This document shows, in pieces, positions 1 to 64,000 of a stretch of 64,000 nucleotides of DNA. Positions within the stretch are counted from its first letter, which is position 1, and each line of letters starts with the position of its first letter. Source of the stretch: Sphaerolaimus hirsutus. Lineage: Eukaryota; Nematoda; Chromadorea; Monhysterida; Sphaerolaimidae. Made by a program: the position numbers and the translations under genes. The DNA lies in contig OZ038459.1 of assembly GCA_964036195.1 (NCBI GenBank), positions 22,875,206 to 22,939,205 of the forward strand. Direction: 5' to 3'. Under the pieces are notes generated by a model. It saw only the letters and a program-made list of their open reading frames with translations. It was not told the origin of the DNA and did no database searches.

Positions 1-74
1 TGAAAATTTTGCATTTTCAATTTTCAGAGTAAATTTTGATGTGAAATGTGGGACGAAAAAAAAACAGATCTCAC

Positions 75-3000
75 CAGCTTCGTGCCATTTTTCGCCGTAT
101 TCGCAACCGCCCCTGAGCGCCGCCACCGCGACCAATCCACCTAAATTGTTTAAAAATCATAAATTTTCAATTAAAATTAGAGGAAATGAAACATTGACGT
201 TTTTTTGGAAAGTATCCATCGGCTCTGCAAAACCCGAAAAATATCGAAAACCGGCTCGGCAAAAATATCGAAAACCCGAAATTTCCAATGCAATGCCAGA
301 CAAAACGTACCCAAATGAGCGGCAAACATGACCCGGGAAATAGAAAATGCCGGCATAACTGCGATATTGAAGCCCCCATAGCCATATAAAATCGTAGGTG
401 TGTTGCCGGCGTGAATGTCTGTGGTCTGCAAAAATGTGGATAGAAAAAGATTTATGTTGCTGTTTTATTTTGAAATGGTTATGTCAGAAAATTATAATAA
501 CAACTGTAAAAAATCAATTTATAGAAGAGGCAATACCATTACAGGATATCCACAAAAAAACGCGGAAAAAACCCCTTCAAAATCACCAATTGATGTTGAT
601 GTAAATAGACTGACTGAATTTCGAAAGGTATTTTGGAGGTATTTAACTTTCAGATTTTTGTGATGCTCAGGCCCCCCAGGATTTTAAGATTTCAGGATTT
701 TGAGAGGGAGGGGCTCAAGATACCCCCTATTAAAATCCGCACCATGAAAAAATAAACCACCTAGCGGTATTTCGAGCAGGGGTCTCCTAGGGGGGGCTGG
801 GTGAGGGGCTCCCCCCTAAATCGGCCAGCTATCTATCTATCCCGGAGGCCGCTCAGCTATCTATCTATCCCGAGGCAAAATTTTTGGCTACTACCCCCAA
901 AGACCCCCCCCCCCAAATCGCTCAGCTATCTATCTATCTGGAGTGGTTTTTGAGAAATTTTGCCCCAATTTTCGCTCAAAATTACTCATTTTCGCACCTT
1001 TTTATAGTTTTTCACCTTCAAAATCGTGCTTTCCCGCTATATATTTACATGGTTACATACCTATTTAAAGCCATTTTAAACTGGCTACTTTTAACTGATT
1101 ATTAGCTATTTTTTCCCCTTTCTGCCTTCTTAACCTTGAAAAAGCCTATATATTGTGCCCCCGCCAGCCCCCCCAGATAATTTTTCAGCTATCTATCCCT
1201 CCGGAGGAGCGATTTGCTATCTATCAAGCCCCCGCGAGGGTCAAAATCTTGGAGACCCCTGATTTCGAGGAAATACGGTAAAATATACAAAGAGATTTCG
1301 CAGTTTTTTCGCAGTTCGAAAGTTTTTTCACACCAATTGTGGACAAATAAAACAATCAAATAGTGGTTGAAACAAACGTCACTTTTAGAAAACCAAATAA
1401 CTAAAAGAAGAATTTACCTCATTGTAAACCAGATACATCGGAATTTTAGTGCCATCTTTGCTCTCATAAAATACTTGGTCCACTTTAAGTTTATGCAAAT
1501 CCATTCCTTTCAATGTCACTTCCCGCAGCACCTGAATAAGAATCTTTTTAAACTTACTAAAATCATTTTAAAAACTAATTTAAAAAAAAATCTAATTTAA
1601 AGAAACCTTGATATCTAATTTTTCCAAATTTGATAAATCAACTCTGTACACCTTGCCGGCGCTGTTGAACGAGTGAAACGAGAAAAATATCTGAAAAATG
1701 TTTTGAGTTTTTTTAATGACATCGAAATGTTCAATACTATTCAATGTTCAATGACAATTTAAGCATGCAAATTGAACTTTTCATATGCAAAAAATTATAC
1801 ATGTGTAAAACATTCCAAGTGGTTTCTCTTGTGAGTTTAAGGATACTCACTTAAAAAATATACTAAAAATCTTCCAATTTGCATGTATAAATCGATTTAC
1901 GCAGATAAAAAAATACGAGAAAAAATTGACCTCAGACAGCTTTCTACGTCCAAAAAATCCAGTAATACTCCCAATTTCCAGTGGTATCGGCTCTATGTGC
2001 TTCCCATTTCTGTCGTAAACGTGCATAACGTGCTGAAAAAAAACATTAGAATGAAAAATGAAAGTGTAAATGGAAACATACCACACAGGAATTTTAAGTT
2101 ATGCGGAAATAAGAAATGTACCGAACGGAAACCTGTGTAAGTAAAAACGTTATGCCTACATAGGGTTCAAACGGGATTGACTTTTCGGGATCGGGATCGG
2201 GATTCACTTTTTGAGATTTCGGGATCGGGATCGGGATTGGGGTTTCGGGATGGGGATCGGGATAGGTTTTTTGAGATTTCGGGATGGGGATCGGGATTGG
2301 CCGGGATTGGGGTCACGGGATCGGGATCGGGATTGAGATTGTAATTTTTCCGGGATCGGGATTGGGTTCTAGGGATAGAGATTTTGGCCATTTTTCTGGC
2401 ATTCACAGTTATTCATAAAGGTCTCAAAACACTGTTGGATGCCAGAAAAGTGGCATAAAATTGACACTGGGGATTTGCATCCACTTTTTGCATGCAAAAA
2501 CGTCATTATTTCACGTTTTATAATTTCCACTAATTTTTCCGGGATCGGGATCCCGGACTTGAGAGTTTCTCGGGATCGGGATTTGAAAATTTTCGGGATC
2601 GGGATCGGGATTGGTATTTTTGGATTTCGGGATCGGGATCGGGATTGGGGTTTCGGGATCGGGATCGGGACTGGTAAATCCCGGAATTTCACGGGATCCG
2701 GGATCGGGATCCCGTTTGAACCCTATGCCTACATAAATACAAAATGCTCAAAGGACTAGGAATTCTTCAATTTTTTTAGTGCGCCTGTTTTTTTATCCAA
2801 ACTAGGGTTCAAACGGGATTGACTTTTCGGGATCGGGATCGGGATTGGTTTTTTGAGATTTCGGGATCGGGATTGGCCGGGATTAGGGTCACGGGATCGG
2901 GATGGGCATTTTTTCGGGATCAGGGTTGGGGTCTTGGGATAGAGATTTTGGCCCATGTTTGGCATCCACAGTTGGTCACAAAGGTCTAAAAACACTGTTG

Positions 3001-4482
3001 GATGCCAGAAACGTGGCATAAAATGAACGCTTGGGGTTTGCGTTCACATTTTTGCATGCAAAAACGTCGCTTTTTCACTTTTGATAATTTTCACTAATTT
3101 TTCCGGGATCGGGATCCCGGACTTTGGAGTTTCTCGGGATCGGGATTTGAAAAGTTTCAGGATCGGAATCGGGACTGCTAAATCCCGGAATTTCACGGGA
3201 TCCGGGATCGGGATCCCGTTTGAACCCTAATCCAAACTTCGAATTTTTTGGAGATACAAGTCCCGCCTTTGCATACAAACAAAAACGTTCGGATTCATAA
3301 CCAAAATATCTTCAAATTCAAAAATTCTTCAAAAATGTTAGAAAGTTCTACTCACCTTCACGTGCTCAATGTAATTCACAATCAGTGCATTTTCCCTCAC
3401 AGGCGCCACCCAATCTAATTTGCACTGTTCATTCTCCGGTATAACTTCCTTCCAATTTTCCTGAATTTCAGGGCCAATTTAAATGATTTTATTTTAATTT
3501 AAAGAATTTTTAAGGAAAAAAAACAGACAATTTCCGGATGGGACAAGTCCACCCTAACCAATTTAAACATTGGCGCATCCAAATTTGTCAGCATTAGAAA
3601 TGAGCCATCGTCACTGTCGATAAACTGGATTCATTGTGATTATGATTTTATCAAATTTTAAATTTTTTTTAGAATAATGAAGAAAAAAACGAACTTCATG
3701 TCTCGCCACAAATTTGTCAATCAACGGATGTAGTTTGTGTTTAGAGTCCGCTGAAAATGTTTTTCAATGTATTATTATGCAGGTAAAGTTTTTTACACAT
3801 GCAAAACTGTTACACATTACGGATTCAAAGAAGCACTTCTGAATCAAAGCTTACACTTTCTTTCTGTAGCAAAATCATTCTAAAAAGGCGCCTTACTGCA
3901 GAATTTTCATTGTGAAGTTTTGCAAAAGGAAATTTAGACAAAAAATCATAATTCTTACCATCAATTTTATTATCCAAAGCCTTCAGATCGAGGTAAAAAA
4001 TGAGATTATGCGGGTCACAGCCTTTGTCCACTGAAACAATGAGATAATTTCCATCTTCACTGACTTCACTATGCCTGAAATTGAACATCACTTTCAATTT
4101 AATTCTAATCAAAAACCTATATTTAAATTTTTTTTAAATAAAAATTTAAAATCCAAAAACTCACACCATCCAATCGGGATGCTCCTCAAATTGAGCAATT
4201 AAAATATCCTCAGTTTGTTGGGTGCCCATTTTGTGATAATACAAAGAATGAAATTTCAATTTTTCAGTGGCAGTGCCATCTCCATGTCTGGTCGCCTCAG
4301 GATATTTCTTTGAAAAAAATAAATAAAAATAAAAATTTATATTTTAAAACAACAAAATTAAAATTTTAAAAAACACAAACCGAGTAGAAAATGCCACCAT
4401 TGTCCCCAGTCCAAGCAAAATCGGAAAACTTTATTCTTTCCAATTTGTCAGGCAAATGGTCCCCAGAAGGCACTTTCATAAA
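75..4482 (-). CDS. Prolyl oligopeptidase (prolyl endopeptidase), exons 5-15, 3' part, runs off left edge
   Basis: Serine peptidase of family S9A, which cleaves short peptides after proline and is normally soluble. Exons (minus): 4482-4381, 4307-4165, 4074-3959, 3750-3695, 3624-3529, 3460-3356, 2032-1931, 1690-1607, 1531-1418, 425-311, 140-75. All junctions keep frame. Blocks matching the family from memory, in order: LERIKFSDFAWTGDNGG, TEDILIAQFEEHPDW, VSEDGNYLIVSVDKGCDP, IPLEIGSITGFFGRRK, FYESKDGTKIPMYLV, LYGYGGFNIAVMPAFSISR and ALRGGCEYGEKWHEAG. These cover the beta-propeller and the start of the alpha/beta hydrolase domain. The active-site Ser (GGSNGG), Asp and His would lie beyond the left edge. 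The family consensus RGGGEYG reads RGGCEYG here. Exon 5 starts in phase 0 and completes exon 4 at 43,648, which implies the contigs are misordered. The intron between 2032 and 3356 holds two GGGATC-word elements. Confidence 0.93.
779..1252. mobile_element. AGCTATCTATC-word element
   Basis: Ends GGGGTCTCC and GGAGACCCC in inverted order; the interior repeats AGCTATCTATCTATC and GGAGGAGCGA-like words. Lies in the prolyl oligopeptidase intron between exons 13 and 14. Relatives are at 4,741-5,079 (cut by the gap), 7,190-7,267 (right end only) and 42,542-42,830. Confidence 0.6.
2163..2723. mobile_element. GGGATC-word element with AGGGTT ends
   Basis: Inverted ends GGGTTCAAACGGGAT and ATCCCGTTTGAACCC enclose long runs of the word GGGATC. 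It is flanked by a direct repeat ATGCCTACAT (10 bp, up to 12 if shared bases are counted), a target duplication of Mutator-like length. It sits in a prolyl oligopeptidase intron and encodes no transposase. Confidence 0.8.
2804..3228. mobile_element. GGGATC-word element, second copy
   Basis: Same ends and word as 2163-2723, in the same intron 80 bp away. Flanked by ATCCAAACT on both sides (9-10 bp), so it is an independent insertion and not a tandem duplicate. A shorter decayed member lies at about 30,420-30,565, in the collagen intron of haplotype A only. Confidence 0.8.
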
Positions 4483-4740
4483 CTGAGTGGAATGGTATAA
4501 ATAGTAAATTTTTAAACAAAATCTGGTGCCAATTGGACAAGTAAAATACCTTTGAGAAGTGGGTAGTAAAATGGCAAGTAAAAGTGAAAAGAGACGTGAA
4601 CTTGGAAGTGAAAAGTGAAATGGCAAGTAAATAAGACAAGCTAATTAAAATGACAAGTGACAAGTGTATTCAGAAGTAGTTTTACCTTTATTTCGATTCT
4701 AACTTTTACTTCTTATTTACTTTCTTCCTAAACTCTCACT

Positions 4741-5079
4741 CAGGGGTCTCGAATGGGGGGGTTGGGGGGGGGGGTTACCCCCCCCCCAAACCGCCCAGCT
4801 ATCTATCTATCCCGGAGGCCGCTCAGCTATCTATCTATCCCTAGAGGGGGGTTACCCAAAATCTTAGGGGGTCTCCTAGGAAGTGGAGGAGAGGCTTCAC
4901 CTCCAAAATCGTTAGTAAATGTTCACTATTGCCTATTTTCGACTATTTTGGCTATATATGTGCTTATATACCTATTTTTAGCCATTTTTCAGCCAGTTTT
5001 AGCGCTTTTTCCCCCTTTTCTTTCTTCTACACCCTGAAAAAGCCTATATATTGAACCAGGGGTATCTTGAATTTTGACC
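4741..5079. mobile_element. AGCTATCTATC-word element, truncated by gap
   Basis: Starts GGGGTCTCG at about 4743 and carries the AGCTATCTATCTATC words and the same AT-rich middle as 779-1252. Contig 1 ends within it. Contig 4 begins within another copy of the family, which is a plausible cause of the assembly break. Confidence 0.6.
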
Positions 5080-5279
5080 NNNNNNNNNNNNNNNNNNNNN
5101 NNNNNNNNNNNNNNNNNNNNNNNNNNNNNNNNNNNNNNNNNNNNNNNNNNNNNNNNNNNNNNNNNNNNNNNNNNNNNNNNNNNNNNNNNNNNNNNNNNNN
5201 NNNNNNNNNNNNNNNNNNNNNNNNNNNNNNNNNNNNNNNNNNNNNNNNNNNNNNNNNNNNNNNNNNNNNNNNNNNNNNN
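5080..5279. other. Assembly gap, 200 N
   Basis: Exactly 200 N, the same length as the other two gaps, so a placeholder of unknown true size. Its left edge lies in an AGCTATCTATC-word repeat. Confidence 0.99.
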
Positions 5280-5993
5280 TAATAACATAAATACTTTGTG
5301 GATTCAAATCAACATCCAAACATATTTAATGTCTTCATATAAGTGAGCTAGATTAGAGCGGCGGTCATATAATAATTGTGTTCTAATAATGGCTAAACGT
5401 ATCACTTTCATCAAACTACAAAAGGATGAGACCTTATGATCGAATGTTTTGTTTTTAGGAAAGACACATAAAAACGGAAGGAATTTAGTTCCTTCACTTT
5501 CCCCCTTAAAATTGAAATTCCCATAAGTGAAATGCCTTAAGTCCCAGTCAAGTGAACATAACACTAACTAACGTGTATCAATTGTATATTGCGGAGCAAT
5601 AATGTCTGTCTCCGGAGAAGGTATGATGTCCGCGTGGAGTGATGATGTCCCCGGGACATCATCACTCGGGAAGGTAAGATGTCCATGGAGGTAAGGTTTC
5701 CAGGGACCAAATTTTTGATGTAGGTAACTATGGTGACTCTCAGTCAATAATTACCAACTTTTTTATTTGTGGATGGATTTTCATGCATGAGGTGTCAATA
5801 GATACAGAATTTTCTGCCCTTCAAGATGCATATTTCGGTTTTAAATTTGGACAACAAATAAATAAACAAGTTCATATTTACAAAAACATTTTGCATGTGA
5901 TGAATATTTTTGTGACTATGGTGACGCTCAGTTAATCTTTACATACTTTTTTTGTGGATGCATGAAAGTGAATTTTATGGTCTTCAAGATGCA
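5280..5993. other. No recognised gene
   Basis: AT-rich single-copy-looking sequence. An 86-codon frame on the minus strand (5304-5564) matches nothing I recognise. A perfect palindrome AGTGATGATGTCCC/GGGACATCATCACT lies at about 5,638-5,666. Confidence 0.4.
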
Positions 5994-5995
5994 TA

Positions 5996-6109
5996 CCGTA
6001 TTTCCTCGAAATACCCCCCCTCGAAATACCCCCCCCCCTCGTTTAACCCCCCCTCAAAATTCTCACTCTGAAAGAATAAACCCCCCGGGGGTATTTCGAG
6101 GAAATACGG
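5996..6109. mobile_element. CCGTATTT element, word TCGAAATACCCCC
   Basis: A compact 114 bp member: CCGTATTTCCTCGAAATACC at the left, its inverse at the right, TA on both sides (target duplication as in Tc1/mariner-type elements). It contains only two or three copies of the word plus CTCACTCTGAA, the usual middle of this family. Confidence 0.8.
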
Positions 6110-7268
6110 TATTTAAATTTGAGCATATAAAGAAAGAAGTAAATACAGCAAATATAAAAACACGCTTCAAACCTTCTTCTGGGGCATAACATAAAACACG
6201 TTGAAGAAAAACACTCACAAAAATTGAAAAACAATGTCTGTTATATCATAGGATTTGCCACGCTCAAACTCACACAAAAAATTGAAAAACAATGAGTGCT
6301 GCAATCAACATATGTTTTGCATGAAACCTGCACTTGTTTGCACATGGGTGGTGCATGTGTTTGTGTGCAGCAGAAGCGGTATTCCTTTTGTGACAAGTTG
6401 GTGCATGTGACTAATTTTACATGTGTCATTCTGGACATGTGTCCAGTCATCCCCGTGTCAGGTGGTCTCTTGTGTCAAAAGGGCCGTGTCAAAGTGTCCC
6501 ATGTCAAGTTTTCTTGTGGCAATTCGTACACCAACCACCAGCCCCCCCCCCCCCCCCCAGAAAAATTTTCAGCTAAAGTCGGCAGACGTATCGCCCTACA
6601 AACATTTGCGTCAGTCTCTCCAGTGGAGAGTGCATGACGGCATTAGGTATTGTGACGCAATATTTTAACCATTGGAATAGATCGGGTAACGTATGAAAAC
6701 TTGGCCCTCATCCCAGTTACCAGTTGCGTATTATACAAATGAGAGTGAAAACTGAAAGTTAGCTAAAAATCGTAAAGAATTTGCTTCGCTTTCCAATTTC
6801 CACCTTCATAATCGCTATTTTTGTTCATATACATGGTTATATAGCTATTGTGAGCCTGTTTTATTCATATTAATAGCGGATTTCGAAATTTTGGCCGGCT
6901 GCCAAGTTCTCTTCTGTTGGAACAGAGCCAACGAATGAAAAATAAAATAAAAACAAAAACGGTTGTTTGAACGGTAAAACAGTAGTTTGAACGGTCAAAT
7001 TCTTTACGAGCAACGTTGAAAATGTAGATAACTAGGGCGTGGCACGCACGGACGCAGCAAAACGTCCATTTTTCTTTTAATATGATTTTCTTTTTTCAAT
7101 TTCTAGCGTCCGCGTGGGACACAAGTTTCGTTGTTCGCTCTATTCACGAGCGAATTCTAACTCTCCGATTTTGTAGAGTGAAATGTCCGCCGACTTTATC
7201 TATCCCTCTGGAGGAGCGATTTGCTATCTATCCAGCCCCCGCGAGGGCCAAAATCTTGGAGACCCCTG

Positions 7269-7463
7269 GTGGCAGTCCCAAGCCCTGTAAAGTGTAAAGT
7301 AAAGTGTCAAATGTAAAGTCAAGTGCAAAGTAAACTGTCAATTGTCATGCAAAGTTCAGTAATAAAATCTTTTCTTTTTTGTTTTAATTGACACTTTACT
7401 TTGCATTTGACTTTACATTTGACACTTTACTTTACACTTTACAGGGCTTGGGACTGCCCCCAG
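7269..7463 (+). mobile_element. Introner-like element (GT...AG, AGTCCCA ends), young type
   Basis: Begins GTGGCAGTCCCAAGCCCTG and ends CAGGGCTTGGGACTGCCCCC + CAG. The interior repeats GTAAAGT, GTCAAAT and GCAAAGT words as an inverted pair around TTTTTTGTTTTA. Almost the same sequence is found at 33596-33821 and 35681-35904. It is not inside a recognised gene. Confidence 0.7.
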
Positions 7464-7609
7464 CTCTGAAACACCTTACATTGAGGGCATCAGTTTTTCT
7501 GCAGAATTTATTAAAAGTATATGTGAATAAAAGATATTTTGAATTTACTTACTGTCAAAAGCTGAATACAAAGTAAGGTTTTCCAACAGGAAATGTAAAA
7601 ATAAATATA

Positions 7610-8336
7610 CCGTATTTCCTCGAAATACCCCCCCCCTTGAAATACCCCCCCCCCCTCGTTTGACCCCCCCCCCCCCTCTTGAGACCAATATGAAACAATC
7701 ACCCCCCCCCCTCGAAATACCCCCCCCCCCCAAATTGAGTGTAAAGGGAACGTACATGACAATAACTGTAGTTTGTGTTCAGTGTACTGCAGAACACACG
7801 TTAAAACAATGTCGGTGTCACGTTAGAACAGTGTACATACCATCTACATACCAATATTAGTCAATTATTACAAAATATACAAAAAATATACCGTATTTCC
7901 TCGAAATACCCCCCCCCCTCGAAATACCCCCCCCTCGAAATACCCCCCCTCAAAATGGACACTATGAACTTATAAACCCCCCCCTCGAAATACCCCCCCC
8001 CAAATTTAGTGTATAGAGAACGTAAATGACAAAGGCTGCGGTTTGTCATCCCGGCAATGCAAAACACACGTTAAAAACGATGACTCTGTTATGTGAGAAC
8101 AGTGTTTGTACGTCTACACACTTATAAATGTCTTTAGAGTCTTATAAATGGCGATTTTTGTTGCCTTTTTCGACGTCTGCGTACGTTTCAGACGACATTT
8201 TAGTACTGGGATTTCAAAAAATTTCTGGCGAAAAAATAAACCCCCCCCTCGAAATACCCCCCCCCTCGTTTAACCCCCCCTCAAAATTCTCACTCTGAAA
8301 CAATAAACCCCCCGGGGGTATTTCGAGGAAATACGG
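7610..8336. mobile_element. Compound CCGTATTT elements, word TCGAAATACCCCC
   Basis: Two left ends (7610 and about 7,892) and one right end (8336) point to one element inserted into or beside another; a further left end starts at 8343. Shared middle sequence includes AACGTACATGACAA and AGAACACACGTTAAAACAA. Homopolymer C-runs make exact lengths unreliable. Confidence 0.7.
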
Positions 8337-8566
8337 TATGTACCGTATTTCCTCGAAATACCCCCCCTCGTTTGACCCCCCGCCCTCTCGAGACCACTAT
8401 GAAACAATCACCCCCCCCCCCTCGAAATATCCCCCCCCCAGATTGAGTGTAAAGAGAACGTACATGACAAATACTGCAGTTTGTGTGTTCTGCGTAGTGC
8501 AGAACACACGTTAAAACAATGTCGTAATCACATTAGAACAGTGTTTATACCATCTACGTACTACTA

Positions 8567-8958
8567 CCGTAAATTCTCTAATAATACGACAGTCGTACTA
8601 TTTTTTCAGCACATTTTTAGGTGTCGTACTATAGGAGATGTTGCATTATTAGAGAGTGTCGCATTATTGTTTTCGTCAAAACTAACAACTTCTCGGTCAG
8701 TGAATAGTGGCGGTTGTGAGGCGGCTGGTGCCCTTGCGAACTGCCGCCAGCCGCCGCTTTGTCCAAAAGCGCCGAATCCGCGACTTCCGCAGATTGCCAC
8801 ATCGTTACGTCGCTTTTTCTTTCTCAGGTGTCGCACCATTGAAGAGTGTCGGTTTATTGGAGAGTGTCGGATTATTTTCACACAACGTGCCCAAACCTGT
8901 CGCACTATTGGAGATGTCGTATTATTGGAGACCTGTCGCCGAATTAGAAAATTTACGG
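8567..8958. mobile_element. CCGTA element, word AATAATACGACA dialect
   Basis: CCGTAAATTCTCTAATAATA at the left and its approximate inverse at the right, TA on both sides. The interior repeats ATTGGAGAGTGTCG and inverse forms. It has the same build and end as the TCGAAATACCCCC elements but a different word, and it is nested in one of them (8343 onward). Confidence 0.75.
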
Positions 8959-9002
8959 TATGTATTCCACACGCTGATATAAAGTGACTGACAATATCAG
9001 GG

Positions 9003-9163
9003 GCCAGTCCCCCAAGTTGACAAGACTCTACTCTTGAGTGTTTACTTTACCTACTCTCGACTTTGCTGTTGCTCTTGAAGAGCAAAGTCAAGAGTAACGT
9101 AAAGAGTTAAGAGTAACGTAAAGAGTCAAGTGTAAAGTACTTGTCAACTTGCGTGACTGGCCC
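9003..9163. mobile_element. AAGAGTAACGT-word element with CCAGTC ends
   Basis: Ends GGCCAGTCCCCCAAGTTGAC and its near inverse (GTCAACTTGCGTGACTGGCC). The interior alternates ACTCTTGA/AAGAGTCAAGAGTAACG words. Related by its CCAGTCCC end to the introner-like group. Confidence 0.55.
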
Positions 9164-9391
9164 AAGGGGGACATGAGCAGGTGGTATTGAAAAAATGAGC
9201 AGAAAACTGAAACAGGAAACAGAACGTCGAGCTAGCAACTTGAAAATGAGGCAGAAAAATATAAGGTTGAGCCAGTATATGGAAAATAGTGTGAAAAAAC
9301 CACAACGAAAGTTTAGCCAGAAAGTGGAAAAAAGTGGAAAAATAAAAACTCACCCAGAAAACGGAAAATGAGCTGGAAAAACAGAAACTTA

Positions 9392-9814
9392 CCGTATTAC
9401 CTCGAAATACCCCCATGGGGGTTTATTATTTCGCCAGCAAAATTTGAGGGGGGGTTAATTCGAGGGGGGGGGGGGGGGTTTATTCGAGGGGGGGTTTTAT
9501 TATTTCGCCAGAAATTTTCGTGAAATTCATACTAAGGAATACACCTTTTCTTATACAAAAACAGTAATAAATGTGACAAAATAGGTCATATTGGGGCTAT
9601 AGATGTACATCTGTACACAAATGAGCGTATAAGTGTAGCTGGCGATGCAAATAAGTAGTAATAAATACATCATGTACATTGCATACATGATGTACATCAT
9701 TACGGAGGGGGGGTATTTCGAGGGGGGGGTTTATTAATTCCCCAGCCCATTTTGAGGGGGGGTTAATTCGAGGGGGGGGTTAATTCAAGGGGGGGATAAT
9801 TCGAGGTAATACGG
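9392..9814. mobile_element. CCGTATTA element, word TCGAAATACCCCC
   Basis: CCGTATTACCTCGAAATACC at the left, GAGGTAATACGG at the right, TA on both sides. The right half has four to five inverted copies of the word (GGGGGGGTTAATTCGAG). It lies just upstream of the SLC23 fragment. Confidence 0.75.
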
Positions 9815-9945
9815 TAAATGGAAAACAAATTTACCAGCCGGAAAACGGAAATGGAAGTGAAAAAATCGCCTGTGAGAAATGAAAAACGAAAAACTAACAC
9901 ACTAGATACCCAGTTCATTGCAAACAAACCCATCATAAAATTGAG

Positions 9946-10583
9946 CCAACGGTGCCCCCTCGTCGCTGGGCAGCACGGTGTTGTTGGCGCTGGGCTCGCT
10001 GCTGCAGATCCACATGTTCGTCGGCGGCGCCATCGCCTTCTTCCTGGACAACTCCGTGCCCGGTGGGCTGTTTATTTGGTGACCCCATTAAGCCAAACTT
10101 ACAGTGCGTTAATATTTCGAAAAGGAGGCGAAAATTTCGAGAAGTTAAATTGAGATTTATTTTCATGTGACACTGCATAAATTTTCATGACGTCGTCGTT
10201 AATAAAATGTAGATGGTTACAAAAAATTAATTCAAGTACGAAACATATCTTGGTTGTCCATACTCGACTTTGCTTTTTCCATTTTAAAATACATTTTATT
10301 GTAAAATTGCGTAACGTATCAACTACGACATACGTAATTTTGGGCGCATACTTTGCGGTCCACCGGCGCATACAAGCAACGTGGGCTAAAACCAAACGAA
10401 ACGGAAACATCACATGGAAAAAATGTCACGGGAATGGCGGAACGCGTCTACCTTCTGCCCGCGCCGCTGCAGAATCTCGTCAACCGAATAGGGCCGCGTA
10501 TTGGCAGATTTGTGCCGTTTTTGCATGTTGAAAAGTGTAGAAATTCTGTCGGTGACACTGGCGGTAGGACGTTGGAATTGTGA
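9946..10583 (+). CDS. SLC23-type nucleobase/ascorbate transporter, C-terminal fragment
   Basis: Two blocks on the plus strand look like the end of a xanthine/uracil-permease (SLC23/NAT) protein, a polytopic membrane transporter. Block 1 (9946-10062) reads SSLGSTVLLALGSLLQIHMF then VGGAIAFFLDNSVP, matching the last transmembrane helix and the conserved FVGG..AFxLDNTVPG segment, and ends at CCCG/GTGGGC, a good donor. Block 2 (about 10360-10583) reads AYKQRGLKPNETE...ERVYLLPAPLQNLVNR...RFVPFLHV and stops at TGA 10583; the spacing VPG-AYKQ-RGL fits the family (VPG then about four residues then RGL). No AG acceptor of the right phase is visible before block 2, and no upstream exons were found in contig 2, so this may be a truncated or decayed gene. 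Base composition is GC-rich compared with its surroundings. AATAAA lies at about 10,631. Confidence 0.5.
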
Positions 10584-12215
10584 CTTTGTAGTAGTCGATT
10601 TGATAAAATTTAATACTTTTGTGTTTTATGAATAAAAAAAGAGATATGGAAGTTTCCATATATACTACTTTGCATGAATATGGGAGAGGTTTATCGCGTA
10701 TTTTACCAACAGTCATTGAATGTGTACTTGTTAATGGAACATTGTAGAGAACATATGTATTTACACACTTATATTTATAAACAGGTCACTTATTTTCATT
10801 TGAACAGTTAGAATGTTTGAAGCTGAAGCACAAATTTTCCACTTTCCAAAAACACATGAGCAAACAATTCATTCAATGTGCAACTATTTTTCACAGGAAT
10901 TTGCAGCATACTTTACATTTATAGTAGGTAGTATAAAAACGATGAAAATTCAACCAATTGAAGCAAATTGATCTAACCTCATAATGAAAATTCACAGGAA
11001 TGAAGCATCTTAACAAAAAAAACATTAGGTCCAATGAACAGTTCAACCATGCTAAAAAATGTTTACAAATTGTTTTTAGTGAACATGCTTGCTCCAAAAA
11101 TTTCCCAAAAGGTGACTTACATAAAAGAACAGAATCAGCAACAAGTATTCAATGTGCCTCACATAAATCATAAAAAAATCTTCCAGTGTTGAGAAAAATG
11201 CATCAAAATATAGTAGCTACTCAGTGATGCTGCTGAATCTGTCTATTCCTCAATAATTCTTATTTTCATCAGACAATTTCCTTAAATGAATTCTTCAAAT
11301 GGGGAAATGGAGTTTAGTTCAGGCCAGGTTGTATTTATTCCTAACTGACAGCATGTAATGTGATAACTTTCTGTACGATTTCTGAAGCCAATTTTACAGT
11401 GTTTTATCAAAGCCAAAAAAACTTCCAGCAGGTAAATTATGCAATGAAAGCCCCACAAATGCAAATGGAAATCACATTAAAAATAGTGTGGGATTGGGAT
11501 GGGAAATCACTGGCACTGATGTGCTATTCTCTATGATGCTGTAAGTAAGCAAATCAAAGATACTGTATTTGTTTGAATAATTCCCCTAAAAAATTCTCAT
11601 TCTTCATTAATTCCCCCTGAATTCCCCCGCCCTTGAATAATTTCTCTTTAGACAAGTGACAAAGTTTTTGCAGCCACTTTGAACAAAAACGGCATGTTAT
11701 TTAATAAATAAAGCATATTTCATGAAATCAGTTAACAGAAACATGCTTGAAATTTTTGACAATGTAATAATTCTCCCACTTGAATAATACCCCAAGCCTC
11801 TTTAATAGCCCCCCCTCAAGAAAGCTGAGGAAAAAATAATTCACCAGGGGAACTATTCAAGCAAATATGGTATCCTCAAATTCCTCAAAAATGGTACCTT
11901 CTACATGTTTTTGATGAGGAAAACGTTCCCACATATTTAAGATTCAAAACAAAAGTCTATTCACATTTTCACCTGAACACTAATGTTATTTTTTTTGAAA
12001 AATATTCTTGATATCCATGTTGAAACATTTTCCAAACTGACAATGAGTACATTTAAAACAAATATTAACAGAAAACCATTTAAAGGTTGGCAAAAACAGC
12101 ACAAAAACATTGGCATATAAAAAATGAGTGTCCAAAATGTGCCAAAACATCCAAATGGTATAAAAGCCTAAATTTTACTATTATGTACAAGTGTGTCAGT
12201 GACAATACTGATTTT
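10584..12215. other. Convergent intergenic spacer with one AATAATTCCCC element
   Basis: Space between the 3' ends of the SLC23 fragment (plus) and glutamine synthetase (minus). AT-rich; no gene seen. 11563-11870 is an element with CTGTATTTGTTTGAATAATT ends, TA on both sides, and words TTGAATAATTCCCC, the third dialect of the CCGTATTT superfamily. Confidence 0.6.
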
Positions 12216-15200
12216 TTACATCAGGGTTTGGCGCAAAATTGCATTGACCACTTGATATGGATCTGCATTCGATGCGGGCCTTCTGTCCTCCATGTGACCC
12301 TGGAAAAACTCACTCAAATAAATATATATTTTATGATTATGCTTAATTAGCTTAATTCCAATTATGAACAATTGTTTAAGTCGCCTAAATATACCTTGTT
12401 AACACAGTAAAACAGTATTTTACTAAGTGAAAAATGCTAACATGCTTATGCTGTGGCATCACTAGTAGTCAAACATTTTTATTAGTATTGAAAATGAAAT
12501 GTTGATTACTTCAACAAAATAAACGTTTCTGCAATGACAATTTCATTTTGTAGAAAAATATAGTATTTATCAAATTTATTTACTCTAATGCTGCGATTAC
12601 GGCTCGGGCATAAAATTGACTAGGCGTAAAATTGATGTTTGGGCGTAAAATTTATTACAGGTGAATGGGTAAAGATATGGCGTTGTAATTTCAGTCAAAG
12701 AAAGTGCACATGCAGATGTTGCTTCTGTCCAAAGCTCATCAGTTTTTTTTATTGTACTATAAGTTATGAATTTTGGTGCAAATTTTTTTAATATTATGCC
12801 CTAATTTTACGCAACTTACAGCGCATAATTGAAAAAATTGTGCTAAAATTCATCACTCCCAGTACAATTAAAATAAACTCATGAGCTTTGAACACAAGAA
12901 AGGTCTGCATCTAAGCTTTCTTTGACTGAAATAACAATGTCGTATCTTTATCCATTCATCTGTAATTAATTTTACGCCCAAAATCAATTTTACGCCAGGT
13001 CTATTTTACGCCCGAGCTGTAATCGCAGCATAAAGTCTAAAGCTTATTAACAAATAAAGTCAATTTCAGACAAACCCACAAAAAACACGTCACCCCCAAA
13101 AACACACCTTTCCCGCCAGAGCCACATTTCTAGGGATCCTTATACTGACATTCCTTGCCCCGACAGCGGCGGAAAACACGTCATAAGCTGCAGTTTCGTG
13201 TCTTCCAGTCATGCGACGTTTATTGTCTTCACCTCCATTTGGATCATACACAGACATGGAGTGTTCGTGGTGTGGTCGCATTTTCTCTATTGCTGCCCAG
13301 ATGTGTCTGGGGGGTCATAGTTAAAAAAATATTGTTTTAGGGTTCTTTGATAGTGGTTGATGAAGATATTTGTGTGCCATTTCACAGACTAAATTTCTAT
13401 TTTCTAATTGTTTTTCTGATTAATTGATAATATCAGGATTGCTTACCAGTGACACCACCAGAGCCTATAGAATGTCATAAGAAATTCAAATGCCCACACA
13501 AATAATAATAATGAAATTTTACATGTCCCTTTATACACAACAACATGACATTTCAACATTTTTCACTACATTCCACAGTGTTACAGGACTAGGACCTATG
13601 GCTCTAGTCCCGAGTCCTGTAAAGTGCAATATCAAATGTCATACATATTTGTCAGTTGTTTTGCAGAGTGTCAAATTTCAGTAATAAAATATTTTGTTTT
13701 TGATTGAAATTTTACATTACATTTGACACTTTACTTTACACTTTACAGGGCTCAGAACTGCCCCCAGCTACAACTGTAAAAAGAAATGGGTGGGACAGAC
13801 ACGAAATTTTGTCTGAACCAACTCACTTGAGTCCATCTTCTCCCCTCATTGGCTCAGTGGAAAAATTTATGTGCGCACCGCTGCCATTCCAATCGCCTGA
13901 CACTGGCTGCAAAGTGATTTTTTTATTTTTGTACATGTTTCAAACTGCTCAAAATAATGACAATAATAGATTCATTTGAAAAATGCACCCAACACTGAAC
14001 ACTGCAGATCAATGACATTTTGTGCACAGAAAATGATGGTGCGAAACACAATTGCATTTGATCAATTGTGTGCAGAGGAATAGATGGTCTATGTAGTCAA
14101 TTCCACAGGTGACCTAAGTGACATAAAAAGTGAAGTAGTAAGTATATTGCTTGTCACTTGATGTACCACTTTCGATCTCACTTAACATTTTCCGTGTCAC
14201 ACATCCACTTGTGGAGTTGGCTCCTAGTTTAAGCACCTTAACCATTATCAGGTATTCTGGGACCCCCAAAAACGTCCCAAAAAACTAACCTTCACATCCA
14301 GGGTCACATCAATTCCAAACTCTTCAGCCACACGCCACAGTATAAATCTGCTCAGCCAAACTTGATCAGCCAGCTCCAACCCACTGAGTGGTCCCATCTG
14401 ATATTCCCACTGTCCCAGGAGGACCTCCGCATTGGTCCCGCCGTGTTTGAGTCCCGCATAGCGACAGGCGATCATGTGCGCATCTGCGCAGTCCCGCCCG
14501 AAGGAACGTCCCGCGCCCACGGAGCAGTAGTAGGGGCCCTGGGGGGTGGGGGGGGTATTTCAGTAAGTCTTTTTGCAACCTGGGGGCACCCCCGGACCCT
14601 GTAAGAAGCCCTGTAAAGTGTCAAATGTCATGCAAAGTGTCAAAAGTCATGGAAAATGCCCTGCAAAATGGCAACCGAGTTGCCATTTTGCAGGGCATTT
14701 TCCATGACTTTTGACACTTTGCATGACATTTGACATTTGACATAGCTTTTTACAGGGTCTGGGATTGGCACCAGAGAGGGAATGTAAGTATTCTAAATAT
14801 TTTTATGCCACTTTCTGATCCATGAAAACATTTCAAGTGAGTCAGTTATCACACTACCGTATTCCCTCGAAATACCCCCGGGGGTTTATTTTTTCAGAGT
14901 GTGAATTTTGAGGGGGGTATTTCGAGGGGGGTAATTCGAGGAAAAACAGTATCTGGAATTATACTGCATGTATTTACGATGGGGTCAACGACTCAACACC
15001 TGCCAAGCCACCATGAGAAACCCCGTGTCCCACCCTGTTACAAACGCAATTTTCCAAGAAAAAAACCCCAATTGATCACCTGTGGGGGAGGGTACCCCCC
15101 AGAGGGGAACCCCAGGGGCCTTCCATCGACTCCGAGAAGCACATATTCCTGCTCAAAGCCAAACCAAGGTTTATGCGCTTTGGTCAGTTTGTCCGCCTCT

Positions 15201-18022
15201 GCGCACGCTCGACGGTGATTGGACGCTGTATTGAAATTGGCATACACTTTCTGTAATAAGTGGTATACACTTTTTGGATTTATCGGCTTTTTTAAAGTTG
15301 ATATTTACATTGTATACCGTATTTCCTCACAATACCCTCAGGGTGTGTATTATATCACCAGCAAATTTTGAGGGCGGTTAATTTGATGCGCGGCTCATTT
15401 TTCATCAAAAATTGTCGTGGAGGACCATACTCGAAAAGAGGCTTTCTTACCTACCCAAAACTGATAAAAGGATATATTTGGACATAAATAGGTATATATA
15501 ATGTAATATCTCAGGTATGAGCAAGCTGATGAAGCCAGACCAAGTATTTCGAGGATTTCGGGAGTATTTCGAGAGGGTTCAATTCAAGCAGGGAAATTCG
15601 AAGAAGTATGGAGTAAGTAGAAACCACACTAACCACGAGTTTTACAATGAGATCCACCGTACTTCCACCTAGAGATACCACATTTTTTATATTTTGAGAT
15701 TGCTCTCACAATGGGAGAATTCTCTTACATTATAAAATGTGGTAATACTCTCTGTACAATCAAAAACCTACAAGACCTGCACCCTCAAATAAACCCCTCA
15801 AAAAACCTACCAATAGGTTCCCCATTGCTGTCCAGAACCTCACACAGGGCTATGCGTCCTTTGGTTGGGAAAAATGGATCATTGGCCATGTAAACTGGTT
15901 GCAGAAGTAGATCTGAATTTCCACCAGTGGCTTGATATGTGCTGCTGCCGTCAAAATGCCACATGTCCAGGTCTGAGGGGGGGTATTTAAAAATTATTTT
16001 TTTAGGGGATGGGGTTTTTTGGGTGGATCACTATAAAGATGTGTGGGGTGAGCATTTCATGCAGTATTTTTGATCTCCAAAGCTCAAAAATGAGAGGTTT
16101 TCGATGTGCCCATAAAATAAAAAATTGTCAATTTAAATCAAAAATTAATGTTGGAGTTACAACTTATGTTGGACAAGCCACAAATTATTTTCGGATCTTT
16201 TAGGAAACGTCAACCTGAAAACCTCCATTTCATCGTTTGCAGGTTTCCAACAGCAAATATTTTACATTTCCCATTTATGACATCTAAAATTTGTCAAAGA
16301 CTTCCATTTTCCGTTTCTGAATTTTATAAAATATGGCAGAAAATTACAAGAAAAGAAGAGCTGATTAAACATGGAGACGTCTGGATTTTAAATTTCAAAA
16401 TGACAATTTAAATAAATCTCTCTGGAAAACCAAACAAGTCTGCACAGCACCAAACTGTTCTTAGCATTAAAAAAATCTCTTTGAAAAACATTGAAATTTT
16501 CTGGCATCGTGGTTGCCATTTCGCAGGGCATTTTGCATGATTTTTGACACTTTGCAGGACATTTGACATTTCACATAGCTTTTTACAGGGTCTGTGATAG
16601 GCACCTGTAACACACAACCCCCCCCCCCCAAACCCACCTTTAACATCATCACTCTCCTTCTCCACATACCTACTCTTAGCCCTCAAATACTCCCCCGTTC
16701 CATCAATCCAGCAGTAGGTCACATAGGCCTGTTCAGCGCGGCCGGGAAGTTTGTGGAAGGGCCCCAGGCGCCCAGATGAAAGTGTGTCGAAACTGGGGGG
16801 GGGGGGGGTGAACGTTTGGAACGTTTGGGATTATAAACGTTGAGTGTGGAACGTTTGAAAAGGGAGACGTTTGAGTTGATGTTGGTGGATTTGTGCTTTG
16901 ACTTTGGAAGGTGTTTGTTGTGTTTTTGTGGGGTGTGTTTTTTATTGAATTGTTTTTTTATTTTTCCCACCAAAAACTTTGCAAATTTGGGATTCACGTT
17001 TTTAAGTTTTTCCAAACAGTTTTAAAATTTTCTATTTTTTTACAATGGACCTCACCATTGTACAATGGACGTTTTTACTAGTTTTGACGTACTTCAGTGT
17101 TCCCACCAAAAGATTTCTAGCTCATCCAATGGATTGTCTTCACTGATTTTTACCTACATTGACAATAGCATTAATATTTTTCTTTTTTCAAAAAAAAATT
17201 ACCGTATATACTCCAATAATTCTTCCGCCTTGAATAATTCCCCCCTCTAAGACGACTGAGAAAAAAATAATTCCACCCCTCGAACCCCCCCCCCCCCTTA
17301 GGCATATGGTAAAGTTTTTGCATCCAATTTGAACAAAAATTACATGTTATTTAGTAAGTAAAGCATATTTCATGAAATCAGTTCATAGAAACATGCTTAA
17401 ATTTTTCGACGAAATAATAATTCCCCCCCCCCTTGAATGATTCCCCCTCGAATAGTCCCCCCTCAAAAAAAGTCTGACGAAAAAATCATTCCCCGGGGGG
17501 ATTATTCGAGTATATACGGTAGGTAGTATTTTTGACGTTTCTTTTCAGCAGAGAACAATTCTGAAAACGGTCACGAGTCGCATCCACTCTTGAAGCATAC
17601 AAGTTTCACTTTTCACCCAAAAAAAGTATCCAAAAGTTCCCAGTTGCCAGTTCCGTAAAATGAGAAGTGAGAAGTGAAATGGCAAAGGCGAAGTAAAAGC
17701 GCAAAGGCCAAGTGAAACAGCAAGTGAATTGGCAAGTGAAATGACCAAGTCGAAGAGAAATTACTTCTTATTTTTATTTTTTTAGTTCGCTTTTGCCAAT
17801 TCACTTGCCGTTTCACTTCGCCTTTGCGCTTTTACTTCGCCTTTTCCATTTCACTTATCACTTTTCATTTTGCGGAACTGGTCCCAGAAAGAAGGTGCCA
17901 AAAACACCCCCTACCAACGTGTAAATTTGGTGGGCGCCTCTTTTCAGCACAAAACGCTGGTGACCCCTCGTAGCTTTAGCAGCCAAACTGCGAGCCACAC
18001 CGGATAATTTGCTGAGCAACAT
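12216..18022 (-). CDS. Glutamine synthetase, complete, eight exons, with presequence
   Basis: ATP-dependent ligation of ammonia to glutamate (type II, eukaryotic family). Exons (minus): 18022-17919, 16792-16638, 15972-15811, 15246-15080, 14538-14290, 13906-13827, 13306-13108, 12299-12216, stop TAA; 1,200 nt, 399 residues. Landmarks: [63 protein letters not shown] (metal-binding Glu), [82 protein letters not shown]. The family is usually about 360-370 residues; the excess is N-terminal. Residues 1-35 ([20 protein letters not shown]...) are rich in Arg/Lys/Ser/Ala and lack acids, which resembles a mitochondrial leader. The first donor is the least certain boundary: ending exon 1 at 17919 keeps frame, whereas the GTAGGG donor at 17915 gives a stop. 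Introns carry several mobile elements. The gene is convergent with the SLC23 fragment. Confidence 0.95.
12589..13030. mobile_element. GGGCGTAAAATT-word inverted-repeat element in glutamine synthetase intron 7
   Basis: Ends TGCTGCGATTACGGCTCGGG and its near inverse (CCCGAGCTGTAATCGCAGCA), with several GGGCGTAAAATT words next to each end and long inverted arms inside. No coding capacity. Confidence 0.75.
13440..13770. mobile_element. Decayed AGTCCC-type element in glutamine synthetase intron 6
   Basis: The right half is clear: ACTTTACTTTACACTTTACA then GGGCTCAGAACTGCCCCCAG, like the right end of 7269-7463. The left side has TAGTCCCGAGTCCTGTAAAG at about 13,603, so the boundaries are unsure. 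Confidence 0.5.
14586..14773. mobile_element. CATGCAAAG-word introner-like relative in glutamine synthetase intron 4
   Basis: Runs from GGCACCCCCGGACCCTGTAA to TTTACAGGGTCTGGGATTGG then CACC. Interior arms GTCAAAAGTCATGGAAAATG and inverse form a strong hairpin. Neighbours at 14857-14949 form a short CCGTATT element with TA on both sides. Confidence 0.65.
14857..14949. mobile_element. Short CCGTATT element, word TCGAAATACCCCC
   Basis: 93 bp with CCGTATTCCCTCGAAATACC at the left and a slightly changed inverse at the right (GAGGAAAAACAG), TA on both sides. It is in glutamine synthetase intron 4. A decayed relative starts at about 15,318. Confidence 0.65.
17202..17519. mobile_element. CCGTATAT element, word AATAATTCCCCC, in glutamine synthetase intron 1
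   Basis: CCGTATATACTCCAATAATT at the left and AATTATTCGAGTATATACGG-like inverse at the right, TA on both sides. Interior words TTGAATAATTCCCCC. The middle (AATTTGAACAAAAATTACAT, AGCATATTTCATGAAATCAG) is shared with 11563-11870. Confidence 0.75.
17644..17886. mobile_element. AAGTGAAATGGC-word element
   Basis: Ends TTGCCAGTTCCGTAAAATGA and TCATTTTGCGGAACTGGTCC; interior AAGTGAAATGGCAAAGGCGA words as two opposed arms. A second copy is at 20,660-20,880 and a shorter relative at about 4,525-4,690. It lies beside the glutamine synthetase first exon. Confidence 0.65.
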
Positions 18023-18192
18023 TCTGGGTTTCTCCTGGTGATTGCAGGGTGGTTCACTGTGAATTTGTTTTTCCAATTTTCCGCTCAAATTTAGCAGGAT
18101 GATAGTTTTTTAGCGGTGGTATCTGCGTGCAAATTGTTAACACTTCACGGTGAAATTCTTGTGACGTTCATGCTATTGAGCTACCTATACTC

Positions 18193-18862
18193 AGTAGTGA
18201 TGGAATGCCGCCATTTGCGCTTGGCGCCCTTTTTCTGTGGCGCCCTTGGCGCCTGGCGCCCTGCTTTAAAAGGGCGCCAAAAAGGCGCCAGCAAGGTTTC
18301 GAGGTGAGCGCTGTGTAAATGAAAAAATAAATGAAAACGCATGCGTGGATAATCTAAATTCGCCGGAAAAATGGACGAAGTGGTGTGAACGGGTGGAAAT
18401 CTTTCATGGAAACATTGATTGGAAAAGTCTTTTTGAAGTGAACGGATTGTTGGCAAATGACCATTTCCATTTTGTTTGAATTCGTGATATGGATTTTATT
18501 AGAAAAATTTTTGTTGCTAGTATTGTTTTTGTGCATTACATCCTGGAAAACGCCAATAAAGAAGTGAATGCGTGTGTTGCAGAAACATTTTTATGCGTGT
18601 GAATGGTGCTGCAGAAACATTTTTATCACTTTTAGGGTGTTGTACGCACTTCTTTATCCTGGCGCCCTTGGCGCCTGGCGCCATATTTTCCAAATGGCGC
18701 CCTTGGCGCTTGGCGCCCACTTTCCGAATGGCGCCATGGCGCCCTTGGCGCCTTGCGCCCCTTTTCTGTGGCGCCCGTGGCGCTTGGCGCCCACATTCCG
18801 AATGGCGCCATGGCGCCATTGGCGCCTGGCGCCCTTTTTTCTGGCGCTTTCCCATCACTACT
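18193..18862. mobile_element. TGGCGCC-word element
   Basis: AGTAGTGATGGAATG...and inverse CCCATCACTACT at the ends; the interior is dominated by TGGCGCC, a palindrome-like word, in dozens of copies. Larger relative at 51921-52816; decayed pieces at 23,295-23,350, 27,245-27,290, 35,505-35,950 and 56,840-57,060. It lies just upstream of the glutamine synthetase start. Confidence 0.75.
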
Positions 18863-19058
18863 GGTCAGATAAAATATGCGAAATGCATTCTTGTATCGCT
18901 TCGCCGCATTATTGCCTCTCAAAAACGCACCTTTTAAGTATAAATAAACGCAATGAGTGGCACTCGGGAGTTCAAAGAAAAGCCGCCTACCATAAAAATA
19001 TTCGACAAAAACGACCCTCGACTTGAAATTATAAACAAACAAAATGCAAAAATGTATA

Positions 19059-20363
19059 CCGTATTTCCTCGAATTACCCCCCAGGGGTTTATTTTGTCAG
19101 AGTGAAAATTTTGAGAGAAAAACGTGAAAAATGCAACAATAACCACCATTTATAAGTTTTTACAGCCTTATAAAAGGATGTAGATGGTATAAACGATGTT
19201 CTAACGTAACACTGTAAGTGTTTTGAACATCTGTTATGCGTTTCCCGCAGAGTTGTACAAATACTGGTATTTTTAGAAAACGTAAACGTAAACGTAAATA
19301 CCTTTTCCATATCAAAAGTATAAATACTAAAACGTAAGGTATTTTTAAAATACCAAGGAATACGTAAAAAAAGCGTAAACGTAAAAATGTTTTATGTGTC
19401 GTATTTGCCACTGTGCTTTGGAATCGCTGATGTCCATGCAATATCTTCATGTCTTTAGCACTACATGCTCACCATAATCAACAACATGAGTGAGACAACT
19501 ATAACAAATGATAATGATCTAACACAAACAGCGATGAGATAAACATAAAAATTGAGCAAAAATTACACCTTTTTGTAATTAAATCAGATACATAAGTTTC
19601 ATTCAAATTATTTTGTTCCCAAATTGATTATTTTAGCAAATTTCACAAGCCCATGGCTAAATGGCCACTATACAGCCACCGATGTAAGGGTAACTTGAAG
19701 ACAGTAATTTCAGTGCATTGAAACTTTTACAACTGTTATTAGTCTTTTTTGGAAAAACACCCCATCAAATATACTTTGAAATCTGCCACACCTATCTGAA
19801 GAGAGTACCTAGAATTGTGTTGAATTTTTAATCATAAATATAACATTTCTTTCACTATTTTGTTCATAATTTGTTGTCAGATTATGACAAAATACAGTTA
19901 CCTACATTCTCTGTGTGGCATCAACTATGGTCCGTAGACAATGGTGACTATGATCGGAGTTTATAAAATGTTTTAGCTATGGTTTGTAATCATCCTATTC
20001 GCTGCACTAATGGGATCGCCACATCATTCTGATCATTTTTAGTGCTCGACAATCAAAATCTGTAGAGAATTCATGGAAATATGCAGTTTCGTCTGAAGGC
20101 GCGGCCACTAAGAAGCTACTAAAGATCAGACTTTTTACGTCTTCCATGGTACCCGGGTATTTTGGTTAGGAAAACGTAACAAAACGTAATGGTATTTTTG
20201 GAAAACGTAAATGTAAACGTAAATATAAGTAACCAAATAACCGGGTATTTCGGGTAAACGTAAATACGTTTTTCCAACTCTGGTTTCCCGGACCACAAAT
20301 TCATAGTGCCCATTTTGAGGGGGAGGGTATTTCGAGGGGAAGGGGTATTTCGAGGAAATACGG
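19059..20363. mobile_element. CCGTATTT element split by a nested GTAAAC-word element
   Basis: Outer element: CCGTATTTCCTCGAATTACC at the left, GAGGAAATACGG at the right, TA on both sides. Inner element 19249-20281 has AGAGTTG and CAACTCT ends, GTAAACGTAAAC words near both ends, and the flanks CGTTTCCCGC / GGTTTCCCGG. The intact outer relative at 37662-37924 reads CCGGGAAATGCATAACAG across this point, which is the unoccupied site. The middle 600 bp of the inner element shows no gene. Confidence 0.75.
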
Positions 20364-21230
20364 TAAATATTTTCATATCACCTGCACTGCAAAACAGCAA
20401 AACAACCGCAAACCACGTGGGCGCTAAAATGAATCACATAAAAATGGTAAAAATCAGAAAATGGTGCGTCAGTCACGTTGAAATGCGTTAGGTGAGGTGC
20501 ATACTTACTTTCAACGTAGTTGCAAGGTAACGTTACGCGTTGCGCTTTGAGAAAAACGTTTTGAAAACAAGGAATGATGGTGAAATTTCACTTCATGACA
20601 AGTGTTAAAGTGAAGGGAAGTTGGAAATTATGAACAAAAAACATACAACTGGCAGTAGAACTGGGGCCAGTTCCGCAAAATGAGAAGTCAGAAATGAAAT
20701 GGCAAAGGCGAAGTAAAAGCACAAAGGCAAAGTGAAGCAACAAGTGAATTACCAAAAGCAAAGTAAAAAATAAAAATAAAAAGTAATTTCTCTTCGCTTT
20801 TGCCATTTCACTTCGCCTTTGTGTTTTTACTTTGCCTTTGCCATTTCACTTTTCACTTTTCATTTTGCAGAACTGGCACCTGATTGTTGAAAACTACAAA
20901 TGTGAGACCATATTTCTTCAAATAGAAGGGCGCCCATCTTTTTTATGTTGTCAACTTTCCACCCACCCTGTTTTGAAGAAACACTTTCTATTTTAAGCCA
21001 CCCTAAAAATTTTGCTTTCATTTTTTTCAGACACTTTCAGACAAGTTCTGCAAAGGTTTTTCAAAGTGTTACTTCACAGTTTTCATTCATCATCAAACAA
21101 TCATTCATAGCAAATTAATGGCTCAGAAAAACTAATGGCATCTGATTCCATTTTTTACATATTTGGCAAAATTCCAGCAATTTTGCTATGAGCATATATG
21201 GTTATATGCATGATGCTTATATTGTATATA

Positions 21231-21394
21231 CCGTATTTCCTCGAAATACCCCCCCCCTTGAAATACCCCCCCTCGTTTGACCCCCCCCCCCTCTCGAGAC
21301 CACTATGAAACAATCACCCCCCCCCCCTCGAAATACCCCCCCCCCCCAAATTGAGTGTAAAGGGAACGTACATGACAATAACTGTAGTCTGTGT
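21231..21394. mobile_element. CCGTATTT element truncated by gap
   Basis: Left end CCGTATTTCCTCGAAATACC preceded by TA; near-identical to the left part of 7610 onward (shared AAAGGGAACGTACATGACAA). Contig 2 ends inside it. Confidence 0.75.
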
Positions 21395-21594
21395 NNNNNN
21401 NNNNNNNNNNNNNNNNNNNNNNNNNNNNNNNNNNNNNNNNNNNNNNNNNNNNNNNNNNNNNNNNNNNNNNNNNNNNNNNNNNNNNNNNNNNNNNNNNNNN
21501 NNNNNNNNNNNNNNNNNNNNNNNNNNNNNNNNNNNNNNNNNNNNNNNNNNNNNNNNNNNNNNNNNNNNNNNNNNNNNNNNNNNNNNNNNNNNNN
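21395..21594. other. Assembly gap, 200 N
   Basis: Placeholder gap. Its left edge is inside a TCGAAATACCCCC element and its right edge is inside prolyl oligopeptidase exon 2. Confidence 0.99.
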
Positions 21595-24500
21595 TCACTT
21601 TTGCATCGGGATCTTCCAGCGCGCGGTAGGGATCTGGCACCTGAGTATCCAAATATTTTTAACACTTTTACTTTTTTTAGATTTACATAAATAGATATTG
21701 AGTGTTAAATTTAAGTCAAGTAATAATAAAAGTGATTATTTATAATAAAAGTGATTATTACAATGGATCATGGCACAAAATTCCAATAATAAGTTCCTGG
21801 TAGAAGGAAAATTATTTTTTCTATTTTTAAGCTTTTTATATGCTGCCACGCAGAGATGCAAAGTTTTGCCACTAAAATGATACAAAATGCTATCGGGTGG
21901 GCGCGCCAGCGCCATCCCTCGCTGCCGAGGGAGGGCGCAAGCGACCCACCCATAATATGGTCGGACACACCAAAATGCGGAAATCGCAAAATTTAAATCG
22001 CAATAACTTCGGAACGCGACAAGCTACGGCAAAACCCATTATACCATTGAATAGCCCGTGTCAAAAAGTACCCCCATGCAAATTTTCAAGTCAAATGGTT
22101 GAGTTGGGAGGGAGTTATTACACATTCTTTTTTCTAGGCAGTGTTGTTGTTGTTGTTGTTGTTGTTCATCTTGTTCTCCCGACAATCTTCAAACTGCAAT
22201 AACTTCCTTGAAACACGACCGATTTTCATGGTTGATGGCTCATATGAAAGAGTATATGATGCCATTTCTTATTTTCGGGAATTGTTTTCACAGGCTCCGC
22301 CCACTTTGGGACGGTATCTGTTTGAAATTTTCAAACCTCAATAAATTCAAAATTTGAATACAAATGCGGCAATAAAAAAAATTTGTTGATGTGCGCCATG
22401 ACTAGAGCTTTCAAATGAGCCAATTTTTGGCAATTTTGGTACAGATTTACAAAAGTTATTCAAGTTTGCTTATTTTGTGTAAAATGCGCAAACATGCCTG
22501 AACTACTGCTTGATGTGATACTGAGCATGTGACCTTGCATGGTGATTACTATCAGGTCATAAATGTCTAGTGGTTAATGTCAAGTCAAATGTCAAGTTAT
22601 AAATGTCAAGTCAAATGTCAAGTGATAAATGTCAAGCAATAAATGGTAGGCCAAATGTCAAGTGATAAATGTCAAGTGATAGATGTCAAGTGATAAACTA
22701 TTAAGTGATAAAATATCAAGTCAAATATCAGGTGATAAATGTCAAGTGGTAAGTTTCAAGTGAAATGTCAAGTGATAAATGTCAAGCAATAAATGTCAGG
22801 CCAAATGTCAAGTGATAGATGTCAAGTGATAAAATATTAAGTGATAAAATATCAAGTCAAATATCAAGTGATAAATGTCAAGTGGTAGATTTCAAGTGAA
22901 ATGTCAAGTGATAGATGTCAAGTGATAAATGTCATGTGATAAATTTCAAGTGAAATGTCAATTCAAATGTCAAGTGACAAATTTCAAGTCAAATGTCAAG
23001 TGACAAATTTCAAGTGAAATGTTAAGTTTAATGTCAACTCATAAATGTCAAGTCAAATATCAAGTCATATGTCAAGTCAAATTTCAAGTGAGAAATGTCA
23101 AGTCAAATTTCAAGTGAGAAATATCAAGTCAAATTTCAAGTGAGAAATGACAAGTCAAATGTAAAGTTTAATGTCAAGTCAGGGACGTACGCAGGATTTT
23201 TGAGCGGGGGGGGCGGATTGTATACGGAGCCCGGCGAACGGGGGGGGCGGTGCCCCCCCCCCCCTAAAATTTGGCCCAATACTTAAGGAATGGAACCATG
23301 GCGCTGGCGCCATTTGTAGGCGCCAGCGCCATGGCAGTATTGGCGTTGGTGTTGGCGCAAATGTATACTATATAGGTATCTATTAAGACCTATATATAGC
23401 TACTATGAACACGTTGGGCACATTTATAATGCTGTTTGGACACCTGAAATGATACATTAAACAAAGGGGTGGGGTTTGCGCGCTTGCGCGCAAAAATTTT
23501 TCAATTGTACCTACAAAATCGCTTTACAAAAGTGCCATTCCTGGCAAATTTCTATGACCGGCCCGGGAACGGGGGGGGCGGCCGCCCCCCCCCGCCCCCC
23601 CCCCTGCGTACGTCCTTGTGTCAAGTGATCAAATATCCAGTCAAATGTCAAGTTATAAATGTCAAGTCTAAAGTCAACTCAAGTCAAATGTCAAGTGATG
23701 AATGTCAAGGTGAATATAAAGTGATAACTTTCAATTGAAATGTCAAGTCAAATGCCAAGTGATAAATTTCATATGAAATGTCAAGTAACAAATTTAAAGT
23801 GAGATGTCAGTCAAATGTCAAGTTAAATGTCAAGCTTAATGTCAAGTGATAAATGTCATGTCAAATGTCAAGTTAAATGTCAAGTGAAAAATTTCAAGTG
23901 AAATGTCAACTTTAATGTCAAGTGATAAATGTCATGTCAAATGTCAAGTAATATGTCAAGTAACAATTTTCAGGTGATACCTGTCAAGTTGTTTATGTCA
24001 AGTGACAACTATCAGGTGAAAAAATGGCAAGCAGTTCATGTAAAGTCATACATATCAAGTGATGCCATTCAGTCATAAATGTCAAGTGGTTTATGTCAAG
24101 TTATTGTCAAGTTGGTAAATTCAAGTCATAAATGTCAAGTGATAACTTTCAGGTTCTAAATGTCATGTTGAAAATCTTTTGAATCTTAGTATTTGGCTTC
24201 TTCTTGACTATAGATTGTATTGCTCAGTGCCACATTTGACATTTGCTTGATTTGCAATAACTTATAAAATTTGGGCCTGTGGCCCTCAAAAAGAAGTATA
24301 TCCCATAAAAAATGGCTAAAGCCAACAAAAAGTGGACGCTGCACCTGAACATGTGTATGCTTTTGAATGCACAAAAGTAATATATCATATACCATGCCAT
24401 TTTCTTATCGAGCTATCAAAAGATGTATATCAAGGGAAATGTATACAAATGCTAATAATATAGGCTATCAACACAGCAAACTGCATCACAAGAAACAATT

Positions 24501-25202
24501 TCACCAAACTTTTGCATGGCAGCGTGAGCCTTTTGTATCTTTAATGATTGCAGCACTTTGACACAGCTCACACTGCCATGCAAAAGTTTGGTGAAATTGT
24601 TTCTTGTGATGCAGTTTGCTGTGTTGATAGCCTATATTATTAGCATTTGTATACATTTCCCTTGATATACATCTTTTGATAGCTCGATAAGAAAATGGCA
24701 TGGTATATGATATATTACTTTTGTGCATTCAAAAGCATACACATGTTCAGGTGCAGCGTCCATTTTTTGTTGGCTTTAGCCATTTTTTATGGGATAGCAA
24801 ATTGAATGTGAACTCAAACACTTGCACATGCAAAATACGTAGTGAATAACCACTACAAACTTTCGTTTACATATTTTGAAGTGATTTCACATTTACTCTT
24901 TTAAATCAGTTCCAACACAAGTGGCAAATCAATGACTAAAAGCGCAAAACAACCGAAAAACCAGCCTTCGTTCCATGATAATCATCCACAATGGTTTCAT
25001 CCCTCGGCGCCAGCGGGTATGTCTTCGGATCAATCGAAACTGGCATCTTGTTTGACCCAAAATCAAATGTCAATTCAGAATTTGGCCCACTTTTCTCGTT
25101 TTGATACAATTTTTGGGCTGCCAAAGGTAATTGATGCAAGCGGCGACACGGCTGGATGCACGCAGCGGTTACCGCTAATTTTAGTGCGAAATTAAGCCGC
25201 AT
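21595..25202 (-). CDS. Prolyl oligopeptidase, exon 1 and truncated exon 2 (haplotype in contig 3)
   Basis: Second copy of the 5' end. Exon 1 is 25202-24966 (79 codons, ending DDYHGTK) and exon 2 starts at 21640 and is cut by the assembly gap after 46 bases ([14 protein letters not shown]). It differs from the contig 4 copy by a few substitutions (LAAQ/LAVQ, KLYQ/KLSQ, SEL/SEW). The GC donor after AAG is the same. Intron 1 is much longer here because of a 2.9 kb insertion (about 21,893-24,790) containing a GTCAAGT-word array, a hairpin element and a fold-back. No exon 3 or 4 follows on the other side of the gap in contig 2. It is best read as the alternative allele of 43648-45459, not a paralogue, because the genes to its right are in the same order in both copies. 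Confidence 0.88.
22555..24180. repeat. GTCAAGTGATAAAT-word array (haplotype A insertion)
   Basis: About 1.6 kb of loosely repeated words GTCAAGT, GATAAAT and CAAATGT, period about 13-15 bp, with many variants. It is interrupted at 23180-23618 by a CAGGGACG hairpin element whose flanks read TGTCAAGT on both sides. The array belongs to a 2.9 kb block absent from haplotype B. Confidence 0.7.
23180..23618. mobile_element. CAGGGACG element with G-run/C-run arms, nested in array
   Basis: Ends CAGGGACGTACGCAGG and CCTGCGTACGTCCTTG, followed inward by a G-run and preceded at the right by a C-run. Flank TGTCAAGT on each side would be an 8 bp target duplication, as in hAT elements, but the host array makes this ambiguous. 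A second copy is at 27179-27387. Confidence 0.65.
24301..24794. repeat. Fold-back with two near-identical 230 bp arms
   Basis: The left arm (24301 to about 24529) and right arm (about 24566-24794) are inverse copies with almost no mismatch, separated by about 36 bp. It lies at the right end of the 2.9 kb haplotype-specific insertion in prolyl oligopeptidase intron 1. It does not show the short-word structure of the other elements. Confidence 0.8.
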
Positions 25203-25720
25203 GAATCCATGTGTTTTAACTGAAATGAGTGACCTCGGAGTTTAATTTTTGCAATTTATTTTTTTGAATTGCGCTGAACAGTGGGTTCGTTTTGCTTCTC
25301 GCTCCGCCTATTTCCAAATTGTTTCCTTTAAAAGGGATCGCCGACATATTGTGAACTTGGCATTTTTCCAATGATATCTAATTTTGTATTTGGATACGAT
25401 TACGTATTGCACTAACGAGAGTAAAAGACACAGGATTTCTGTCCGAGTCACTGAAAATGTCCGCAGAATGTGATAATACCACCGGATATGGTCGCTAATG
25501 GCCGCAACACATTGTCATGCCGCCCCGGTTCACCATCGTCAACTGCGGTATACAAACGGCATATCAATACGGGTTGTTGGACAGGTGCCAAGTTCACATA
25601 ATGTCGGGATTTCTTCCATTATAAGTGAACGTATGTAAAACGACCTTTTCGCGTGGCTTATGCGAAAACGTCCCACTTGGCACTGATCCAACAGTATTTT
25701 CGAGAAAAAGAAAATTCAAC
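25203..25720. promoter_or_regulatory. Bidirectional intergenic region, prolyl oligopeptidase / Nudix, haplotype A
   Basis: 518 bp between the two divergent ATGs, free of the repeat elements that fill the rest of the window and almost identical to 45460-45977. That freedom from insertions and the closeness of the starts suggest a shared promoter. No TATA box is obvious. Confidence 0.5.
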
Positions 25721-28378
25721 ATGACGACCGTCTACGAAACTGCTGTCACTGTGCCAAAAATTGGTGAAATTTCATTTGAAGACATCAGATCGTCACCATT
25801 CATCAAACCAATTCGCATGCGATTTTCCCACGATGGTGTCCAGAGAGCTTGGGACATGATTTTGGTGCACAATAGTGTTTGCGTGATACTTTTCGAAGTG
25901 GATACAAAAAGACTGGTTTTTGTTAGGCAATTTAGGTTGGCCTGGGCTGGATATTTGTTTTTTTGGACACCTGCCTTGGACATGTTCTTACGACGTTTCA
26001 CAGCGTTAGAATACGCTAAATTCGCTCTTTTTTGTAAAAAAAATCGGAATTTTTTGCTGGAAAAACGGTCCTGAACGATTGGACAGGTGCATAGTTTTGC
26101 GATCAGATGTCAGAATCAGATGTGAATTATATGAAAAGAGAATTACACATGTAAACGACTGCACAAATATCACCTCTAATTTTTTTGCTCAAAATCCTTT
26201 GGCACTAAAAAATATGTAACGCCGATAAGTGATAAAATTGCAAGAAGTATTAATATTTGAAAATAATCACTGGACATGCGTCACTAGCAGAGAATTGGAA
26301 ATGAAACTTTAACTGTAATTTTCTCGAAATCGATTTTTTGGACTTATCGACCTTAAAAAAGTAGGCGCTTCATTTGTTCACCACTTAATTCAACTTAAAT
26401 TATCATAACTCATTTGCAGACCTGCCGTATACGTAAACGGCGCCCCAAAAGGTGCCAATCCATCAGTGACCCAGTTAAATCAAGTTAATTGGACTGAAAC
26501 GCAAGATCCCGCAAAATCTGTTACATTGGAACTTTGTGCGGGAATTGTGGATAAAGATTGCAGTTTGCTCGAAATTGCACAGGAAGAGATAATGGAGGTA
26601 TTTTTTTCAGCGTCATTTTGTGTTTTCAGTTTGAATTTGATTGAAGTTGCAATATTTTGAGTGTAATTGTAACTGCAAAATCCCGAAAATTTTCGACAAT
26701 TTTGATAGAATTTTTTTACAAAATAATAACTCTCCTTGAATAATCCCCCCAAAGGAATGATAACAAAATAATTCTCCAGGGCACTTATTCGAGTTAATGT
26801 GGTATTTAGCATAAAAATGACGCTTCCAATCAAACTAAACTTTAATTATATTTCATAAATCCTCTGACACATTTTTTTCAGGAAACGGGTTATGAAATTC
26901 CACTGAATCGCCTAGAAAGAGTGACATCATTCCGCAGTGGAGTTGGCGTCATTGGAGATGTGCAAACTCATTTTTATGCTGAAGTTTGTTTTCTTTTTTT
27001 TGTTTGGCGGTGTAAAAAGTTTTTTCTTCAACATTTTATAAATACACATTTGAGTTTACAATAATGAATAATATTGATCGACGTCAACAGCTGACGGATA
27101 CATCATTCCCGTGAACTCAAATGCAGTTAAAAACAGATCTGTTAGCTTTGGAAATTTCGGTTGTCAACTAGAGTGCGTCAGGGACGTATCCAGGATTTTT
27201 GAGCGGGGGGGGCTGCTTGTTTACGGAGCCCGGCGAGGGGGGGCTGAGTGGCGGAATGGCGCCAGTGCCATGGCGCCATTCCGCCACTATGTAGCTAAAA
27301 TTTTAGGGGGGGGGGCTGAGCCCCCCCCCTCGCCGGCCTCCGTAAACAAGCAGCCCCCCCCGCTCAAAAATCCTGGATACGTCCCTGTTCTCACATGACA
27401 GGTATTTTTGTTTCAGCACTTGCGGCAGCATCAAATCTTGTGCAAATGCTCTCTCAGATGTTCACATAAGAGTATATGTATGTTTAATAACTACTTACAC
27501 CATGGAAACATCAATGGCACCATGGCATGGCACCTATAAATGGGGCTGGCACCTTTTCCTTACCACATCTGTCACATTTTTAAATCATTTTCTCATTTTG
27601 ATTATTGTGTGCCATTTAAATTTGTATCATCTACTTTTCAGTAGAGATGATCAGTTGGGTTTGTGATCAAATGGAAATGACTCCTAAATGCAATATGCCA
27701 AATGAGATATGCTCTGCTATACCAAAAGCAAAATATCGAAATATCAAAAATATCGAAATATCGATATCGAATATCGAGCATTTTTTAATATCGAATATCG
27801 ATATCGAGGGTCCATATCGTATCGAATATCGAGTTTCAGAAAAAAATATCGAATATCGATATCGAAAAGTCATATCGTCCAAACCCTAGATACGGCCCTG
27901 TTGTGCGTAGAGTCAATGTAATGTCGTGCGTTTGCCGTTTGCCAATTGCCTGTCTGGTCACTTTGCAATAACTTGGAAAATGACACCTGAAAGTTTTTTC
28001 TCAGGCGGAAACTCCTAAACCCTAAAATTGTTGAAATTTTCATAACCTCCTGTGAATTTCTTTCATCACACCGTGAATTTTATAAATTTTCAGGTTTATT
28101 CGAGCGAGAGAACTGGACAGGGCGGTGGAAATATCCACGAACACGAAAATATCGAAATTCAATGGATTCCCTGCTGCGAAGCTGGCAAAATTATGTTCGA
28201 TGAAAATTTGTCCAAACCTCCAGGTTTACTTTTTGGTTTGTCGTGGTTTTTTAGAAATAAGGCGCCATTGTGTTGCCGGGTAAATCGCAGCGAATTTGAA
28301 TGTAGAAAAAATTTGTTTTTTGGCCTTACTGTGGGCTTGCTTTTTGGTTTAGTTGTGTGGAAATTCGGTAGAAGATAG
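25721..28378 (+). CDS. NUDT14-like Nudix hydrolase (UDP-sugar pyrophosphatase family) with C-terminal hydrophobic tail, haplotype A
   Basis: Family members hydrolyse UDP-glucose or ADP-ribose. Exons: 25721-25935, 26420-26597, 26882-26983, 28094-28378; all phases fit, 259 residues. Blocks in order: SSPFIKPIRMRF, RAWDMILVHNSVCVILF, LVFVRQFRPAVYVNG, SVTLELCAGIVDKDC, EIAQEEIMEETGYEI (Nudix helix; the consensus Arg is Glu and the catalytic Glu pair EE remains), TSFRSGVGVIGDVQTHFYAEV, IEIQWIPC, LLFGLSWFFRNKAPL. Human NUDT14 (from memory) ends near the last block; here about 35 residues follow, ending with NLFFGLTVGLLFGLVVW (residues 238-254) then KFGRR, a typical tail-anchor layout. An in-frame ATG at 25625 exists, but 25721 is closer to where family proteins begin. 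Intron 3 carries a CAGGGACG hairpin element. It is divergent from prolyl oligopeptidase and convergent with the collagen. Confidence 0.9.
27179..27387. mobile_element. CAGGGACG hairpin element in Nudix intron 3 (haplotype A)
   Basis: CAGGGACGTATCCAGGATTT...G-run...GGCGCCATTCC...C-run...and the inverse, forming an almost complete hairpin of about 209 bp. Absent from haplotype B. Confidence 0.75.
27730..27885. repeat. ATATCG-word stretch
   Basis: Runs of AAATATCG and ATATCGATATCG, ending CCAAACCCTAG. The right end resembles the AACCCT end of the GGGATC elements; no matching left end is visible. It is in Nudix intron 3 of haplotype A only. Confidence 0.55.
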
Positions 28379-28860
28379 TTTTCTATGTTGTAAACATGTT
28401 TAGAAGTTCATTTATTTATATTTTTATATTTCAACTTTATCAATCTGTATGTATATGCGTTTCTTACATTTGATCTGGGCATGAAAAACAACAATTATTG
28501 AAAATACTTCGCACGAAAACGTCCGTCACTTTTATAAAAAAATCAACAAAAAGTATTGCACTATATTCTCCGAGTATTGCACTTTCTCTGAATAACTCGT
28601 ACATCTGCATGTGCAAAGTCTGAAGGAAGCATTTTCACATCTGCGATTTCCGTATTATTGCTTTTTACATGTACAACTTTTTACCAGCATGTACAAAAAA
28701 AGTTTAGCAAACAAACTTGTTCTCAAAATTTACATGTTTTTGCAGAACAAACTTACTGCACATGCAAATCTACCACTCAAAATCACACCTCAATCCGTAT
28801 TACATCTCGTCAACTCAAATCACATCTCGTCAACTCAAATCACATCTGTCAACTCAAAAT

Positions 28861-31821
28861 CTAATAGCCCGGGGGCATCCTCGGTGGTGGGCAGTGCTTG
28901 CAGTTGCCAGGTTCACCCTTATCGCCGGGGGGTCCGGGGGGTCCCCATTTGCCATCCTCTCCTGGCTCACCATCATCTCCTGGTTCGCCCTATGTTTGTA
29001 AGGGGGTTATTTGGGGGGGGGGTTGGCACAGTGCCAGTGTGAGGTATTTAGGGCTTTTTGAGTGTCTTGCTGGCATGTATACTTGCTGAAAGTTAAAATT
29101 TCTAAATTTGGTAGATTTGTGAAAAAACGCCTTTGAGTTTGCTGGATTATTTATCATTTTGAGCTCGATAAACAGTACATAGTTGACGGATTCCTCATTC
29201 TGGTAAACTCGTATTTTCTTAAAGCAGATTTACCGACTTTGAAAATTTCGCTGATAACTCTTGTAGCCTAGTGTAGCGCAACACAAAGTATAAAGCTTGC
29301 CAATATTTATAATTTTGGTTCGCCAAAATCTTGCCACCCACACTTTACACCACTGAAATTTGGGACACTTGGACATTGGATCTCATTTTGGTAAACTCAA
29401 ATGTGTTCAAAACTGAATTATGAGTTTCCGAAATTTCGGTGGTGTACCAGTGTGCGCAACACCAAAATGTCAAAATAATCTCACCAGATGTCACTTTAAA
29501 AAATCAAAAAACCACCCAAGTAAAACCAAAATCCCAAAACCCAAAAACACAACAACCAAAGTCCCCAAAACTCTCTCACCATAGGCCCAGACATGCCCTT
29601 CTTGCCATCCTTGCCATTCTCGCCCTGCTCACCCATTGGTCCCTTCTCGCCCTTAGGTCCCGCCTCCCCAGTCTGTCCCGGCTCACCAACAACGACCACG
29701 ACCCTGCCGGGCTCCCCTTGGGGTCCGGGGGGTCCCTCCCTGCCGGGCCTGCCCGGCATGCCCGCGGGACCGGGCATGCCCTTGTGACCCTTCTTGCCGT
29801 TTTTGCCCAGATCCCCCGCGGGACCCTTGGGACCTTTGGGACCTTTCTGGCCGCAGTTTCCTGGGGGGTTGAGGGGGGTGAATGGATTGCGTTAATTTGT
29901 AATTTGCGCTAGTATTTTTTTATCTGTTTTTGAGTTTCTAATGTTGAGCCCAGTGAGGTTTTCATACTGTTTTCAGTTACCTATTCCAAAGGACTATTCG
30001 AAATATTTGTTATTTTGTGGTGATGTAAAGACAATTATCACTTTTTCAACAATTCCTCGCTTAGCATCCTATTTTCTGTAGCTTTACAGCCATATTTGGA
30101 AGAAAAAAACAAGTGTCGTCACCCGCACCCCCCTCCCAAGTGCCCCCCCCCAAACAAAATCCCCCCTCACCCATGGGTCCAGGTGGGCCAGGGGGGCAGA
30201 TCACGCATGGCTCCTTGTTCTGGTCGGCCTTGATCACGTTGCCGTCCTTGCCGGGCATGCCGTCCTTGCCCGGCTCGCCGTCCTGCCCGTCATAACCGTC
30301 ATCTCCGGGCTCGCCGGCGGGCCCGGCGGCACCCTGCTGGCACGTGCAGCCTGGGAGGGGTGGGTAGGGTAGGTTGGAGGGTGTAGGGTGTAGGTTGATA
30401 GTTGGTAGGTAGGGTGGGATTTTCGGGATCGGGGTTGGTTTTTTGAATTTTTAGGATCGGGATTGCGAATTTCTAATTTCGGGATCGTCGTTGAGATTTT
30501 GGAGTCGGCATCGGGACCATAATATGCTGGTATTTTTCGGGATTCGCATCCCGTTTGAACCCTAGGTAGGTTGGCAGATTAGCATACCAAATATTTCGGG
30601 GGATTTATGTTTTTTTAAGAGATGTGAAAATGTAAAACTAATTTGTGAAGGGACGTGTAAAATGTCAAGTAAATTTGTCAAGTGTCATGTAAATTTTTAA
30701 TGTGAAATACCCGGTAAAATATTTTATATAGCATTTGATATCTGACAAATTTGTCTACATTGCGTGTACTTGACTGATACATGATGTCGATATTTCTAGT
30801 ATATTTAAAAATTCAAATAATAAACTTTAATCGTAGAAAAAAACACAAACACCACCCTCAAATACCCCCCCCCCCCTCCCTTCCAAAAACAACCCCCACT
30901 CACAAGTATCCTGCGTGCTGGGAGCTGGTTTGCCCGCTGGCAACGCGCCAGTCGGGGGGTAGTCGGGCGGGGGCGTGTCGTAGCCCGACGGGGGCTGGGT
31001 GGCGCCGTAGTTGTCGTTGTCGTCGGGCACCCACTGCCCGAAGGACCAGGCGCGCTTTTGGCGCTTGCCCGACGCGGATTGGGCCGCTTGAAGTTCGATC
31101 CACATGTCGCGCGAGGCCGACTGGGGGGGGGGTTGGGGGTGATGGGTTTGAAAAGAAGAGAAAGGGTTTTTGTGAGGTGTTATACGGTCACAGGTACTCT
31201 CGCACCCTGTAAAGTTATAGTCAGGTGTAAAATGTCAGTTAAAATGGTAAGGTTTTTTTACTTAACTTTCAGCATTTTAGATGACAATTGACAAATTTGT
31301 ATGACATTTTAGACTACAGGGTTCGGGACTGGCATCTGAACTGTGGTTGATGTTTTGAATACACCCGGACTTGCATAGATGGTTGCGGAGAGCAATTTTT
31401 ATCACTTGACATGACCATTTGTGCAATTAGACAAGTGAACAAAAGTGGTATGTTTTAAGTCAAGTGAAATGTAGCTTGATGGTGACAAGTCAATCTACAA
31501 ATGTATTTAGTTTGACTTGCCCTTTGCCTTGCCACTTTTCTGGTATTTAAATCATTTTCATATCTAACCGCGCCCCAAAACCTCAACCTACCCACCCTAC
31601 CCCAAACCCCCCCCCCCTCAAACAACCCCCCCACAAACTTGGCAATAGTCCAACTCAGCCATCATATGCGTCTGCAGTGCCTGCACGTAGGTGTAGATCA
31701 TGGGTAGGCACACCACTGAACCTACAATAGCCACGGTGCCTATCGCAACTGCCGCAAAGGCTACCCGACGTGCTGCGGCGACCTTTTCTTCCTCCATGTT
31801 CATGTTTTTGTAGGCTGACAT
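28861..31821 (-). CDS. Nematode cuticle collagen, five exons, haplotype A
   Basis: Secreted structural collagen of the cuticle. Exons (minus): 31821-31639, 31120-30904, 30350-30171, 29860-29580, 28989-28861; 990 nt, 329 residues, stop TAG. Residues 1-61 form the cuticle-collagen N domain with a hydrophobic signal-anchor (VAFAAVAIGTVAIVGSVVCL). Residues 81-84 are RQKR, the subtilisin/furin-type processing site usual in this family. A Pro/Tyr/Asp-rich spacer leads to CCTCQQG, then Gly-X-Y blocks broken by NVIKADQNKEPCVICP and RVVVVV, then a terminal CKHC pair: Cys clusters flank the triple-helical blocks as in other cuticle collagens. The sequence can start four to seven codons further up only with non-ATG codons, so ATG 31821 is chosen. 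Several introns begin with G-runs and end with C-runs. A TATA box lies 90 bp upstream. Confidence 0.96.
31194..31335. mobile_element. Introner-like relative in collagen intron 1, haplotype A
   Basis: Runs from CAG/GTACTCTCGCACCCTGTA to CTACAGGGTTCGGGACTGGC. Interior GTAAAATGTC and TGACATTTTA words. Also present in haplotype B (about 50,788-50,933), so it predates the split of the two copies. Confidence 0.55.
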
Positions 31822-33344
31822 GTGGGCCTTGAATTTGGACACAAATGAATTTGGGTCCTGGTGGGTGTTTTCCGAATGGATGGGAAATTGGTTTTGAATT
31901 GTGAGGGGGCGCCTTTTTATATTGGGTGATTTTGGGGGAGTTTTGTTGTAATGTTCGCTGGAAACTGGAATTTTGGGTTGGATGGAGTTTTGCGAGGGAT
32001 TTTACAATGTTGCGACTGCTACAGTAATCGTTTGAATAGGGCGCGCGCCTGATATTTGATGCCTTAAGACTTCATGGCGCCTGTTTTGCTGGTAAAATAA
32101 ATACCCAAGTTAGATACGGAAATGGAATGTGTATTTTGACGTATTGTTTTAGAAGTCGAGATTATTATGTGCGTGGAAAGTGTAAAATTTTGCCACTGGC
32201 CATATTTCGCTACCAATTTCGATGCTAAAAACTCTATGGTAATTACATCAATTTATCATCAATAAGAGAAAACACCATTTCGGCTTTTACACACACTTAT
32301 AATCCCAAACTAAACCTTTTACAGATATTTTACCAATATTCATACATTTATATTGAATGTCGATCAGTGTCCATCTATTCGCTAAAATACGGTATTCAAT
32401 TTTACGCGCATGATAATTGAAAACCGGTCAGTGCACATCGTTTGAGATGTGAATTGTGAGTGACCACTGGTCACTCACATTAAATTTATACACATGCGCT
32501 GTAATTTTAACTGTATTTGTGCGTAGTCATGTGATCAAATGGGGGTCAATCCAATTTGAAGTATTTTCATTGTGTTGGCGAATATACATAATGTGCTCTT
32601 TGGGTGAATGTGTTTAAAATACTACCTATATTATTTTCCTTAGTTTGTGGAAAGTTAAGTTTATTTGGTGCGGTGAAGTTTGTAGCAAAAGCTAATGTAG
32701 AAATACAAATAGTAAATGAATACGAACGAAAAAAAGCATTAAATCGTTATATAAAATTAGCAAATGAAAGTAGAAATTATAGCATTATCGTGCCCGAAAA
32801 TTATCGAAAAGTTTGAACGTAGCTTTCATAAAATATATATTATTTTTTTAGTATACATTTATCGGATATCGGGTATAGAACGATTTTTTGTATGGAACAT
32901 CGGCATCGAAAATCTGCGTCAAAAAATATCAAACAGCGGAAGCAATGCATACTTTAAAATATTTGCCCGTCATCAAATTTTTGTCAGAAATATCAAATAT
33001 TGGCCACCCGACGTATACAAAACTGGAATGACTTATTGCTGAGAGATTGTGACATGATGATGATAAATATTTTTATAAAAATATGTTTTCGTATAAAAAA
33101 ATAAAAATTTGGAATGGTTGGATAGGATAACAAATATGACTCAAATTCTGCCATACTGCCCCCATTTCTTTAATACGTATTTTAATAAATTTTGTTCATA
33201 CCATAATTTTGAGCAAACCAAACCACGTCACATTTTTGGATCAGTGCCAACTTATTCGATCATTCCATTCCGGATAAATTTACAGCAATGAGTCACTCGA
33301 GTTGACAAAAAAACATTGATATTTACAAATCAAAATGTTTTACA
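31822..33344. other. Collagen upstream region, no gene
   Basis: Conserved between the haplotypes apart from insertions (haplotype B gains about 1.1 kb at 51740-52836). A near-perfect palindrome GTGAGTGACCACTGGTCACT lies at 32,457-32,479. Short open frames near 32.6-33.0 kb are not kept in the other copy and are not called as genes. Confidence 0.5.
31911..31921 (-). promoter_or_regulatory. TATA box of the cuticle collagen, haplotype A
   Basis: TATAAAAAGGC on the minus strand, 90 bp upstream of the collagen ATG at 31821. The same box is found at the matching place in the other haplotype. TATA boxes are common before cuticle collagen genes; the transcription start has not been seen directly. 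Confidence 0.6.
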
Positions 33345-33844
33345 CCGTATTTACTCGAATAATTCCCCCGTAGAATTATTTTTTGTCAGACTTTTAATGG
33401 GAGAACTAAATATTCACGGGTGAATTTTTTCCATCGAAATTTTCAAGCATTTAACAAAATATCCTTTATTGGCCAAAAAACATGCAATTTTTGTTCAAAT
33501 TCGACACAACAAATTTACAAAAAGCCTATTTGAAGGGTAATTTGGGGAGGATTATTTTTCCTCACTCCTCTAACAAGGGGATTTGTTCAATTCAGGTGGG
33601 AATCCCAAGCCCTGTAAAGTGTAAAGTAAAGTGTCAAATGTAAAGTCAAATGCAAAGTCAAATGTCAAATGTAAAGTCAAATGCAAAGTAAACTGTCAAT
33701 TGCCATGCAAAGTTCAGTAAAAGGAACTTTTTTGTTTTGTTTTGATTGACACTTTACTTTGCATTTGACTTTACATTTGACACTTTACTTAACACTTTAC
33801 AGGGCTTGGGACTGCCCCCAGGTGAATTATTCAAGCAAATACGG
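33345..33844. mobile_element. CCGTATTT element, word AATAATTCCCCC, at the globin stop, split by an introner-like insertion
   Basis: CCGTATTTACTCGAATAATT at the left and AATTATTCAAGCAAATACGG at the right. The uninterrupted form is 54108-54370 in haplotype B. Its right edge is 7-8 bp from the globin TGA in both haplotypes, so it supplies the 3' untranslated region. Confidence 0.75.
33596..33821 (+). mobile_element. Introner-like element, haplotype A insertion with CAGGTG on both sides
   Basis: 226 bp, begins GTGGGAATCCCAAGCCCTGT, ends ACAGGGCTTGGGACTGCCCC + CAG. The left junction reads TTCAGGTGGG and the right CCCAGGTGAA, while haplotype B has the unoccupied site TTCAGGTGTA at 54341-54350. So CAGGTG is duplicated and the inserted piece is a GT...AG unit in the plus direction. 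Words inside: GTAAAGT, GTCAAAT, GCAAAGT in inverted arms. Confidence 0.8.
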
Positions 33845-33851
33845 TACACAC

Positions 33852-36800
33852 TCAACAAAACCTGTCCACTTGTCTATCTGAATTATCATGCACTTTCAGC
33901 GCAAGAATGCCCATATGCATCTCAGACTTTTCAGTATCATAAAAGTTGCGTCTGGCCATTTGCGGTGTACTAAAGTTGTGCGTTACCGTTTTTCTTGGAA
34001 TAGTTTCCGTTCGTATGTGATATTCTAAGGATGTTATGCTGCCATTGTGTGTGCGATAGTTAGTTGATTTTGTCCTGCGTGAAGTGATGTGATAAGTGGT
34101 GATTTTGGTGTATTTAAGTGAGGTTCTAAAAAATTGAGAGAATTTAATTTTTTTTATATAAGAAAATATAACAAATATAATTACCGTATTTCTTCTAATA
34201 GAACGGCGCCGTTCTATTTTTTCATCAACTTTTTACCTGCTGTTCTATTGGAGGTGCCGTTCTATTAGAAGAAATACGGTATATTTATATTTTCTCCAGC
34301 TCTATCCAGAGAGATTTAATTATATATATATTTTCTGAGAATTAATTATTGCAAAAATCGCATTTATATTTATTTGTGAAAAATAATTATTAAATCTATA
34401 AAAACACTTTTCTCGGTGTAAAATGTAAAAAATGCACCTCGGATAAGATCTCTGCGATATAGATGATATGCTTGCAACCTCAAAACTGTCTGTTAAACTT
34501 TCATTTTCAGTAATTGTATGTTTTATATGGGTCACTGATGAACTTCGTTTTCTGATTACTTCCCCTGTCTCTGCGCCTGTGAATGAGATGGATTTAATTA
34601 TTCAAAAAACTCAACGGACTTGATACTTTGAAATCGCTGTTATTTATGCCTCATGTTGGAAGTGTGCCAATGATAATAAAAGCATGTAATTTTGACATCT
34701 TTGCATTGCATGACATGACATCTGAGATTTTACAGGGTATTTTACATGAAATTTTACATTTTACATGACATTTGGATTTGACATGTTATAAGCTATTTTA
34801 CATTAAGTTTTACAATTAGCATGACATCTGAGATTTTACAGCGTATTTTACATGAAATTTTACATTTTACATGACATTTGGATTTGACATTTTATAAGCT
34901 ATTTTACATGAAGTTTTACATTTAGCATGACATTTGACATTTTACAGGGTATTTTACATGAAATTTTACATTTTACATGACAATTGACTCTTTTACAGTG
35001 TAGTCTGCAGCAGGCTCTTTATTCATAGGCACCCACCTTTCTGCAATCGCTTTTCTTTGACCCCATCAAAATAGCCAATCCTCATTTGACCCACTATAAA
35101 AATAACCACGCATCTCCAAACTTTCATAAGTTCCTTAGTGCTTCTTCTGGAGGCGCCCATCCATTCCAGCGCCGTATTTGTGAGCGCTTCGGCGAAAACG
35201 TTCCAAAAATTGATTTTGAAACCTTTGCCCTGGATAGGGGGGGGGGGGTGCTTTTTGGGTTGTGCGAATTGAAATGGGGGTTGGGGAAATTGAGGATTAT
35301 ATGTACCGTATTTCTTCTAATAAAAAGAACGGAATACCTCCAATAGAACGGCAAGTTTTGGCACTTTTTACAGCCACGAAAAGAATAGAACGGCAGTCTC
35401 CAATAGAACGGCACCTCCAGTAGAACGGCAGGTAAAAAGTTGATGAAAAAATAGAACGGCCCCGTTCTATTAGAAGAAATACGGTATGTATTATGTAGTG
35501 ATGGAGTAGCGCTATGGCGCTGGCGCCAAATCACTATGGCGTCATTTTTGCATGATCGTTTTGAGATATGCCTTGGGCTCTTGGTGCTTGGCATCATGCC
35601 ATCCTTTTGGCGGCTTTTAAAAAAGTATCAGTGAAGTTATGGAATGGCGCCATGGCGTTGGCGCTATTTGTGGGTACCAGGTGGCAGTCCCAACCCCTGT
35701 AAAGTGTAAAGTAAAGTGTCAAATGTAAAGTCAAATGCAAAGTGAAGTGTCAATTGTAAAGTCCAGTGCAAAGTAAAGTGTCAATTGTCATGCAAATTTC
35801 AGTAATAAAATCTTTTCTTTTTTGTTTTAATTGACACTTTACTTTGCATTTGACTTTACATTTGACACTTTACTTTACACTTTACAGGGCTTGGGACTGC
35901 CCCCTGGTGGCGCCGCGCCATGGCGCCCTTTTTCTATAGCGCCCTTGGCGACTGGCGCACTGTCCTCAATTGGCCAAATAATGGCGTCAACATGGTTTAG
36001 TGTGAATTTAGAAAAAGACCGTAAAAATGACAAACTGTTTGTTTACGACCCACCAAAAAAAGATTCTCAAAAATCACCTGAAAGTCCACATGCCGCTTTC
36101 CCAATTGCCTCAAAAACGGCACTACCTTTCCAACATCGGTGATATCGTGCAAAATTTTGTCCAAAGTTTTCTGGGGTAGTCCCAGACCCTCTAAAATGCC
36201 CATGCAAATGTAAAATGTCATGCAAAATGTCTTAATTCCTGTAAAAATGTCCTGGAAAATGGCAACATGTGTTTGCCCTTTTTCAGGGCATTTTACATGA
36301 CTTGAGACACTTCTCATGACATTTAACATTTTACAGGGCATTTTACATGGTCTGGGACTGGCACCTGAAAAGCCACCATGTGCCTCTGAAATTTTACATT
36401 CGCCTTAATTTCTGACACGGTCATTCTGTTGAAGCCAAATTCCCCCTTGATTTGGGGGTCCATTTTGAAAATGTGCAAAAAAACTTTGACCCCCACGCTG
36501 TCTGTGGGACCCCTCATTGAAGTGGCTTGGTTCCAGGAATGTAGTAGTATTTGGGCCTGGCGTTCAGTCACTGGAGGGTGGATAATTCTGTAGGGGTTTT
36601 GGGAGGGGATGATAGATGGGTGTTTTTGAATTTGAAGAAGTTTTTTAATTTTTTGAAGGTTTTTTAGGTAATGGTTTTTAAGCATTCGTTTGCATAGATT
36701 TTGTGAAAATTGAGCTTTTCGCGAGATTGTTATTTTTAAAGTCATACAATGTCATACGAAAGTCATACAAAGTCATACGAAAGTCATACAAAATACAAAA

Positions 36801-37461
36801 AACCTGTAAATACAAAATAATACAAAATACTGTAAATACTGAAATACCTATGTAGGTACATTTAATTCAACCAATTAAGGATGTGCAGTTATTTTAACAT
36901 CACATAGGAACTGTGAAGTAAAACCCTCTTTTGGAAAAACAATGTGGCCCCTTCAATTTCACACAAACTTGTCCAAAAACATTCACTTTTCCCTATAAAG
37001 CCAAAGAAGGCATAAAATATGGGGCATGTCTAATACGCACATCTGCCCGTTACGCACATTTGCGCGTTTTTTCACTTGGTACTTTTTCAAGTGATTTTCA
37101 GATATGAGTGAAGTGACAAAAAGTTGCGCAATGACATTAGTGAACTTTTTTTACTTCACTCATATCTGAAAATCACTTGAAAAAGTGTCAGATGAAAAAA
37201 CGGTCAAAAATATCCATTTTTCACCGTTTTTTTCATTTAACAATTTTTCAAGTGATGTTCAAATATGAGTGAAGTGAAAAAAGTTCACTAATGTCATTGC
37301 ACAACTTTTTTTCACTTCACTCATATCTGAAAATCACTTGAAAAAGTGTCAAGTGAAAAAACGGGCAAATGTGCGTAACGGGCAGATGTGCGTATTAGTG
37401 CACCTCCATAAAATAACCACCCAAAAACAAACATTTTTCTCAATTTTTTTGTTCCTTTCAT
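33852..37461 (-). CDS. Globin with long C-terminal extension, haplotype A
   Basis: Haem-binding globin of the nematode type. Exons (minus): 37461-37433 (start, MKGTKKLRK), 36587-36365, 36170-36078, 35229-35037, 34576-34438, 34074-33852 (stop TGA); 900 nt, 299 residues, all phases agree. The globin fold runs from VTERQAQILLHSWN to about YFDGVKEKRLQK: KVFLHIFKMDPQIKGEFGF, NVKFQRHMVAFQ (His79, distal E7 position), KTLDKILHDI, VVPFLRQLGKRH (His111, proximal F8), WNVFAEALTNTALEW. Residues 180-299 are a Ser/Thr-rich tail without similarity I recognise. The tail exons are tied to the globin by matching phase and by conservation in both haplotypes. The first exon is the least certain; the open frame continues upstream without ATG. 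The intron 36171-36364 coincides exactly with an AGTCCCA-ended element. A CCGTATTT element begins 8 bp after the stop codon. Confidence 0.83.
34184..34279. mobile_element. CCGTATTT element, word AATAGAACGGC (short form), haplotype A
   Basis: CCGTATTTCTTCTAATAGAA at the left, exact inverse at the right, TA on both sides, 96 bp. In haplotype B the same insertion (54716-54873) has extra copies of the word TTCTATTGGAGGTGCCG. Confidence 0.8.
35306..35484. mobile_element. CCGTATTT element, word AATAGAACGGC, haplotype A
   Basis: CCGTATTTCTTCTAATAAAA at the left, TTCTATTAGAAGAAATACGG at the right, TA on both sides; interior CTCCAATAGAACGGCA in four or five copies. In haplotype B the matching place holds a TCGAAATACCCCC element (56285-56822). 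Confidence 0.8.
35681..35904 (+). mobile_element. Introner-like element, haplotype A insertion
   Basis: GTGGCAGTCCCAACCCCTGT at the left, ACAGGGCTTGGGACTGCCCC at the right. Flanks CCAG/GTGG and CCTG/GTGG; haplotype B has the unoccupied site CATCACGTGGCG at about 57,007. Nearly the same interior as 7269-7463 and 33596-33821. It is in the globin intron 35230-36077. Confidence 0.75.
36171..36364 (-). mobile_element. Introner-like element that is exactly a globin intron, haplotype A
   Basis: Minus strand: starts GTGCCAGTCCCAGACCATGT directly after exon base 36365 (CAG) and ends GAGGGTCTGGGACTACCCCA + G directly before exon base 36170. Inverted ends AGTCCCAGACC are 1-4 bases from the splice sites; interior words GTAAAATG and CATTTTACA. 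The haplotype B equivalent is 57264-57455. Confidence 0.8.
37030..37398. mobile_element. CTAATACGCACATC inverted-repeat element, haplotype A
   Basis: Ends CTAATACGCACATCTGCCCG and its exact inverse. Interior arms TTTTTCAAGTGATTTTCAGA and ATGAGTGAAGTGA occur four times in alternating direction, giving a nested hairpin. Absent from haplotype B, where flanking sequence GGCATAAAAT/AACCACCC is continuous (about 58,537-58,552). Confidence 0.8.
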
Positions 37462-37661
37462 TAGTCCAGTGTTTGCACAATAAACACCAGGTTCATGTGT
37501 TTGCTTCAAAAGACTATTGCTACTTGAGCATCTCTGTTTCAATGCAGTTGGACTTTTTGAGTGTGCATTTGATTGTGATTGGTTGTGGCCAAAATTCTGG
37601 GCCCAATCCTAGACCCTGTAAAATGCCCTGTAAAATGTCTAATTTAATGTGTCTAAAGTTA

Positions 37662-37924
37662 CCGTATTTCCTCGAAATATCCCCCCCCCCTCGAAATACC
37701 CCCTCAAAATGGGCACTATGAATTTGTGGTCCGGGAAATGCATAACAGACGTTCAAAACACTTACTGTGTTACGTTAGAACATTGTTTATACCATCTACA
37801 TCTGTATATAAGGCTGTAAAAACTTATAAATGGTGGTTATTGTTACATTTTTCACGTTTTTCTCTCAAAATTTTCACTCTGAAAAAATAACCCCCCCCCC
37901 CGGGGGTAATTCGAGGAAATACGG
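37662..37924. mobile_element. CCGTATTT element, word TCGAAATACCCCC
   Basis: 263 bp with TA on both sides; CCGTATTTCCTCGAAATATC at the left and GAGGAAATACGG at the right. The middle is the unoccupied form of the nested insertion in 19059-20363. Confidence 0.8.
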
Positions 37925-37930
37925 TATGTA

Positions 37931-38484
37931 CAGGGGTGGGCATCTTCAGTTACCGCTGGAAAAACGCGATAGCTTGAGCTACAGTTGAGCTATCACAATG
38001 AAATTTTAACACAATAGAGTAGACTCCATAGGACACCTATGCTGAAGTTTGCAACCGAAACGGCTACAGTTTGGAGGAGTTGTGGAACACACAGTTTTTA
38101 GTGTAATTTTGTGACTTCACCCCCCTTATCTCGGGACTGGGGGACTATTCGAGTAAAAAAAGAATTTGGTAGTAGACGCGACCACAACATACTCAAAGGG
38201 CATCAAAATCGGCCGATGTACGACAGAATGGGACGACACCAACGACCGATGCCCCCCCCCTCAAATGCCACCCTCGATTTATCCTATGGGTGACGCCAAG
38301 TCACAAAATTACACTAAAAACCGTGTGTTCCACAACTCACCCAAAATGTGGCCGTTTGGGTTGCAAACTTCAGAATAGGTGTCCTATGGAGTCTACTCCA
38401 TTGTGTTAAAATTTCATTCTGATAGCTCAACCGTAGCTCAATCTATCGCATTTTCCCAGCGGTAACTGAAGATGCCCACCCCTG
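37931..38484. mobile_element. CAGGGGTGGGCATC inverted-repeat element
   Basis: Ends CAGGGGTGGGCATCTTCAGT and the exact inverse, TA on both sides, inverted arms of about 190 bp covering TACCGCTGG, GATAGCT..., GTCCTATGGAGTCTACTC. Unlike its neighbours it has long unique arms and no short words. An AGTCCC-type relative follows at 38,487-38,652. Confidence 0.75.
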
Positions 38485-38808
38485 TATAATGCCCTGGAAA
38501 CGTACGTTTGAAATTGCAGTGCATTTCACATGGCTTTTGACAGTTTGCGTGACATTTCACATTTTACATGTCATTTTACATGTTTTTAGACACTTTGCAT
38601 GACATTTGACATTTTACAGGGTATTTTACAGTGTCTGGGATTGGCACCTGTGTTGATTTTTGTATAAATGGTTGCCTTGTAGATGTTAGTGTCGCTATTT
38701 GGCTCGAGGAAGAATGGTTTTGACCCATTTCTCCTTGTTGATAGAAATTTCTGCGGGTTTATTTTTTTTATTTGGTATTTACATAAATTTTTTAAAATGG
38801 TCACGAAC

Positions 38809-39146
38809 AGGGTTGGTTTTAGTAAAATTATTTTTACTAAAATTATAGTAAAATTGTATAAAAATTGTATTTTATTTTTATTTTATTTTTACATTTTTCA
38901 TTTTATTTTTATTTTATTCTTAAATTTTCCATTTTATTTTTATTTTATTTTTATTTTTTATTTCAGATCGTGACCAGAATTGATTTTTGTAAAATTATTT
39001 TTACTCAAATTGTAGTAAAATTGTATAAAAATTGTATTTTATTTTTATTTTATTCTTAAATTTTCCATTTTATTTTTATTTTATTCTTCAATTTTCCATT
39101 TTATTTTTATTTTATTTTTATTTTTTTCTGAGATTTTGCCAACCCT
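38809..39146. mobile_element. TTTTA-word element with AGGGTTGG ends
   Basis: AGGGTTGGTTTTAGTAAAAT at the left, TTTTGCCAACCCT at the right; interior is (A)TTTTATTTTTATTTTA. Flanks GGTCACGAAC and GGTCACGAAT form a 9-10 bp target duplication. Same end type as the GGGATC elements. Confidence 0.75.
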
Positions 39147-39228
39147 GGTCACGAATGTAAATTTGCACTTCCAACAGGAGTAGTGATGGAATTGTTTCAT
39201 CGCGTTGAATTCCTGTAATGTGCCTACA

Positions 39229-39450
39229 CACACTAGTTTTCACCGTGACTGCGTGTGAAAACTGGAATTTTTTCAAATGCAATTAATGAACACGTTGAAT
39301 GATTTGATTTTATTGAAATTGGAATTTAATTTAATCAAAGTTAAAAATCGAAAATGTCAAAACTAAAACACATATAGCATACAATAAGAGTAGGCTGGAT
39401 GTCGCCATGTGGCCATTTCAGTTTTCACATGTGTCACGGTGAAAACTAGT
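39229..39450. mobile_element. TAGTTTTCACCGTGAC inverted-repeat element
   Basis: TTTTCACCGTGAC at the left and GTCACGGTGAAAA at the right, with AGTTTTCACA/TGTGAAAACT repeated inward. It abuts the CACAGCAAAAA element at 39451. Confidence 0.6.
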
Positions 39451-39857
39451 CACAGCAAAAAGTGGATCCGTGAAGCCTGTGGAAGCGGGCTGGATGCGCG
39501 TGAAACGGCGCGCTTCCACACGCTTCCACACGCTTCCACCAACATCACGAGATTCTGGGTGAAGTGTCTTCCACACGCTTCCACCAACATCACGAGATTC
39601 TGGGTGAAGTGTCTTCCACACGCTTCACGCGCATCCAAACATGTGGAAGACACTTCACGGCGCTGGCACTTCCACACGCTTCCCCCGTGTATACATTTGC
39701 GTGGGAGCGCCATATAAAGAAGCGTGAAGTGCCTTCACACAGATTTTTGTGATGTGTGTGGAAGCACTGGCATGCTGGGTGAAGCGTTTGGGAAGTGTTG
39801 GCGTGAAGACACTTCCCGGCGCTTCACCGCGCATCCACACACCCATTTTTTGCTGTG
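39451..39857. mobile_element. CACAGCAAAAA element, word CTTCCACACGCTTCAC
   Basis: CACAGCAAAAAGTGGATCCG at the left, CCCATTTTTTGCTGTG at the right. The interior repeats CTTCCACACGCTTC, GTGAAGTGTCTTCCACACGC and CACCAACATCACGAGATTCT. Other copies: 55603-55972 and 57955-58317. Confidence 0.75.
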
Positions 39858-40930
39858 AGTGTGTGCAGAGCCAATGGCGCGAGCGCCAAGATTTGTCTGG
39901 CGCAATTTTTCTGTCACTACCTAAAGCAATTGCGTAGCTAAAGCTCTTTGCATCAAAGCATGTTTTTTCAACCGAAATTTCAAAAACTGATAAATCAGGT
40001 TTGAACCCGTTTGAGTTTTCAAGAATGGGTGTCAGTGAATTATAGTTGACGGATATTAAAAATGACTCATTCTAGAAAACTCTAATGCGTTCAAAGCCGA
40101 TTTATGTGTTTTCGAAATTTTGGTTGGAAATCTAGTGTGTGTGGGATGTGGGAATATTTTTGAATAAAAAATTTCGCTCTAAAATGACCTTTCTCCAACG
40201 AATTTTTGCCGAGCTCAAAGGAATACCCACTTTAAACTACTTGTGATCTGTTTTAGTAGAAAATCATCAGTATATCAGGAAATGAGTGGGAATTTCGGGG
40301 AGAAAAATACTAATTAGAGTGGATTTGAATAAATATTTCATGCGTAAACAGTTTACCTAAACATCGTATCGTATTTATTTAAATAAAATCCCCTCGGAAT
40401 ACCCACGGTCTGGAAAAATTTACATGATGTATGCAATGCACATGTCGTTTTAATTGCTGCCAATTTGCATCGCAGCTACACATAGACTAGTTTGCTTGTA
40501 TGTTGATCCGCTCTACCCTTAAATTTATTAATTAATTAGATACCGTATTTCTTCTATAGAACGGCGGCCTCCAATAGAATGATAGGTAGAACTACCGGTA
40601 GATTTATTACCAGTTTTGAGTATGTGAAAGAGTATTCTTTACTATGATCCTTTACGAAAATTATTGACGAAAAAAACCCTCGAATAAGCCCCCCTTCGAA
40701 TAAGCCACACTCGAAAAATCCCACTCGAATGGACACCCCTCAAAATTAGCTGAAAATAAATGATGATTTAAAAAGATCTGAAAAAAAGGATTTAGAAAAT
40801 ATTCTATTGCAAAAGATTGATGACAAAATGTATGAATAATGATTTTAAACAGGCTTGGCAGGGATTTTTTATTTCCTATTGATCCACCCACACTATAAAT
40901 ACAGTCATCAAGATTTCGGATTTGTGGATG

Positions 40931-41491
40931 TACCGGCCGTAAAGTAAACCCGGCCGTAAAGCAGAGGGTGCTACTTTAGGCCTGGCATCATTACCGCAGA
41001 GTTGTTAAAAGTACTGAACTTCTTTCAAAGTAAACGTAAACGTAAAGTATTTTATTTTTAGTCACACCTGAGTACAGAAAACGTAAAGTAAAATTTTTCT
41101 AATTTTACGCTGTGTAAAAGGTGAGTAAAGTAAGTATCTGTAAATACTCGTTTTCTGTACTCGCGTACTTTCAAATAGTACGCGAGTAACTGAGTACCGG
41201 TATTTTATCAGGGAGGAAACGTAAACGTATTTACGCAGCACTCGAGTATACGTATTTATCGAGTCAATGTAAATACGTTTGTATACAACTATGCATTACG
41301 GCCGGATTTACTTTACGGCCGGGTTTACTTTACGGCCGGGTTTACTTTACGGCCGGGTTTACTTTACGGCCGGGTTTACTTTACGGCCGGGTTTACTTTA
41401 CGGCCGGGTTTACTTTACGGCCGGGTTTACTTTACGGCCGGGTTTACTTTACGGCCGGGTTTACTTTACGGCCGGGTTTACTTTACGGCCG
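40931..41491. mobile_element. GGCCGTAAAGTAAACCC element with 17 bp tandem array
   Basis: The right part (about 41,296-41,491) is a tandem array of the 17 bp unit TTTACTTTACGGCCGGG, about 11 nearly perfect copies; the left end (40931-40960) holds two inverse copies. Inside lies an AGAGTTG...CAACTAT element with GTAAACGTAAAC words (about 40,998-41,289). Confidence 0.7.
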
Positions 41492-42341
41492 AGATCTCGC
41501 CTTCCGATTTTAACATACACTCGTCTGAAAGCAAAGCATGCGCCCGAATATTATCATTATCATCTTATGATGTAAACAATAAACATTTGTAGACATCAAC
41601 AAATGTTAAAAGCATCATCACACTTCACAGAAGCAATGAAAATTAAGTGTCACGATATAAAATAAACCATTGAATCGCATACGAAAGTTGAAATTTCATA
41701 ATTAACCTAAATTTAGTTGAATTTAGTTGACATGAATTTTGATGTCAACTAGCGTGTCCACGTGTGTCCTTTCGCACATTTTTACATTTATATCGTACAC
41801 TCCCATTGTACATTCCTAATAGCATTGAAAAATGGGTAATATCTATTAAGAAGTCATAAATACCTAAATGTAATTCAAGAAAATTTCTCGAAAATAAAAT
41901 ATACCTAATTTTATCTATCTGAAAATATGCACAGAAAATATACGAAAATATGAATGAGATATGTTTATATTTTCTTCTTGCAAATATAATTAGGTAAATT
42001 TTTATTTAACCCTTTAACTTTAAACCTTTAACCTTTCTGTAGAACATATAACTAAATATACCTAAGTTTTTCAAAATATTGCCTGGTATTTAAAAAAATC
42101 TCCCAAGATATTCTTCAGTGCTAATTTCTACCGTAAATACTTTACCATTACCAATGGTAGGTGTTTTCCTACCACGCCATGACTTCATCATATCAGCTAA
42201 TATCACCCACACAGTTTTGAAATGACACGAGTTTCATTCAATTTAACACATTGATTGCATGCAAGGGGAGAACAGACTATGGGTATACTCGGCAGACAAC
42301 ACACTCAGTATGGAAACCTACCATAACCCATCTGAATAATG
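41492..42341. other. No gene or repeat recognised
   Basis: AT-rich sequence up to the gap; no convincing frame, hairpin or word repeat. Confidence 0.4.
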
Positions 42342-42541
42342 NNNNNNNNNNNNNNNNNNNNNNNNNNNNNNNNNNNNNNNNNNNNNNNNNNNNNNNNNNN
42401 NNNNNNNNNNNNNNNNNNNNNNNNNNNNNNNNNNNNNNNNNNNNNNNNNNNNNNNNNNNNNNNNNNNNNNNNNNNNNNNNNNNNNNNNNNNNNNNNNNNN
42501 NNNNNNNNNNNNNNNNNNNNNNNNNNNNNNNNNNNNNNNNN
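42342..42541. other. Assembly gap, 200 N
   Basis: Placeholder gap. Its right edge starts inside an AGCTATCTATC-word repeat, the same family that ends contig 1. Confidence 0.99.
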
Positions 42542-43610
42542 GAGCGATTTTTGAGAAAATTTGCCCCAATTTTCGCTTAAAAATCGTTAATTTTCATACA
42601 TTTTATAGTTTTTCACCTTCAAAATTGCGGCTTTCACCTATACACATGTTTTATTTAGCCTATTTTAGCTACTTTTAACCTGTTTTTAGCGATTTTTTTC
42701 CCGTTTCTGCCTACTATGCACTGAAAAGACTATATAATTTGCCTCCGCGAGTCCCCCCCCCCCCAAGCCCCCCAGAAGAATTTCAGCTATCTATCCCTCC
42801 GGAGGAGCGATTTGCTATCTATCTATAGTTTTTTTCAACTCGATGTTTTTTTTTAAAGCTGCCAGATATGACCTTGTGTCAACATATATAGGTATATCAG
42901 ACAGTGGCAATACTCTGTGATGTTATATATGACCATATAATGGCTGTTGAGCCATGGGATAGCATTATAAGTGGTGATTTGTGTCAAAAATATCCATTTT
43001 TTGTCAATATTTTCGTATATCGCCTTATAGTCGAATGTTCGTGACTTCAGGTAAAGTTTGGCACGGAATAGTGATGAAACAAGGCAAAAGTTATTTTTGT
43101 TTGTACTCAAAATAATACGCGTTCTCACTCGCGTACTACATAAATACATTTACGTTTACTCCAGAACAAAATACCAGTTCTCATTTACTCGTGTACTTTC
43201 TGAAAGTATGCGAGTACAGAAAACGTATATGTTTGCTTTTAAACTTTTTTAAATACCAGTATTATTATAACAACTCTGATTGCTGCATTCTACCATGAAA
43301 TGATAAGCTGTGATATGCTCCTGTGGTATGAAATATCCAACCAATGTATTTACACATGTAAACTTGGGTATATTGTTTTTCTGTTGTTCAGGCGATTATT
43401 ACCCGATACCCGGTTATTTTATTACTCGGAACCGAAATTTTGATCATTTTAGAACCGAAAGAACCGAACCGGAACCGAGTTTAAGAACCGAACCGAGAAC
43501 CGGAACCGAAAATTTTCAGGAACCGAGAACCGATACCCGTACCGAAATCTTTTGGAACCGAGAACCGGAACCGAAAATTTTGAAATTCCCAACCCTACCC
43601 CTGGCACTGA
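42542..43610. repeat. Repeat-filled intron/contig start
   Basis: 42,542-42,830 is the right part of an AGCTATCTATC-word element. 43,070-43,275 has CGAGTA/AAACGTA words and ends ACAACTCTG. 43,428-43,590 repeats GAACCGA and ends CCCAACCCTA, like the AGGGTT-ended group. All lie 3' of prolyl oligopeptidase exon 4 on the minus strand, so probably within its intron 4. Confidence 0.6.
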
Positions 43611-43647
43611 CCCAAGCTTAAAAATCGAGTTTCATCCAAAATCTAAC

Positions 43648-45459
43648 CTTGCCAGTAACCCAATCACTGCCTCTCTCCGAAATTCCATAAGCCATAATAG
43701 AACCATCTTTTGAGAATTTCTTCACTCTGATGGAAGTCGTTCCATCATCCGACAATTTGTTCGGATCCAAAAATACGCGGCCTTGAGATTCAGGGGACTC
43801 TTGAATGTAAATCACACTGAAATGTCGGAGTGTTTGGAGAAATATAAGTTTGAAATAGTTGAACATGAATTTGAGTTTGATTGACAGGCGGAAATTTCTA
43901 TTCAGGACCTTTTTATTCAAAGTTTCGATTTTATTTTGAGATTTTGATTCAAAAATTTAAAAAATGTATTTTAAAAATGATGGTCAACATTCCGGCGATC
44001 CACAATAGAAATGGCAGGGTTTTCTTCAAAAAATTTAGAACCAGAAACCTTGATATAATGGTGATAATCTATTCCGACGATCAAAATCGCAAGTGCGCAC
44101 ATCCAAGTATAAAACTCACTACTCATTTACCTTTGATTTTGCAATCCACTGTTGTAACTGTAAAAATAGTAATCGCCGTGCTTTGAAGTACAGCCATACT
44201 TCGGGTAATCCCACAGTTCGGTCAACCTAAAACCGAGAAAGTCAAAATAAAAATCTATTTGTGCCAAGACAACAATATTTAAATTCTGACCGACGTTTTA
44301 CCAAGTTTCGTCCGTAATTGGCACTGTTCCAAAAAAGGCACACTGACTTCGTTCAATTTGGCCACAAAATCAGTGGTCACTTTTGCATCGGGATCTTCCA
44401 GCGCGCGGTAGGGATCTGGCACCTGGGTATCCAAATATTTTTAAACACTTTTACTTTTTATAGATTTACATAGATATTGAGTATTAAATTTAAGTCAAGT
44501 AATAATAAGTGATTTTTTATAATAAAAGTGATTGGCGCTACGCACACTGAAGCCGAAATATTCGGCATACGCACGTTTTTGACAAATGCCGAATTAAATG
44601 CTGAATAGAAAAAAACTTGCTGAACTCAAATCGTCCGTACTCTTGAAAATTAGGCGGTTTGTCAATTCAGCATGTATTTCAGCATTCAAAAGATGCGTAC
44701 ACTTTTTCATGCGGAAACCATTCGGCAAAATCAAATGAAATGTTGAATGCTGATAACGCTCAAATTTGTCCGAATATCGTGCGCACGTTTTCAAAATTCA
44801 ATATGGCAGCCCCTAAAATGCCGAATTTAAAACGTCCGAACGGAATTTTTCAATTTGGATTCGGCAGATGAAAATGTGCGTATGCCGAATATTTCGGCTT
44901 CAGTGTGCGTAGCGCCATTATTACAATGGATCATGGCACAAAATTCCAATAATAAGTTCCTGGTAGAAGGAAAATAGCTTTCTATATGCTGCCATGCAGA
45001 GATGCAAAGTTTTGCCACTAACATGACACAAAATGCTATAGCAAATTGAATGGGAACTCAAACACTTGCACATGCAAAAAAATGCAAAATACGTGGTGAA
45101 TAACCACTAAAAACTTTCGTTCACGTATTTTGAAGTGATTTCACATTTATTCTTTTAAATTATTTCCAACACATCAAGTAGCAAATCAGTGACTAAAAGC
45201 GCAAAACAACCGAAAAACTAGCCTTGGTTCCATGATAATCATCCACAATGGTTTCATCCCTCGGCGCCAGCGGGTATGTCTTCGGATCAATCGAAACTGG
45301 CATCTTGTTTGACCCAAAATCAAATGTCCACTCAGAATTTGGCCCACTTTTCTCGTTTTGAGACAATTTTTGGACTGCCAAAGGTAACTGATGCAAGCGG
45401 CGACACGGCTGGATGCAGGCAGCGGTTACTGCTAATTTTAGTGCGAAATTGAGACGCAT
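43648..45459 (-). CDS. Prolyl oligopeptidase, exons 1-4 (haplotype in contig 4)
   Basis: This is the 5' end of the gene whose 3' part lies at 75-4482. Exons (minus): 45459-45223, 44422-44302, 44226-44131, 43816-43648. Signatures: [83 protein letters not shown]. The first ATG (45459) adds about 52 residues, basic and with few acidic residues at the start, before the Met (MPVSIDPK) that matches the usual cytosolic start. The extension could be a mitochondrial leader, but the inner Met may be the true start. Exon 1 ends AAG followed by GC rather than GT in both haplotypes, so intron 1 appears to be GC-AG. The obvious exon 2/exon 3 junction (44302/44226) is off by one base, so either an acceptor differs or there is a sequence error. 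Exon 4 joins exon 5 at 4482 in phase. The gene is divergent from the Nudix gene, 518 bp start to start. Confidence 0.92.
44534..44916. mobile_element. GGCGCTACGCACACTG inverted-repeat element in prolyl oligopeptidase intron 1 (haplotype B)
   Basis: GGCGCTACGCACACTGAAGC and the exact inverse; about 40 bp perfect ends, with words CATTCGGC, GTGCGTA, TGCCGAAT inside. Flanked by ATT on both sides; haplotype A has the unoccupied site GTGATTATTACA, consistent with a 3 bp target duplication. Confidence 0.85.
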
Positions 45460-45977
45460 GAATCCATGTATTTTAACTGGAATGAGTGACCTCGGAGTTT
45501 AATTTTTGCAATTTATTTTTTTGAATTGCGCTGAACAGTGGGTTCGTTTTGCTTCTCGCTCCGCCTATTTTCAAATTGTCTCCTTTAAAAGGGATCGCCG
45601 ACATATTGTGAACTTGGCATTTTTACAATGATATCTAATTTTGTATTTGGATACGATTACGTATTGCACTAACGAGAGTAAAAGACACAGGATTTCTGTC
45701 CGAGTCACTGAAAATGTCCGCAGAATGTGATAATACCACCGGATATGGTCGCTAATGGCCGCAACACATTGTCATGCCGCCCCGGTTCACCATCGTCAAC
45801 TGCGGTATACAAACGGCATATCAATACGGGTTGTTGGACAGGTGCCAAGTTCACATAATGTCGGGATTTCTTCCATTATAAGTGAACGTATGTAAAACGA
45901 CCTTTTCGCGTGGCTTATGCGAAAACGTCCCACTTGGCACTGATCCAACAGTATTTTCGAGAAAAAGAAAATTCAAC
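45460..45977. promoter_or_regulatory. Bidirectional intergenic region, haplotype B
   Basis: Same length (518 bp) and nearly the same sequence as 25203-25720. The even length shows that no element has inserted here in either haplotype. Confidence 0.5.
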
Positions 45978-48083
45978 ATGACGACCGGCTACGAAACTGC
46001 TGTCACTGTGCCAAAAATTGGTGAAATTTCATTTGAAGACATTAGATCGTCACCATTCATCAAACCAATTCGCATGCGATTTTCCCACGATGGTGTCCAG
46101 AGAGCTTGGGACATGATTTTGGTGCACAATAGTGTTTGCGTGATACTTTTCGAAGTGGATACAAAAAGATTGGTTTTTGTCAGACAATTTAGGTTGGCCT
46201 GGGCTGGATATTTTTTAATTTTGGGACAGCTGCTTTGGATATGTTCTTACGACGTTTCACAGCGTTAGAATACGCTAAATTCGCTCTATATTGTAAAAAA
46301 AATCGGAATTTTTTGCTGGAAAAACGGTCCTGAACGATTAGAAAGGTGCATAGTTTTGCGATCAGATGTGAAAATCAGATGTGATATATTTGAAAAGATA
46401 ATTACACAATTTAACGACTGCACAAATATCACCTCTAATTTTTTTGCTCAGAATCATTTGTCACTAAAAAAATATGTAACGCCGATAAGTGATTAAATTG
46501 CAAGAAGTATTAATATTTGAAAATAATCGATATTAAGCGAGCAAACCCATCGGACATGCGTCACTGGCAGAGACTTGGAAATGAAACATAAACATCAATT
46601 TTCTCGAAATCGATTTTTTGGATTTATCGACCTTAAAAAGTAGGCGCTTCATTTGTTCAGCACTTAATTCAACTTAATTTGTCATAACTCATTTGCAGAC
46701 CTGCCGTATACGTAAACGGTGCCCCAAAAGGTGCCAATCCATCAGTGACCCAGTTAAATCAAGTAAATTGGGCTGAAACGCAAGATCCCGCAAAATCTGT
46801 TACATTGGAACTTTGTGCGGGGATTGTCGATAAAGATTGCAGTTTGCTTGAAATTGCACAGGAAGAGATAATGGAGGTATTTTTTTCAGCGTCATTTTGT
46901 GTTTTCAGTTTGAATTTGAGTTTCAAATGTAATTGTAACTGCAAAATCCCGAAAATTTTCGACAATTTTGATAGAAATTTTTTTACAAAATAATAATTCC
47001 CCTTGAATAATCCCCCAAAAGGAATGATAACAAAATAGTTCTTCGGGGCAATTATTCGAGTGAATGTGGTATTTAGCATTAAAATGATGCTTCAAATCAT
47101 ACTAAAATTTCGATAACATTTCATAAAACCTCTGATACATTTTTCAGGAAACGGGTTATGAAATTCCACTGAACCGCCTGGAAAGAGTCACTTCGTTCCG
47201 CAGTGGAGTTGGAGTCATTGGAGATGTGCAAACTCATTTTTATGCTGAGGTTTGTTTGGTTTTTCTTGTTTTGGTGGTGAAAATGTTTTTTGTTTCTTTT
47301 AACAAATTGTGAGTGTTTTTAATTATCCTATTAATGACTAATGGTTTAATGGTGCCACACACACTGGATGTCAACTGTTTCAGTGTCAACTCGATTTTAT
47401 GACACTAGCTTGCAGGACAGTTTTTAAGGGACATCCGGATGTCAACTGGGCCGACAGTTTTTCATAAATTTTGAATTTTTAGTTTAAACCGTGTTCAAAT
47501 GCACATGGCAATATAAATTCCTCTTCGACATTGTCGCATGTGTCCTTAAAAATTGTCTTGCTACCTAAAGTCAACCACAATCGAGTTGACACCGAAACAG
47601 TTGACATCCAGTGTGTGTGGGCCATAGACAAATATCCATGCGATTTTGTGAAATACTAAAAAAAATTGTCTTGTCCCTTCGAGCACGGCACCTGGAATTT
47701 TTCCCAGGCTGCAGGTTCCTTAAACCCAAAAATTGTCCAAATTTTCACACTGCCCTTTATATTTCTTCAACCCTGGCGTAAATTTTATAAATTTTCAGGT
47801 TTATTCGAACGAGAGAACCGGCCAAGGCGGTGGAAATATCCACGAACACGAAAATATCGAAATTCAATGGATTCCCTGCTGCGAAGCTGGCAAAATTATG
47901 TTCGATGAAAATTTGTCCAAACCTCCAGGTTTACTTTTTGGTTTGTCGTGGTTTTTTAGAAATAAGGCGCCATTGTGTTGCCGGGTAAATCGCAGCGAAT
48001 TTGAATGTAGAAAAAATTTGTTTTTTGGCTTCTCTGTGGGCTTGCTTTTTGGTTTGGTTGTGTGGAAATTCGGTAGAAGATAG
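45978..48083 (+). CDS. NUDT14-like Nudix hydrolase, haplotype B
   Basis: Allelic copy of 25721-28378. Exons: 45978-46192, 46699-46876, 47148-47249, 47799-48083, the same lengths (215, 178, 102, 285 nt) and phases, 259 residues. Differences seen include MTTVYE to MTTGYE, NWTE to NWAE, and GLTVGLL to GFSVGLL in the hydrophobic tail. The tail and its basic ending are kept. Intron 3 is shorter and lacks the CAGGGACG hairpin of haplotype A; it has instead a CACACACTGGATG element at about 47,355-47,620. Intron 2 retains a decayed AATAATTCCCC-word element (about 46,996-47,072) shared with haplotype A. Confidence 0.9.
47355..47620. mobile_element. CCACACACACTGGATG inverted-repeat element in Nudix intron 3 (haplotype B)
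   Basis: CCACACACACTGGATGTCAA and the inverse at the right, with further GTTGACA/TGTCAAC words inside. Absent from haplotype A. Confidence 0.7.
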
Positions 48084-48550
48084 TTTTCTATGTTGTAAAG
48101 ATGTTTAGAAGTTCATTTATTTATATTTTTATATTTCAACTTTATCAATCTGTATGTATCTGTGTTTATTACATTTGATCTGGGCATGAAAAACAACAAT
48201 TATAGAAAATACTTCGAACGAAAACATCCGTCACTTCTGAAAAAAAATCAATAAAAGTATTGCACTATATTCTCCGAGCATTGCACTTTTTTTGAATAAC
48301 TCGTACATTTGCATGTGCAAAGTCTGAAGGAAGCATTTTCACATTTGCGATTGCCGAATTATTGCTTTTTACATTTACATTTTGCACTAGCATGTAGAAA
48401 AAAGTTAAGCACGCAAACTTGTTCTATGAATTTGAATATTTTTGCAGAATGCAGAAATTTGAATTTTGCACATGCAAATCTACCACTCAAAATCACACCT
48501 CAATCCTAATCACATCTGTCAACTCAAAATCACATCTGTCAACTCAAAAT

Positions 48551-51427
48551 CTAATAGCCCGGGGGCATCCTCGGTGGTGGGCAGTGTTTGCAGTTGCCAG
48601 GTTCACCCTTATCGCCGGGGGGTCCGGGGGGTCCCCATTTGCCATCCTCTCCTGGCTCACCATCATCTCCTGGTTCGCCCTGGGTTTGAAAAGGGGTTAT
48701 TTGGGGGGGGGTTTGTTGGCACAGTGCCAGTGTGAGGTATTTAGGGCTTTTTGAGTGTCTTGCTGGCATGCATGCTTGCTGAAAGTTAAAATTTCTAAAG
48801 CTGGTAGATTTGTGAAAAAACGCCTTTGAGTTTGCTGGATTATTTATCATTTTGAGCTCGATAAACAGTAGTTGACGGATTCCTCATTCTGGTAAACTCG
48901 TATTTCCTTAAAGCAGATTTACCGACTTTAAAAATTTCGCTGATAACTCCTGTAGCCTAAACGCAACACGAAGTATAAAGCTTGCCAATATTTATAATTT
49001 TGGCTTGCCAAAATGCGGCCAACACACAGTACTCCTGAAATTTGGGAACCTCGTAAATCTGTTTTGAGCACATTAGAGTTTATCACAATGAATAATTTTT
49101 GATCGCCGTCAACCATAGTTGACAGCTACCTCATTCTGGTAAACTCAAATATGTTCAAAACTGAATTATGCGTTTCCCAAGATTCGGTGGTGTACCAGTG
49201 CTCGCAGCACCAAAACGTCAAAATAATCTCGCCAGATGTCACATTAAAAAAACCACTCCATTAAAACAAAAATCCCAAAACCCAAAAACACAACAACCAA
49301 AGTCCCCAAAACCCTCTCACCATAGGCCCAGACATGCCCTTCTTGCCATCCTTGCCATTCTCGCCCTGCTCACCCATTGGTCCCTTCTCGCCCTTAGGTC
49401 CCGCCTCCCCAGTCTGTCCCGGCTCGCCAACAACGACCACGACCCTGCCGGGCTCCCCTTGGGGTCCGGGGGGTCCCTCCCTGCCGGGCCGGCCCGGCAT
49501 GCCCGCGGGACCCGGCATGCCCTTGTGACCCTTCTTGCCGTTTTTGCCCAGATCCCCTGCGGGACCCTTGGGACCTTTGGGACCTTTCTGGCCGCAGTTT
49601 CCTGGGGGGTTGAGGGGGTGAATGGATTGCGTTGATTTGTCATTTGCGCTAGTATTTTTTATCGGTTTTTGAGTTCCTAATGTTGAGCCCAGTGAGGTTT
49701 TCATACTGTTTTCAGTTACCTATTCCAAAGGACTATTCGAAATATTTGTAATTTTGTGGTGATGTAAAGACGATTATCACTTTTTCAACAAATTCTCGCT
49801 TAGCATCCTATTTTCTGTAGCTATACAGCCATATTTGGAAGAAAAAACAAGTGTCGTCACCCGCACCCCCCCCCAAGTGCCCCCCCCAAAAAAAATCCCC
49901 CCTCACCCATGGGTCCAGGTGGGCCAGGGGGGCAGATCACGCATGGCTCCTTGTTCTGGTCGGCCTTGATCACGTTGCCGTCCTTGCCGGGCATGCCGTC
50001 CTTGCCCGGCTCGCCGTCCTGCCCGTCATAACCGTCATCTCCGGGCTCGCCGGCGGGCCCGGCGGCACCCTGCTGGCACGTGCAGCCTGGGAGGGGTGGG
50101 TAGGGTGTAGGGTTAATAGGGTGGGTTAGATTTTGAGGGTGTAGGCTTGTGGTAGGTTGGCAGATTAGCATTCCAAATATTTCGGGGATATGTTTTTTTT
50201 AAGATATATGAAAATGTAAAACGAATTTGTGAAAGGATGTGTAAAATGTCAGGTAAATTTGTCAAGTGCCATGTAAAACGTCAAGCAAACATGCCATGTG
50301 AAATGCAAGTATGATATGGCTTTCGACATCTGACAAATTTGTCGACATTACGTGTACCGAACTGATCCACGGTGTCAATTTTTCTATATTTTTTAAATAA
50401 AGTTCATACACAACCTTTACTCCCACTCACAAACGAAAATCACTCTCACAAACCACCCTCACCCTCAAACAACCCCCCAAAAACAACCCCCACTCACAAG
50501 TATCCTGCGTGCTGGGGGCTGGTTTGCCCGCTGGCAACGCGCCAGTCGGGGGGTAGTCGGGCGGGGGCGTGTCGTAGCCCGACGGGGGCTGGGTGGCGCC
50601 GTAGTTGTCGTTGTCGTCGGGCACCCACTGCCCGAAGGACCAGGCGCGCTTTTGGCGCTTGCCCGACGCAGATTGGGCCGCTTGAAGTTCGATCCACATG
50701 TCGCGCGAGGCCGACTGGGGGGGGGGGGTTGGGGGTGATGGGTTTGAAAAGAAGAGAAAGGGTTTTTGTGATGTGTTATACGGTCACAGGTACTCTCGCA
50801 CCCTGTCAAGTTATAGTCAGGTGTAAAATGTCAGTTAAAATGGTAAGGTTTTTTTACTTAACTTTCAGCATTTTAGATGACAATTGACAAATTTGTATGA
50901 CATTTTAGACTACAGGGTGCGGGACTGGCATCTGAACTGTGGTTGATGTTTTGAATACACCCGGACTTGCATAGATGTTTGCGGATAGCAATTTTTATCA
51001 CTTGACATGACCATTTGTGCAATTAGACAAGTGAGGAAAAGTGTGTGTTAAGTCAAGTGAAATGTAGCTTGATGGTGACAAGTTAATTTATAAATGTATT
51101 TGGTTAAACTTGCCCTTTGCCTTGCCACTTTTCTCGTAATTTCTTGTATTTAAATCATTTTCATATCTAACCACACTCCAAAACCTCAACCTACCCACCC
51201 TACCCCAAACCCCCCCCCCCTCAAACAACCCCCCCCCCACAAACTTGGCAATAGTCCAACTCAGCCATCATATGCGTCTGCAGTGCCTGCACATAGGTGT
51301 AGATCATGGGTAGGCACACCACTGAACCTACAATAGCCACGGTGCCTATCGCAACAGCCGCAAAGGCTACCCGACGTGCTGCAGCCACCTTCTCTTCCTC
51401 CATGTTCATGTTTTTGTAGGCTGACAT
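48551..51427 (-). CDS. Nematode cuticle collagen, five exons, haplotype B
   Basis: Allelic copy of 28861-31821. Exons (minus): 51427-51245, 50714-50498, 50086-49907, 49601-49321, 48679-48551, each the same length as in haplotype A, 329 residues. The protein is nearly or fully identical; most base changes are silent. The last intron ends CCCAG here and ATAG in haplotype A, both usable. Intron 3 lacks the GGGATC-word element found in haplotype A at about 30,420-30,565. The tail-to-tail arrangement with the Nudix gene (about 470 bp between stops) is kept. Confidence 0.95.
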
Positions 51428-51500
51428 GTGGGCCTTGAATTTGGGTCCTGGTGGGTGTTTTCCGATTGGATGGGAAATTGGTTTTGAATTGTGAGGGGGC

Positions 51501-51511
51501 GCCTTTTTATA
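51501..51511 (-). promoter_or_regulatory. TATA box of the cuticle collagen, haplotype B
   Basis: TATAAAAAGGC on the minus strand, 74 bp upstream of the ATG at 51427. The spacing is shorter than in haplotype A because of a small deletion in the 5' leader. Confidence 0.6.
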
Positions 51512-51739
51512 TTGGGTGATTTTGGGGGAGTTTTGGTTGTAATGTTTGCTGTAAACTGGATTTTCGGTTGGATGGAGTTTTGCGAGGGATTTTACAATGT
51601 TGCGACTGCTACAGTAATCGTTTGAATAGGGCGCGCGCCTGATATTTGATGCCTTAAGACTTCATGGCGCCTTTTTTGCTGGTAAAATAAATACCTAAGT
51701 TAGATACGGAAATTGAATGTGAATTTTGACGTAATGGCC

Positions 51740-52836
51740 CTGCGCGCACAAGTTTTCACACGAAATTTCGAAAACTCCTAAATGAGCTTTGAACGTGTTT
51801 GAGTTTTCCACAATGAGTCATTTTTAATCTCCGTCAACTGTAGTTGACGGCCAGCTCATTGTAGAAAACTCAAATGCGTTCTAAGCTGATTTGTGAGTTT
51901 TCGAAAAATCGTGTGAAAACTAGTGATGGAATGGCGCCATGGTGCTGGCGCCATTTGAGGGCGCCAAAGGGCGCCGCGCCATGGCGCCATTGGCGCTTGG
52001 CGCCCCTTTTCTGTGGCGCCCTTGGCGCCTGGCGCCCACATTCTGAAAGGCGCCATGGCGCCCTTGGCGCTTGGCGCCCTTTTTCCGTGGCGCCCTTGGC
52101 GCAAAGGCGCCAGCACGGTTTCAAGGCGAGTGCTGTATAAATGGAAAAAAAGATGAAAAACGCATTCGTGGATGATCTGAATTCGCCAGAAAAATGGACG
52201 AAGTGGTGTGAGCGGGTATAAATCTTTTGTGCAACGGTTCATCAGAAGTGTCTGACAGATCAGAAGACGAGAATGATGGAACGTTGAACTTGCAAAATCA
52301 TAAATCAACGGATTCAAATCGTTGCAATTCCGTTTTTTGTACATTTCGAGGAAACATTGAATGGAAAAGTCAATTTGAACTGAATGGATTGTTGTCAAAT
52401 GACAATATCCATTGTGTTTGAATTGTCATGTGAATTTTACTCGAATTTTTTTGTTGCTAGTGTTGTCTTTGTTCATTACACCCTGGAGAACGCAAATTAG
52501 GTAGTGAATGCATGTACTAGGGTGCTGTAGAAACACTTTTAGCACACGCAGGGTGTTGTATGCACTTATTTATCCTGGCGCCCTTGGCGCCTGGCGCCCT
52601 ATTTTTCAAATGGCGCCATGGCGCCCTCGGCGCTTGGCGCCCTTTTTCCGTGGCGCCCTTGGCGCCTGGCGCCCGCTTTCCGAATGGCGCCATGGCGCCC
52701 TTGGCGCCCGGCGCCCTTTTTCTGTGGCGCCCTTGGCGCTTGGCGCCCACTTTCTGAATGGCGCCATGGCGCCATTGGCGCCTGGCGCCCTTTTTTCTGG
52801 CGCTTTTCCATCACTAGTGAAAACTAGTGTGCGCAG
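51740..52836. mobile_element. CTGCGC...AGTTTTCAC element carrying a nested TGGCGCC-word element (haplotype B)
   Basis: Outer ends CTGCGCGCACAAGTTTTCAC and (inverse) CTGCGCACACTAGTTTTCAC. Nested 51921-52816: TAGTGATGGAATGGCGCC and CCATCACTA ends, dense TGGCGCC words in both halves. The whole block is missing from haplotype A between 32,145 and 32,165, upstream of the collagen. Confidence 0.75.
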
Positions 52837-54107
52837 GCACATTGTTTAAATTATGTGCGTGGAACCATTATTATTTTGCTACTGGCCATATTTCGCAACC
52901 AATTTCGATGCTAAGGACTCTATGGTAATTACATCAATTTATCATCAATAATATAAAACACCATTTCGGCCTTTACACACACTTATAATCCCAAACTAAA
53001 CCTTTTACAGATATTTTACCAATATTCATACATTTATATTGAATCTCGATCAGTGTCCATCTATTCGCTAGAATACGGTATTTAGTTTTACGCGCATGAT
53101 AATTGAAAACCGGTCAGTGCACATCGCTTGAGATGTGAATTGAGAGTGACCACTGGTCACTCACATTGAATTTATACGCGCGCTGTAATTTTAACTGTAT
53201 TTGTGCGTGGTCATGTGATCAAATGGGGGTCAATCCAATTTGAAGTATTTTCATTGTGTTGGCGAATATACATATTGTGCTCTTTGGGTGAATGTGTTTT
53301 AAAATAGATTATTTTCCTGAGTTTGTGGAAAGTTAAGTTTATTTGGTGCGGTGAAGTTTGTGGCAAAAGCTAATGTAGGTAAATACAAATAGTAAATGAA
53401 CACGAACGAAAAAAAAGCATAAAATCGTTATATAAAATTAGCTAATGAAAGTAGAAATTATAGCACAAAAATCTAAACTGTTATGATTCAAATTTGTGAT
53501 TTGAAAAGGCCCAGTGCCCGAAAATTATCGAGAAGTTTGAACGTAGCTTTCTTAAAACATGAATATAATCTGTGTTTTGACTATACATTTTTCGGATATC
53601 GGGTATAGAACGATTTTTTGTATGTAACATCGCCATCGAAAATCTGTGCCAAAAATATCAAACAGCGGAAGCAATGCATAATTACTTAAAAATCAAAATA
53701 TGCCCGTCATCAAATTTTTGTCAGAAATATCAAATATTGGCTAAAAATTGAAGTCACCCGAAGTAGGTAGGTATACAAAACTCGACTGACTTATTGCTGA
53801 AAGATTGTGACATGATGATGATATATAAAAATATGCTTTTTAAAATATTCCTGTAAAATTATAACTTCGGAATGGTTGGATGCGGATACAAAAATGACAA
53901 AAATTCTGCCATACTGCCCATGCCCACATTTCTTTAATAGGTATTTTAATAAAATTTTATTCGATCCAGGATTTTGAGCAAACCAAACCACGTCACATTT
54001 TTTGGATCAGTGCCAACAGCGACCATTTCATTCCGGATAAATTTACAGCAATGAGTCACTCGAGTTGACAAAAATACAATGATATTTACAAATCAAAATG
54101 TTTTACA

Positions 54108-54370
54108 CCGTATTTACTCGAATAATTCCCCCGCAGAATTATTTTGTGTCAGACTTTTAGGGGGACAACTATTCACGGGTGAATTTTTATCCCATCAAAA
54201 TTTTCGAGCATTTAACAAAATATGCTTTATTAGCTCAATAACATGCAATTTTTTGTTCAAATTTTACACAACAAATTTACAATAAGCCTGGATTCGGGGG
54301 GGATTATTTTTCCTCACTCCTCTAACAAGAATATTTGTTCAATTCAGGTGTATTATTCAAGCAAATACGG
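54108..54370. mobile_element. CCGTATTT element, word AATAATTCCCCC, unoccupied form at the globin stop (haplotype B)
   Basis: CCGTATTTACTCGAATAATT to AATTATTC-like inverse ending AAATACGG; 7 bp from the globin TGA (54378-54380). It retains the TTCAGGTGTA site that is occupied by the introner-like element in haplotype A. Confidence 0.75.
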
Positions 54371-54377
54371 TACACAC

Positions 54378-57300
54378 TCACCAAAACCTGTCCACTTGTC
54401 TATCTGAATTATCATGCACTTTCAGCGCAAGAATGCCCATATGCATCTCAGACTTTTCAGTATCATAAAAGTTGCGTCTGGCCATTTGCGGTGTACTAAA
54501 GTTGTGCGTTACCGTTTTTCTCGGAATAGTTTCCGTTCTTATGTGATATTCTAAGGATGTTATGCTGCCATTGTGAGTGCGATAGTTAGTAGATTTTGTC
54601 CTGCGTGAAGTGATGTGATGAGTGGTGATCATTTTGGTGTATTTAGGTGATTTGAGGTAAAAAATTTGAGAGAATTTTATTTTTTAAATATAAGAAAATA
54701 TAACAAATATAATTACCGTATTTCTTCTAATAGAACGGCGCCGTTCTATTTTTTCATCAACTTTTTTTACCTGCTGTTCTATTGGAGGTGCCGTTCTATT
54801 CTTTTCGTGTGTGTAAAAAAGTGCCAAAACCTGCCGTTCTATTGGAGGTGCCGTTCTATTAGAAGAAATACGGTATATTTATATTTTCTCCAGCTCTATC
54901 CAGAGAGATTTAATTATATATATTTTATGAGAATAAATAATTGCAAAAATCGCATTTATATTTATTTGTGAAAAATAATTATTAAATCTATAAAAACACT
55001 TTTCTCGTTGTAAAATGTAAAAAATGCACCTCGGATAAGATTTCTGCGATATAGATGATATGCTTGCAACCTCAAAACTGTCTGTTAAACTTTCATTTTC
55101 AGTAATTGTATGTTTTATATGCGTCACTGATGAACTTCGTTTTCTGATTACTTCCCCTGTCTCTGCGCCTGTGAATGAGATGGATTTAATTATTTAAAAA
55201 CATCAATGAACTTGATACTTTGCAATCGCAGTTATTTATGCCTCATGTTGGAAGTGTGCCAATGATAATTAAAGCATGTAATTTTGCCTCCCTTGCCTGG
55301 GTTATTTTTCCCCAGCTCGCTCGGTAAAATGCCAAATTTTAAATTATTTTTACTGGTCGTTTGACATTACACAGGGCATTTTAGCTGACGTTTGAAACTT
55401 TGCATGACATCTGAGATTTTACAGGGTATTTTACATGAAATTTTACATTTTACATGACATTTGGATTTGACATTTTATAAGCTATTTTACATTAAGTTTT
55501 ACATTTAGCATGACATTTGACATTTTACAGGGTATTTTACATGAACTTTTACATTTTGCATTACAATTGACTCTCTCACAGTGTACCTACTCTGCAGGCT
55601 CCCACAGCAAAAAATGGGGGTGTGATGCGTCGGGAAGCGTGCTGGATGCGCGTGAAGCAGCCTCTGTGAAACCACTTCCACACGCTTCAACACGCTTCAC
55701 GATATTTTTGGTGAAGTGTCTTCCACACACTTCACCTAGCTTCACGGTAGCCAAAATTTCGTGAAGCGCGCTTCCCGATGCTGACGCAGTGAAGACACTT
55801 CACAAACATTGTGCAGCATCGTTGACGCACGTCTGTGATGTGAAGTGTCTTCACATTCTCATTCGTGAAGCGCCGGGAAGCGCCGACCAGCTTCGTGAAG
55901 CGTCGGGAAGTGTTGCCGTGAAGGCACTTCAAGACGCTTCACGATGCATCAAACCCCCATTTTTTGCTCTGTCCTTATTCATAGGCACCCACCTTTTTGC
56001 AGCCGTTTCTCTTTGACCCCATCAAAATAGCCGATCCTCATTTGACCCACTATAAAAATAACCACGCATCTCCAAACTTTCATAAGTTCCTTTGTGCTCC
56101 TTCTGGAGGCGCCCATCCATTCCAGCGCCGTATTTGTGAGCGCTTCGGCGAAAACGTTCCAAAAATTGATTTTGAAACCTTTGCCCTGGATAGGGGGGGG
56201 GGTGCTTTTTGGGTTTTGCGAATTGAAATGTGGGTTGGGGAAATTGAGGATTACTATATGTAAATTATGCGGATATGTGTATTACCGTATTTCCTCGAAA
56301 TACCCCCCCCCCTCGAAATACCCCCCCTCGAAATACCCCCCCTCGAAATACCCCCCCTCGAAATACCCCCCTCGAAATACCCCCCCTCGAAATACCCCCC
56401 TCGAAATACCCCCCCTCGAAATACCCCCCTCAAAATGGACACTATGAAATAATTACCCACCCCCTCGAAACCCCCCCCCCTCGAAACACCCCCCCCAAAA
56501 AAAAAACAAAAATTGAGTGTACAGAGAACGTACATAACAAAACTGCGGTTTGTGATTCGGGCAATACAAAACACACGTTAAAAACAATGAATTGTTACGT
56601 TAGAACATTGTTACACACTTAAATAAGTCAATAGACTCATATATAGCGGTTATTGTTGCATTTTTGAAGTCTGCGTACGTTACAGACGACAATTTAGTAC
56701 TGGAATTTCAAAAAAATTCTGGCGAAATAATAAGCCCCCCCCCCTCGTTTAACCCCCCCCCCCCCTCAAAATTCTCACTCTGAAACAATCACCCCCGGGT
56801 TTTTTTTCTCGAGGAAATACGGTAAATGGATTATGTATTATGTGATGGAGTAGCGCTATGGCGCTGGCGCCAAATCACCATGGCTTCATTTTTGCATGAT
56901 CGTTTTGAGATATGCCTTGGGCCCTTGGTGCTTGGCACCATGCCATCCTTTTGGCGGCTTTTTAAAACAGTATCAGTGAAGTTATGGAATGGCGCCATTT
57001 GTGGGCATCACGTGGCGCCGCGCCATGGCGCCCTTTTTCTATGGCGACTGGCGCACTGTCCTCAATTGTCCAAATAATGGCGTCAACATGGTTTAGTGTC
57101 AATTTTGAAAAAGACCAAAATGACAAAATGTTTGTTTCCGACCCACCAAAAAAAGATCCACAAAAATCACCTGAAAGTCCACATGCCGCTTTCCCAATTG
57201 CCTCAAAAACGGCACTACCTTTCCAACATCAGTGATATCGTGCAAAATTTTGTCCAAAGTTTTCTGGGGGCAGTCCCAGACCCTCTAAAATGCCCATACA

Positions 57301-58592
57301 AATGTAAAATGTCATGCAGTGTCTAAAGTCATGTAAAATCCCCTCGAAAATCGCAAATGTACGTTTGCCATTTTCTAAGGCATTTACATGACTTTAGACA
57401 GTTCTCATGACATTTAACATTTTACAGGACATTTCACATGTTCTGGGACTGGCACCTGAAAAGCCACCATGTGCCTCTGAAATTTTACATTCGCCTTAAT
57501 TTCTGACACAGTCATTCTGTTGAAACCAAATTCCCCCTTGATTTGGGGGTCCATTTTGAAAATGTGCAAAAAAACTTTGACCCCCACGCTGTCTGTGGGA
57601 CCCCTCATTGAGGTGGCTTGGTTCCAGGAATGTAGTAGTATTTGGGCCTGGCGTTCAGTCACTGGAGGGTGGATTCTGTGGGGTGGGGGGGGGAATTTGG
57701 AGGGGAGGGGGTAAATGGGTGTGTCTTAAAAGTGTTTTGAGTGGTTTTTAATGCACTTGTTTGTTTGCATCGGTGTCGTGAGAAGTGAGCTTTCCGTGAG
57801 AGGATATTTATTTTTATTTGGTGTTTAGAAAATTTATTTGTATTTAGAGAAGTGCATTTTAATTGTACAGTCAACACAACAAAGAAAATCTATAGTGGCT
57901 TGTGATGCAGCAGTGAAACATTGCGAAGTTTAATCACACCAACACAAAAGCTTTCACAGCAAAAAATGGGCTCGTGAAGCGCATGGAAGCGGCACACTTC
58001 CACACGCTTCAGCACGCTTCCACCAACATCACAAGATTCTCGGTGAAGTGTCTTCCACACGCTTCACCTAACTTCACCATGCGCTTCACGCGCATCCAAG
58101 CATGCGGAAGACACTTCACAATGCTGACGCTTCCACACGCTTCACCAACATATTAGTTTGCATGCCAGAGTGTTACTAAAAAGCGTGAAGTGTCTTCACG
58201 CAGATTTTCGTGATGTGCGTTGAAGCGTTAGAGTGCTTGGTGAAGTGTCGGGAAGTGTTGGCTTGAAGTCACTTCACGACGCTTCACCGCGCATCCACAC
58301 ACCCATTTTTTGCTGTGTTTCGCTACTTCTCGAATCAGTGCATTCCATAAAATGTGTGGGTATCGAGTTCGGGTCGGGTTGGGTTGAGTTTGTAACCCTA
58401 GCAAGGGGGTGTACATTTCACACCACAACATAACTGTGAAGTAAAAGCCCATTTTGAAAAAAAACAGTGCGGCCCCTTCAATTTCAAACGACGTTTTTCA
58501 ACAACATTTTTTCCTATAAAGCCAAAGAAAAAGAAGGCATAAAATAACCACCCAAAAACAAACATTTTTCTCAATTTTTTTGTTCCCTTCAT
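54378..58592 (-). CDS. Globin with long C-terminal extension, haplotype B
   Basis: Allelic copy of 33852-37461. Exons (minus): 58592-58564, 57675-57456, 57263-57171, 56185-55993, 55168-55030, 54600-54378; 897 nt, 298 residues. One codon is missing at the start of exon 2 (IIHPP to IHPP) and there are a few substitutions (SISQRSYP to SISQKSYP, final Cys to Trp). The intron 57264-57455 is again exactly one AGTCCCA-ended element, so that insertion predates the split of the two haplotypes. Other introns differ: a CACAGCAAAAA element (55,603-55,972) and a TCGAAATACCCCC element (56,285-56,822) are specific to this copy, and haplotype A has others instead. Confidence 0.83.
54716..54873. mobile_element. 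CCGTATTT element, word AATAGAACGGC (long form), haplotype B
   Basis: Same insertion as 34184-34279 with TA on both sides, but with one extra block (GTGCCAAAACCTGCCG plus another TTCTATTGGAGGTGCCG). Confidence 0.8.
55603..55972. mobile_element. CACAGCAAAAA element in globin intron (haplotype B)
   Basis: CACAGCAAAAAATGGGGGTG at the left and CCCATTTTTTGCTCTG at the right; interior GTGAAGCG/CTTCCACACGCTTC words. Absent from haplotype A (continuous at about 35,010-35,025). Confidence 0.75.
56285..56822. mobile_element. CCGTATTT element with nine direct TCGAAATACCCCC words (haplotype B)
   Basis: CCGTATTTCCTCGAAATACC at the left, GAGGAAATACGG at the right, TA on both sides. The left end carries about nine direct copies of CTCGAAATACCCCC (56,297-56,428), the longest run in the window. 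Confidence 0.8.
57264..57455 (-). mobile_element. Introner-like element that is exactly a globin intron, haplotype B
   Basis: 192 bp, GTGCCAGTCCCAGAACATGT to GAGGGTCTGGGACTGCCCCC + AG on the minus strand, bounded exactly by exon ends 57456 and 57263. Confidence 0.8.
57955..58317. mobile_element. CACAGCAAAAA element, third copy (haplotype B)
   Basis: CACAGCAAAAAATGGGCTCG at the left, CCCATTTTTTGCTGTG at the right, same interior words as 39451-39857. It lies in the first globin intron. Confidence 0.75.
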
Positions 58593-58734
58593 CACTCCAG
58601 TGTTTGCACAATAAACACCAGGTTCATGTGTTTGCTTCAAAAGACTGTTGCTACTTGAGCATCTCTGTTTCAATGAATTTGGACTTTTTGAGTGTGATTG
58701 GTTGTGGCTAGGGTGTCAACAAAAACTTTTTGGC

Positions 58735-58920
58735 GGAAAACGGAAACGGAAACGGAAAAATTTTGGCACTTGCCGGAAAACGGAAACGGAAACGGAAATT
58801 TTTTGGTACTTGCCGGAAAACGGAAAACGGAAAAATGAAAGGCCGGAAAACGGAAACGGAAACGGAAAAATTTGCTGAAAGTATGCCGGAAACGGAAAAA
58901 ATTTGCTGAAATTATGCCGT
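58735..58920. repeat. GGAAAC-word stretch
   Basis: Dense GGAAACGGAAACGG and TTGCCGGAAAACGG words just after AGGGTGTCAAC at about 58,710. Resembles the AGGGTT-ended group at its left, but no right end is seen before the BEL/Pao region. It also marks the end of similarity with haplotype A (about 37,590). Confidence 0.55.
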
Positions 58921-61449
58921 GTGCTGACCGTGGCAAAATGGATGGATAAAGAAATACAGAGAATTGATAATTAGGTTCATATTCGCACATTTACTTATTT
59001 GCACTATTTTACTTTTTTTGCACTATATTTATTTACCACGCAAAATATCAAAATATATTTCCTGCACCATATTATTTATCCATGGAGAATATTTAATTGG
59101 GAAAGTGTATTGTAAGTTATTGGTATGTTTATGTGGAATGTTTAGGTTAAAAGGTCAAATATGTTATTATTAGGTGTATTAATATAATATTAGGCTCATT
59201 CAACTCGCCGTAATTTTCTGATCATGATTATATATATATTTGCATAGTTTACTTGCAATTTACAAAAGTCAAATCTTGTAATTATTTACGTACCGCGTAA
59301 TTATCTAGGCCAGCGTCCTAATAGAGAAATGGTGCCCTGCGTGCAACTAGCATTTACTTTACAAAGCCCTTCGTATAGGTATAATTGTCATAACCCTTTT
59401 CACAACTATTTATATTTACTTAATAATTATAATACCTTGCTCAATCGAATATATTATAAACTCTGCTCAATTACAATACCCATTTACCTCAAATAAGTCC
59501 CAATTTGCTAGATTATTCAACATACGTTTCCAGGAAGTGATTATTATTATCATGTTGAATATACCTTATTCTATTTACGTCATTAGGAACATTTACACTA
59601 CTATTTACAGTTTTCAAACCCTATTTTATTAGTTCCAATGTGCGTCAATGTTTTCTGACAAATTGAAGCAAATGAGTAAATCGGCCGAGTTTGCCGACTT
59701 CGCGCCTCTCAAGATTAATAGTTTTTCTATTAGCCCAATTTGTACTTGGTATTTCTTTACCATAATTATTTGAATGTATGCACACGCGGTATAAGGCAAC
59801 TGTTTCGGCTAGATGTGTTTATTTGTTGCATTCATGTCTTATTTGTGCATTTGTATTAGGAAATTACTGTAGCTGTTTTTCTATACGTGATTTCCGTGTC
59901 TTAGCTACTTTGTGAGTTTTTACTTCAGTCTGCGGACCCCAAGCTACTGAACGAAAATAAGCTAGCGATAGAAACTTCAAATAGGAAGCTCGCTAGGCTT
60001 TGCGCTTTTGTAACACGCTGTATCTGATCGAAATAAAGTACCTGAAACAATTCGAACCCCCTTTTTCAACACACAACTACGAAATAAACTCAACTTGGCT
60101 GTCGACAAGTGGACGTTCGGCTACAACGGGAAATCAACCACTCTAAAGGCCGTTTCTCACTACGGTCTTGAAGCAGCCGGATTCGGTGGTAGAAGACGCT
60201 GACTTCGGTGGCTTCATCACATGGCGCAGCGAGCAGGGTGATTGCATGACATTGTGCTATCACCAAGCCGGAACGGACATTGTGCGGCAGTTGGCAGAAC
60301 TTCAAAAGTCCTGCTGAACATCAATTGGCCTTGGCTGAGCGTTGGCTGTTGATTTGCAGACAGCATTGTGCCAAAGTCACGGCACTCCTGTCTACATCCT
60401 GGGAGCGGTTCTACGCTCACGCGCGGAGGACACTGGAGTTCTGACAAGCCTGTCAGGATTTCAGGCAGCTTTCACCAGTGTTCTGGCAAGGTGCTAGACG
60501 CTGGGCGGCACCGGCATTTGACAAGGAGTCATCGTCGGACGGTGGTCAAACTTTCGCTGGATGCTCCTGGTCATCCGGACGCCAGTGACCGCTTGCACGT
60601 CCTTCCTATGCCAAGGGAGGGTGACCTGACGGAGACAGGATCGCCACAGAGCCACGCTAGTCAAAGGGCTGTTTTTTGGGCATTCGCGGAGGTCCCTCGC
60701 TCCACTGGGTAAGAGTGGACTCATACCTCGGAAGTGCAAAAGTAGGGGTATCAGTGTACAAAGGGCTGTAGCTGACAGAGGGCTGTAGCTGACAGAGAGT
60801 GGATTTGAAAACCAAGTATTAGGATACTTGGTAGCGTGTAGGGGCTTTGCGGAGCTCCCATCAAATATACACGCTGTGCCTGCTCGGTACCATCAGATCA
60901 AACAGCACAAAAGTGCCAGAATTCTGCATTGCACAGGCGCAATTGCAGAGCAGTGTACAGAAACACTGCCCAGAATCAGAAAGTGCACCAGAGTGCACAG
61001 AAACGTGTCACGGGCGACACGGCAAGCGCAGCACTGCGCACAGTGGCACAGGAGCCGCTCAGGAAAGCAAGTGGCCGGCGTGGTCACAAGGCACACAGGC
61101 GTGCCAGAAAGAGCGCCAGAGCGCTCAGGAAGAGTGTGTACGGACCCTCTTTGGGCGCACACTGCTGGGCAAATAAATTGTTTATTGTCCAGGTGGATTT
61201 GACCGGTGTGTTGAAGTCAACGCGTGTAAACAATCACGTCAGGGGCTTTAGGAACACACCAGGTGCCAGTGCAGTAAAGGTCAACGCGTGAGAACACGTC
61301 AGGGGCCTGTAGGACTGCATTGGTATTGTGCGTGGCACAACAAATCCGTAGTGCACAGAGCACTACACAGGAAAACGCAGAGAAGCGTTACAGGCGTCAC
61401 AGGAGACGCACTATAAAGAGAATCAGTGAAGGAAAATTCATCAGCAAAA
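58921..61449 (+). mobile_element. BEL/Pao 5' region: candidate LTR and long leader
   Basis: Between the globin locus and the polyprotein ATG there is no gene. About 58,921-60,080 is AT-rich and contains an AATAAA-type signal near 60,032, as an LTR might; 60,080-61,449 changes abruptly to higher GC with many GTGCACAGAA/CACAGG-like short repeats and would be the leader. The 3' LTR is outside the window, so neither LTR edge nor the primer-binding site can be fixed. The left edge directly abuts a GGAAAC-word stretch. Confidence 0.5.
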
Positions 61450-64000
61450 ATGGTTTCACCAACGGGTCACATCAGAAAGACCCTGGGGCCGGCAAAGCAC
61501 AGGGTGGACAACAGATTGGCAAGAGAATATGCCAAATATGATCAAGAGTTATTTGCGGGAGCAACAAAGGAAGAAAAGAGAACAGAAATGAGAAGAGTGA
61601 TTGCATCTGTCAAACAGGAGGGTGCAAAATTGGACAGTGCAATGACGGCTGTGAAAACTCAATTTGACGCATGGAGGGATGTCGTCAAGGACATTGAAGA
61701 ACCCGACCAGATGGAACAAGAACAGAAGATATACCAAGATTCATATGAGGAATATGCAAACATGTCAGACTTGGTGACACAGAAAATTGCAGCCATGAAT
61801 GTATACATCGAAGAGTTGCAAGACATGATCCAGCAACTGAGTGGAAGTACCATGTATGAAGTCAATACAGCATTCATACAGCAGATGGCTGCCCAGATGG
61901 CTCTGACAGCTCAGGGAGCTGCTCCGGGGGCCAGTTCAACCAATGCAACCACAGCAAAGAGCGTCAAATTGCAGAAACTAGAAGTGGAACAGTTTACTGG
62001 GGAAATTGTCAAATTTCGATCATGGTGGCAAATGTTCGAATCCCACATCCACAATCGGACAGATTTGGAGGACATTTCCAAGTTCTCATACTTGAGGAGC
62101 TTGCTGAAAGGTTCAGCATTTGGCATGATCAGTGGATTGAGTGTGACCGCAGAGAACTATGCACCCGCAATTGCAATGCTCAAGAAGAGATATGACCAGC
62201 CAGTTGTGGTCAGAAACACGCTGATGAGTAATATCATGAAGCTGCGACAGGCCAGGAATACCTGTCAGGATATGAGAATTTTGTTTGATGCAATTGAAAG
62301 GCTGCTCCAGCAGTTGGAGTCACTGGGTGAATCAGTGGAGCATCCAATGCTGTTGAGCCAGCTGCAACAGAAAGTACCACCCGAGGTTCTCAGAGAAATC
62401 CAGAAGGAACAGGGAACTGAGGAAGCCTTGATGGTGGAAAAGTTCAGAAAGCTGTTTGGCCAGCAGCTAGCGCTCAGTGAGGCTGTACAGCACGCACAGC
62501 AAACTGAGGCACCAGTGCAGCAATCGCGCCAAGGATTTGGGAATAATCCCCGCGCACAGCAATTCAATAATCGATTCCAAGGCAATGGGAATCGATTCAG
62601 AGGGCCAGAGAATCCTAGGACCAGCACAGGGAGCATGTCTGTGATCCAGAATGGTCAGAGTGCACCACAGGCTGGATTCATGAATCCTGGGAGGCCGTGT
62701 GTGTTCTGCAATGACACACAGCAATTACACTTTAATGATAAGTGTCCAAAGTTCAAAACTGCCAGAGAAAGGAGAGTGATTTTGTCAAAGGCAGAGCGAT
62801 GCCTGAGATGCCTGCAGAAAGGGCATTACATGAATCAATGTCAATTTACGAGAAGTTGCTTCTATTGCAAGTCCAATAGACACCACACTGCGGTGTGCCC
62901 AGAGAAATTTGGAGACAATAGCAATGGAAACGCTGGACGGCAAATTCCAGCATTCAAAGCAAATGGTCAACAGAATGGCCAGCAATCAGCAAACAATGGC
63001 AGAAAGTCTGTGCCAACGGTCGGTCGACCAGCACAGAGCCAACAGAGAAAGGCCACAGTGAATTGTGTCACTGTGGAAGAAGCTGGACCAGAAATGGTGG
63101 AGACAGAGACCATATCCAGCACGGTGGTTACAGAACCAAATACAAAGCAAGAGAATACGTCAGTGAACCTGTCAGTAAACAGGAATATGTCAATGCTGAT
63201 GACAGCCAGAACCGTGATTGAGGCTTCAGAAATGGATACGGAGATGGAGCCTGATCAGCCACCACTACAGATTCAAGCCTTCCTGGACACAGGATCCCAG
63301 GGAACGTACATGTCAGAGAAAGTGGCCAAGAAACTCAATTTGAAGAGTACAGGTGAACACCACATCCAGGTGTACACATTCGGAAATGAAAAGCCGCACT
63401 ATAAAGTAGTACAGCAAGTGGAATTCAGAATGAGGCTCAGAAATGGCCAGAAAGTTGATATGGTGGCTGATGTGGTCCCGACGTTGACCACAGAACAAGT
63501 CAAAGTGCCTGTGTCAGAACAGGACGAAAAGTACCTGCAGAAGTACTTCCCGGATGAGAGTTACTTTGCAGACAGAATTCCCAAGGACAAAGGGACAGAG
63601 TGCAAGTTCAAGCCAGACATTATAGTGGGCTTGAATTATTTCTGGGACTTGATGTCCAGAAACACCAGCACCACCAGACTTCCGTCAGGATTGTATGTCA
63701 TTCCATCAGAATTGGGATTATTGATGGGAGGTGGGCAGCTGACGAGCAACAGAAATCAATGGACCACGGACGGCGCATATCCGGTGGTTGTCAATACAAT
63801 TGTGCATCAAATTCAGAGAGAAAAGTGGTACGAGGAAGCACCGTTGTCAATTGCTCCTGTACCAAATGTCAAAGACATGGACAGACTGGATACCATTGGC
63901 ATAATGGACCAGCCAGACCTCGTCGAGGACGATGAGGCCATCAAGCAATTCAATGAGAGTGTACAGAGAAACCCAGATGGACGGTACTCTGTAAAGTTCA
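61450..64000 (+). CDS. BEL/Pao LTR retrotransposon polyprotein (gag, protease, start of reverse transcriptase), open to right edge
   Basis: An uninterrupted frame of 850 codons from ATG 61450 to the window end; the previous in-frame stop is TAA at 61414. Order: a charged coiled-coil-like start; a DUF1759-type gag segment near residues 175-330 (KLEVEQFTGEIVKFRSWWQM, FSYLRSLLKGSA); a Gln/Asn/Arg-rich linker; Cys/His knuckles at about 417-483 (CVFC...C, CLRCLQKGHYMNQC, CFYCKSNRHHTAVC); a retropepsin-like DUF1758 segment with active-site DTGS at residue 613 (QAFLDTGSQGTYMSEKVAKK), followed by DIIVGLNYFWDLM; and the linker EAIKQFNESVQ...GRYSVKF that precedes reverse transcriptase. This order is that of BEL/Pao elements in animals. 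No stop or frameshift is seen, which suggests a young copy. Reverse transcriptase, RNase H, integrase and the 3' LTR would lie to the right. Confidence 0.93.
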   Translation, partial: MVSPTGHIRKTLGPAKHRVDNRLAREYAKYDQELFAGATKEEKRTEMRRVIASVKQEGAKLDSAMTAVKTQFDAWRDVVKDIEEPDQMEQEQKIYQDSYEEYANMSDLVTQKIAAMNVYIEELQDMIQQLSGSTMYEVNTAFIQQMAAQMALTAQGAAPGASSTNATTAKSVKLQKLEVEQFTGEIVKFRSWWQMFESHIHNRTDLEDISKFSYLRSLLKGSAFGMISGLSVTAENYAPAIAMLKKRYDQPVVVRNTLMSNIMKLRQARNTCQDMRILFDAIERLLQQLESLGESVEHPMLLSQLQQKVPPEVLREIQKEQGTEEALMVEKFRKLFGQQLALSEAVQHAQQTEAPVQQSRQGFGNNPRAQQFNNRFQGNGNRFRGPENPRTSTGSMSVIQNGQSAPQAGFMNPGRPCVFCNDTQQLHFNDKCPKFKTARERRVILSKAERCLRCLQKGHYMNQCQFTRSCFYCKSNRHHTAVCPEKFGDNSNGNAGRQIPAFKANGQQNGQQSANNGRKSVPTVGRPAQSQQRKATVNCVTVEEAGPEMVETETISSTVVTEPNTKQENTSVNLSVNRNMSMLMTARTVIEASEMDTEMEPDQPPLQIQAFLDTGSQGTYMSEKVAKKLNLKSTGEHHIQVYTFGNEKPHYKVVQQVEFRMRLRNGQKVDMVADVVPTLTTEQVKVPVSEQDEKYLQKYFPDESYFADRIPKDKGTECKFKPDIIVGLNYFWDLMSRNTSTTRLPSGLYVIPSELGLLMGGGQLTSNRNQWTTDGAYPVVVNTIVHQIQREKWYEEAPLSIAPVPNVKDMDRLDTIGIMDQPDLVEDDEAIKQFNESVQRNPDGRYSVKF

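Follow-up and report, generated by a model that had tools for sequence, protein, structure and literature searches.

The window (the whole stretch of 64,000 nucleotides that was analysed) carries on its minus strand a globin gene, one intron of which consists of a single copy of a short inverted-repeat element (Table 1). Read on that strand, the exon closes with GTGGCTTTTCAG, the element extends from GTGCCAGTCCCAGACC (36364) to GGTCTGGGACTACCCCAG (36171), and AAAACTTTGG opens the next exon, which gives intron borders of the form CAG^GTGCCAGTCCC...GGGACTACCCCAG^AAA (^ marks an exon–intron border throughout). Joining the two exons yields a globin (Pfam Globin, 1.8e-9, residues 29–97 of 100, with the junction after residue 69), and a comparison of the product with a large protein set returned nine candidates, none of which was a homologue at E <= 0.001. 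In the fold of the intron RNA a single long hairpin is formed, with -92.2 kcal/mol compared with -43.9 +/- 4.2 kcal/mol for 200 shuffled sequences (z -11.6). The earlier note on this DNA had proposed that the intron is exactly one inverted-repeat element, and our analysis confirmed this, with a fold-back element of ~190 bp, for both copies of the gene in the window.

The second globin gene copy lies ~21 kb away, has the same intron, and belongs to a direct duplication of ~20 kb within a single contig (24.9–36.6 kb, 24918–36576, vs. 45.2–57.7 kb, 45175–57667), the ungapped blocks of which are 91–99% identical (20 of the 27 families listed). These copies had been taken for the two haplotypes. 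Since both of them sit on one contig, we dropped haplotypes as the sole reading and describe the block as a segmental duplication; haplotypes wrongly joined in the assembly could still account for it. The same note had given one start and one end of the element for both intron copies. The element does span the intron in both, but its ends are not identical: copy 1 ends with ACTACCCCAG, and copy 2 starts with GTGCCAGTCCCAGAACATG and ends with ACTGCCCCCAG. Besides globin, the duplication carries a cuticle collagen gene and, as judged by eye, a Nudix-like hydrolase gene. Runs of N fall within open reading frames at 21303–21694 and 42251–42580, and the window holds 600 N in total.

Further copies of the element and of its relatives are present in the window (Table 1). 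The relatives at 7269, 33596 and 35681 have, as had been claimed, the same asymmetric ends as the globin element, and they are candidate introns at most. Those at 33596 and 35681 were found in one copy of the duplication only and both are non-exonic; where the 33596 relative is absent, the corresponding site is ATTCAGGTGTATTATTC and contains CAG just once. Diverged repeat units of the type TGTCAAGTGATAAA occupy positions 22540–24000 and loosely resemble the interior of the element. It is possible that units of this type represent the origin or the fate of its internal sequence.

Table 1 Globin exons, globin introns and copies of the element in the window.
Feature	Position	Strand	Remarks
Globin exon 5' of the intron, VTERQ...HMVAFQ	36365..36570	-	5' limit predicted from sequence
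Globin intron, one element copy	36171..36364	-	194 nt, phase 0; preceding exon ends CAG, intron ends CAG (second target copy)
Globin exon 3' of the intron, KTLDK...HVDFQ	36078..36170	-	–
Likely next globin exon, GKGFKINFWNVF...	35124..35229	-	Limits by eye
Same globin intron, second duplication copy	57264..57455	-	192 nt
Relative of another subfamily, in the following globin intron	35681..35906	+	CAG left, CTG right; second duplication copy empty near 57010
Relative	33596..33821	+	CAG left, CAG right; empty site near 54345 in second duplication copy
Relative	7269..7463	+	CTG left, CAG right
Full-length copy, subfamily of the globin intron	14580..14771	-	CTG left, CAG right; not assigned to coding context

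A genome-wide family and its target site

The genome assembly comprises 348 Mb in 762 contigs, with the window on contig C15; the nematode cuticle collagen N-domain has 56 matches in it, all above the cut-off, and 0 matches in 14 control genomes, which marks the host as a nematode. When the intron was used as the query, the best 40 of 2,821 candidate places were 82–100% identical to it (better strand). The 19-base 5' end of the element, CAGGTGCCAGTCCCAGACC, has 3,898 matches in the genome at <=1 mismatch (1,965 + 1,933), 722 of which (340 + 382) are the exact CTG version of that end, and both figures count ends across several subfamilies, not intact or proven introns. Chance likeness of the ends was dropped as an explanation because control matches were 0 (0 + 0) for the 5' end, whose control was its reversed sequence, for the CTG version, and for the CTG/CTG pattern described below.

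We examined 66 loci in detail, namely 38 best-matching loci, which were scored places outside the window, and 28 of 30 unselected loci, for which exact end matches were taken in their order along the genome, blind to genes, until 30 had been collected (L047–L076; L050 and L065 are without a right end). The consensus of 34 copies (the 38 best-matching loci minus L014, L016, L037 and L041) is ~190 bp long and near-palindromic, and the copies diverge from it by 6.9% on average (2.6–12.2%). Its arms differ mainly at the extreme ends, where the left one has GTGCC and the right one GGGGC (both read inward). Copies are usually arranged as exon-C[A/T]G^GTGCCAGTCCCAGACC...GGTCTGGGACTGCCCC-C[A/T]G^exon. 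The element is short, has terminal inverted repeats and a target site duplication, and is without coding capacity (stops in all three sense frames in 60 of 66 copies), which together are the marks of a miniature inverted-repeat transposable element (MITE).

The copies that share the 5' end (L047–L076) are ~142 to >330 bp long, and because of this range we consider that several subfamilies share the same ends. A sister family has the ends GTGCCAGTTCCG (or CCA)...AACTGGCCCC[AT]G between CAG or CTG flanks (L027:3705, L063:429, L068:2790). In some copies a few bases are added or altered in front of the AG of the right end (L021, CCCCCGTAG; L061, CCCCCTCAG; L075, CCCCCACAG; L027, CCCCTAG; L011, CCCGCCCCCCAG), and the fit to the protein needs the AG of the altered end in L021 (GDI), L027 (GRK2) and L075 (kinase-like). 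L024 has GT at neither end and, on the opposite strand, would make a GC-AG intron, but a downstream frame in the sense direction resembles a nuclear receptor by eye.

The 3-bp CWG is duplicated at the target. In a set of 91 deduplicated copies, a few rows of which are doubtful or count one copy twice (L015, L054), the left and right triplets were identical in 49, compared with a permutation mean of 33.5 and a maximum of 43. Borders were then tabulated for 56 copies (the 66 minus L014, L016, L037, L041, L047, L054, L059, L066, L067 and L072; the CTG row of L067 probably reflects a boundary misplaced by our script). In these, the W position agreed between left and right in 0.82 of the copies (expected 0.63; the duplication is often imperfect here), left position -4 was C in 31, and right position +1 was G in 34. 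Taken together, the agreement at W and the flanking C and G indicate CCWGG as the best reading of the target, with a cut that duplicates CWG. CAT/CAT copies exist as well (L043 and, with one C fewer, L016), and together with the CTG/CTG copies they rule out the terminal CAG as a part of the element. The asymmetry of the ends had been ascribed to a GT on one side of the element and a CAG on the other; the GT is indeed carried by the element, but the CAG is the second copy of the 3-bp target duplication.

We propose that this near-perfect palindrome of ~190 bp inserts at the palindromic CCWGG and duplicates its central CWG. The ends of the element differ at a few bases only, and the difference puts GT right after the left CWG, making the left junction CAG^GT or CTG^GT; the right junction is the second CWG which, if it is CAG, would supply the 3' AG and restore the exon exactly in any codon phase. 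The left copy of the duplication would then stay behind as the CAG of the exon and the right copy would act as the AG of the intron, while the 5' GT is the element's own; insertions at CTG leave TG at the 3' border. The copies were presumably moved by the transposase of a cognate autonomous element, and the hairpin in the RNA may help to pair the splice sites. Considering that the target is like the proto-splice site CAG^G, the preference for this target could turn into an advantage in splicing.

Copies in coding sequence

Removing the copy restored conserved proteins, gapless across the junction, in an alpha-7 nAChR (1.9e-27), FACT SPT16 (6.7e-29), GRK2 (1.7e-26, PDB search) and a cytoplasmic dynein heavy chain (9.8e-43). 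The conserved genes that were checked have the same end motifs at the two borders, exact to the base. Genes with two to three copies were seen at L013, L019, L035 and L056, and a FAT4-like cadherin, interrupted at LDQ^NDNAPQF, is an example of a gene with more than one copy.

Among 35 joined products, which were picked by eye for good frames, 16 gave a Pfam match that runs through the junction. The matched families were Peptidase_M24 (SPT16), Neur_chan_LBD, BTB, Aa_trans, Glyco_transf_92, Oscp1, PAN_1, Pkinase, Peptidase_M14, GDI, DHC_N1, ZP-N, COMM_domain and a second Peptidase_M14, with Oscp1 and Neur_chan_LBD matched once more through the junction of another copy that lies in each of these genes. 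The alignments place 91 residues on 92 profile positions for GDI (3.6e-42) and 42 on 42 for Oscp1 (4.4e-17). Four of the 16 matches contain extra residues relative to the profile (L035, Peptidase_M14, twice, 17 and 26; L075, Pkinase, 13; L064, PAN_1, 8), and these therefore demonstrate a common frame more than an exact join. The other 19 of the 35 products had no Pfam match or a one-sided one, and they include GRK2, which was caught by the PDB search; a VGAT-like product had no PDB sequence match but did match Pfam Aa_trans. Antisense joins at ten loci, in one frame each, gave a Pfam match in 0 of 10.

Frame and orientation were also evaluated with a codon model, for which 10 loci served as the training set and the other 56 of the 66 as the test set, with the near-duplicates L058/L059 and L071/L072 kept. 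The best frame was the same on both sides of the element in 22 of 28 unselected copies (expected 9.3, p 1.2e-6) and, among the held-out best-matching copies, in 14 of 28 (expected 9.3, p 0.05); contiguous positions at the same loci, used as a control, agreed in 38% of 1,315. Sense orientation prevails, the sense strand scoring above the antisense strand in 41 of the 56. A simpler test of open frames against swapped flanks, which has little power in flanks this rich in GC, gave 32 vs. 31.6 (60 nt) and 25 vs. 18.7 (120 nt) for the 38 best copies and 16 vs. 12.6 (120 nt) for the 28 unselected ones. Not all copies are genic: several of the 30 unselected loci are without a clear coding flank, and an acceptable right end was absent in five of the 30 (L047, L050, L054, L065 and L066).

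Similar elements are thus found at the intron borders of many unrelated genes, inserted in exons whose protein is restored when the element is taken out, as is expected of introners. The suggestion that the globin intron belongs to an introner family is supported by our results, since the ends of many copies across the genome coincide with predicted splice junctions and conserved proteins are recovered in frame once the flanks are joined. We are therefore confident, to judge from the genomic sequence, that the family is very probably an introner, i.e., a non-autonomous fold-back MITE that would create spliceosomal introns on landing in exons, and its exonic copies are likely to be spliced at the borders of the element.

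Two other origins were considered. Copies that lie within non-coding DNA or other introns, such as the one at 35681 in the window, would be expected of an ordinary MITE that often landed in old introns and whose match to exon borders came about by coincidence or by deletion of the surrounding intron. Old introns would, however, leave extra flanking sequence, whereas the borders in the conserved genes match to the base; with both element ends sitting exactly at exon borders, insertion into old introns was dropped as a general rule, and we regard this origin as scarcely credible. The elements could also have spread as RNA, by reverse splicing into other transcripts followed by a return to DNA, and an insertion that resembles the proto-splice site CAG^G and ends that fall on splice sites would agree with such a route. 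The long inverted repeat and the 3-bp duplication at a palindromic target that includes CTG and CAT sites fit DNA transposition instead, as do the non-genic copies and the empty site with its single CAG. Spread by RNA alone was dropped for these reasons, and we consider an RNA route very improbable. An introner that moved as a DNA transposon is the interpretation we retain.

Copies flanked by CTG

The end pairs of the 91 deduplicated copies were CAG/CAG in 39, CTG/CTG in 9, CTG/CAG in 7, CAG/CTG in 4 and others in 32, and the left and right ends were associated (p 3.7e-4). A right CAG at left-CTG sites (7/16) was more frequent than a right CTG at left-CAG sites (4/43; p 0.006), in a sample in which 30 loci had been found via the CAG pattern, some copies are non-exonic and a few rows are doubtful. 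This excess of right CAG at left-CTG sites fits selection for AG. Genome-wide, 183 full-length CTG/CTG copies of the subfamily were counted (85 + 98; control 0 + 0), exonic and non-exonic ones pooled. Conserved coding sequence holds at least four CTG/CTG copies whose junction is spanned by a Pfam match, namely L019 (nAChR), L031 (BTB), L033 (the VGAT-like gene) and L056 (OSCP1).

It is possible, with somewhat less than even chances in our view, that hundreds of such transposon-made introns ending in TG are spliced, that GT-TG introns become GT-AG introns by a T-to-A change in the right duplication only, through drift or selection, and that the hairpin perhaps helps. A reading to which we would give close to even chances is that the exonic CTG/CTG copies are spliced at a nearby AG instead of at TG, with a few codons gained or lost, or else that they are damaged alleles of the host gene. 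All six CTG/CTG copies examined have an in-frame AG within 30 nt of the border, use of which would add 6 to 10 residues or remove 3 to 10, and published introners sometimes add codons, according to the survey by Gozashti et al. 2022 (PMC9860276). Given these frame-keeping AGs in six of six copies, exact GT-TG splicing is treated here as a hypothesis. Against the use of a nearby AG, the changes would hit conserved stretches, namely WFPFD of the nAChR Cys-loop and MDKLYDLMTMA of OSCP1, which splicing at GT-TG would spare.

TG has been described as an alternative 3' splice site of U2 introns and verified in 36 human genes (PMC2374985). The acceptor would likewise be TG in the nematode CTG/CTG copies, but it is an alternative one in the human genes, whereas here it is possibly the sole acceptor of many new introns. 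The CTG class is in this respect a natural experiment in the making of a 3' splice site; if GT-TG splicing were true, the series from GT-TG to GT-AG would be a visible stepwise record of a new intron gaining a proper 3' splice site.

Comparison with known elements and introners

PIF/Harbinger-type MITEs have a 3-bp duplication within a palindromic target and terminal inverted repeats with a G-rich start, and the known ones use TWA. The nematode element is like them in its 3-bp duplication, its palindromic target and the G-rich start of its terminal inverted repeats, but its duplication is CWG and departs from the TWA rule. With regard to introners, the elements that Huff and co-workers reportedly described in 2016 from Micromonas and Aureococcus are said to be MITE-like and to obtain a splice site from their target duplications; they are algal, and their targets and ends are reportedly unlike those of the nematode element.

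Mass gain of introns through introners is documented, and the transposon described here points to a large source of new introns in an animal. Across animals and land plants, the survey of Gozashti et al. 2022 (PMC9860276) found introners in no more than two groups, both of them animals, and it gives 5 to more than 2,000 introner copies per family and genome, and the main text of that paper holds no word beginning with "nematod". A survey of intron gain and loss in nematodes (PMC9169325) cites introners as a known source of introns, and none is reported in nematodes in the part of it available to us. In the open-access literature, mostly titles and the openings of abstracts, we found no report of introners in nematodes, and they may be described elsewhere. 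If one end motif is present in thousands of copies in a nematode, and many of these sit in conserved genes within exons, this would be a rare case among animals and possibly a large one. Its mechanism is also unusually readable, with a palindromic target resembling CAG^G, one splice site brought in by the element and the other arising as a copy of target sequence.

The recruitment of splice sites from target duplications is itself established for introners, for example in Chrysochromulina sp. (PMC9860276). The Chrysochromulina introners likewise have the 5' site on the element and the 3' site from the duplication, many copies, and signatures of a DNA transposon; they differ in having 4 bp duplications and no terminal inverted repeats, whereas the nematode element duplicates the 3 bp CWG and is almost fully palindromic. 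The introner elements of Amoebophrya (PMC7789003) are similar in that an inverted-repeat hairpin joins the exon borders, with direct repeats of 3–5 nt at the borders and many non-canonical borders. Amoebophrya is, however, a dinoflagellate, and its elements mostly have AG-A(N) borders and are without a family-specific repeat motif, in contrast to the single shared end motif of the nematode family and its GT-AG, or possibly GT-TG, borders.
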